Source: a virus. From it: a stretch of DNA of 27,786 nucleotides. Numbering within the stretch: the stretch's first letter is position 1; every line of letters begins with the position of its first letter. Both the position numbers and the translations under genes were made by a program. The stretch lies in the IMG/VR virus record IMGVR_UViG_3300050821_009976, positions 1 through 27,786 of that record, one strand, 5' to 3'. Positions 1 to 27,786 of this stretch are shown in pieces. The notes beneath the pieces are model-generated. The model was given only the letters and a program-made list of their open reading frames with translations, was not told the origin of the DNA and made no database searches.

Positions 1-468
1 ATGAGGTTCCAAATGGCTAAACCTTTAGGAATGATAAAAGATGTAAATCCAATTCATAATGCTATAGATGTTTACGCTCTTGTTTTAAATAACATCGTCG
101 TTAATACGATTGTCGCCAGTTATAATGACATATTAGCGATCTCTGCTACTTACGACTACTGCGTAGATGTCACGATGAATGGAGATCCAGCCGCTAGCAC
201 TGGACATACCTATAATGCTAGTAACGATACTTTTATAGCACCTCCGCCCCCGTCTATAGATTGGCCACAAAATGTTCAGTACGATTTCGACGGAGTCATA
301 GCTGTTATTCAACAAACCTTAAATGACTGTGGAATTTCTGGTGGAAGCTTAAGTAGTCAGCAAATAACGGCAGCTTATAATAGTGCTTTAAATGACAATC
401 CTGGTCTTGATCAATCGACACTTAATTTAATTCAGAGCGTTTATGAATATGTTTTGGCTGGAGGCTAA
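1..468 (+). CDS. Tail-associated protein, unknown function (possibly 5'-truncated)
   Basis: The frame encodes 155 residues if it starts at base 1. The ATG at 13 (MAKPLGMIKD) is a better start, because GAGG at 4-7 precedes it by about 6 nt. I do not recognise a catalytic domain. The N-terminal half has the beta-rich, Val/Asn/Tyr-rich composition of small phage tail or fibre-associated proteins (LNNIVVNTIV, ATYDYCVDVT), followed by a proline run (PPPPS) near residue 80 and a more helical C-terminal half. It sits in the same direction just before a second virion-like gene and the lysis cassette, where distal tail genes normally lie. The gene touches the window edge, so sequence upstream could extend it. 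Confidence 0.6.
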   Translation: MRFQMAKPLGMIKDVNPIHNAIDVYALVLNNIVVNTIVASYNDILAISATYDYCVDVTMNGDPAASTGHTYNASNDTFIAPPPPSIDWPQNVQYDFDGVIAVIQQTLNDCGISGGSLSSQQITAAYNSALNDNPGLDQSTLNLIQSVYEYVLAGG

Positions 469-828
469 ATGAGAAACGTGCCGATTAATATGATCAATGC
501 TGTAGATACAGTTACTCAGACAGGCCCTCCTGTTTTTGCAGGGCAAAGCGTTTCCGCAAGCTTCACTTCTGTCTTTGGAGATGCCACGGCCGCCGGTACT
601 GTTAAGATTCAAGAGTCAAATGAAGCTCCAATCGGGGAGCCTAGTAAATATGTTCCAAGCAACGGAAGTTTTGTGGATGTTCCAAATGCCACTTCAACAA
701 TCGCATCTGGCGCTGGGCCTGCAATAGTTTTAACTACACTTTGTTGTCAGTATGTGAGGGCTGTTTTTACTTACGCTTCTGGTGGCAGTTCTACCGTTGT
801 GGTTAATGCTACTTTTTTAAGCGTTTAA
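469..828 (+). CDS. Small beta-rich virion-like protein, unknown
   Basis: 119 residues starting at ATG 469, one base after the previous stop, which implies translational coupling. The protein is rich in Ser, Thr, Val, Ala and Gly with alternating hydrophobic strands (SVSASFTSVF, GTVKIQES, STVVVNATFLSV at the C terminus). This looks like a single beta-sandwich domain of the kind used for phage decoration or fibre-tip proteins. There is no signal peptide or membrane segment. Its composition resembles the three small paralogous virion proteins at 16417-17110 and 23214-23603, but it lacks their shared C-terminal signature, so it is not placed in that family. Function is unknown; a structural role is inferred from position and composition. 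Confidence 0.6.
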   Translation: MRNVPINMINAVDTVTQTGPPVFAGQSVSASFTSVFGDATAAGTVKIQESNEAPIGEPSKYVPSNGSFVDVPNATSTIASGAGPAIVLTTLCCQYVRAVFTYASGGSSTVVVNATFLSV

Positions 829-846
829 CTTTTAAGGAGAACTTTT

Positions 847-1002
847 ATGGCATGGTTACAAGCAAATTGGGGCGCTCTTGTTGCTCCTCTTATGGTTGCA
901 ATTTTAGATTTAGTTTTTGCTCTTAAGCCTAACTGGGCAAGCAATGGCTTATTACATTGGGCTTTTTTACAATTAGGCGGGAAACCTCCTGCATCAAGTT
1001 AA
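847..1002 (+). CDS. Small membrane protein of the lysis region (holin-like candidate)
   Basis: A 51-residue ORF beginning MAWLQANWGALVAPLM, with a strong ribosome site (AAGGAG, 8 nt before ATG 847). It has one hydrophobic stretch at about residues 10-26 and a second weakly hydrophobic part at about 36-43. It lies directly upstream of the endolysin, in the lysis cassette, where holins and small accessory membrane proteins are common. Fifty-one residues with one clear membrane helix is short for a holin, so holin is an inference from location only. The gene does not overlap its neighbours; 45 bp separate it from the endolysin start. Confidence 0.6.
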   Translation: MAWLQANWGALVAPLMVAILDLVFALKPNWASNGLLHWAFLQLGGKPPASS

Positions 1003-1047
1003 CCCATGACGGCCATGGACGGCCGACTCCAATAATAGGAGGCGTAT

Positions 1048-1572
1048 GTGGCAGAGTTTAATGAAGCAATAGAATATGTATTTGAAAACGAAGGTGGTCT
1101 TGTAGACAACACAAATGACCATGGCGGCATTACTAACTTCGGTATTACCCTCTCGATGCTTATTAGTTATAGAAATAAACAATGTTCAGATGTTGATATT
1201 AAAAATCTTACCCAAGATGAAGCAAAAAGGATTTATGAGTCATTTTTTTGGGACAGACTTCATATTTCTGGCCTTAAACAACCAATCGCTACTGCAATCT
1301 TGGATACAGCTATTAATCAAGGCCAAGTCGTTGCAATCAAACTTGCTCAGCATTGTCTTGGTAGTAGCATACTGGCCGATGGTATTATGGGGGTTGAAAC
1401 ACTAAATTCGCTCGATAAAGTAAACTCGGAGCTGTTTATTTATTCTTACGTCGGCATGCTTCAGGATCGGTACGTTGATTTTTGCATAAACGCTACAAAC
1501 CAGCTTGTCTTCCTAAAGGGTTGGATGAGGAGATCTAGAAAGCTCTTTACGCTTCTAGATCTTATGCCGTGA
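1048..1572 (+). CDS. Endolysin, glycoside hydrolase family 108
   Basis: 174 residues starting at GTG 1048 behind AGGAGG; the overlapping ATG at 1046 reads into an early stop and is not used. The N terminus shows the GH108 hallmark ENEGG (residues 13-17), whose Glu15 is the family's catalytic acid, followed by DHGGITNFGIT. The C-terminal half matches the peptidoglycan-binding domain that normally follows it (ILDTAINQG, then ADGIMGVETLNSL). The enzyme cleaves the glycan strands of peptidoglycan at the end of infection. There is no signal peptide, so it depends on a holin-type pore. Its stop overlaps the GTG of the next lysis gene (GTGA). Length is normal for the family. Confidence 0.9.
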   Translation: MAEFNEAIEYVFENEGGLVDNTNDHGGITNFGITLSMLISYRNKQCSDVDIKNLTQDEAKRIYESFFWDRLHISGLKQPIATAILDTAINQGQVVAIKLAQHCLGSSILADGIMGVETLNSLDKVNSELFIYSYVGMLQDRYVDFCINATNQLVFLKGWMRRSRKLFTLLDLMP

Positions 1573-1820
1573 CTGACGCGGCACTGTTAGCTTTATCTAA
1601 GGGCTGTTTTGGTTTCGCGATATGCGTAATTATTTACATTGTTTATTACGAATGGAAAAAATCAAAGATTGCAGCCGAAGAAGCTGAAAGAAAGTTAGGG
1701 GAAGAAGAAAATGAGAATCGTGTTAATTCTCTTACTCCAGATGAGCTTATTGCTTTGGTCAATGCCGACACTGAGCCAGGTAGTGCCAAAGGTGGTCCTA
1801 GTGGAAAAAAATCAACCTAG
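1569..1820 (+). CDS. Membrane-anchored coiled-coil protein, inner-membrane spanin-like
   Basis: 83 residues starting with GTG 1569, which overlaps the endolysin stop. An N-terminal hydrophobic segment (FGFAICVIIYIVYY, about residues 14-27) is followed by a charged helix with predicted coiled-coil character (KKSKIAAEEAERKLGEEE) and a flexible Gly/Ser/Lys tail. That layout is the layout of Rz-type inner-membrane spanins, though it is short for one. The gene for a second, signal-bearing protein starts inside it at 1711 in another frame, echoing the Rz/Rz1 arrangement. The assignment rests on architecture and context, not on sequence similarity that I can name. Confidence 0.6.
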   Translation: MTDAALLALSKGCFGFAICVIIYIVYYEWKKSKIAAEEAERKLGEEENENRVNSLTPDELIALVNADTEPGSAKGGPSGKKST

Positions 1821-2022
1821 CCCATTCTCAGGAGCTTTAATGCCAATTGAAAAGCTACGCGATCTTGAAACAAAAAGTTTAAATGCCGACCTTTATAAAA
1901 CCGAACTTGAACGACAAGAGGGCGAAGTCCCTTTATACGTTGCGCCAGATTCAAGTTATCTTGTGTTAGGTGGATTGGGAATAGCGATTCTCTTTTTCTT
2001 CGTAGGCTATGGAACTAGATAA
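1711..2022 (+). CDS. Secreted lysis-region protein with C-terminal membrane segment, nested start
   Basis: 103 residues in a frame that overlaps the preceding gene by 110 bp. Residues 1-23 form a signal-peptide-like segment (MRIVLILLLQMSLLLW). A central part contains the phrase NQPSPFSGALM and a charged helix (LETKSLNADLYKTELERQ). The C terminus has a strong membrane helix (YLVLGGLGIAILFFFVGYG). Small proteins with a signal peptide, a P-[AS]-PF-x-G-x-L phrase and a C-terminal helix recur in phage lysis regions. It has no lipobox cysteine, so it is not a canonical Rz1 lipoprotein. The long out-of-frame overlap with a spanin-like gene suggests a lysis role, possibly an outer partner or a unimolecular spanin variant. 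Confidence 0.6.
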   Translation: MRIVLILLLQMSLLLWSMPTLSQVVPKVVLVEKNQPSPFSGALMPIEKLRDLETKSLNADLYKTELERQEGEVPLYVAPDSSYLVLGGLGIAILFFFVGYGTR

Positions 2023-2251
2023 GCTATTAGATTTCCAACATGGCCCGACTGGCGTGATTGTTTCGGTTATTGCCATTCTCTTTATTCAACTTTTTATAAA
2101 AGCGGTAGATTTTTATTTCAAACACATTCTTAAAAAAGAATCTAAGAGAGATCTTGATATGAAGCGTGCGTTTAAGGCCTTGCGCTTGATAGCGGGGGAT
2201 AAGTGGGCGACCGTCAGAGAAGAATTAATGAAAGACGAGAAGATAGATTAG
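2009..2251 (+). CDS. Single-pass membrane protein at end of lysis cassette
   Basis: 80 residues; ATG 2009 overlaps the end of the previous gene by 14 bp. One membrane helix spans about residues 14-33 (TGVIVSVIAILFIQLFI), followed by a basic amphipathic cytoplasmic domain (KKESKRDLDMKRAFKAL). I do not recognise a family. It is the last gene of the rightward tail/lysis transcription unit; a leftward unit converges on it 61 bp further on. A holin or antiholin role is possible because a membrane protein must exist to release the endolysin, but several candidates in this cassette compete for that role. Confidence 0.6.
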   Translation: MELDKLLDFQHGPTGVIVSVIAILFIQLFIKAVDFYFKHILKKESKRDLDMKRAFKALRLIAGDKWATVREELMKDEKID

Positions 2252-2312
2252 GCGTAGAAGGAGTCACATCCTTGTGAAACCTTCCTTGGTAAGCTCCCCC
2301 TACCATTCCATT
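2252..2312. other. Convergent intergenic gap with weak hairpin
   Basis: Sixty-one bases separate the convergent rightward lysis genes and leftward nuclease cluster. A weak stem can form between GAAGG (2259-2263) and CCTTC (2280-2284). There is no U-run directly after it, so a terminator is only suggested by the convergent layout. Confidence 0.3.
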
Positions 2313-2414
2313 CTATTTAAATATTAAGATTAGACAAACCAATATTATGATTAACGCTGGAACTCCAAAGACATATACTATTGTGGCTGGATCATTCAAT
2401 TCATTCCATCCCAT
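2313..2414 (-). CDS. Tiny single-pass membrane protein
   Basis: A 33-residue ORF starting MGWNELNDPATIVY at ATG 2414, nested in the last codons of the upstream gene (19-bp overlap, different frame) and ending TAG at 2315-2313. Residues 11-32 are almost entirely hydrophobic (IVYVFGVPALIIILVCLILI), a clear membrane helix. It is the last gene of the leftward cluster. A hydrophobic run of this quality ending cleanly is unlikely by chance, but there is no clear ribosome site beyond GGAAC. Function unknown. Confidence 0.5.
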   Translation of the reverse strand: MGWNELNDPATIVYVFGVPALIIILVCLILIFK

Positions 2415-2623
2415 GTTCCGAAGAGATCATATAGATCGATTGATTTAACTTCTTCTTTACGTTTACCTATATAAGCATCGCGGGCTTCACAGTATTCCCG
2501 CCAAGTTTTCTCTCGAGCACAAACATCCTTATTCTCAGGATGATGGTCTCTACAAGAACAGGCAAATCGAGTTCTGTGGAATTTCCAAGTCTCATATAGC
2601 TGAGCCACCTTTTCTTTAGTCAT
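2396..2623 (-). CDS. Small Cys/His-containing protein, unknown
   Basis: 75 residues from ATG 2623 (MTKEKVAQLYETWKF), which overlaps the stop of the VRR-NUC gene by 8 bp. A longer 92-residue version starting at 2674 would lie entirely inside the nuclease gene, so the shorter start is preferred. The sequence is charged and helical, with a CSCRDHHPENKDVC cluster (Cys and His spaced as in small metal-binding knuckles) and aromatic residues near the C terminus. I do not recognise the family. Tight coupling to the nuclease suggests a shared transcript and perhaps a shared DNA-related role. Confidence 0.55.
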   Translation of the reverse strand: MTKEKVAQLYETWKFHRTRFACSCRDHHPENKDVCAREKTWREYCEARDAYIGKRKEEVKSIDLYDLFGTWDGMN

Positions 2624-2936
2624 GTAAGATATCTTCGCAATCTTGAATAGACCTTGCAACAAAGGATACACCACCCCTGGCTTTTACTTCTGCTAAGAAC
2701 CACTCTTGCTCTGGGGACGTTTTTCCTTTTTGGGATTTAACTTCGATGGCTAATAACAATCCCTTATAGATACCCAATATGTCGCTAACACCTTTTAGGT
2801 GATATTGAGAATGTTTCTTCCTATATACCTTTTTAACGGGATCAAATATCCCAACCGAATCATTAGGCCACACAAATATATTCTTAGATTTAAGCCAAGA
2901 GAGAATATTGTTTTTTACAATACTCTCAGGCGTCAC
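2616..2936 (-). CDS. VRR-NUC domain nuclease
   Basis: 106 residues starting at GTG 2936, which overlaps the stop of the upstream micro-gene (GTGA). The VRR-NUC fold of the PD-(D/E)XK superfamily is seen in GVSDILGIYKG (49-59, catalytic Asp52), AIEVKSQKGKTSPEQ (63-77, catalytic Glu65-x-Lys67 and conserved Gln77) and the ending GGVSFVARS. Stand-alone single-domain VRR-NUC proteins of about 100 residues are frequent in phages and are thought to cut branched DNA during replication or packaging. All the active-site residues visible to me are intact. It is read leftward, separate from the main early operon. Confidence 0.88.
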   Translation of the reverse strand: MTPESIVKNNILSWLKSKNIFVWPNDSVGIFDPVKKVYRKKHSQYHLKGVSDILGIYKGLLLAIEVKSQKGKTSPEQEWFLAEVKARGGVSFVARSIQDCEDILHD

Positions 2937-3037
2937 TTACAAAAGCCCATATGAAATAAATGACCCATAATCTCTGAAGCTAAAATCAATCCAGTTCCGA
3001 AGCAAATTCCGTTACCAACTTGTACTAAAAAATTCAT
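2933..3037 (-). CDS. Tiny hydrophobic protein upstream of VRR-NUC
   Basis: A 34-residue ORF (MNFLVQVGNGICFGTG) from ATG 3037, with GGGGG as a likely ribosome site 5 nt upstream. Its TGA (2935-2933) overlaps the GTG of the VRR-NUC gene, a classical coupled junction. Residues about 9-24 are moderately hydrophobic and the C terminus is HMGFCK. One 17-bp palindromic element (3055-3071) lies 17 nt before its start, the same placement as in the main early operon. Function unknown. Confidence 0.55.
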   Translation of the reverse strand: MNFLVQVGNGICFGTGLILASEIMGHLFHMGFCK

Positions 3038-3054
3038 AAAACCCCCTTTTTGTT

Positions 3055-3071
3055 TCTGGTATTTAACCAGT
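3055..3071 (-). repeat. Early-operon element, copy 1
   Basis: TCTGGT-ATTTA-ACCAGT (plus strand). Near-perfect palindrome, 17 nt before the start of the 34-codon gene at 3037; the only copy outside the main operon. Confidence 0.75.
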
Positions 3072-3364
3072 TTTAAAGTTTCAACCGGCAGGCGTGGATG
3101 TCCTAAAAACCAGTCGTTTTAAAGACTGCAAAACCACTCCCCATCTACTTCAGCCTATGACTTACAATCTTTAGACGAGTTGGTCACTAGGTACTGGGCT
3201 CTCTTCCCCCTGGACTTGAACTGCGTGCCATCTTTAACTTACACCGTTATCAAGCCGTGTGATCCTCGTCAACTTCAACCGTATAGGGTCTCAGTCCCCC
3301 AGATATTCTTAAACACTAATCACGCAGTACGTGTGTGTAGCTGATCTGAAACAGCCCTTCTTAT

Positions 3365-3404
3365 TGACAAAATGTAAATTACTTGGTTATCGTAGCTTTA
3401 CATT
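3365..3404 (+). promoter_or_regulatory. Probable integrase promoter with 8-bp inverted repeat
   Basis: A perfect -35 TTGACA (3364-3369) is followed after 18 bp by TATCGT (3388-3393), a 4/6 match to -10. The promoter is overlaid by AATGTAAA (3371-3378) and TTTACATT (3397-3404), exact inverted repeats 18 bp apart. One arm lies in the spacer and the other just downstream of the -10, so a bound repressor or excisionase could block transcription. Confidence 0.45.
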
Positions 3405-3476
3405 TCGTGGTGGAAATACACTAAGGCCTCAATCAAGATCTCGTCAAGGAGAAAAGGTTGGGGCTTTATTGTTTTT

Positions 3477-4358
3477 ATGGTAAAGTTTTTTATGCTACTT
3501 GACGAGCTGTTTCAATCCTGTTTTAAAGATCATTGGGATTCGCCCAGATATAATCTTTCAGGCCATTCCACTGAAGTGAAAGCCAAATACAGAAATCATA
3601 TTAAACCAGTTTTTGGTGAATTAGATTATCTAACAATAACCAGAGTTCAAATTAGAGATTTTCATAAGTCATTTTCAAAGACACCAGTTACTGGAAACAG
3701 ACTTTTAGAAATTATTTCAAAGCTTTACAAGTTTAGTATAGAACGTGAATGGAATGCTGCAGGTTATAATCCAGTGGTCGGTGTAAAGCATTTTACAGAA
3801 AGAAAGAGACGTAGATATGGTTCGGAAGCGGAAATCAAAAAAATTGGTGAAGTCCTCGAAAAGTACTATGACTTATACCCCACTGAGATTGCGTTCCTTT
3901 ATACGCTCATGTTCACGGGTGCTAGGCCCCGCTCCATTGAAAGGGCAAGATATGATGAACTATCTGAATCAGGCGATTTCGGAGTCCTTATCTTTGATGG
4001 TAAAAGCACAGAGGCCACCGGTGATCCGGAAAGCGTTATCCTTCCACCTAAAATAATGGAACTCATTAAAAAGCTTCCAAAGCGCCAAGACGGGCTTATT
4101 TTTGGAATACCACTTCCAGGCTATCTTTGGAGAAAAATTCGAAAGGAAGCAGGGTGTGAGGACTTATGGGCGAGAGATTTTAGGCGTACCTTTGCTAGTG
4201 TAGGGATGTCAAACAAGGTTGATATGAAAGTAATAGGACAATTATTAAATCATCACTCGATGCAAACGACCCTTCGTTACAGTTTACTCGATGATTCTGC
4301 TAGATTAGAAGCTGTAACTGCGATATCTGCAAAGCTTGATTCAATACTTAAAAAATAG
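3477..4358 (+). CDS. int: Tyrosine recombinase (phage integrase)
   Basis: 293 residues. An N-terminal SAM-like core-binding domain (about 5-105) precedes the catalytic domain. Catalytic elements are Arg150 in FTGARPRS, a probable Lys176 (FDGKST), Arg236 in RDFRRTFAS, His259 in QLLNHHS and Tyr268 in TTLRYSLL. The usual His of box II is replaced by Arg233, a tolerated variation. The start at ATG 3477 keeps a normal N-terminal length; no strong ribosome site is visible next to it. The stop codon directly abuts a tRNA-Asn gene, so that tRNA is the obvious candidate attachment site. It is alone on its strand here, with its own promoter region. Integrates and excises the phage genome. Confidence 0.93.
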   Translation: MVKFFMLLDELFQSCFKDHWDSPRYNLSGHSTEVKAKYRNHIKPVFGELDYLTITRVQIRDFHKSFSKTPVTGNRLLEIISKLYKFSIEREWNAAGYNPVVGVKHFTERKRRRYGSEAEIKKIGEVLEKYYDLYPTEIAFLYTLMFTGARPRSIERARYDELSESGDFGVLIFDGKSTEATGDPESVILPPKIMELIKKLPKRQDGLIFGIPLPGYLWRKIRKEAGCEDLWARDFRRTFASVGMSNKVDMKVIGQLLNHHSMQTTLRYSLLDDSARLEAVTAISAKLDSILKK

Positions 4359-4432
4359 TCCGAATTGGTGAAATGGCATCACTCACGGCTGTTAACCGTG
4401 CATTTCTGGTTCGAGTCCAGAATTCGGAGCCA
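4359..4432 (+). tRNA. tRNA-Asn (anticodon GTT)
   Basis: A full cloverleaf can be drawn: acceptor TCCGAAT pairs with ATTCGGA (7/7), the anticodon stem CACGG/CCGTG encloses loop CTGTTAA (anticodon GTT), and the T-arm TCTGG/CCAGA encloses TTCGAGT. The D-arm is short (GTG/CAC). CCA is encoded. The D-arm sequence TTGGTGAAATGGCA is of a type often seen in phage-borne tRNAs, which argues for a phage gene rather than a piece of host chromosome. It begins on the base after the integrase stop, so it may also be, or overlap, attP. Confidence 0.9.
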
Positions 4433-4433
4433 T

Positions 4434-4532
4434 TTACATATTCAAAAGCTTGCTATAAACCTGAACATTCAAAGACCAAATGTAACCTAACACGCTAAAG
4501 CCAATTACCAATATAGTGTCTAAAGTTCTCAT
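4434..4532 (-). CDS. Tiny single-pass membrane protein, last gene of the early operon
   Basis: A 32-residue ORF (MRTLDTILVIGFSVLG) from ATG 4532 with GGGGGTGA as a good ribosome site. Residues 5-20 are hydrophobic, predicting one membrane helix. Its TAA (4436-4434) comes 2 bp from the 3' end of the tRNA-Asn gene on the other strand. A degenerate palindromic element, GCTTGC-N5-ACCTGA, lies in its last codons (4448-4464). Function unknown. Confidence 0.55.
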   Translation of the reverse strand: MRTLDTILVIGFSVLGYIWSLNVQVYSKLLNM

Positions 4533-4597
4533 AAATCACCCCCTGTTAAACATAGGATAGTAATAAATTGTCAGGGAATTATGAAGAAGATGTTACT

Positions 4598-4813
4598 TTA
4601 AAAAGGTCTCAAACCAGTCTCAATTTCAAAGTTCTTTTCTCTAATTCGTTTTCGGAGATCCTTTATCTTCTTCCATAAAATAGGTAATCCTATCTCTTCT
4701 GCCTGAGCATACGGGATAGCTTTCATACCGCATTCACAAATAACATCACCGTCGAACATAATTGGCTGATGCTCTTCGCCGCACGCCCAGACCTTGATCT
4801 TCATTAAATCCAT
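4598..4813 (-). CDS. Small Cys-rich, zinc-ribbon-like protein
   Basis: 71 residues if it starts at ATG 4813 (MDLMKIKVWACGEEH); GGAGG lies only 3 nt before it, so ATG 4804 (MKIKVWACG) is an alternative. The frame stays open upstream to a TTG at 4912, but that part overlaps a palindromic element and other short frames and is probably not translated. Cys residues in WACGEEH and ICECGMK suggest a small metal-binding ribbon; the C-terminal half is a basic helix (KKIKDLRKRIREK). The end, ETGLRPF, is the translated footprint of the element at 4602-4618. Family not recognised. Confidence 0.6.
   Translation of the reverse strand: MDLMKIKVWACGEEHQPIMFDGDVICECGMKAIPYAQAEEIGLPILWKKIKDLRKRIREKNFEIETGLRPF
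4602..4618 (-). repeat. Early-operon element, copy 2
   Basis: AAAGGT-CTCAA-ACCAGT. Encodes the T-G-L-R-P end of the gene at 4598-4813. Confidence 0.6.
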
Positions 4814-4819
4814 ATTCCT

Positions 4820-4836
4820 CCAGGTGTTTAGCCTGT
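4820..4836 (-). repeat. Early-operon element, copy 3
   Basis: CCAGGT-GTTTA-GCCTGT. Six bases before ATG 4813. GCACTTTTACA directly upstream (minus strand) is shared with copy 17. Confidence 0.75.
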
Positions 4837-4857
4837 GTAAAAGTGCGGGCCAGGCAA

Positions 4858-4893
4858 CTATTCTGGCCTTAACAGAGTCTCTAGCGTTTGCAT
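4858..4893 (-). CDS. Eleven-codon micro-ORF ending in an element-like footprint
   Basis: MQTLETLLRPE, from ATG 4893 to TAG 4858. Its last codons (LETLLRPE) align with the C terminus IETGLRPF of the 71-residue gene just downstream, because both lie over versions of the palindromic element. It may be a decayed cassette remnant rather than a working gene. Confidence 0.25.
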   Translation of the reverse strand: MQTLETLLRPE

Positions 4894-4936
4894 GGGGTAT
4901 AAGCCCTTTCAACGCCGCCGCACAATTGTTTCAATC

Positions 4937-5074
4937 CTATTTAGGTCTATAATCTAACCCGAAGAAACATGCTAAAACCAAATAATAGGTGGCCCTTGGA
5001 ATATCCATTTTCTGATAGAAAACGAAACTACCTAGGGCACAGGTAATAACTAAAAGCCTAACTATTGTTTGCAT
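4937..5074 (-). CDS. Small hydrophobic membrane protein
   Basis: A 45-residue ORF (MQTIVRLLVITCALGS) from ATG 5074 to TAG 4937. It has two hydrophobic segments, about residues 4-19 and 30-40, separated by a basic loop (YQKMDIPRAT), so a two-pass membrane protein is plausible. Its start codon sits in the right arm of a degenerate palindromic element (5074-5091), as in several well-conserved junctions. Function unknown. Confidence 0.5.
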   Translation of the reverse strand: MQTIVRLLVITCALGSFVFYQKMDIPRATYYLVLACFFGLDYRPK

Positions 5075-5111
5075 CTGTCTTTCAATCCTGCATCAAAATA
5101 GCTTCGCCGCA

Positions 5112-5180
5112 CTATGAGCCAAGGTTTCTAAAAGAATAACCTGCCATATCTTGATATTTAAGTTTAAAAAATCGTCCCAT
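5112..5180 (-). CDS. Very short basic peptide ORF
   Basis: A 22-residue ORF (MGRFFKLKYQDMAGYSF) from ATG 5180, 4 bp after the stop of the gene upstream, ending TAG at 5112. It follows a shortened palindromic element (5189-5203). It is too short to judge by composition; only its place in the series of coupled micro-genes supports it. Confidence 0.35.
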   Translation of the reverse strand: MGRFFKLKYQDMAGYSFRNLGS

Positions 5181-5184
5181 ATAT

Positions 5185-5376
5185 TCACGCAGGCCTCACC
5201 TGTTTAAATCTTGGATACATTCCATGTAGCTCTTCTCTGCTTATCGTTTTAGTTGGCATACACTTATTTTCTAAACACCATAAATAATAAGCCCTTCGTA
5301 TTTCGTTAAACTCTGTTGGCTCTTTATATCTTCGTCTGTTGGCCATTTTGGCGCCCTTACTTTTCTTTTTGTTCAT
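5185..5376 (-). CDS. Small basic protein, unknown
   Basis: 63 residues from ATG 5376, whose first base is the outermost base of a palindromic element. An internal ATG (MANRRRYKEP) at residue 11 is a possible alternative. The sequence is strongly basic at the N terminus (NKKKSKGAK, RRRYK) with a helical, aromatic middle (FNEIRRAYYLWCLEN); nucleic-acid binding is possible but not shown. The start overlaps the tail of the upstream gene by 20 bp in a different frame. No family recognised. Confidence 0.6.
   Translation of the reverse strand: MNKKKSKGAKMANRRRYKEPTEFNEIRRAYYLWCLENKCMPTKTISREELHGMYPRFKQVRPA
5189..5203 (-). repeat. Short-spacer variant of the early-operon element
   Basis: GCAGGC-CTC-ACCTGT: same half-sites with a 3-bp instead of 5-bp spacer, at the 5185 gene end. 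Confidence 0.5.
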
Positions 5377-5587
5377 CTGGTTCTAGACCTGTGTCACTGA
5401 GCGCTTTTTTCGCGCACTTAATAATTCCGCTATGAATGTTAAGCAAGCTGGTTTTATCCCAACTTCCTTCTGTTATTGATATTGCCTGTAAAGCGCCAGC
5501 AAGCCTTTTCACTTTAAACCTAAGTTCCTCGCAGTCTCTACATTCGCAATGCCCGCATCCGTCAGGGCGTTGGTGATCACTTCGCAT
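5357..5587 (-). CDS. Small Cys-rich N-terminal protein, unknown
   Basis: 76 residues from ATG 5587, a codon embedded in the palindromic element CCAGATG. The N terminus has Cys/His residues CGHCECRDC (residues 11-19), like a small metal-binding motif, followed by a helix (LRFKVKRLAGALQAI) and a second helical region. The C terminus DTGLEPDEQKEK is the translated form of the next element. It overlaps the upstream gene by 11 bp. No family recognised. Confidence 0.62.
   Translation of the reverse strand: MRSDHQRPDGCGHCECRDCEELRFKVKRLAGALQAISITEGSWDKTSLLNIHSGIIKCAKKALSDTGLEPDEQKEK
5376..5392 (-). repeat. Early-operon element, copy 4
   Basis: TCTGGT-TCTAG-ACCTGT. Encodes T-G-L-E-P at the end of one gene; its last minus-strand base is the A of the next gene's ATG (5376). 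Confidence 0.8.
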
Positions 5588-5786
5588 CTGGTTTAGGACC
5601 TGTGTGAATTTTATCCCAGTCTCTTAAAGCTAAGGTCATTCTAATGTCTGGCTCTTGGTTATTTATCATTCTTGCCACGGCTAGTATTCTGCGAAGACTT
5701 TCGATTTCTTGTGGCATTTTTTGAACATCACCACTTTGTAGCGAAACAAAGTCTTTCCATAACTTCTCATAGAAACCTTCGTTCAT
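5577..5786 (-). CDS. Small helical protein, unknown
   Basis: 69 residues from ATG 5786 (MNEGFYEKLWKDFV). A longer frame to 5813 is possible, but ATG 5786 overlaps the TGA of the upstream micro-gene (ATGA), the usual coupling here. The protein is mostly helical with acidic and basic residues mixed (EIESLRRILAVARM). It ends HTGPKPDAK over a palindromic element. No family recognised. Confidence 0.62.
   Translation of the reverse strand: MNEGFYEKLWKDFVSLQSGDVQKMPQEIESLRRILAVARMINNQEPDIRMTLALRDWDKIHTGPKPDAK
5587..5603 (-). repeat. Early-operon element, copy 5
   Basis: TCTGGT-TTAGG-ACCTGT. Encodes T-G-P-K-P and runs into ATG 5587 of the next gene. Confidence 0.8.
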
Positions 5787-5908
5787 AATAATATCCCAGC
5801 GGTTAAAGCACAAAGCCCAGCTATGATATGACTCCAGTCGTGAGACGGCATGGCTTGAAAAGCTATTGTAAGATTAACCCCTGCTATTAGCCACATTACC
5901 GCACTCAT
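5783..5908 (-). CDS. Tiny two-segment membrane protein
   Basis: A 41-residue ORF (MSAVMWLIAGVNLTIAF) from ATG 5908 to TGA 5783, with 4-bp ATGA overlaps on both sides. Two hydrophobic segments (residues 3-18 and 27-41) flank a polar turn (PSHDWSH), so it could be a helical hairpin in the membrane. The exact overlaps at both ends fill what would otherwise be the only gap in this part of the operon, which strongly supports translation. No palindromic element marks its 3' end. Function unknown. Confidence 0.65.
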   Translation of the reverse strand: MSAVMWLIAGVNLTIAFQAMPSHDWSHIIAGLCALTAGILL

Positions 5909-6207
5909 TTTGATTCAGGCTCCGAACCAGTTTTAATACCTATCTCATCGTCCTTTAAAATAGAGACGGCGACATAAGTCGTTTCCTGTGCCTCAATCTC
6001 TCTTATAAGTCTACGCATCGCTATAAAGTCTTCTTTCATATTGTGTTCATCTTCATAGGTCATCCAGTCGGGACGGCTCTCTCCGAAAGGGTATTTCTTG
6101 TGCGACCGCATAACTTCATCGTCTGGATCACTGGAATTCATATTCAGGGTAATGTCGGTGCTACATTTCCAACCATCGAATATTCTTTTGAGCACTGAAA
6201 GTTTCAT
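5905..6207 (-). CDS. Small acidic protein, unknown
   Basis: 100 residues from ATG 6207, overlapping the upstream stop by 4 bp (ATGA). It has a short N-terminal helix (MKLSVLKRIFDGWKC), an acidic middle (SSDPDDEVMRSHKKY), a helical segment (NMKEDFIAMRRLIREIEA) and a C terminus KTGSEPESK produced by the palindromic element at 5915-5931. There is no signal peptide or membrane segment. I do not recognise the family. Confidence 0.62.
   Translation of the reverse strand: MKLSVLKRIFDGWKCSTDITLNMNSSDPDDEVMRSHKKYPFGESRPDWMTYEDEHNMKEDFIAMRRLIREIEAQETTYVAVSILKDDEIGIKTGSEPESK
5915..5931 (-). repeat. Early-operon element, copy 6
   Basis: TCAGGC-TCCGA-ACCAGT. Encodes T-G-S-E-P; 6 bases before ATG 5908. 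Confidence 0.78.
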
Positions 6208-6566
6208 TTCTTCTCCGCAGGCTGAGAACCTGTTTCAAACACATATTGGTCCTTGGTGTAGGCTTGATATTTCCCGCCCTCAAGTTCCCAATCGTAAACC
6301 TCGCCTTTACAGGCCACACATACGTTTAATTCATTCCACCTTTTTCTTAGACGGTGTGGAATGCAATTATTCTTTTCACAATCTCCAACGGTATCAAAGA
6401 CAATTTCTACACGAACCTGGCAAGTAAAGAACTTTTCACAGGTGCCGCATTGAAGTTCTTTGATATCTTCATCTCGGCATCGCATATCCTCTGTGTCGTA
6501 TTTTGTAGAACAATAGGGGCAAACAGGTTGCCTATTGCCCCAACATTCATCTGCCGGAAACTTCAT
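6204..6566 (-). CDS. Multi-Cys zinc-ribbon-like protein
   Basis: 120 residues from ATG 6566, which has the best ribosome site of this region (AAGGAAG, 6 nt) and overlaps the stop of the preceding micro-ORF. The frame continues upstream to 6644, but that stretch overlaps other translated frames. Three Cys pairs are visible: CPYC (about 17-20), CGTC (about 41-44) and CVAC (about 84-87), plus further single Cys residues, consistent with one or two zinc ribbons. The C terminus ETGSQPAEKK covers a palindromic element. A nucleic-acid or protein-binding accessory role is likely but unproven. Confidence 0.62.
   Translation of the reverse strand: MKFPADECWGNRQPVCPYCSTKYDTEDMRCRDEDIKELQCGTCEKFFTCQVRVEIVFDTVGDCEKNNCIPHRLRKRWNELNVCVACKGEVYDWELEGGKYQAYTKDQYVFETGSQPAEKK
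6217..6233 (-). repeat. Early-operon element, copy 7
   Basis: GCAGGC-TGAGA-ACCTGT. Encodes T-G-S-Q-P; 9 bases before ATG 6207. Confidence 0.78.
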
Positions 6567-6610
6567 TTTACTTCCTTCTGTGAAACAGGTGGATAACCAG
6601 GCAAAATCAT
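6563..6610 (-). CDS. Fifteen-codon linking micro-ORF
   Basis: MILPGYPPVSQKEVK, from ATG 6610 to TGA 6563. It overlaps the stop of the frameshift extension (ATGA at 6610-6607) and the ATG of the next gene (ATGA at 6566-6563), so it bridges the two genes exactly. LPGYPP is the element footprint of 6585-6601. The same frame is open without a start codon for 21 further codons upstream (through KCCDGSSKWWGY), so it may be the end of a decayed gene. Confidence 0.35.
   Translation of the reverse strand: MILPGYPPVSQKEVK
6585..6601 (-). repeat. Early-operon element, copy 8
   Basis: ACAGGT-GGATA-ACCAGG. Encodes P-G-Y-P-P of the 15-codon ORF; 18 bases before ATG 6566. Confidence 0.78.
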
Positions 6611-6795
6611 GTAGCCCCACCATTTTGAAGAGCCATCGCAGCACTTAAATAATTGGCCGCGCCCATTGCTTGGTTAGTTGCTAGCCCCATTCCTTGAGCA
6701 GAGTAATTTTGTCCGCTCATAGTATTGGTTAAGTAAGTCTGTGGATATGCGCTCACGGTAGTAGTCGAGCCGGTATAAACCGGAGCGCTCTTTAA
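6607..6795 (-). CDS. Start-less -1 frame extension, predicted frameshift product
   Basis: Sixty-two codons open in the -1 frame directly after the slippery site at the end of the 6792-6980 gene, reading LKSAPVYTGSTTTVS and ending LQNGGAT at TGA 6609-6607. There is no ATG before residue 26 and no ribosome site at the internal ATG or GTG. Composition is rich in Ala, Gln, Asn, Thr, Tyr and Ser, without membrane segments, similar to small virion or accessory proteins. With the upstream gene it gives a 124-residue fusion. The alternative is a pseudogene fragment, but the perfect frameshift signal argues against that. Confidence 0.6.
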   Translation of the reverse strand, partial: LKSAPVYTGSTTTVSAYPQTYLTNTMSGQNYSAQGMGLATNQAMGAANYLSAAMALQNGGAT

Positions 6796-6801
6796 AAAGG
6801 G
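6749..6801 (-). promoter_or_regulatory. Programmed -1 ribosomal frameshift signal
   Basis: On the minus strand the heptamer C CCT TTT (6801-6795) is in the correct frame (XXY YYZ) and immediately precedes the TAA stop. After a 6-nt spacer (6794-6789), GCGCTC (6788-6783) can pair with GAGCGC (6754-6749). Inside lies a second stem, CGGT-TTAT-ACCG, extendable to CCGGT/ACCGG. Slippery site, spacer and downstream structure all match the known requirements for -1 frameshifting. Confidence 0.65.
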
Positions 6802-6980
6802 CGAACGGCTACCTCACATTGGTCCAGCTTCTTAGCGTATTTCTCTGGGATATCACGAGCGGCTAAAAGTGTTGCGGCTTGAATAGTTTCGGCCATAACA
6901 GTTTTAACTGGTACGATAAGTTCCGAAGGCTTTTCATCGTCTTTGTAATTAAACATCACTGCGTATTCGAATAACTTCAT
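6792..6980 (-). CDS. Small conserved-looking phage protein, zero-frame product
   Basis: 62 residues from ATG 6980, with AAGGAG as ribosome site, 1 nt after the upstream stop. The protein MKLFEYAVMFNYKDD... has an alternating strand-helix pattern (SELIVPVKTVMAETIQ, then TLLAARDIPEKYAKKL) and ends VAVRPF. This overall pattern, with a C-terminal VRPF, looks like a small protein I have met in environmental phage genomes, but I know no function for it. It is not marked by a palindromic element at its own end; instead it ends in the frameshift signal, so two products (62 and 124 residues) are predicted. Confidence 0.7.
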   Translation of the reverse strand: MKLFEYAVMFNYKDDEKPSELIVPVKTVMAETIQAATLLAARDIPEKYAKKLDQCEVAVRPF

Positions 6981-6981
6981 T

Positions 6982-7209
6982 TCATTCTCCTTTTATAGTT
7001 TTTGATTCAGGTTGGAAACCAGATTTACATTCAGGGCAGTACCATGTGCCAAGCCCAGGTTCTTCTTTATCTTCAACAAAGTTATCGGGCCATTTGTCTT
7101 TTGACGATGTTCTCGTGCTACCTATAAAGGACCCAGAACTTAAATCATGAGTATGTGGCGCTAGACCATAATGCGGAAACATTTCACAATCTTCGTTCTT
7201 ACAACTCAC
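6982..7209 (-). CDS. Small Cys-rich protein, unknown
   Basis: 75 residues from ATG 7209 (ATGA overlap upstream). It begins MSCKNEDCEMF and later has WYCPECKSGFQ, so CxxxxC and CPEC could form one zinc ribbon around a polar middle (DLSSGSFIGSTRTSS). SGFQP is the footprint of the element at 7007-7023; the tail TIKGE carries the AAGGAG used by the next gene. No family recognised. Confidence 0.6.
   Translation of the reverse strand: MSCKNEDCEMFPHYGLAPHTHDLSSGSFIGSTRTSSKDKWPDNFVEDKEEPGLGTWYCPECKSGFQPESKTIKGE
7007..7023 (-). repeat. Early-operon element, copy 9
   Basis: TCAGGT-TGGAA-ACCAGA. Encodes S-G-F-Q-P; 26 bases before ATG 6980. Confidence 0.75.
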
Positions 7210-7541
7210 TTCTCATCCTTTTCAACTGGTTCCGGACCAGAATCATTTTGTAAAAACTCACCCGCCATTAGTAAATGAAAGTCGCGGGATGGGAGGTTCT
7301 TAATTTCCTCGCCTAAAGTATACGCGCCAAACTGTGAGCCTAATGCGGCTCTCATCCCATTGGCATATGGTATAATTAAAACGTAGTCAAAAAAGTGATC
7401 CCCTGAATGTTCAATACAAAGAATAAGATCACCATCTTTCAAGCGCCCTTTCATCCAGCAGTTGCCAACTCTAGAGAAATCATCCGGGCTTACTTTGTAA
7501 ATGCTTCCTATTGAAGCGCCTTGGCCCCAAGATCTAGTCAT
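7206..7541 (-). CDS. Hypothetical early protein
   Basis: 111 residues from ATG 7541, overlapping the upstream gene by 8 bp. It looks like a compact alpha/beta domain: KDGDLILCIEH, HFFDYVLIIPYANG and DFHLLMAGEF form strands or helices. It has no membrane segment. The C terminus NDSGPEPVEKDEK overlies the element at 7225-7241. The central part (KGRLKDGDLILCIEHSGDH) recalls SH3-like barrels, but this is only an impression. Function unknown. Confidence 0.62.
   Translation of the reverse strand: MTRSWGQGASIGSIYKVSPDDFSRVGNCWMKGRLKDGDLILCIEHSGDHFFDYVLIIPYANGMRAALGSQFGAYTLGEEIKNLPSRDFHLLMAGEFLQNDSGPEPVEKDEK
7225..7241 (-). repeat. Early-operon element, copy 10
   Basis: ACTGGT-TCCGG-ACCAGA. Encodes S-G-P-E-P; 15 bases before ATG 7209. 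Confidence 0.8.
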
Positions 7542-7929
7542 TTTTTACTCCTGGTTTTGAACCTGATTCACAGCCAAGATATTTACATTCTAGCTTGTGA
7601 CCAATACGTTCAATCGTTTCAACCCCGCCTTTAATGTTCTCGGGAGATGCCATTTCAAATTTAATTAGTGAAATTCTTACTTTCCATAAATCGTCTATGG
7701 TTGGTAATATCGTGATTAGCAGGCTTGGCAAAATAAGGCTAAGAGCTATAATTTTTGCAGTCCTTCTGTATCTGGCCCATGCTTCAGTGCGCTCCTTGCT
7801 TTCATAATTACAAGAACCAATATCGGTAATAGGCAGGCCAAAAAATAAAGTTATAACGGATACAAATAATCCAGCGCATCCCAAGCCTTTTATATTGGAT
7901 AAAATAGCGAGCAGAATTTCGTATTTCAT
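7534..7929 (-). CDS. Two-pass membrane protein, unknown
   Basis: 131 residues from ATG 7929 with ATGA coupling. Two membrane helices are clear: about residues 17-36 (GCAGLFVSVITLFFGLPI) and about 58-76 (IIALSLILPSLLITILPTI), separated by a basic loop (YESKERTEAWARYRRTAK) expected inside the cell. A C-terminal soluble part follows, with ESGSKPGVKND over the element at 7550-7566. It is the largest membrane protein of the early operon. A role at the host envelope, for example superinfection control, is possible but unsupported. Confidence 0.65.
   Translation of the reverse strand: MKYEILLAILSNIKGLGCAGLFVSVITLFFGLPITDIGSCNYESKERTEAWARYRRTAKIIALSLILPSLLITILPTIDDLWKVRISLIKFEMASPENIKGGVETIERIGHKLECKYLGCESGSKPGVKND
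7550..7566 (-). repeat. Early-operon element, copy 11
   Basis: CCTGGT-TTTGA-ACCTGA. Encodes S-G-S-K-P; 8 bases before ATG 7541. Confidence 0.78.
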
Positions 7930-8174
7930 TTTTCATCCTTCTTTTCAACAGGCTTAAGACCTGGCTCAATCTTTAATCTATAAGCACAATACTCGTCGCT
8001 CAATAAAACGTATTTCTCCGCAAGCGCACAGTATTTCTCATTTAGTGCAATGTATTTTTCCTGAAGTGGTCGTTCATAAATTAACGGCTCTTGGCCAGCT
8101 ATGTGATTAACCACTTTAGCTCCGATACACCAATCACAAGTGGGGCTATAGTCTTGTGGATGATTGTGCTTCAT
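7926..8174 (-). CDS. Small protein with repeated EKY heptad, coiled-coil-like
   Basis: 82 residues from ATG 8174 (ATGA overlap). The N terminus has His/Cys residues (MKHNHPQDYSPTCDWC). The middle contains a short internal repeat (QEKYIALNEKYCALAEKYVLLSDEYCAY) with EKY at seven-residue spacing, predicting a helix or coiled coil. The C terminus EPGLKPVEKKDEK covers the element at 7948-7964. The heptad repeat suggests self-association. Family not recognised. Confidence 0.62.
   Translation of the reverse strand: MKHNHPQDYSPTCDWCIGAKVVNHIAGQEPLIYERPLQEKYIALNEKYCALAEKYVLLSDEYCAYRLKIEPGLKPVEKKDEK
7948..7964 (-). repeat. Early-operon element, copy 12
   Basis: ACAGGC-TTAAG-ACCTGG. Encodes P-G-L-K-P; 18 bases before ATG 7929. 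Confidence 0.78.
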
Positions 8175-8383
8175 TTTTCCTCTTTCACTGGTACATTACC
8201 TGTTTTATTTTCCATGAACCAAGTCCAAGCCATAAACAAACCTTCGTCTAGTTTCTCCATTGGAGAATAATTAAAAGTCTGGTCACCGATAGTGACCTCT
8301 GTGTCCGTGATATAGATTTTCCTGTTCAGCCTATGTGCCAACTCAAAAAGTCCTTTTAAAATATACTCGCAATCGACCGTCAT
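8171..8383 (-). CDS. Small alpha/beta protein, unknown
   Basis: 70 residues from ATG 8383 with GGGTG 5 nt upstream. An N-terminal helix (YILKGLFELAHRLN) is followed by a beta hairpin (KIYITDTEVTIGDQTFNY) and a second helix (EGLFMAWTWFME). The end KTGNVPVKEEK overlies the element at 8187-8203. It is soluble and compact; function unknown. Confidence 0.62.
   Translation of the reverse strand: MTVDCEYILKGLFELAHRLNRKIYITDTEVTIGDQTFNYSPMEKLDEGLFMAWTWFMENKTGNVPVKEEK
8187..8203 (-). repeat. Early-operon element, copy 13
   Basis: ACTGGT-ACATT-ACCTGT. Encodes T-G-N-V-P; 12 bases before ATG 8174. Confidence 0.8.
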
Positions 8384-8390
8384 AATTCAC

Positions 8391-8407
8391 CCAGGGTATT
8401 AACCAGT
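8391..8407 (-). repeat. Early-operon element, copy 14
   Basis: CCAGGG-TATTA-ACCAGT. Contains the stop of the mini zinc ribbon (T-G-stop); 7 bases before ATG 8383. Confidence 0.72.
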
Positions 8408-8497
8408 TTTACATTTCGAACAATATTTCGGCTTCGGTGCTTCTACCGAAACAAGTAGTCGTTTTTTACATTTAAAACATTCGTATGGCTTTTTCAT
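8399..8497 (-). CDS. Mini zinc-ribbon protein
   Basis: A 32-residue ORF (MKKPYECFKCKKRLL) from ATG 8497 to TAA 8399. Two CxxC knuckles (ECFKC and YCSKC) about 18 residues apart form a complete four-Cys zinc ribbon with a basic surface. Such mini ribbons often bind nucleic acid or a protein partner. The start codon lies in the element at 8497-8513; its own C terminus KTG-stop lies in the element at 8391-8407. The intact Cys pattern in so few codons makes this ORF convincing. Confidence 0.72.
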   Translation of the reverse strand: MKKPYECFKCKKRLLVSVEAPKPKYCSKCKTG

Positions 8498-8513
8498 CTG
8501 GTTGTTAGCCTTT
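8497..8513 (-). repeat. Early-operon element, copy 15
   Basis: TCTGGT-TGTTA-GCCTTT. Contains the stop of the membrane ORF at 8505 and touches ATG 8497. Confidence 0.7.
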
Positions 8514-8597
8514 GTAATGAATCCAAAGCCATGCGCCTATCATAGCGTAGGCATAAATCAAATAAGGGATATATGGTTTCCAATCATTCAGGTTCAT
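8505..8597 (-). CDS. Tiny single-pass membrane protein
   Basis: A 30-residue ORF (MNLNDWKPYIPYLIYAYA) from ATG 8597, a codon lying inside a palindromic element, to TAA 8505. Residues 9-27 form a Tyr/Ile/Trp-rich membrane helix ending in HYKG. It overlaps the upstream gene by 14 bp and ends 8 bp before the start of the mini zinc ribbon, inside the next element. Function unknown. Confidence 0.58.
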   Translation of the reverse strand: MNLNDWKPYIPYLIYAYAMIGAWLWIHYKG

Positions 8598-8766
8598 TGC
8601 CTGTCGTAATCCTTCTGACATAAAGTTCTAAATCAAAATTAGGATGAGCATTGTTTATATGCAATATTTCCCAAGCTAAAGGCTGTTCTTTATCAGTCCT
8701 AACCAGTCGGTCAAAAACTTTAAGGACTTCTTGTCCTAGAGCCAAACAATATTCATCACTTTTCAT
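8584..8766 (-). CDS. Small helical protein, unknown
   Basis: 60 residues from ATG 8766 (MKSDEYCLALGQEVLK). An upstream in-frame ATG at 8841 would add 25 residues, but those lie over the real end of the preceding micro-gene in another frame, and ATG 8766 sits at the usual place in a palindromic element. The sequence is helical (QEVLKVFDRLVR) and ends ITTGNEPE over the element at 8588-8604. No family recognised. Confidence 0.62.
   Translation of the reverse strand: MKSDEYCLALGQEVLKVFDRLVRTDKEQPLAWEILHINNAHPNFDLELYVRRITTGNEPE
8588..8604 (-). repeat. Early-operon element, copy 16
   Basis: TCAGGT-TCATT-GCCTGT. Encodes T-G-N-E-P and contains ATG 8597 of the next ORF in its spacer. Confidence 0.75.
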
Positions 8767-8890
8767 CTGGTATATCACCTGTTGTAAAAGTGCTGGGTGG
8801 ATTTTCCACCCGCGCGTTGGCGTGTAAGAGTTGCCATTCAAGGCAGCCTATGTTCCGCGTGAACAACCGCAGCACATTATCAAATTTCAT
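8756..8890 (-). CDS. Small basic protein in a hidden frame
   Basis: A 44-residue ORF (MKFDNVLRLFTRNIG) from ATG 8890 to TGA 8756, overlapping its upstream neighbour by 11 bp and its downstream neighbour by 11 bp. It ends TTGDIPDEK, the standard footprint of a palindromic element, which picks this frame out over the two others open in the same stretch. It contains LRLFTRN and LEWQLLHANARVE. The DNA near its end (GCACTTTTACA) recurs at 4840-4850. Function unknown. Confidence 0.6.
   Translation of the reverse strand: MKFDNVLRLFTRNIGCLEWQLLHANARVENPPSTFTTGDIPDEK
8766..8782 (-). repeat. Early-operon element, copy 17
   Basis: TCTGGT-ATATC-ACCTGT. Encodes T-G-D-I-P of the hidden 44-codon gene and ends in ATG 8766. 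Confidence 0.8.
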
Positions 8891-9059
8891 CTTCGTTAAT
8901 CTGTCTGTATTTGAGGACCAAAGAACCTTCTACAACTTTAAAGATCTTAACTCGACCCTCTTCTTTGTTTCTCATCAGATCAACTTTCATAATATTTTTG
9001 TCCCAGTAGCCATATTGAGTTTCGTCGTTCACTTGAACCAGATAGACAGGGGTTTCCAT
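8880..9059 (-). CDS. Small beta-rich protein, unknown
   Basis: A 59-residue ORF (METPVYLVQVNDETQYGY) from ATG 9059, with AAAGGAAG 5 nt upstream, to TGA 8880. Alternating strands (PVYLVQVND, GRVKIFKVV, SLVLKYRQI) suggest a small barrel. It has no membrane segment and no element footprint at its own end. A palindromic element lies 13 nt before its start (9073-9089). Function unknown. Confidence 0.65.
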   Translation of the reverse strand: METPVYLVQVNDETQYGYWDKNIMKVDLMRNKEEGRVKIFKVVEGSLVLKYRQINEDEI

Positions 9060-9072
9060 AACTTCCTTTCAA

Positions 9073-9089
9073 ACAGGTCAGAGACCTGT
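9073..9089 (-). repeat. Early-operon element, copy 18
   Basis: ACAGGT-CAGAG-ACCTGT, a perfect 6-bp inverted repeat. Encodes T-G-L-stop of the 26-codon gene after ERF; 13 bases before ATG 9059. Confidence 0.82.
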
Positions 9090-9158
9090 CTCACTTTTCC
9101 ATAACTCGCGTAATTCCATTGCCACAATCAATATAAGACATCCCCAGAAATAACCCAT
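9078..9158 (-). CDS. Tiny single-pass membrane peptide
   Basis: A 26-residue ORF (MGYFWGCLILIVAMELRE) from ATG 9158, sharing one base with the ERF stop (TGATG), to TGA 9078. Residues 2-14 are hydrophobic and the rest is charged (ELRELWKSETGL). Its last codons, ACA GGT CTC TGA, lie in the perfect palindrome at 9073-9089. Coupling to ERF and the element footprint support it. Confidence 0.5.
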   Translation of the reverse strand: MGYFWGCLILIVAMELRELWKSETGL

Positions 9159-9838
9159 CACGTCCCCTTTTCAAGCAGCGTTCCTTCGATGCTTCTTATT
9201 AAATAATCGTAGTTGAATTTAGTGAGTTCTTTAGTCGACTCTATTTTAAACCGCAATTTCATAAATTCTTTAACCTTGTCTGTAGACCAATTGTGTTTAT
9301 TAGCGATGGCGAATAGACGCTTAATCTGAGGCTCAGTCACTAAGGCCGTTGAGTGTTGGTTAGAATCATGCCCAACCCTATTAAAGCGATCACTGGCGGA
9401 GTTATTACTATCCTTTAGGCTAGGAATTTTCCCGCCGAGAACCTCGGCGGTAGTAGCCGCATTCCCATCATCATCTGCCGTACCAACTGCTGCCAATGCC
9501 AAGACAGAATACCTCTTGGTATATGTGAGTGAAGATCCCAATCCCTGATCAGTTCCCACCTTATTTATTACCGGTAATTCAGTGGAAACCCATTCCCCCG
9601 AAGTGTGAAGAAATATGGTTTCCATTATTAGGTGGCCAGCTTCATTAAAGTGAGTTGGGTGGCTTATCCAGATATCATTGGCATTAAGAACCTTTTTTAT
9701 TTCTTCTATAACATCATCATACTCGGCATAGTCGCTTTTAAAGTGAGGGTTTTCGCCCCTCTTAGGAATAGGTTTTATGAGCTTTTGGCATCTAATCAAG
9801 ATTGGGATTATCTTTTTAAATGTTTGCGATGTTTTCAT
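9158..9838 (-). CDS. erf: ERF-family single-strand annealing protein
   Basis: 226 residues from ATG 9838, which overlaps the upstream stop (ATGA); an in-frame ATG three codons earlier (9847) is less likely. The ERF superfamily core is clear: NPHFKSDYAEYDDVIEEIKK near the N terminus, then ISHPTHFN, METIFLHTSGEWVST and GSSLTYTKRYSVLALAAVGT, followed by the DDDGNAA turn. ERF proteins anneal complementary strands in phage recombination and help circularise or repair the genome. The C-terminal quarter (VTEPQIKRLFAIANKHN) is the domain often attached in phage versions. It is the only clear DNA-recombination protein of the early operon; I see no helicase, polymerase or SSB here. Confidence 0.9.
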   Translation of the reverse strand: MKTSQTFKKIIPILIRCQKLIKPIPKRGENPHFKSDYAEYDDVIEEIKKVLNANDIWISHPTHFNEAGHLIMETIFLHTSGEWVSTELPVINKVGTDQGLGSSLTYTKRYSVLALAAVGTADDDGNAATTAEVLGGKIPSLKDSNNSASDRFNRVGHDSNQHSTALVTEPQIKRLFAIANKHNWSTDKVKEFMKLRFKIESTKELTKFNYDYLIRSIEGTLLEKGT

Positions 9839-10107
9839 TTTGACCAACCCTTCTTCATCTGTTCAAAGCGCCTACTAACCTTCTCTTCTTCACTCAGCAT
9901 TTCGGTTTTATCTTCGCCGGTTATGGGGCACTCGAAGTATCCTTTTTTGTCCATCATTCCGATTGCAAGGCCAACGATATCGACGTTAGTTAGATAGCAC
10001 CCAACTAAGTACATGATTGCACTTTCGGTTATGTCTTCTGGCTTTTCTCCAAAGAGAGTTGTTAAATCTCTTTTAGCTCTTTCACGTAATTCTAAAATGT
10101 CGCTCAT
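9835..10107 (-). CDS. Small acidic/helical protein upstream of ERF, unknown
   Basis: 90 residues from ATG 10107 (ATGA overlap). It is mixed helical (LELRERAKRDLTTLFG), with a hydrophobic stretch (SAIMYLVGCYLTNVDIVGLAIG, about 28-49) that could be a buried helix pair rather than a membrane segment, and a Cys in ECPITGED. It is tightly coupled to ERF on both sides of the junction, so an accessory role in recombination is possible. I do not recognise the family. Confidence 0.6.
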   Translation of the reverse strand: MSDILELRERAKRDLTTLFGEKPEDITESAIMYLVGCYLTNVDIVGLAIGMMDKKGYFECPITGEDKTEMLSEEEKVSRRFEQMKKGWSK

Positions 10108-10352
10108 TTAAAGATCTCCTCGTGAAACGCATTTAAAATAACCTGCACAGAGTCTGGGAGGTCCTTGCTAAAAATCATTATTCTGTGAGCAAGGAAATCT
10201 TTTAGCTCGTTTCTTACGTTCATAGCGATTATTTTCTCGGCGTTATCTATTCTTTGTGTAAATTCATAAGCCGGACCGATACAAAGAGCTTTTTTGATCT
10301 CTATATCTATATTTGCCAAATGAATTGCCTGGTTTAAGTTCTTAGCGGCCAT
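10104..10352 (-). CDS. Small helical early protein, unknown
   Basis: 82 residues from ATG 10352, with GGAGG 5 nt upstream. The protein is almost wholly helical (LNQAIHLANIDIEIKKAL, QRIDNAEKIIAMNVRNELKDFL), without Cys clusters or membrane segments. It lies between the HNH-type gene and the ERF-linked pair in a tightly packed operon. Function unknown. Confidence 0.6.
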   Translation of the reverse strand: MAAKNLNQAIHLANIDIEIKKALCIGPAYEFTQRIDNAEKIIAMNVRNELKDFLAHRIMIFSKDLPDSVQVILNAFHEEIFK

Positions 10353-10368
10353 ACTGCACCTCCAAAGA

Positions 10369-10638
10369 TTAACTAACTTTATTGCCTTTTTTAAGGCGAT
10401 CTACAATTGCATGTATTGCATAGTCCAAAGAAGGACCCCTTTTAATATTACATTTTTGGCATACCGGCACAACATCCAGAGGCCTCGAATAAAACCTGTG
10501 ATCATAGCTTCTAGCGGCTTTCCCACAATCAACACATAACAGTGTTTTGGGGTCTGCTAGCGTCCCATTCCTCCTGGCTTTAGCTACCGCGCTATAGGCC
10601 TTAGAAGCTGATGAACTATGCACCTTTCTTCTTTCCAT
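10369..10638 (-). CDS. HNH-like zinc-knuckle protein
   Basis: 89 residues from ATG 10638, overlapping the preceding gene by 23 bp. Two zinc-binding pairs frame the core: CVDC (35-38) and CQKCN (60-64), with DHRFY (46-50) and the PLDVVPVC phrase between them. This C-x2-C...DHR-x2-Y...C-x2-CN-x2-RG pattern is that of short phage HNH or endonuclease VII-like proteins. A second catalytic His is not obvious, so nuclease activity is uncertain and a purely structural zinc protein is possible. Position early in the operon suggests a role in phage DNA processing. Confidence 0.7.
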   Translation of the reverse strand: MERRKVHSSSASKAYSAVAKARRNGTLADPKTLLCVDCGKAARSYDHRFYSRPLDVVPVCQKCNIKRGPSLDYAIHAIVDRLKKGNKVS

Positions 10639-10771
10639 CTTTTAATGCCTTTATTATTTCTTTCATAACTGCCTTGCGGCAGATATTGCTTATCTTAAGA
10701 TTGTATTCAGCAATCGCCTTAGCCATGGCCTCCGAGACCTTAAACGTTTTTAGAAGCGTGTAGTTTTTCAT
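10616..10771 (-). CDS. Ribbon-helix-helix-like regulator, first gene of early operon
   Basis: 51 residues (MKNYTLLKTFKVSEA) from ATG 10771 to TAG 10616. A short beta strand (YTLLKTFKVS) is followed by two helices (EAMAKAIAEYN and ISNICRKAVMKEIIKAL), the length and layout of Arc/CopG-type ribbon-helix-helix DNA-binding proteins. The tail GKKKGA is basic. The gene is the first of the leftward operon and appears leaderless, as many phage repressor genes are. It is a candidate autoregulator, and possibly the reader of the 17-bp elements, but neither role is shown. Confidence 0.6.
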   Translation of the reverse strand: MKNYTLLKTFKVSEAMAKAIAEYNLKISNICRKAVMKEIIKALKDGKKKGA

Positions 10772-10778
10772 ACTTTTT

Positions 10779-10831
10779 AGTATAGTCCTTTATTTTTGGA
10801 AGTCTATACCTTTTTTCTGGTATATACCTTT
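10779..10831 (-). promoter_or_regulatory. Early leftward promoter with repeated operator-like motif, leaderless start
   Basis: Minus-strand -35 TAGACT (10806-10801, 4/6) and -10 TATACT (10784-10779, 5/6) are spaced by 16 bp. The ATG at 10771 lies 7 nt after the -10, so transcription should start at or next to the initiation codon. TATACCTTTTT occurs twice on the plus strand, at 10805 and 10823 (18-bp spacing). The 10-bp palindrome GGTATATACC lies at 10819-10828. A variant of the early-operon element, TCTGGT-N4-ACCTTT, lies at 10816-10831. Confidence 0.5.
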
Positions 10832-10871
10832 TTAATATGGCATACTATTCTTGTAGTTAATTGGAGGGTTT

Positions 10872-11543
10872 ATGAAATTATTATCTTTAATCTTGGTTCT
10901 CTTCTCTCTCGGGTGTGCAGGGCTTCCAGCAGATCCTTGCAAGATCATTACTCCTGGGTCAAGCGTTAATGTCTGGTCCTTTGGTGATTCCATCACTGCG
11001 GGGGCAGGAGCTGGCCACGCATGCCTTGGTTATCAAGCCTTATTTACTGAAGACATTGGTGCTAATTCCCAAGACGTAGCCCTCTCTGGAACCCCTCTAA
11101 CTGTAGAATTCCAGTTTATAATGAGACTTAACTATTCCAATGGCATTGATATCAACACACTTTTAGCAGGCTTTAACGATGTATCTTTCTATGGAGTTGA
11201 CCCAACTCACTTGGCTTTGTTTGAATACGATTTAACTCAAAGCCTTCTCCATTTGAGTTCTTTAGGTAAAATGACTTTAGTCGGAACAACTCTTTATATG
11301 AGTCCAGAAATGCAAGCCGCTCATTATCCCATGCATACCAACTCAAACGTGGATCAATATGTTTCTATCATTAAACAGGTAATCAACCAGTTGCAAGGCC
11401 AAGGGTTCACCAACCTTTATCTTGTGGACACAAACGCAGTTTTTGACCCGATGACAATGAGTTCAAGTGACTTTCATCCATCTGCTTATGGCCACCAAGT
11501 TTTAGCAAATGCGTTTAACCAAGTTTACCAAGCCAACAAATAA
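10872..11543 (+). CDS. SGNH/GDSL-family hydrolase lipoprotein
   Basis: 223 residues with GGAGGG before ATG 10872. The N terminus is a lipoprotein signal (MKLLSLILVLFSLGC; lipobox cysteine at 15). SGNH blocks are present: block I GDSIT with Ser40, block III AGFND with Asn102, and block V SDFHPSAYGH with His202 and a neighbouring acidic residue Asp200. The usual spacing is D-x-x-H; here it is D-x-H. The enzyme should sit at the outside of the host envelope and cleave an ester, for example O-acetyl groups on glycans. It is first in the rightward direction, opposite the early promoter and apart from the virion genes, so lysogenic conversion or receptor masking is likely. Confidence 0.85.
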   Translation: MKLLSLILVLFSLGCAGLPADPCKIITPGSSVNVWSFGDSITAGAGAGHACLGYQALFTEDIGANSQDVALSGTPLTVEFQFIMRLNYSNGIDINTLLAGFNDVSFYGVDPTHLALFEYDLTQSLLHLSSLGKMTLVGTTLYMSPEMQAAHYPMHTNSNVDQYVSIIKQVINQLQGQGFTNLYLVDTNAVFDPMTMSSSDFHPSAYGHQVLANAFNQVYQANK

Positions 11544-11651
11544 CCTACTTGACCATATAGTATATACATGCTTAAACTTTGAATTGAGGGCGGCAGGCAC
11601 CGTACACCTGTTTCCTTACAAAGCCCTCCCCTTAAAACTAACAGGAGCCCA
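11544..11651 (+). promoter_or_regulatory. Leader of the late operon with hairpin
   Basis: TTGACC (11549-11554) could be a -35 element, although no strong -10 follows. A stem GAGGGC (11586-11591) / GCCCTC (11623-11628) encloses GCAGG...CCTGT, a wider-spaced relative (N7) of the early-operon palindrome. AACAGGAG precedes the TTG start at 11652. Confidence 0.35.
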
Positions 11652-11873
11652 TTGTCTTTGAGCGCAGCAGAAGATTTGATAACTGACGGCATAAAATCGA
11701 TCTTAAAGACTCCTGAGCGTAATTTCACATCCGATCCGCTTCAACAAGATGAAATCACAGCCATAATAGAAACACTTGTCCAAGATGTAAATAAACCCGA
11801 GTTAGATGAAGAACTTGCACAATATTATCTATCAATAATTGAATTTTTAAAGACCAAAATTTACTACAACTAA
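11652..11873 (+). CDS. Small acidic protein, first gene of late operon
   Basis: 73 residues. The only start with a ribosome site is TTG 11652 (CAGGAG 5 nt upstream); no ATG exists near it. The protein is helical and acidic (SAAEDLITDGIKSIL, ELDEELAQYYLSIIEFL). It contains SAAEDLI, a phrase also seen in the small gene after the large terminase (ESAAEDLISAV at 16194-16424), so the two may be distant relatives. Function unknown. Confidence 0.6.
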   Translation: MSLSAAEDLITDGIKSILKTPERNFTSDPLQQDEITAIIETLVQDVNKPELDEELAQYYLSIIEFLKTKIYYN

Positions 11874-11888
11874 CAGGAGTTCTAGAGC

Positions 11889-12149
11889 ATGGAAAAAGAA
11901 GTTACTTCTACGTCTGAAATAGCCGAGGCCCAGAATGAATGGCAGACATACCTACAAAAATGTTGTGAAGTTGGTCAACTTGACCATGCCCTCGATCAAC
12001 TTGATAGCCAAAGGGCAGAAATAGAAAAGAAAATAGACATTACAAAACGTCAAGCAAAAGAGGCTGCAAGGAAACATAGCGAAGAACAAAAAGCCTTAGC
12101 TTCAAAAGTTCAAATGCCAAAACCAGAAGAAACAAAAGAGGCCCACTAA
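11889..12149 (+). CDS. Small coiled-coil protein
   Basis: 86 residues from ATG 11889 behind AGGAG. After a short N-terminal helix with two adjacent Cys (LQKCCEVG), residues 37-80 are a continuous charged helix (LDSQRAEIEKKIDITKRQ) with coiled-coil spacing. It ends one base before the next ATG. No family recognised; a morphogenesis or packaging accessory role is suggested by position only. Confidence 0.62.
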   Translation: MEKEVTSTSEIAEAQNEWQTYLQKCCEVGQLDHALDQLDSQRAEIEKKIDITKRQAKEAARKHSEEQKALASKVQMPKPEETKEAH

Positions 12150-12530
12150 ATGAAAATTGTTTCTAATGAGGACCTCGCTGTTGGAGACATGCAAGCCGAT
12201 CGTCTTGAAAGAAGGGCCCTACCCATAGGTAGGACTCAAGCAATGGAGTGGTCTGACCGAATAATTGAAGGCGCTGCAGTTGAAGCGGATAAAGAGACTC
12301 AGCGCTTTGCTCTTATGGGGATGCTAATGCAAATTGCACCTACAGAAGCTTTTAAACCAGACGCTTATTTTATGTTAGCGCTTCGTACGGCCGCGGTTAA
12401 GCAAACAGCCCATCTTATGGCACAAGAATTAAAACTTGCTTATGAAGCTAAACAAAAACAGGCTGAAGCTACGGCCCCTATTAATTTAGAGGCTATAGAT
12501 GGAGCAGTTTTGGCGAAAAAAGACGTTTAA
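12150..12530 (+). CDS. Helical late protein, unknown
   Basis: 126 residues starting directly after the preceding stop. It is largely alpha-helical with Ala and Gln runs (AMEWSDRIIEGAAVEADKE, LALRTAAVKQTAHLMAQE). No Cys pairs, membrane segments or catalytic motifs are visible. It overlaps the next gene by 32 bp. It lies in the late operon ahead of the terminase genes. Function unknown. Confidence 0.62.
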   Translation: MKIVSNEDLAVGDMQADRLERRALPIGRTQAMEWSDRIIEGAAVEADKETQRFALMGMLMQIAPTEAFKPDAYFMLALRTAAVKQTAHLMAQELKLAYEAKQKQAEATAPINLEAIDGAVLAKKDV

Positions 12531-12918
12531 GGTTTTGCTCACTACATGGAATAAGAAGCTTGAGCAATCAGGCTTTAATGATGCAGAAATAGAATTAAGA
12601 AGTGATCGGGCTTTAAAGCAAAGTGCAAGCTCTAGATTTAAAAGATGGCCCGAATGGGAAAGAGAATCTCGATTAGAATATTATTGTTTTCTGGGAAACT
12701 TAGTTAACAATACTGTTTTTAAAAATGAACTTGAGAAGTTCATAATGATCATGCATTCAGAGGGTGCCACAATTAGAGAAATTGTGGATCAAGCAAGTCT
12801 TAATGGAATTTCGGTCTTTAGAAAAACCGTAATGCACATTATAAGACGATGGGAAACGAAATGGGGAATCAGAAGTTGGAGTCTACAGCAAATGAACCTC
12901 AAGAGAGATATCGACTAA
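12499..12918 (+). CDS. Helix-turn-helix-like late protein
   Basis: 139 residues from ATG 12499, in a frame overlapping the preceding gene by 32 bp. The C-terminal third, GATIREIVDQASLNG-ISVFRKTVMHIIRRWE, has the spacing of a helix-turn-helix: a T-I-R-E-I first helix, a turn at LNG and a basic recognition helix. The N-terminal half is helical and basic. Such proteins upstream of a terminase are sometimes small-terminase or regulatory proteins. No family is recognised. Confidence 0.6.
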   Translation: MEQFWRKKTFKVLLTTWNKKLEQSGFNDAEIELRSDRALKQSASSRFKRWPEWERESRLEYYCFLGNLVNNTVFKNELEKFIMIMHSEGATIREIVDQASLNGISVFRKTVMHIIRRWETKWGIRSWSLQQMNLKRDID

Positions 12919-13307
12919 TATCCTATAAGGGATCTGTAATCCCATCAGACCTTAGGAACCTAATAATTGCCCCTTTCTTAAATAGCCTCAGATATGGGAA
13001 TGATCTTTTCAAACTAATAGATAAAGATGCTTTTTATTTTTCTTATGGAAAATTCATAGATGTCCTCCTACAAAGACCTAATGCTTCGGTTAAGTTTGCG
13101 ATATTAGATGACGAAACTGTATTGGGCTGGTGTATGAGCGAACAGAAGATACTCCATTATATCTGGGTAAAAAAAGAAGTGAGACGCCAAGGCATCGGTA
13201 AAGCTTTAATGCCTAAAGATTTTGACACTATTTCTCACATAACAAATAAGGGTATCAACATTTGGGTTAACTATTACCCTGAGAAAAGGTTCAATCCATT
13301 CGCATGA
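12849..13307 (+). CDS. GNAT-like acetyltransferase
   Basis: 152 residues from ATG 12849 (or ATG 12861); the start overlaps the preceding gene by up to 70 bp. The acetyl-CoA site motif RRQGIGKAL (112-120) follows a strand-rich core (FAILDDETVLGWCMSEQKILHYIWVKK, in which VKK-x-VRRQGIG is the standard strand-4/helix-3 turn). GNAT proteins of this size occur next to terminase genes in many podovirus-like phages; substrates are unknown. The N-terminal region is longer and more polar than in minimal GNATs. Confidence 0.75.
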   Translation: MGNEMGNQKLESTANEPQERYRLISYKGSVIPSDLRNLIIAPFLNSLRYGNDLFKLIDKDAFYFSYGKFIDVLLQRPNASVKFAILDDETVLGWCMSEQKILHYIWVKKEVRRQGIGKALMPKDFDTISHITNKGINIWVNYYPEKRFNPFA

Positions 13308-13693
13308 CAGACTGGGAGAAGTTTTTAGAAAGAAGAAAAGCCAATATCGGGTTTATCACTCGAGGAAAAGCCTTCAGGGAGTCTACGGAATATGAAAAGG
13401 CTGAAGCGTTAGCAAGAGAAACTAAAGTATGGCAAGAATCTATCGGCAAAAGACCCTTCCATATTGGCATGGAATATTCAATTTCTAGAGGGTACGAATA
13501 TGATATTGAGCCTCTTAATTTTATAAAAAGAGATAACGCTATAAAGGCCTATGTTGAAACGCCTATGGATAAAAATGGGGTATTCCTTTCTCAAGGAATT
13601 GATGTAGAGAAGTATAAATGGAAAGAAGTCGGAATATTTAGAGCATTTTTTAATTGGATTATGGGCCACAAGGTCAGGAGAAAAAATGATTAA
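13304..13693 (+). CDS. Late hypothetical protein
   Basis: 129 residues from ATG 13304 (ATGA overlap). It contains Arg/Lys-rich helices (WEKFLERRKANIGFITRGK), a tyrosine-rich middle (GYEYDIEPLNF) and the C terminus FNWIMGHKVRRKND, possibly an amphipathic membrane-seeking helix. It overlaps the next gene by 8 bp. No family recognised. Confidence 0.6.
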   Translation: MTDWEKFLERRKANIGFITRGKAFRESTEYEKAEALARETKVWQESIGKRPFHIGMEYSISRGYEYDIEPLNFIKRDNAIKAYVETPMDKNGVFLSQGIDVEKYKWKEVGIFRAFFNWIMGHKVRRKND

Positions 13694-14066
13694 GAAAGTA
13701 AAACTTGTTCAACTGCATGAGCCTCTATTTTTGGCAGGAGTTAATTTTGGGAACAAACTTCAGCCCAGATCTGGCAAGGGCCATCTAGAGCTAACTCATG
13801 ATGATGTAAGTGATCATGTGATCGTTAACTTCAATGGGCAAATCGCACATATTAAAAACTGGGCATCTTTTAATGAAGAGACTCCGGAACTAGAAACAAC
13901 AGAGGTTGTTCCTATTGCTAGATCTGCTGCAGCAGTTAAAGCACAAGCTTCTGGCCCTGGATTAGGATTAAAGTTTCAAGCTCAAGTTGAAACTCCAATT
14001 GATAAAGTTCAAGGCAAGCCAGGACGAAAAGCTAAATATCAGGGCGAAGAAAGCCAAGGCGAATGA
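13686..14066 (+). CDS. Late hypothetical protein with low-complexity tail
   Basis: 126 residues. The N-terminal 60 residues look like a small beta domain (KLVQLHEPLFLAGVNFG, DHVIVNFNGQIAHI), whereas the C terminus is disordered and Ala/Gly/Gln-rich (AAAVKAQASGPGLGL, GRKAKYQGEESQGE). It overlaps the next start by 4 bp. Possibly a minor virion or assembly protein; unassigned. Confidence 0.6.
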   Translation: MIKKVKLVQLHEPLFLAGVNFGNKLQPRSGKGHLELTHDDVSDHVIVNFNGQIAHIKNWASFNEETPELETTEVVPIARSAAAVKAQASGPGLGLKFQAQVETPIDKVQGKPGRKAKYQGEESQGE

Positions 14067-14374
14067 GCGAGCTTCAATGGCTTATAAGAATGTTAACCAA
14101 AGAAAAGCTTTCGCCTCATTTAAAAGATTTATTCATTGAACGTATTGGAGAAGTTGAAGCGAATCTTGTCCCTAAGGCGCATGGCGCGAGGCCGATGCCT
14201 ATTCCTCCAATTGGCCAGCAAGCTCCTTCAACACAGAGATTGTTAGAAGCAGAAGCATTCCCGTCCTCTATGACTGATGTTCCAACTCCTGTGCCCAGCG
14301 CGCTAACCGGCAAAAGAATAGTAGGTGGAGAAGTTGTTACTGGCAATAATACGAGGGGACCGAGGAAGTTCTAA
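14063..14374 (+). CDS. Small late protein with proline-rich C terminus
   Basis: 103 residues. A short helical N-terminal module (LQWLIRMLTKEKLSPHLKDL, FIERIGEVEANL) is followed by a disordered Pro/Ala/Thr-rich region (RPMPIPPIGQQAPST, DVPTPVPSALTGK). The helical start is the sort of short motif seen in proteins that sit just before small-terminase genes, but no family is recognised. Confidence 0.6.
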   Translation: MSELQWLIRMLTKEKLSPHLKDLFIERIGEVEANLVPKAHGARPMPIPPIGQQAPSTQRLLEAEAFPSSMTDVPTPVPSALTGKRIVGGEVVTGNNTRGPRKF

Positions 14375-14390
14375 ATAGAAGAGGAATAGA

Positions 14391-14714
14391 ATGCCATTTG
14401 AAAAAGGAAGAGCTAAAACAGGGGGAAAGATAAAAGGACAAATATCTCCTAAAACTATATTGCTTCAAGAGATGTTTGAGACGCATAGATATAATCCTGT
14501 AGATAGTCTTTTAAAATTAGTCCCTGAACTTGAACCAAGAGACGCTGCCAGAGTTCATTTAGAACTAATGCAATATATTTTCCCCAAAGTTAAAGAGCCA
14601 ATTGTGGAAGATCATATTGATGTAACTCCAGAGAACGAAATTGCGTGTGCAAAAGAAACAATAAAATATCTGGCCGAGAAGTTTCCAGAGTTAATGCCAA
14701 AGAATGAGTCGTGA
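14391..14714 (+). CDS. Small terminase subunit-like protein
   Basis: 107 residues from ATG 14391 behind GAGGAAT. The basic N terminus (MPFEKGRAKTGGKIKGQ) followed by helices (TILLQEMFETHRYNPVDSLLKL) and a YIFPKVKEP phrase is the layout of small DNA-recognition proteins directly upstream of large terminases. Its stop overlaps the TerL start by 11 bp. It should bind phage DNA and guide packaging. TerS proteins diverge fast, so this is mainly a positional call supported by the N-terminal motif. Confidence 0.65.
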   Translation: MPFEKGRAKTGGKIKGQISPKTILLQEMFETHRYNPVDSLLKLVPELEPRDAARVHLELMQYIFPKVKEPIVEDHIDVTPENEIACAKETIKYLAEKFPELMPKNES

Positions 14715-16155
14715 TAGTTTCGCTAGATACTACAAAGAAATTGTCTCTCAAAAACCTTTCGATACGAATGATCTATTCGATCCTAAATTTCCTCAGCAAA
14801 AGAATTTCGTAGAAGATCCAGCAAAACTAAAAGCTCTATGGTGTACAAGACGAGCTTCTAAGTCCTATGTTGCAGGTCTTTATATGGTTAAGGAATGTTT
14901 AGATAATCCTGGGGTAAATTGTTTATTCATAGGCCTTACTCGTCTCTCTGCTGAAGGCATTATCTGGAAAGATATCTTAAAAGTAATAAATAGAACTCAT
15001 AAACTTGGCGCAACTTTCAACGGCACCACATTAACTATGACATTTCCAAACGGTTCAATGATCTGGGTAACTGGCGTTGACGCTGATGAAGATGAGATGA
15101 ATAAGCTTTTAGGGAAAAAGTACAGACTTGTTTGCTTAGATGAATCTTCTCTCTATACGATTAATCTTACAAGGCTAGTTTATGGTATTTTAAAACCTGC
15201 GGTAGCTGATCCCAATAAAGACGGAGAGAGGGGAACAATATGCATGATGGGGACGAGCTCTAACTTTACACAAGGACTATTCTTTGAAATTACCAATAGA
15301 AGAGAACCCGGTTGGTCTCTACATACTTGGACTGCTCTTGATAATCCTTTTATCAGAGATCAATGGCAAGAAGAGCTAGACGACATTAAGGCCAATAGGC
15401 CTATGTTTATGGAAACACCACTCTTTAAGCAATGGTATTTAAACCAGTGGGATATCGATACCGAGAAACTCGTTTATAAGTTCAATCAAGATAAGAATCT
15501 ATTTGATAAGCGCCCTTTGAATGTGAAAGTGGATGCTTGGTCTTTTGTCTTGGGCGTCGATCTAGGATATGAAGACGATTCAGCTTTTGTTCTGTGTGCC
15601 TTTCATGAGAACGACCCAGTTCTCTATATCGTCTCAACCTATAACAAGAAGCATATGGACATCACCGATGTCGCAAACAAGATCAAGGAATACCAAAGGC
15701 TTTACTCTATAGGTAAGGTCATTGTGGACGGCGCAGATAAGCAGTCTGTTGAAGAGATGCGTAGACGCCATGGTGTGCCCCTTGAAGCTGCAGAGAAACA
15801 AGGGAAGTCAGACTTCATAGAATTGCTAAACGCAGAGCTTATCCAAGCGAAGATCAAGATTAATAACAAATGCACCAACCTAATTAACGAAATGATGGGT
15901 CTAGTCTGGAAGACAACTGGCGACACAATCGATATTCCACGCAAGGAACACCCTTCATTGCCGAACCATCTCTGTGATGCGATGCTATATGCGTGGCGTT
16001 ATTGCTATTCATACATGGCTGAAGCGGTTGTTAAGCGTCCAGTAATGGGAACCAAAGCTTGGCAAGATGAAGAAAATGTAAAAATCTGGGAAAAAGAACG
16101 TGAAAAGCTCCAAGAAGAATACAATTTGAACAAATTTGGCGATGATTCTTACTAA
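14704..16155 (+). CDS. terL: Terminase large subunit
   Basis: 483 residues. The ATPase half has a Walker A variant CTRRASKS (47-54), where the lysine and serine bind phosphate, and a Walker B LVCLDE (142-147) with the catalytic Glu147. The C-terminal RNase H-like nuclease has its acidic metal ligands in GVDLGYEDD (284-292), VIVDG (339-343) and HLCDAMLYAW (422-431). Length is normal. Packages and cuts phage DNA at the portal. Overlaps the TerS-like gene by 11 bp. The full set of active-site residues is present. Confidence 0.94.
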   Translation: MSRDSFARYYKEIVSQKPFDTNDLFDPKFPQQKNFVEDPAKLKALWCTRRASKSYVAGLYMVKECLDNPGVNCLFIGLTRLSAEGIIWKDILKVINRTHKLGATFNGTTLTMTFPNGSMIWVTGVDADEDEMNKLLGKKYRLVCLDESSLYTINLTRLVYGILKPAVADPNKDGERGTICMMGTSSNFTQGLFFEITNRREPGWSLHTWTALDNPFIRDQWQEELDDIKANRPMFMETPLFKQWYLNQWDIDTEKLVYKFNQDKNLFDKRPLNVKVDAWSFVLGVDLGYEDDSAFVLCAFHENDPVLYIVSTYNKKHMDITDVANKIKEYQRLYSIGKVIVDGADKQSVEEMRRRHGVPLEAAEKQGKSDFIELLNAELIQAKIKINNKCTNLINEMMGLVWKTTGDTIDIPRKEHPSLPNHLCDAMLYAWRYCYSYMAEAVVKRPVMGTKAWQDEENVKIWEKEREKLQEEYNLNKFGDDSY

Positions 16156-16156
16156 T

Positions 16157-16180
16157 ATGGCCAACTCGTACCCTAATTAG
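16157..16180 (+). other. Seven-codon micro-ORF over a repeated intergenic motif
   Basis: ATG GCC AAC TCG TAC CCT AAT TAG follows the TerL stop by 1 base. The same pattern (ATGGCCAA-NN-CGTAC) recurs at 22374 after the major capsid gene. A hairpin TACCCT-N6-AGGGTA (16169-16186) covers its end. It could be a coupling leader or simply a structured spacer. Confidence 0.3.
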
Positions 16181-16193
16181 AGGGTAACTACAG

Positions 16194-16424
16194 ATGCTCC
16201 CATTCCTAAAGAATAAACACGAAGGTTCTATAAGTGAAACGCCTGATCACATCAAGCGTGAACATGACAAGGACTCCACTGAAGAATATGACATGCTTGA
16301 ATCAGCCGCCGAGGACCTTATCTCTGCTGTGCATTCCAAAGATGTCAAATCCGTTTGTAGTGCCCTTAGAGCCGCATTTCAAATGTTAGATATGGAACCA
16401 CACGAGGAAGGCCCACATGAGTAA
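16194..16424 (+). CDS. Small acidic protein after terminase
   Basis: 76 residues from ATG 16194. An acidic, polar N terminus (SISETPDHIKREHDKDS) is followed by a helical unit (DMLESAAEDLISAVHSKDVKSVCSALRAAFQMLD) and the tail PHEEGPHE. Small proteins with this helical unit are common between the terminase and portal genes in environmental phages; the role is unknown. The stop overlaps the next ATG by 8 bp. Confidence 0.68.
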   Translation: MLPFLKNKHEGSISETPDHIKREHDKDSTEEYDMLESAAEDLISAVHSKDVKSVCSALRAAFQMLDMEPHEEGPHE

Positions 16425-16743
16425 TATATTATTGTTAAATGTTCCTAGAGTAGACGTTGGCCTTGTTACTGATATTTTTACCATTCCTTCAACTGGCCTT
16501 TATAATCTCGAGGCGCAAATCACAGAGATTCCGCCCTCTGGCTTAAGCATTGTTGTTAACCAGAATGGGTCTCCAATTTATACTGCTCCAGCACTAACAC
16601 CAACTCAAAGTGCAATCCAATTTAAGGTAGATATCAATGGTGTCGCAGCAGATACGATAACTCTCGTTCTCTCTTCATCTAATGCAAACGATGCTTTACT
16701 AGAGTCAGTAAAGACTAACGTATCAATCGGACAGGGGTACTAA
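16417..16743 (+). CDS. Small beta-sandwich virion protein, paralog A
   Basis: 108 residues. The sequence is strongly beta (LYNLEAQITEIPPSGLSIVV) and carries the signature VVNQNGSPIYT in its middle and LVLSSS...ESVKTNVSIGQGY at its C terminus. The neighbouring gene (16745) and the one at 23214 repeat this signature, so all three come from one ancestral domain. Such domains decorate capsids or form trimeric spikes; placement just before the portal module fits a virion part. Not assigned to a named family. Confidence 0.72.
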   Translation: MSNILLLNVPRVDVGLVTDIFTIPSTGLYNLEAQITEIPPSGLSIVVNQNGSPIYTAPALTPTQSAIQFKVDINGVAADTITLVLSSSNANDALLESVKTNVSIGQGY

Positions 16744-16744
16744 G

Positions 16745-17110
16745 ATGGCTTATAATCCAGGCGCCGGAAGTGGCGGACAAGTTGTGGGCTCTTCAGGCTT
16801 CAATCAGAACATTGAATCAGTTGGGCTTAGTACTACAAGCGTAACCGTTCCTTTTGCTGGCCCTTATTTTGTTAAGGGAAAGTTTCTTATTCCAACATCT
16901 GTTGGAGGAGCAGGACAATCTTCTCTTGTCGTGACAGTTAATCAAAATGGATCTCCTGTTTATACCGGTAGTGCTGGGGCCGAGGGCTTCTATACGGACA
17001 TTTCCTGTGCAGCAAATGACGTCATTGCAATGGTTCTCTCTTCGAGCGCTGCGGTCGACGCAGTAAATAATGCAGTCAAAGCAGTTTATTCCATAGGCCA
17101 AGGCCAATAG
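16745..17110 (+). CDS. Small beta-sandwich virion protein, paralog B
   Basis: 121 residues. After a Gly-rich N terminus (MAYNPGAGSGGQVVG) the same fold as its upstream neighbour follows: VPFAGPYFVKGKF, VVTVNQNGSPVYTG, then VIAMVLSSSAAVDAVNNAVKAVYSIGQGQ. The VNQNGSP and I-GQG signatures are shared with paralogs A and C. It starts one base after the stop of paralog A, so the pair arose by tandem duplication. Probable decoration or fibre component. Confidence 0.72.
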   Translation: MAYNPGAGSGGQVVGSSGFNQNIESVGLSTTSVTVPFAGPYFVKGKFLIPTSVGGAGQSSLVVTVNQNGSPVYTGSAGAEGFYTDISCAANDVIAMVLSSSAAVDAVNNAVKAVYSIGQGQ

Positions 17111-17803
17111 ATGGCTCTCAAGGGTAATGGTTCAAAAATTCTAGATACTCACAGACGATATGCGGAGGGCGGAATGCCTAAAAATAACTTATCAATCGCT
17201 TATGCAATGAAGAAAAAATCTAAGAAGATGGCAGACGGTGGAGAGATTGCCGATCCAGACAAACTAGCTTCAGCGCAAGATTCTATGCGTAAGGCATTCG
17301 GATATGCTGAAGGTGGCCAGATCACTGATAACTATCAACCCTCAGGCAAAGTAGATACAGATCCTGATATGGGCTTTCATGAATTTGACAAAGGCTATGT
17401 GGATCACGAAGGCGATGTAAAGCGTCCCAATTCTATGGCTATGGGCGAAGATTCCAAGCGCCTCAATCAACATCCTGTAGATGTGCATGCTGAAACTTCA
17501 ATGGAAGAACAAGGCCTCGTAGATAGAATTATGATGAATAGAAAACAAAATAATGCTGGCGAAGCTAAATTTTCAGAAGGTGGCAAAGTTGCCAATCAAG
17601 ATGAAATTGAAGCAGGCTTTAGTCCCAATGAGTTTGACGACCTTCACCTAAATGATAACCTTGAATCAAGCTATGGCGATGATGATAATTCAGGCGATGC
17701 TTTAGGCAACGAACAAGAAGATAAAGATAGATCGGACCTTGTTGATCGGATCATGCTTAAGAACTTCAAACAAAAGATCCCTAGGGGATATCCTGGCCGA
17801 TGA
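17111..17803 (+). CDS. Acidic, disordered protein with repeated motifs (head assembly)
   Basis: 230 residues beginning directly after the stop of paralog B. It is low-complexity and acidic and contains short repeats: YAEGGMP/YAEGGQI/FSEGGKV and, more strikingly, LVDRIMMNRKQ and LVDRIMLKNFKQ. These look like short linear binding motifs repeated along a flexible chain. Proteins with such EGG repeats lie upstream of portal genes in several uncultured podovirus-like phages. A role in head assembly, perhaps binding capsid or portal, is inferred. No enzymatic domain is visible. Confidence 0.65.
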   Translation: MALKGNGSKILDTHRRYAEGGMPKNNLSIAYAMKKKSKKMADGGEIADPDKLASAQDSMRKAFGYAEGGQITDNYQPSGKVDTDPDMGFHEFDKGYVDHEGDVKRPNSMAMGEDSKRLNQHPVDVHAETSMEEQGLVDRIMMNRKQNNAGEAKFSEGGKVANQDEIEAGFSPNEFDDLHLNDNLESSYGDDDNSGDALGNEQEDKDRSDLVDRIMLKNFKQKIPRGYPGR

Positions 17804-18033
17804 TCAATGACATTAAAGATCTTAAAACGCTTTTTAAGCTTTGCCGCGCTCAAGGCATAACTTCATTCAAGATGAATGGCATTGAAATATCTTTCGGCAA
17901 TCTTCCTATTGAGAAATACACAATCGTAAATGATGAATTTGAATCAGATGAATTGCAAGGCGACGACCTGATTTATTACTCAACACCACAAGGCCAAGCT
18001 GAACTAGATAAAAAGGTTGGCATCGCTAAATGA
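17800..18033 (+). CDS. Small protein before portal, unknown
   Basis: 77 residues, with 4-bp overlaps at both ends (ATGA type). The N-terminal half (DLKTLFKLCRAQGITSFKM) forms a helix followed by a strand; the middle has the phrase IEISFGNLP; the acidic C terminus ends DKKVGIAK. Small proteins of this design just before portal genes are widespread in environmental phages, but I know no function. Confidence 0.65.
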   Translation: MINDIKDLKTLFKLCRAQGITSFKMNGIEISFGNLPIEKYTIVNDEFESDELQGDDLIYYSTPQGQAELDKKVGIAK

Positions 18034-19952
18034 AAATTAAGAAGCCAAAACCTCCAGTAACCAAAATCAAAATGAGAACAAAGAACTCTAATGATGATGG
18101 TTATGGACAACTTGCCGAATGGTGGTTGGCAGAGGATAAAGAAAACCTTGCTAAAGATCTTTGTGGAACAGCTTCTTACTTAAAGACAAAACAAACATAT
18201 AGATTGCGGCAATTAGCCGTAGATGTGAGGATGTATAGTGGGCTTAGCATTTACTCGTATGCCGGTTCTAATGTCTCTAGAATGGATCAGACTAAAACTT
18301 TGCCTGACGATCGTCCAACGTTCAATCTGGTCCAAGCCTGCACGGATACTCTGGTATCTCGTCTCTCCCAGGATGAGCCACAACCTAAGTTCCTTACCGA
18401 CGGTGCAGATTACAAACAAAGGCATCTTGCTCAAAGATTAAATCAATTTGTTTTAGGGGAATTCTACCAAACCCATACATATGAAAAAGCTGTAAAGGTT
18501 CTCCGCGATGCTATTGTTATGGGAACTGGTTGCCTTAAGATTTACGAGGGTGATGATCAAAAAGTAGCTTTAGACCGAGTCATGATCACAGATCTCTATA
18601 TTGATGAGAATGATGCTCTAAATGGTGAGCCGCAACAGCTTTTACAACTTAAACTAATGGACCGAGAGAGACTTATTTCTCTACACCCTAAAAAAGAAGG
18701 GATGATAGAGGATGCTCCACAATCTTACCCTGACAATAGCCCTGATGGGCAGCGCACTACCGCTGATCAAGTCATGGTTGTTGAAGGCTGGAAACTTCCT
18801 TCTGGTAGTGATCCTTCGGCTCCTGGTTACTATTCTGGTAGGCATACTATTGCTACGGTTAACGGAGTAATTTTAGATGAGCCTTGGGAGAAGACTAAAT
18901 TCCCCTTTGTATTCTTAAAATACTCAGACCCTTTCTTAGGTTATTGGGGACAAGGCCTTGCCACCCAACTCTTTGGAACTCAACTAACTCTAAATCGAAT
19001 TCTATACACAATCGCTAGAGCAATCACTCTTATTGGTGTTCCTCGTATATTCATCGAACAGAATTCTAAAGTAGTAAAAGCCCATAACAATAATGAGATT
19101 GGTGTAATAGTTACATACTCAGGAGTTAAGCCTGCTTATGAAGTAGCGCCTTGTAATGCCCCCGAGATGTATGAAGAACGAGATCGTCTAATTGCCTATG
19201 GTTTTCAACAATGTGGTGTTTCTTCAATGCAAGCGACATCACAAAAGCCTGCAGGCCTTAACTCTGGCGAAGCAATCAGAACCTATGCTGACGAAGCTAC
19301 CGATCGGTATCAGACATTGGCTAAGAAGAGAGACAACTTCTTTAAAGAGCTAGCTTATCAAATCACTGACGTTGCTATGGATATAGCTAAAGAGACTGGG
19401 AAGTATCAGACCGTTTATCCTAATAAGGATGGAACAAAAGAGATTGATCTCCCTGCAATGAAGTTCCTAAAAGATCCTTTCGTTATCCAATGCTTTACCG
19501 AGAGCTCTTTACCGAAAACTCCTGCAGGAAGAATTGAAACAGTCACTGAACAAGTCCAAGCGGGAATGTTGACTTTAAAAGAAGGTCGAAGGCTTATGCG
19601 CTTTCCCGACCTTGAGCAAAATGAGCGCTTAGATAATGCGTCTGAAGAAAGAATATTTAAAATCTTAGACGACATTGTAGAGGCCGGTAAATACTCACCT
19701 CCCGATGCGTTTATGGACCTTCAATTGGCCACGCAATTAACTGTTCAATACATAAATCTTTATTTGGCAGCAAATCTTGAACAGAAAAAAGCTGACATGC
19801 TTAGAGACTTCTTCTCAGCCATTCAAGCGTTGATTCAGGCAGCGACTCCTCCTCCAATGCCAATGCAAGGAGCTCCATCTCCCACTGCAAACCCGCAGCC
19901 CGCACCAACATCCCCTTTAGTTCCAAACACAAACGCAGCCCCGGCTGCTTAA
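18030..19952 (+). CDS. Portal protein
   Basis: 640 residues, of typical podovirus portal length. Portal traits are visible: a helical N-terminal domain (LAEWWLAEDKENLAKDL, RMYSGLSIYSYAGS), the phrase RPTFNLVQACTDTLVSRLSQDEPQP (wing/stem region), AIVMGTGCLKIY and later RDNFFKELAYQITDVAMDIAK (channel helix region). The C-terminal tail is Pro/Ala/Gln-rich (TPPPMPMQGAPSPTANP). Twelve copies should form the ring through which DNA is pumped. It lies between packaging and scaffold/capsid genes, the normal order. Confidence 0.9.
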   Translation: MKIKKPKPPVTKIKMRTKNSNDDGYGQLAEWWLAEDKENLAKDLCGTASYLKTKQTYRLRQLAVDVRMYSGLSIYSYAGSNVSRMDQTKTLPDDRPTFNLVQACTDTLVSRLSQDEPQPKFLTDGADYKQRHLAQRLNQFVLGEFYQTHTYEKAVKVLRDAIVMGTGCLKIYEGDDQKVALDRVMITDLYIDENDALNGEPQQLLQLKLMDRERLISLHPKKEGMIEDAPQSYPDNSPDGQRTTADQVMVVEGWKLPSGSDPSAPGYYSGRHTIATVNGVILDEPWEKTKFPFVFLKYSDPFLGYWGQGLATQLFGTQLTLNRILYTIARAITLIGVPRIFIEQNSKVVKAHNNNEIGVIVTYSGVKPAYEVAPCNAPEMYEERDRLIAYGFQQCGVSSMQATSQKPAGLNSGEAIRTYADEATDRYQTLAKKRDNFFKELAYQITDVAMDIAKETGKYQTVYPNKDGTKEIDLPAMKFLKDPFVIQCFTESSLPKTPAGRIETVTEQVQAGMLTLKEGRRLMRFPDLEQNERLDNASEERIFKILDDIVEAGKYSPPDAFMDLQLATQLTVQYINLYLAANLEQKKADMLRDFFSAIQALIQAATPPPMPMQGAPSPTANPQPAPTSPLVPNTNAAPAA

Positions 19953-19992
19953 CTATAACCAGGCAGAAGCTACTCGCCTGAAAGGAATATGA
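19953..19992 (+). other. Short spacer with hairpin before scaffold gene
   Basis: CCAGGC (19959-19964) can pair with GCCTG(A) (19976-19981) around an 11-nt loop. AAAGGAAT follows as the ribosome site of the scaffold gene. Probably an mRNA hairpin; its arms resemble, but are further apart than, those of the early-operon element. Confidence 0.35.
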
Positions 19993-20982
19993 ATGAAGAT
20001 CTCACCTATTACAGGTTCAGGTGTGCCCGTGCAATCAAATCAACAATCAATAGATCCAGGTAAAATCGCAAGAGCTAAAGCCATAGCCGCCGGACAACCA
20101 ATAGAAGAATCAACTGGCGATCCGCAAGCAGACAGAGCTCAATCAGATGTAAGAAAAATCCAAATGAAAACTCAAATGTCTACAAATCGTGACGATGGAT
20201 TACAGACAGAAGTCGTGACTGATATGGCCAAACCGGACACTAGTGAACCTGTTGAAGTGGTCGAAGAGACGAAGCCACTTAGCCCTCAATTTGCCGCTCT
20301 TGCGAAAGCAAAGCGTGCCCTCCAAGTTAAAGAGAGGGAATTACAAACTAGAGAAGCTGCATTAAAGACTCAATCCCCTGCAGGGAATGAAGATTTAATC
20401 TCTAAACTCAAGAGTAATCCATTGGGTGTGTTACTGGACAATGGGGTGACCTATGACCAGCTCACAGAAGCTATAATTGCTCAACAAAACGGAGCAACGC
20501 CCGAGATAAACGCATTGAAAGCGGAAATGAAAGCTTTGAAAGAAGAACTTTCAGGACAGTTTACAACGCGTGATCAGCACGCAGAACAACAAGTGCTTGC
20601 TGATATTCAAAGGGATGTAATTCAAACGGTTAACTCTAAACCTGAAGAATTTGAAGCTATCCGTGAAGCTAAAGCCTATGGAGATGTAAAAGAACTAATC
20701 CATAGGACCTGGAAAAAAACAGGCGAGGTCTTAGATACTCACGAAGCTATTGAGTTAGTTGAAAATCAATTAATTGAAGAAGCTATTCCATTTGCCAAAC
20801 TAGCTAAGGTTCAAAAAAGGCTGACTCCGAAAGAAGCAGCTCAAGTCGAAGCGCAGCTACCTTCGCAAAGGCCAGGAACAAAGATTATGCGAACTTTAAC
20901 TAATCGCGATACCGCGACTCCGCTTATGGATCGACGTGCTCGAGCCATAGCGGCTATGACCGGTACGCTTAAAAAAGGATAA
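19993..20982 (+). CDS. Scaffolding protein
   Basis: 329 residues, acidic and helical. Residues about 85-125 are charged coiled coil (ALAKAKRALQVKERELQTRE), with a second helical stretch near 170-210 (EINALKAEMKALKEELSG). The basic C terminus (DRRARAIAAMTGTLKKG) fits a capsid-binding tail. Position directly between portal and major capsid genes is the standard position for the scaffold that guides procapsid assembly. No protease motif was seen. Confidence 0.8.
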   Translation: MKISPITGSGVPVQSNQQSIDPGKIARAKAIAAGQPIEESTGDPQADRAQSDVRKIQMKTQMSTNRDDGLQTEVVTDMAKPDTSEPVEVVEETKPLSPQFAALAKAKRALQVKERELQTREAALKTQSPAGNEDLISKLKSNPLGVLLDNGVTYDQLTEAIIAQQNGATPEINALKAEMKALKEELSGQFTTRDQHAEQQVLADIQRDVIQTVNSKPEEFEAIREAKAYGDVKELIHRTWKKTGEVLDTHEAIELVENQLIEEAIPFAKLAKVQKRLTPKEAAQVEAQLPSQRPGTKIMRTLTNRDTATPLMDRRARAIAAMTGTLKKG

Positions 20983-20989
20983 GTGACTT

Positions 20990-22297
20990 ATGGCAATTGC
21001 GCCAGTATATGCAAATAGTAGTAATCAAATTGCAGCTCTTAAAGAGTTGTATGTTGATGATAAAGATTACATGAAAAATATTGTTTATTCTAAGAACCCA
21101 TGGCTTGCCATGATTCCTAAGAATGAATCCCCTGATGGCTTTGCAGGAAAATATATTCCTGTTCCATTAGAATACGGCAATCCTCAAGGTCGAGCTCACA
21201 CATTTGCTAATGCTCAAAATCAGCAAACAGCAAGTGATGTTATCTCGTACTTCGTTTACGCCGTACAAGATTACCAACTTGTTACCATCACAAACTTGTT
21301 GATGGAACAAACCAAATCAAACGCCGGTGCATTTGTTGATGAAGCTTCAAGGACCATGGATAATGGTTTTAGAAACTTATCTAACAACATGGCTTTTGAA
21401 TTGTTTTACGGTGGTACTTCAAGTCGGGGTCAAATCTCTGCCGCTGGAATTGCCTATTCCGCTCCAAATATCACTTTAACTTTGGCTAATAGCCAACAAG
21501 TGGTCCAATTTGAAGTTGGAATGACTCTACAAGCTGCTGCCACTGATGGGGGAGCTGCTCTTCAAAATACTCCTGGAACAATCGACGCGGCTCAAGTTAT
21601 CAGCGTTAACCGTGGAACAGGCGTTATTGTTGCTGTAGTCGTACAGGGTGCTCCACAAACTTCGTGGGGAGCCAATGACTTCTTACAAGTGCTTGGTGAT
21701 ATCGGTATCGGAGGAAGCTCAACAATCGCAGGCATGTTAGGTCTCTCTGGCCTTGCTGCATGGGTACCCGTTGTAGATCCTGGTGCTACTGATAATTTCT
21801 GGGGAGTTAATCGCTCTGCAGACGTTACTCGTCTTGGTGGTTTAAGATTCAATGCTTCTGCCTTCTCTATCTCTGAAGGTATTACTCAAGCATTAGCTCT
21901 TGCAAACCGCGAAGGCGCTGCTCCTGATTTGATCATTATCGACTTCGTTTCATACGCGTCTTTGATTAACGAATTGGGCGCAAAAGTTCAATACGTTCAA
22001 TTAGAGCACGACGAAGTTGAAGTGGCTTTTGAAGCCATTCACTTCCATAGTGCTTACGGAAAAATTCCGGTCTTAGCTGATCGATCATGTCAACCTCAAA
22101 CTGCATGGTGTCTGACAACTGATACTTGGAAATTCCGTAGCCTTGGAAAAGCTCCCCACATTCTTACTTATGGAATGGAAGGACTTGAAGGCTTACGCGT
22201 TGGTAATGCAGATGCTTTAGAGATCCGAATTGCATATTACGGCAACGTGATCTGTTCAGCCCCTGGTTACAACATGAACGTTCAATTATCGGCATAA
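20990..22297 (+). CDS. Major capsid protein
   Basis: 435 residues, HK97-like in character: a long N-terminal arm (MKNIVYSKNPWLAMIPKNE), then FVVY-type strands (VISYFVYAVQDYQLVTIT), a spine helix (ASRTMDNGFRNLSNNMAFELFY) and an internal beta-rich insertion (residues about 160-250). The second half ends in the A-domain-like ALEIRIAYYGNVICSAPGYN. The gene follows the scaffold by 7 bp and is followed by a strong terminator. It builds the icosahedral shell. Confidence 0.9.
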   Translation: MAIAPVYANSSNQIAALKELYVDDKDYMKNIVYSKNPWLAMIPKNESPDGFAGKYIPVPLEYGNPQGRAHTFANAQNQQTASDVISYFVYAVQDYQLVTITNLLMEQTKSNAGAFVDEASRTMDNGFRNLSNNMAFELFYGGTSSRGQISAAGIAYSAPNITLTLANSQQVVQFEVGMTLQAAATDGGAALQNTPGTIDAAQVISVNRGTGVIVAVVVQGAPQTSWGANDFLQVLGDIGIGGSSTIAGMLGLSGLAAWVPVVDPGATDNFWGVNRSADVTRLGGLRFNASAFSISEGITQALALANREGAAPDLIIIDFVSYASLINELGAKVQYVQLEHDEVEVAFEAIHFHSAYGKIPVLADRSCQPQTAWCLTTDTWKFRSLGKAPHILTYGMEGLEGLRVGNADALEIRIAYYGNVICSAPGYNMNVQLSA

Positions 22298-22326
22298 TTA
22301 CCCTATTTGCTTCGGTGAATAGGTGC

Positions 22327-22372
22327 GGGGCTAGCCTTTCTTCCTGTTAGGAGGGGCTAGCCCCTGCTTTTA
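22327..22372 (+). terminator. Rho-independent terminator after capsid gene
   Basis: GGGGCTAGCC (22327-22336) pairs perfectly with GGCTAGCCCC (22355-22364) and is followed by TGCTTTTAT. The 10-bp GC-rich stem and U-rich tail sit 30 bp after the capsid stop, so capsid mRNA can be uncoupled from downstream genes. Confidence 0.75.
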
Positions 22373-22373
22373 T

Positions 22374-22436
22374 ATGGCCAAGCCGTACACCTTTGAGGCT
22401 AGACATTTCAGTTTAGCGTACTGCTTGGGACCGTAA
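22374..22436 (+). other. Micro-ORF and long stem in the leader of the decoration gene
   Basis: A 20-codon ORF (MAKPYTFEARHFSLAYCLGP) overlies a stem: CCAAGC (22378-22383) with GCTTGG (22423-22428), extended by GTAC (22385-22388) with GTAC (22418-22421). A further stem CTGGC/GCCAG lies at 22437-22464. Translation of the micro-ORF would open the first stem, a leader-peptide arrangement. No ribosome site is clear. Confidence 0.35.
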
Positions 22437-22481
22437 CTGGCGCGCCCTTGAGAGCTATTGCCAGCAAAGATAAGGATATTT

Positions 22482-23165
22482 ATGTCATTTCAACGCGGAA
22501 ACGGCCAAAATGGCGGCCACTTCTATTCAAATATCACTCAACCCGTAAAAGTAGACTGTAACTTCATAGTTGATGCAGCTAATGGAAACGGTCTCGGTGT
22601 TAGGTCAATCAAAAGTAATGGATATGTTCAAAACGTATTTATGCATACGACTTCTACTCCTGGAGTAGGCCTTGGAGGATTAGTAAATCCTAATCCCCAA
22701 GCCGGAACCATCATGGTTCAGTTTAAAAATAATTATAACTATTATCTCGGCGGTTTTTCTGGAGCCGTTTCTCCGCTATCTGGATCTCCCGTAACATCGA
22801 CGACCACTGGTCTTGTTTATGTGATCGTTTCTCTTGGAACAACGACTCTTGCTCAGTGGCAAGCAGCTGGCGTTATTGTAGGTCAAACCCCTCAAGTGGG
22901 ATTGGCCTTTGTCGCGAAAGCTACTGGAGCTATCGGAGGGACTGGATCAGTTGAAGTCCCCGCTACTGCGGGATCTGGTATCACAAACTTCGAAGTAGAG
23001 GGAGATGCTCATTTAAGTGCTAACTCTTCTATCGCTGCTAATGCTGGGCTGGTTGTTATCTTAAATTGTTATGCTTCTGGGGTTCTAACTGCTCCAGCGT
23101 CGGGATCGACTCTCGGATTGAGTTTCTTCTTTGACGCAAGCTCAGTAACAATTGACGGTTTATAA
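22482..23165 (+). CDS. Glycine-rich virion protein (decoration-like)
   Basis: 227 residues from ATG 22482, which has AAGGATAT as its ribosome site; a TTG-initiated longer frame from 22458 is not favoured. The protein is rich in Gly, Ser, Thr, Val and Asn with beta strands throughout (FYSNITQPVKVDCNF, GTIMVQFKNNYNYYLGG, GLSFFFDASSVTIDGL). It lies between the capsid terminator and the next terminator, so it has its own expression unit. Most likely an abundant decoration or minor capsid protein. Confidence 0.7.
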   Translation: MSFQRGNGQNGGHFYSNITQPVKVDCNFIVDAANGNGLGVRSIKSNGYVQNVFMHTTSTPGVGLGGLVNPNPQAGTIMVQFKNNYNYYLGGFSGAVSPLSGSPVTSTTTGLVYVIVSLGTTTLAQWQAAGVIVGQTPQVGLAFVAKATGAIGGTGSVEVPATAGSGITNFEVEGDAHLSANSSIAANAGLVVILNCYASGVLTAPASGSTLGLSFFFDASSVTIDGL

Positions 23166-23175
23166 GACTATTCTA

Positions 23176-23213
23176 GGGGCCTTTAGTGGCCCCTTATTTT
23201 AAGGGGAAATAAA
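23176..23213 (+). terminator. Terminator with competing downstream hairpin
   Basis: GGGGCC (23176-23181) pairs with GGCCCC (23188-23193), followed by TTATTTT. An alternative stem CCCCTT (23190-23195) with AAGGGG (23201-23206) would hide the ribosome site of the next gene. The two stems share the CCCC run and exclude each other. Confidence 0.65.
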
Positions 23214-23603
23214 ATGGCTAATAGTTTAAGTCTTAATGCAAACGAAGTTGCTGGCCTTGGCACTTTTTCTTATACGGTTCCAGTGGGTGGTGCGGGCCTT
23301 TACACTTTAAGTTGTCAATCAACTCTTCCTTATGAACAAGGAACTTTTAATAACTCATCAGTAACGCCTTCTGTTGCTTCTGCTTTGCAGGTCGTCCTTA
23401 GGCAAACTGGAAGTGCTTCTGTAAGTATCACTATTGGTGGATCAGCCACTAACCCAACACCTACGCAACCAGCAATTGGAACAAGCAGCAGATTTCAAGT
23501 GGCAGATGGCGATGTTTTAAGCGTTGTTCTTAGTTCTGCCAACTCAATTGATGCACAACCTAATTCAGTTAAGAGCGTAGTTAATCTTTATCAAGGATAC
23601 TAA
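23214..23603 (+). CDS. Small beta-sandwich virion protein, paralog C
   Basis: 129 residues. It shares with the proteins at 16417 and 16745 the closing motif: DVLSVVLSSANSIDAQPNSVKSVVNLYQGY matches LSSS..., the SVK and the I/Y-QG(Y) ending. The middle is expanded (QTGSASVSITIGGSATN). Its separation from the other two copies by the whole head module suggests an old duplication followed by specialisation, for example head versus tail. Function inferred as structural. Confidence 0.72.
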   Translation: MANSLSLNANEVAGLGTFSYTVPVGGAGLYTLSCQSTLPYEQGTFNNSSVTPSVASALQVVLRQTGSASVSITIGGSATNPTPTQPAIGTSSRFQVADGDVLSVVLSSANSIDAQPNSVKSVVNLYQGY

Positions 23604-23605
23604 AG

Positions 23606-24670
23606 ATGGCCCTTATCCCAAGCCAACCGCAAGGACTAAGCGCCGAACAGACTGACGGTAAGATTTTACTTTCATGGTCTGGATCTTTAGCTGCGACTTC
23701 TTATCAACTTCAAAGGTCTACTGACGGGGTTAACTTTACTAACCTTGCGACAACAAGTTCTATTCAATACATAGATATGTTTCCAAGTGTCACCGTTGGC
23801 GTTCAATACTGGTATCAAGTTGCTGGCGTTAATATTAATGGGACAAGCATTTATTCAAGCATTGTAACTATGGTAGCAGCTCCTCCAAGCGAAATGTCTT
23901 TAGGGGAACTGAGATTAAGATCACAACAATGTGCAGACAAAGTCGGATCACAGTTTGTTTCAAACTCTGAATGGAACATGATGATTAGACTTTCGATGTA
24001 TGAGCTATATGATTTGTTGACGACTTCGTATGAAGATTACTTTGCTTCATCTCAAATTTTCATCCCTACAAATGGACAGCAGGCTAATTACCCGCTTCCT
24101 GATGGAGCAACTAATTATTTAGGTGGAACTTTTGGGGGAACATCAGGTCAACCGGCTCTTGCTTTTTATAAATTAGCAGGGATGGACTTGAATGTGAACA
24201 CAAGCACAATTACTCCGTCTCGCGTAAGTCTTTTAAGATTTGATTTCATAAAAAGGAATCAATATGTTTATCCAAATTCTACTTCCTCTATTTATGGCGT
24301 ATACAACATGCGCTATCGCATTATGGGGAATAATATTAATATCATTCCTACGCCTGCGGGGAATCAAACGCTAATCGCTTGGTATTCTCCTCGTCTTCCA
24401 GGACTTCTAGCAGACACTGACCTTACTAATATTGGAACTTCCGGCTGGCTTAGATACGTCATTGTAAGGTCCGCTAAATATGCTCTTGATAAAGAAGAGG
24501 GAACAGATACTTCAAGTCTTGATGCTGAGCTATTATTTTTGAAAACTAGAATTGAACAAGCGGCGAGTAACAGGGATGCCGGACAAGCTGATACTGTTTC
24601 AGAAACCAGACAAGATGCAATTTATGGAGGCACTGGGTTTGCTGGCGGGTCTTCGAATGGTGGCTGGTAA
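23606..24670 (+). CDS. FN3-domain fused head-tail adaptor
   Basis: 354 residues in two parts. Residues about 5-93 are a fibronectin type III domain (GLSAEQTDGKILLSWSGS, YQLQRSTDGVNF, YWYQVAGVNINGTS). Residues about 96-354 are a head-tail adaptor: a helical start MSLGELRLRSQQCADKVG, NMMIRLSMYELYDLL, then strands with IIPTPAGNQTLIAWY and a helix YVIVRSAKYALDKEEG. Adaptors usually lack FN3, so the domain may stick out near the neck and touch host surface polymers. The stop overlaps the next ATG by one base. Confidence 0.75.
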   Translation: MALIPSQPQGLSAEQTDGKILLSWSGSLAATSYQLQRSTDGVNFTNLATTSSIQYIDMFPSVTVGVQYWYQVAGVNINGTSIYSSIVTMVAAPPSEMSLGELRLRSQQCADKVGSQFVSNSEWNMMIRLSMYELYDLLTTSYEDYFASSQIFIPTNGQQANYPLPDGATNYLGGTFGGTSGQPALAFYKLAGMDLNVNTSTITPSRVSLLRFDFIKRNQYVYPNSTSSIYGVYNMRYRIMGNNINIIPTPAGNQTLIAWYSPRLPGLLADTDLTNIGTSGWLRYVIVRSAKYALDKEEGTDTSSLDAELLFLKTRIEQAASNRDAGQADTVSETRQDAIYGGTGFAGGSSNGGW

Positions 24671-24993
24671 TGGCCGCAAATCAAGTTCAGATTCCCGTAA
24701 TACAAACGCAAACTCAAGCCATTACTCAAATTCAACAAAATACAAACAAAGTTTTAAGGAATATAAATAACCAAGCAACGTCTCTTCAAACTGAAGTTAG
24801 CCAGATTCAAGGATTAGGGGATGTTATCTTTTCCCCCCTTACTCTGACACAATTCCAAACTATTCATGGAACAAGTTGGATTGAAGCAAACGGACAATCA
24901 TCTGTTTCAACTGCTTATGAAACTTTAACAGGTAACAAAACTGTGCCCACCATAACTATTAGTGGTGCTACGGCTTTTATAAAGGTAAATTAA
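24670..24993 (+). CDS. Small tail-tip protein with collar-like C terminus
   Basis: 107 residues. The N-terminal half is a Gln/Asn-rich coiled-coil-like segment (TQTQAITQIQQNTNKVLRNI). The C-terminal half, HGTSWIEANGQSSVSTAYETLTGNKTVPTI, is a compact version of the domain that in tail fibres follows the collar fold (G-x-NGQS-x-x-x-T-x-Y-x-x-LTG). It lies next to a full collar-domain protein, so the two probably cooperate at the tail tip. Confidence 0.7.
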   Translation: MAANQVQIPVIQTQTQAITQIQQNTNKVLRNINNQATSLQTEVSQIQGLGDVIFSPLTLTQFQTIHGTSWIEANGQSSVSTAYETLTGNKTVPTITISGATAFIKVN

Positions 24994-24994
24994 T

Positions 24995-26083
24995 ATGCCA
25001 TCATCTCTTACGCCGAATATGAATTTAGTTGTTCCAGTAGTTGGTCAAGAACCTGGCCCTACATGGGCAAGTGACTTAAACGCCGACTTAGGAATACTCG
25101 ATCAGCATAACCACTCGTCTGGCCAGGGCGTTCAGATCACAAATTCAGGCATAAATATCAACACAGACTTTTCTATCAACAGCAATAATCTCATTGGAGT
25201 GAATTCCGTCAGGTTTAATAATCTGACCGGCACTATTGCTGGAACCGCTCCTAATTTAGGCATAATTTATGAGGCTTTAAATGAGCTTTATTACAATGAT
25301 GGGGTCGGAAACGTTGTTCAAATAACAAAAACGGGCGTTATCAACGCTACTTCATCTGGAATTTCAAGCGGAACTGCCACAGCCTCTTTTAGTGGCGGGA
25401 CCCTAGTCGTTGATTCAAATGTTAATACTCCTGCAGACATTCAAGCTGCATCAATCCTGATAGGAAATCCTGGAGTTGCTTCTTCTAATTTTGCAACTCT
25501 TCAAGCTCCTAGTGCATTGGGAGCTAATTATAACCTAACTCTCCCTCCCTCCAACGGAACGGGAGGAACGGTCGCCTTAAGTTACGATACTTCAAATAAT
25601 ATTGGACTTGTAATTGGGGGGCTCGTCCCTACAGGTGTAATGCTTCCTTTCGGTGGCGTTGCAGCTCCTGCAGGTTATCTGTTATGTAATGGATCGGCAG
25701 TCAGTAGAGCGACTTACTCTTCGTTATTTGCCGTGATAAGCACGGCATATGGAATCGGGGACGGAAGTACAACGTTTAATCTCCCTCCTCCTGGAGTGTT
25801 TTTTAGAAACGTAGACACCGTTGGGACATACGATCCGGACTTTGCTTCCAGGACGGCTATTAATGGTGGGAATACGGGCGCTAACGTCGGTTCGTTACAA
25901 CTATCCCAAGTTCAGGCTCACACCCATACAGTGAATCTTTTTATCGGTGGTGGAAACGTCCCAGGGGAAGCCGCTGAAGCAGGAAATTCTCTGGCATCTG
26001 CTGCTACGACATCAAGCCAATCACCTACTAGCACGCAAACAAACCCGGTAAACGTATACGCAAACTACATCATCAAGACTTAG
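24995..26083 (+). CDS. Tail fibre with phage tail-collar domain
   Basis: 362 residues. N-terminal region: WASDLNADLGILDQHNHSSGQG (NH-S-GQG turn typical of phage tail-fibre attachment domains). Middle: beta-helix-like repeats rich in Asn/Thr/Ser. C terminus: the collar domain, PTGVMLPFGGVAAPAGYLLCNGSAVSR (about 210-236), YSSLFAVISTAYGIGDGSTTFNLPP (about 238-262). It ends in HTHTVN and VNVYANYIIKT, a pattern of trimeric fibres. Likely recognises the host or is a bearing part of the tail tip. Confidence 0.82.
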   Translation: MPSSLTPNMNLVVPVVGQEPGPTWASDLNADLGILDQHNHSSGQGVQITNSGININTDFSINSNNLIGVNSVRFNNLTGTIAGTAPNLGIIYEALNELYYNDGVGNVVQITKTGVINATSSGISSGTATASFSGGTLVVDSNVNTPADIQAASILIGNPGVASSNFATLQAPSALGANYNLTLPPSNGTGGTVALSYDTSNNIGLVIGGLVPTGVMLPFGGVAAPAGYLLCNGSAVSRATYSSLFAVISTAYGIGDGSTTFNLPPPGVFFRNVDTVGTYDPDFASRTAINGGNTGANVGSLQLSQVQAHTHTVNLFIGGGNVPGEAAEAGNSLASAATTSSQSPTSTQTNPVNVYANYIIKT

Positions 26084-26089
26084 GAGCCT

Positions 26090-27786
26090 ATGGCCGTAGC
26101 TGTTAAACAATCAGTAGACATATCTTTTGCAAAGGGGCTCGATACAAAAACAGACCCTTGGCGCGTTCCTGTCGGAAATTTTTTATCTCTAGAAAATATG
26201 ATTTTCACAACTGGCATGAGGCTCACTAAACGAAATGGGTATGGTTCTTTGGCTCCGCTCCCGGAATTAGCTTCTTACATCACCACATTTAACGGCAACC
26301 TTACAGCCATCGGGAAATCTCTTCAAGCCTATTCTCCTTCCACTAAATCTTGGTTTAATAAAGGGACTCTTCAGCCCGCGGAATTAAGTGTCCTTCCTTT
26401 AATCAGATCCAACACAAATCAATCTCAAGTAGATACATCTATTGCAAGCGGGCTCGTGTGCACGGTGTATACAGACCAAACCCCAACCAGTCTTTCAACT
26501 CCTAGATATATGTACGCGATTGCAGACGCCGAAACTGGGCAAAATATTATAGAGCCCACACCAATCCCCGTTGCAAGTGGCACAGTTACCGGGTCTCCAA
26601 GAGTTTTCTCTCTTGGATCATATTTCATAATTATCTTTACAAATGACATTGCCGGAACTTTTCATCTCCAATACATTGCCGTGTCTCTTCAAGATCCGTC
26701 GGTTGTTACATCAAACGTAGATATCGCAAGTAACTATACCCCATCTCAAGGCCTTTCATGGGATGCAGCAGTTTTTGAAAATAATTTATATATCGCCTAC
26801 GATACTGCAGCGGGCGGGCAGTCCATTCAAATAAGGTCGTTAGACACAACTCTTTTACTATCTGCTGCTACAATTTATTCCAATGCAGGAAAAGTAACTG
26901 CAACCTTGATGAGCGTAACGATTGATATAAGCAACACAACGATTCCAATTATATGGGCTGCTTATTATAATTCTGGAACTAGCACTGGATACGCCGTTGC
27001 GGTAAATGCTACCTTAGGAAAAGTTTTACTTACGCCCGCAGAAATTATAACCACTGGGACTATTTCAAATATTACAAGCGTCGCCCAGAATGGAGTTTTA
27101 ACTGCCTATTATGAAGTGGACAATAATTATGGGTATGACTCAACTCTTCCTACTCATTACATTTCAATGGTTACTTGTACACAGGCTGGAACTGTCGGGA
27201 CTCCTTCCATATTAGTAAGGTCAGTGGGTCTTGCCTCAAAGGCTTTTTTAATTAGCGGGCAATCTTACTTCTTGGCTGCGTATCAATCCCAATTTCAACC
27301 TACATATTTCTTAATCAACGGTTTTGGCGAGGTTGTATCTCGCTTTGCTTACTCTAATGGCGGAGGCTATGACACTTTAGGGCTTCCATCTGTGACGGTG
27401 AGCGGAAATGACGCTCAAGTCGGATATCTCTTTAAAGACTTCATAACATCAGCAAATACCTCACAACAATTATCAGTGACTAAGTCTGGAATTTATTCTC
27501 AAACAGGAATAAATTTAATCTCATTCACAATTGGCACATCAAACGTTGTTCCTGCAGAAATAGCTCAAACTTTAAGCTTAAGTGGTGGGTTTTTGTGGGA
27601 ATACGATGGGTATTTGCCGGTCGAGAATAATTTCTTTGTTTGGCCCGACGATGTCGAAGGAACTCCCCGTAATACCGGCGGAGCTATGGTTCCGCAAGAA
27701 TATCAATATCAAGTTGTTTACACGTGGACAAATAATCAGGGGAATATTGAGTTCTCGGCGCCCTCGATTCCTATAATTGTGGATAT
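26090..27786 (+). CDS. Large tail protein, 3'-truncated by the window edge
   Basis: An open frame of 565 codons from ATG 26090 (GGAGCC 1-6 nt upstream), with no stop before the window ends. It begins MAVAVKQSVDISFAKGLD and the next phrase is GLDTKTDPWRVPVGNFLSLENM (about 15-37). That region, with a following RLTKRNGYG, is characteristic of a tail-tube-like or stopper protein found next to portal-proximal genes in podovirus-like phages. The rest is beta-rich, with many strands ending Thr/Ser/Val (ITSVAQNGVLTAYYEVD), like a beta-propeller or beta-helix. Likely a tubular tail or tail-spike-platform protein. Confidence 0.75.
   Translation, partial: MAVAVKQSVDISFAKGLDTKTDPWRVPVGNFLSLENMIFTTGMRLTKRNGYGSLAPLPELASYITTFNGNLTAIGKSLQAYSPSTKSWFNKGTLQPAELSVLPLIRSNTNQSQVDTSIASGLVCTVYTDQTPTSLSTPRYMYAIADAETGQNIIEPTPIPVASGTVTGSPRVFSLGSYFIIIFTNDIAGTFHLQYIAVSLQDPSVVTSNVDIASNYTPSQGLSWDAAVFENNLYIAYDTAAGGQSIQIRSLDTTLLLSAATIYSNAGKVTATLMSVTIDISNTTIPIIWAAYYNSGTSTGYAVAVNATLGKVLLTPAEIITTGTISNITSVAQNGVLTAYYEVDNNYGYDSTLPTHYISMVTCTQAGTVGTPSILVRSVGLASKAFLISGQSYFLAAYQSQFQPTYFLINGFGEVVSRFAYSNGGGYDTLGLPSVTVSGNDAQVGYLFKDFITSANTSQQLSVTKSGIYSQTGINLISFTIGTSNVVPAEIAQTLSLSGGFLWEYDGYLPVENNFFVWPDDVEGTPRNTGGAMVPQEYQYQVVYTWTNNQGNIEFSAPSIPIIVD

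Follow-up and report, generated by a model that had tools for sequence, protein, structure and literature searches.

The early region of a viral genome fragment of 27,786 bp (IMGVR_UViG_3300050821_009976, positions 1-27,786; referred to here as the window) carries an array of palindromic repeats at its gene junctions, which probably serves the simple tyrosine recombinase of this phage as a fixed series of mutually orthogonal core sites, through which early genes could be exchanged slot by slot. This proposal is drawn from sequence comparison. The underlying observations are the array itself, the dyad formed by the arms of the repeat, centres that are unique within the genome, a common reading phase and, in a second phage that shares the integrase, six identical centres in collinear order, separated by unrelated genes.

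Geometry of the repeat and its place in the early operon

The motif CWGG-N7-CCWG matched 21 times in the window as compared to 1.22 ± 1.0 times in shuffled sequences (largest shuffle 4), in line with the enrichment anticipated by an earlier, sequence-only reading of this DNA. Only the gap of seven is enriched, as all other gaps from 0 to 15 gave at most one match each in the early region. The 18 early-region copies listed in that reading all lie at the coordinates it gave, and GG and CC are unchanged and W is A or T in 18/18, as it had stated. Sixteen of them match CWGGN7CCWG exactly, while 4602 and 8497 each carry one changed arm base. The fuller consensus is a 25-bp imperfect dyad, TNANACWGG-YN5R-CCWGNNNNA. 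Since the early genes run leftward, the minus strand is the gene strand, and on this strand T is present at -4 in all 18 copies and A at -2 in 15, whereas the mirror position +20 holds A in 16. The strong T-N-A arm is thus indeed on the same side in all 18 sites, as had been noticed, but the mirror A indicates that it is the stronger left arm of the dyad rather than a pure mark of direction. The profile of 31 sites from two genomes shows 9-bp arms, the left one the stronger, around a 7-bp centre, which agrees with the inverted arms of ~9-11 bp and the overlap of 6-8 bp expected of a lambda/Xer-type core site.

The sites lie at early-gene junctions on the minus strand, separating nearly all of the small early genes, begin only past erf, and have 18 mutually distinct centres (all read on the gene strand). 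Of the three leftmost copies, 3055..3071 (centre TTAAATA) is untranslated and followed by a Shine-Dalgarno sequence and the ATG of a small ORF; 4602..4618 (TTTGAGA) has a degenerate right arm (CCTTT) and an upstream gene with the tail ETGLRPF*; and 4820..4836 (CTAAACA) is untranslated, with the Shine-Dalgarno sequence and start of the next gene directly after it. Four sites overlap a start codon by one base, their final base supplying the A of ATG, namely 5376..5392 (TCTAGAA; tail DTGLEPDEQKEK*), 5587..5603 (TCCTAAA; HTGPKPDAK*), 8766..8782 (TGATATA; TTGDIPDEK*) and 8497..8513 (CTAACAA), the latter with an in-frame TAA and the left arm AAAGG. Sites 7948..7964 (TCTTAAG; EPGLKPVEKKDEK*), 8187..8203 (TAATGTA; KTGNVPVKEEK*) and 8588..8604 (CAATGAA; TTGNEPE*) are translated, the last with a possible ATG start within its centre. 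In-frame stops also occur at 8391..8407 (TTAATAC), where TAA opens the inner centre, and at 9073..9089 (TCTCTGA), where TGA lies inside. The array includes degenerate sites, an observation that counts against recombination sites.

Outside the early operon, a near-perfect copy lies at 11375..11391 on the plus strand (centre TAATCAA; PWM score 25.1) and weak CWGGN7CCWG matches occur at 707 and 19120; nearly all copies are indeed early. The strong site at 11375 is located inside a rightward GDSL gene, which speaks against a recombination array. A PWM scan detected no copy among the first five leftward genes nor in the divergent promoter region 10772-10871.

All 18 copies share one reading phase relative to the upstream gene, a feature absent from the earlier reading: the frame runs ACW GGY NNN NNR CCW, encoding [T/S]-G-x-x-P, or it stops just after GGY. 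At translated sites, the early proteins end in the pattern TGxxP(x)xxK.

Centres shared with a second phage

A search with the integrase led to IMGVR_UViG_3300038463_000128 (G025), a record of 35,696 bp with a direct terminal repeat no shorter than 100 bp; its integrase and that of the window are 83% identical in amino acid sequence. A PWM derived from the sites of the window, in which the five inner bases of the centre carried no weight, revealed 13 sites of the same array at early-gene junctions of G025; sharing of the array is partly by construction, because this genome was found through its integrase. Six consecutive sites agree between the phages in both the sequence and the order of their 7-bp centres: 5915..5931 (TTCGGAG; tail KTGSEPESK*) corresponds to 32033 in G025, 6217..6233 (TTCTCAG; ETGSQPAEKK*) to 32346, 6585..6601 (TTATCCA) to 33314, 7007..7023 (TTTCCAA; KSGFQPESKTIKGE*) to 34083, 7225..7241 (TCCGGAA; DSGPEPVEKDEK*) to 34678 and 7550..7566 (TTCAAAA; ESGSKPGVKND*) to 35147. 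Hence, the spacers, which had been described as differing freely, do so within the window but are identical at six positions between the phages. Over these pairs, 42/42 centre bases are identical as compared to 25/54 free arm positions (46%; Fisher p=9e-8 against the inner 5 bp) and 52/120 near-flank positions (43%; p=7e-10). Altogether, window centres are present at 7/13 G025 sites, where 0.62 are expected and 100,000 permutations gave at most 5; reverse-orientation matches between the two sets were absent.

The genes between the shared sites are unrelated, as phmmer found no match between proteins of the shared slots. Comparing all ORFs, it returned the integrase (E=2e-168) and otherwise weak short matches only, and tblastx detected the integrase alone. 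Identical centres therefore follow the slot and not the gene. Conserved inverted arms with centres that vary within a genome and match between genomes are, by analogy with the dif modules of Acinetobacter, the signature of tyrosine-recombinase sites obeying an overlap-identity rule. The single duplicated centre in G025 is CCGGA (34678 and 34986, the latter sharing the inner five bases and having a broken arm), and it flanks a gene absent from the corresponding window slot. In addition, the G025 integrase gene is located between sites 4750 and 5692, and its TGA stop doubles as the TNA of the latter. A 17-nt leader, AAACTATAAAAGGAGAA, comes after different sites in the two phages, TTCCA in the window and CCGGA in G025, which fits reshuffling.

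The array is present in only these two genomes. It is absent from 24 records with a 48-80% similar large terminase, and a strict motif scan of viral contigs gave 66 loci and no further array. A lead in one other genome, G003, was discarded as its repeats came from tandem copies of one gene. Protein queries returned one 38% relative of Erf, one 46% relative of the 7206-7541 product in which the tail is absent, and no relative of the 6207-6566 product. In genome contigs, the terminase alignment gave no match and the integrase alignment only a Nitrosovibrio prophage (36%). Phages with 36-44% identical integrases also have no array, which counts against the recombination-array reading; distant relatives showed no dyad evident just past the integrase stop. 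These 36-44% phages contain four single perfect palindromes versus 0.30 expected, three of them in C-terminal codons of apparent small-terminase genes (TGSKP, TGSKP, SGSEP), and permuted control palindromes reached at least four matches in 5/179 cases. A relation of these palindromes to the array is only suggested, and the peptide may explain the match.

A candidate recombinase and competing explanations

The gene at 3477..4358 (+) encodes a 293-aa simple tyrosine recombinase with core-binding and catalytic domains and no arm-binding domain (phrog_1, E=4e-35), whose structure model matched XerH, lambda Int 75-356 and XerA in Foldseek, with IntI at rank 29. We propose this protein as the candidate recombinase for the array. 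Its stop codon is abutted by a tRNA-Asn gene (4359..4432, +). A tyrosine integrase adjoining a tRNA gene is ordinarily taken for a lysogeny integrase, which counts against a role at the array. The T-arm of this tRNA (4406-4420, CTGG-TTCGAGT-CCAG) contains the site core and misses the outer T/A. As an attP it was rejected: the outer T/A mismatches, the tRNA-Asn sequence is absent from G025, and its resemblance to the sites is weak evidence because tRNA T-arms often match GG-N7-CC.

According to the proposed mechanism, each palindrome would be a core-type site composed of two inverted 9-bp arms (TNANACWGG), the binding place of the 3477-4358 recombinase, around a 7-bp overlap. As the overlap is unlike at every junction of one genome, sites within a genome would not recombine, keeping the array stable and ordered. 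In mixed infection, a matching overlap at the matching junction of another phage would permit recombination, and whatever lies between two sites, one gene or a pair, would be exchanged in place. Most sites lie in the last codons in one common phase or directly past the stop. An exchanged gene would thus stay open across the crossover and end in a usable tail, with the ribosome-binding site of the next gene left intact. Integrase binding, strand exchange, exchange upon co-infection and selection for exchangeability are steps that we infer. The sequence-only reading had offered recombination boundaries between gene cassettes as its third guess; this is the one the evidence favours, more specifically as site-specific recombination with position-specific overlaps. 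For the wider picture, we see an even chance of a modular early-region rack, in which a separate 7-bp address marks the recombinase sites of every slot, all cassettes are in one common reading phase, and individual accessory genes, perhaps directed against the host, are traded between co-infecting phages by the phage-encoded simple tyrosine recombinase without change of place or order.

The window also encodes an alternative, homologous recombination function, an Erf-type ssDNA annealing protein (9158..9847, -; PF04404, E=2e-18), and a G025 product was judged RecT-like by eye. Both phages may thus carry homology-dependent annealing proteins able to exchange genes at short identities, which counts against a site-specific mechanism. 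It is conceivable, albeit unlikely, that the arms bind some regulator and that Erf/RecT-type annealing recombines the phages at the 11-bp identical core, keeping the centres alike. Identity does cover GG-N7-CC in all six pairs, and short conserved boundary sequences are one proposed cause of phage mosaicism (PMC3029335). However, the identity is centred on the dyad in 6/6 pairs, which is not expected of random limits, paralogous junctions would need no common palindromic arms, and the integrase is the only gene clearly common to both phages. For annealing proteins, moreover, 11 bp is a very short stretch.

We consider it quite improbable that the repeats form an operator array, from which a DNA-binding protein of the phage or its host would repress or time the early operon junction by junction, as had been suggested by likeness to L5 stoperators and cluster K ESAS. 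Dyad symmetry, junction position, single orientation and near confinement to the early operon would suit such a role, and the layout resembles ESAS (PMC3203893). Yet the divergent early promoter lacks a copy in both phages, the PWM scan finding none at its G025 counterpart either. The operon-head proteins are not homologous by phmmer; that of the window, encoded by the first early-operon gene (10616..10771, -; 51 aa), looks ribbon-helix-helix-like by eye, and its single-sequence structure model, one helix, was uninformative. Above all, centres not contacted by a regulator should drift, but they are fully conserved at six positions where free arm bases and flanks drift. Nor did SAS or L5 stoperator sequences match beyond chance.

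Even less credence can be given to selection for a C-terminal peptide tag, [T/S]-G-x-[E/K/Q]-P, of the early proteins, with the palindrome as a codon by-product. The shared phase and tail of the window copies fit this idea, and the codons GGN-NNN-NNN-CCN automatically yield GG-N7-CC; in translated copies, peptide constraint could indeed account for part of the palindrome, as [TS]-G-x-x-P-[VED] alone gives GG-N7-CC. As the whole explanation, the tag is ruled out by intact sites with a closed frame or no upstream gene in the window (3055, 4820, 8391, 8497, 9073) and in G025 (4750, 5692, 31312, 32346, 33314). Furthermore, the T at -4, a third codon position, is kept in 29/31 sites although the residue varies, and the two phages have identical bases at the synonymous positions of the centres. 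Finally, an RNA hairpin for mRNA processing, stability or translation, also considered initially, is hardly credible: inverted arms do lie just upstream of Shine-Dalgarno sequences and a terminator-like score was obtained for copies 9073 and 7226, albeit for the plus strand, but the W pair does not covary (AA6/TT5/AT5/TA2 in the window; non-complementary in 11/18 copies and in 8/13 of G025, as for independent choice), and nine terminator-like copies compare with 6.3 in shuffles.

Implications and comparison with known systems

Phage genomes are mosaic, with joints at gene boundaries, usually explained by illegitimate recombination followed by selection or by rare conserved boundary sequences. 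If the sites work as addressed recombination sites, at least one phage lineage would possess a dedicated, address-coded system placing joints exactly between genes with order and phase kept. It would represent a dedicated machine for mosaicism, a natural counterpart of orthogonal-overlap DNA assembly, and offer a recombinase together with numerous natural, mutually orthogonal pairs of sites. The specific predictions that follow from the proposal are open to testing in E. coli and by sequence searches.

In the dif modules of Acinetobacter Rep_3/OrfX plasmids, accessory genes are flanked by tyrosine-recombinase sites whose arms are conserved and whose centres vary. Recombining pdif sites share identical or one-base-different spacers, and individual modules are replaced from one plasmid to another where the spacers on either side are alike (PMC13141974). 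Conserved arms with variable centres are also the signature of the phage array. However, pdif sites have distinct XerC and XerD arms around a 6-bp spacer, must alternate in orientation and use chromosomal enzymes, whereas the array has one arm motif and a 7-bp centre, its early-operon sites all face one way and fall within the C-terminal codons of genes in a phage operon, and the proposed enzyme is phage-encoded. The pdif pattern CGNATAA-N6-TTATGTTAA gave no match with up to three mismatches.

Integron cassettes (attC/IntI) resemble the proposed system in that each small gene carries one recombination site at its 3' end, there is a single simple tyrosine recombinase, and gene content is exchangeable. 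Integrons rely on structured attC sites with a GTTRRRY core and on an IntI-type insert in the recombinase. In contrast, the phage sites are short double-strand dyads with position-specific centres in fixed order, nothing resembling attC came to notice, and IntI is a weaker structural match to the phage enzyme than XerH or lambda Int. Core-type arms of lambda Int are about 9 bp long. Their 7-bp overlap (PMC8371274) between inverted arms has its likeness in the array, which differs by at least 18 different sites in one genome and a candidate enzyme without arm-binding domain.

Cluster K ESAS are likewise inverted repeats at gene starts; they lie upstream of non-structural genes, are not RNA hairpins and sometimes share a base with the start codon (PMC3203893, PMC12699233). 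They differ by 17-bp arms, a variable 4-13-bp spacer and coupling to SAS (GGGATAGGAGCCC; 0 matches with up to two mismatches), and they track gene families, whereas the phage centres track the slot. Cluster A stoperators resemble the array in their many junction copies in one orientation, but are asymmetric 13-bp sites, GGTGGMTGTCAAG, for a known repressor (PMC3029335) rather than dyads. Scanning for this sequence gave one match with two mismatches versus 0.83 expected, that is chance level, and a true operator at the early promoter, typical of stoperators, is found neither in 10772-10871 nor at the G025 counterpart. A further parallel is synthetic: recombinational assembly by serine integrase achieves ordered assembly and gene replacement through orthogonal overlaps (PMC3936721). 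This system is man-made and uses a serine enzyme, whereas the phage array would be its natural tyrosine-recombinase counterpart.

A 25-bp dyad at early-gene junctions

The coordinates that the sequence-only reading had given for the repeat were all recovered exactly. Across its 27,786 bases, the window contains 21 matches to CWGG-N7-CCWG as compared to 1.22 expected from dinucleotide shuffles, and a gap scan of the window found at most one early copy for each gap other than 7 between the arms. On the gene (minus) strand, the 18 early copies follow the profile T-N-A-N-A-C-W-G-G-Y-N5-R-C-C-W-G-N-N-N-N-A. Because T at -4 is present in 18/18 copies, A at -2 in 15 and its mirror A at +20 in 16, the site is a 25-bp dyad whose left arm is the stronger, which was confirmed by 13 sites of a second virus record, G025. 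When gene ends were searched de novo for dyads, the window motif was recovered with a log-likelihood of 95.6 versus 23.9 for shuffled sequence; the same search in ten relatives returned nothing comparable.

The phase relative to the upstream frame is identical in all 18 window copies (ACW GGY NNN NNR CCW), thereby encoding (T/S)-G-x-x-P close to the C-terminus, as in the gene tails DTGLEPDEQKEK, KTGSEPESK and KTGNVPVKEEK, each running to its stop codon. In sites 3055, 4820, 8391 and 8497, TAA directly follows GGY, and site 9073 carries TGA within its centre, that is the 7 bp between the arms (Y-N5-R). The constraint acts on the DNA, since behind these in-frame stops the palindrome still keeps its right half and T at -4 occupies a third codon position, with a variable encoded amino acid. 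The next start codon follows within 0–27 nt in 16 of the 18 copies, the exceptions being 8588, which overlaps a possible start, and 4602, located 70 nt before the start; in most copies a Shine-Dalgarno sequence lies in between.

A near-perfect copy (score 25.1) at 11375-11391 lies in a different reading phase within a rightward GDSL lipase/lipoprotein gene; G025 has a site after its first rightward gene, at roughly the same place. A gene before site 6585 may be frameshifted or have decayed, given two frames that overlap at 6580-6760 (49 aa ending NGGAT, and QLFKCCDGSSKWWGYMILPGYPPVSQKEVK).

Matching centres in a second phage

Querying with the integrase yielded a single close relative, at 83% identity, encoded by IMGVR_UViG_3300038463_000128 (G025; 35,696 bp). 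Judging by its direct terminal repeat, which measures at least 100 bp, this record is probably a complete circle. G025 has 12 CWGGN7CCWG matches, most of which lie at early-gene junctions, while two flank the integrase gene. Between both phages, blastn detected two similar stretches, namely the integrase gene and 39 nt around window 7225/G025 34678; tblastx detected the integrase only, and phmmer on all ORFs the integrase and, beyond that, weak short matches. As G025 was found via its integrase, sharing of this gene partly reflects selection; such selection does not account for the array being there, for its centres being identical and in order, or for other clearly shared genes being absent.

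G025 was scanned with a profile derived from the window sites only, with zero weight on the five inner centre bases. In this comparison of two genomes, made from sequence alone, six inner centres are the same and in the same order (gene strand; window/G025): TCGGA (5915/32033), TCTCA (6217/32346), TATCC (6585/33314), TTCCA (7007/34083), CCGGA (7225/34678) and TCAAA (7550/35147). Y and R included, the centres of these pairs agree at 42/42 bases, as compared to 25/54 at free arm positions, 52/120 in near flanks and 92/240 in outer flanks (Fisher, inner five bases: p = 9e-8 versus free arm positions, 7e-10 versus near flanks). Seven G025 sites have a window-centre partner, versus a mean of 0.62 and a maximum of 5 in 100,000 column permutations, and no centre matches in reverse orientation were found between the two phages. 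Within the window, all 18 centres are distinct. The window genes between the six matching sites encode zinc-ribbon-like and unknown proteins (named by eye unless a family search was run), and those of G025 include a DNA methyltransferase-like product and a Gly-Ser-Tyr-Asp repeat protein (names partly by eye).

The array is missing from 24/24 records with a 48-80% similar large terminase and from phages with 36-44% similar integrases; the latter phages contain four single perfect palindromes versus 0.30 expected, an excess that is suggestive only. Three of these four, perfect ACAGGT or TCTGGT palindromes, are found one each in phages with 41-44% similar integrases (G028 1702, G029 36140, W01 (MW202898) 16162); each lies within the C-terminal codons of a gene that resembles a small terminase and precedes the large terminase. 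Gly-Ser-Tyr-Asp repeat genes occur in G003 (L111, record coordinates ~26680-27960) as five copies in tandem, their junctions nearly identical, and singly in G025 (L136 ~16100-16360), these being otherwise different phages. The early operon opens with a 51-aa protein in both window (10616-10771) and G025 (L135 4254-4409); both proteins are ribbon-helix-helix-like by eye, with undetectable mutual sequence similarity.

Proposed recombinase and gene exchange

The window integrase (3477-4358) has core-binding and catalytic domains, the arm-binding domain being absent, and its best structural matches are XerH, lambda Int 75-356, Tn1549 Int and XerA. Simple tyrosine recombinases of this kind otherwise serve dimer resolution and integrons. 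They are rare in phages, one survey counting 27 versus 410 with an arm-binding domain (PMC8138268). Common arms, together with a centre that is unique within a genome and the same at the like place in the other, are what a tyrosine recombinase needs: the enzyme would bind the arms of each site, and the overlap, which measures 7 bp in lambda (PMC8371274), would have to match between recombining partners. Genes may thus be exchanged in phase into slots. A gene entering a slot would be cut within its last codons and continue into the recipient's tail; alternatively, it would stop ahead of the site; several G025 genes do so, with TAA at -4 to -2. The common reading phase would be explained because a moved gene must either join the recipient tail in phase or stop before the site.

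Several features of G025 may point to inserted and reshuffled genes. The genome has two copies of centre CCGGA, at 34986 (right arm broken) and 34678, and the gene in between is without counterpart in the window slot. A broken TCTCA copy near 32247 (by eye) lies beside site 32346 in a like arrangement. Both phages have a 17-nt leader, AAACTATAAAAGGAGAA, as against 11 reached in shuffled controls; it comes after site TTCCA in the window but after CCGGA in G025. Finally, the G025 integrase gene sits between sites 4750 and 5692, its TGA stop forming the T-N-A of site 5692.

The best rival to site-specific recombination is homology-driven exchange at the 11-bp core by proteins like RecT or Erf, the window's annealing protein. 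An RNA hairpin is rejected, as the W bases at its would-be paired positions 2 and 14 are chosen independently in the window (AA 6, TT 5, AT 5, TA 2) and in G025 (AT 5, TT 5, AA 3).

In the window integrase and all aligned relatives, the HxxR catalytic box (residues 233-236) reads R-D-F-R, with Arg replacing His. A complete tRNA-Asn gene (4359-4432) begins at the base immediately following the integrase stop codon and contains a CTGG-N7-CCAG core in its T-arm. The ~370 bp upstream of the integrase (3080-3450) gave no convincing gene or Rfam match; tRNA-like fragments are visible by eye.

Comparison with known systems

The proposed likeness to stoperators and ESAS extends to layout, whereas the features tested for either are absent from the array. 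In how they work, integrons and dif modules resemble the array. Where pdif sites of Acinetobacter dif modules recombine, they have 6-bp spacers in common, and single modules have been replaced where the flanking sites had like spacers left and right (PMC13141974). However, both systems differ from the array in arms, orientation, spacer length and carrier. The array is classed among tyrosine-recombinase gene-module systems, as a new type distinct from every named one.
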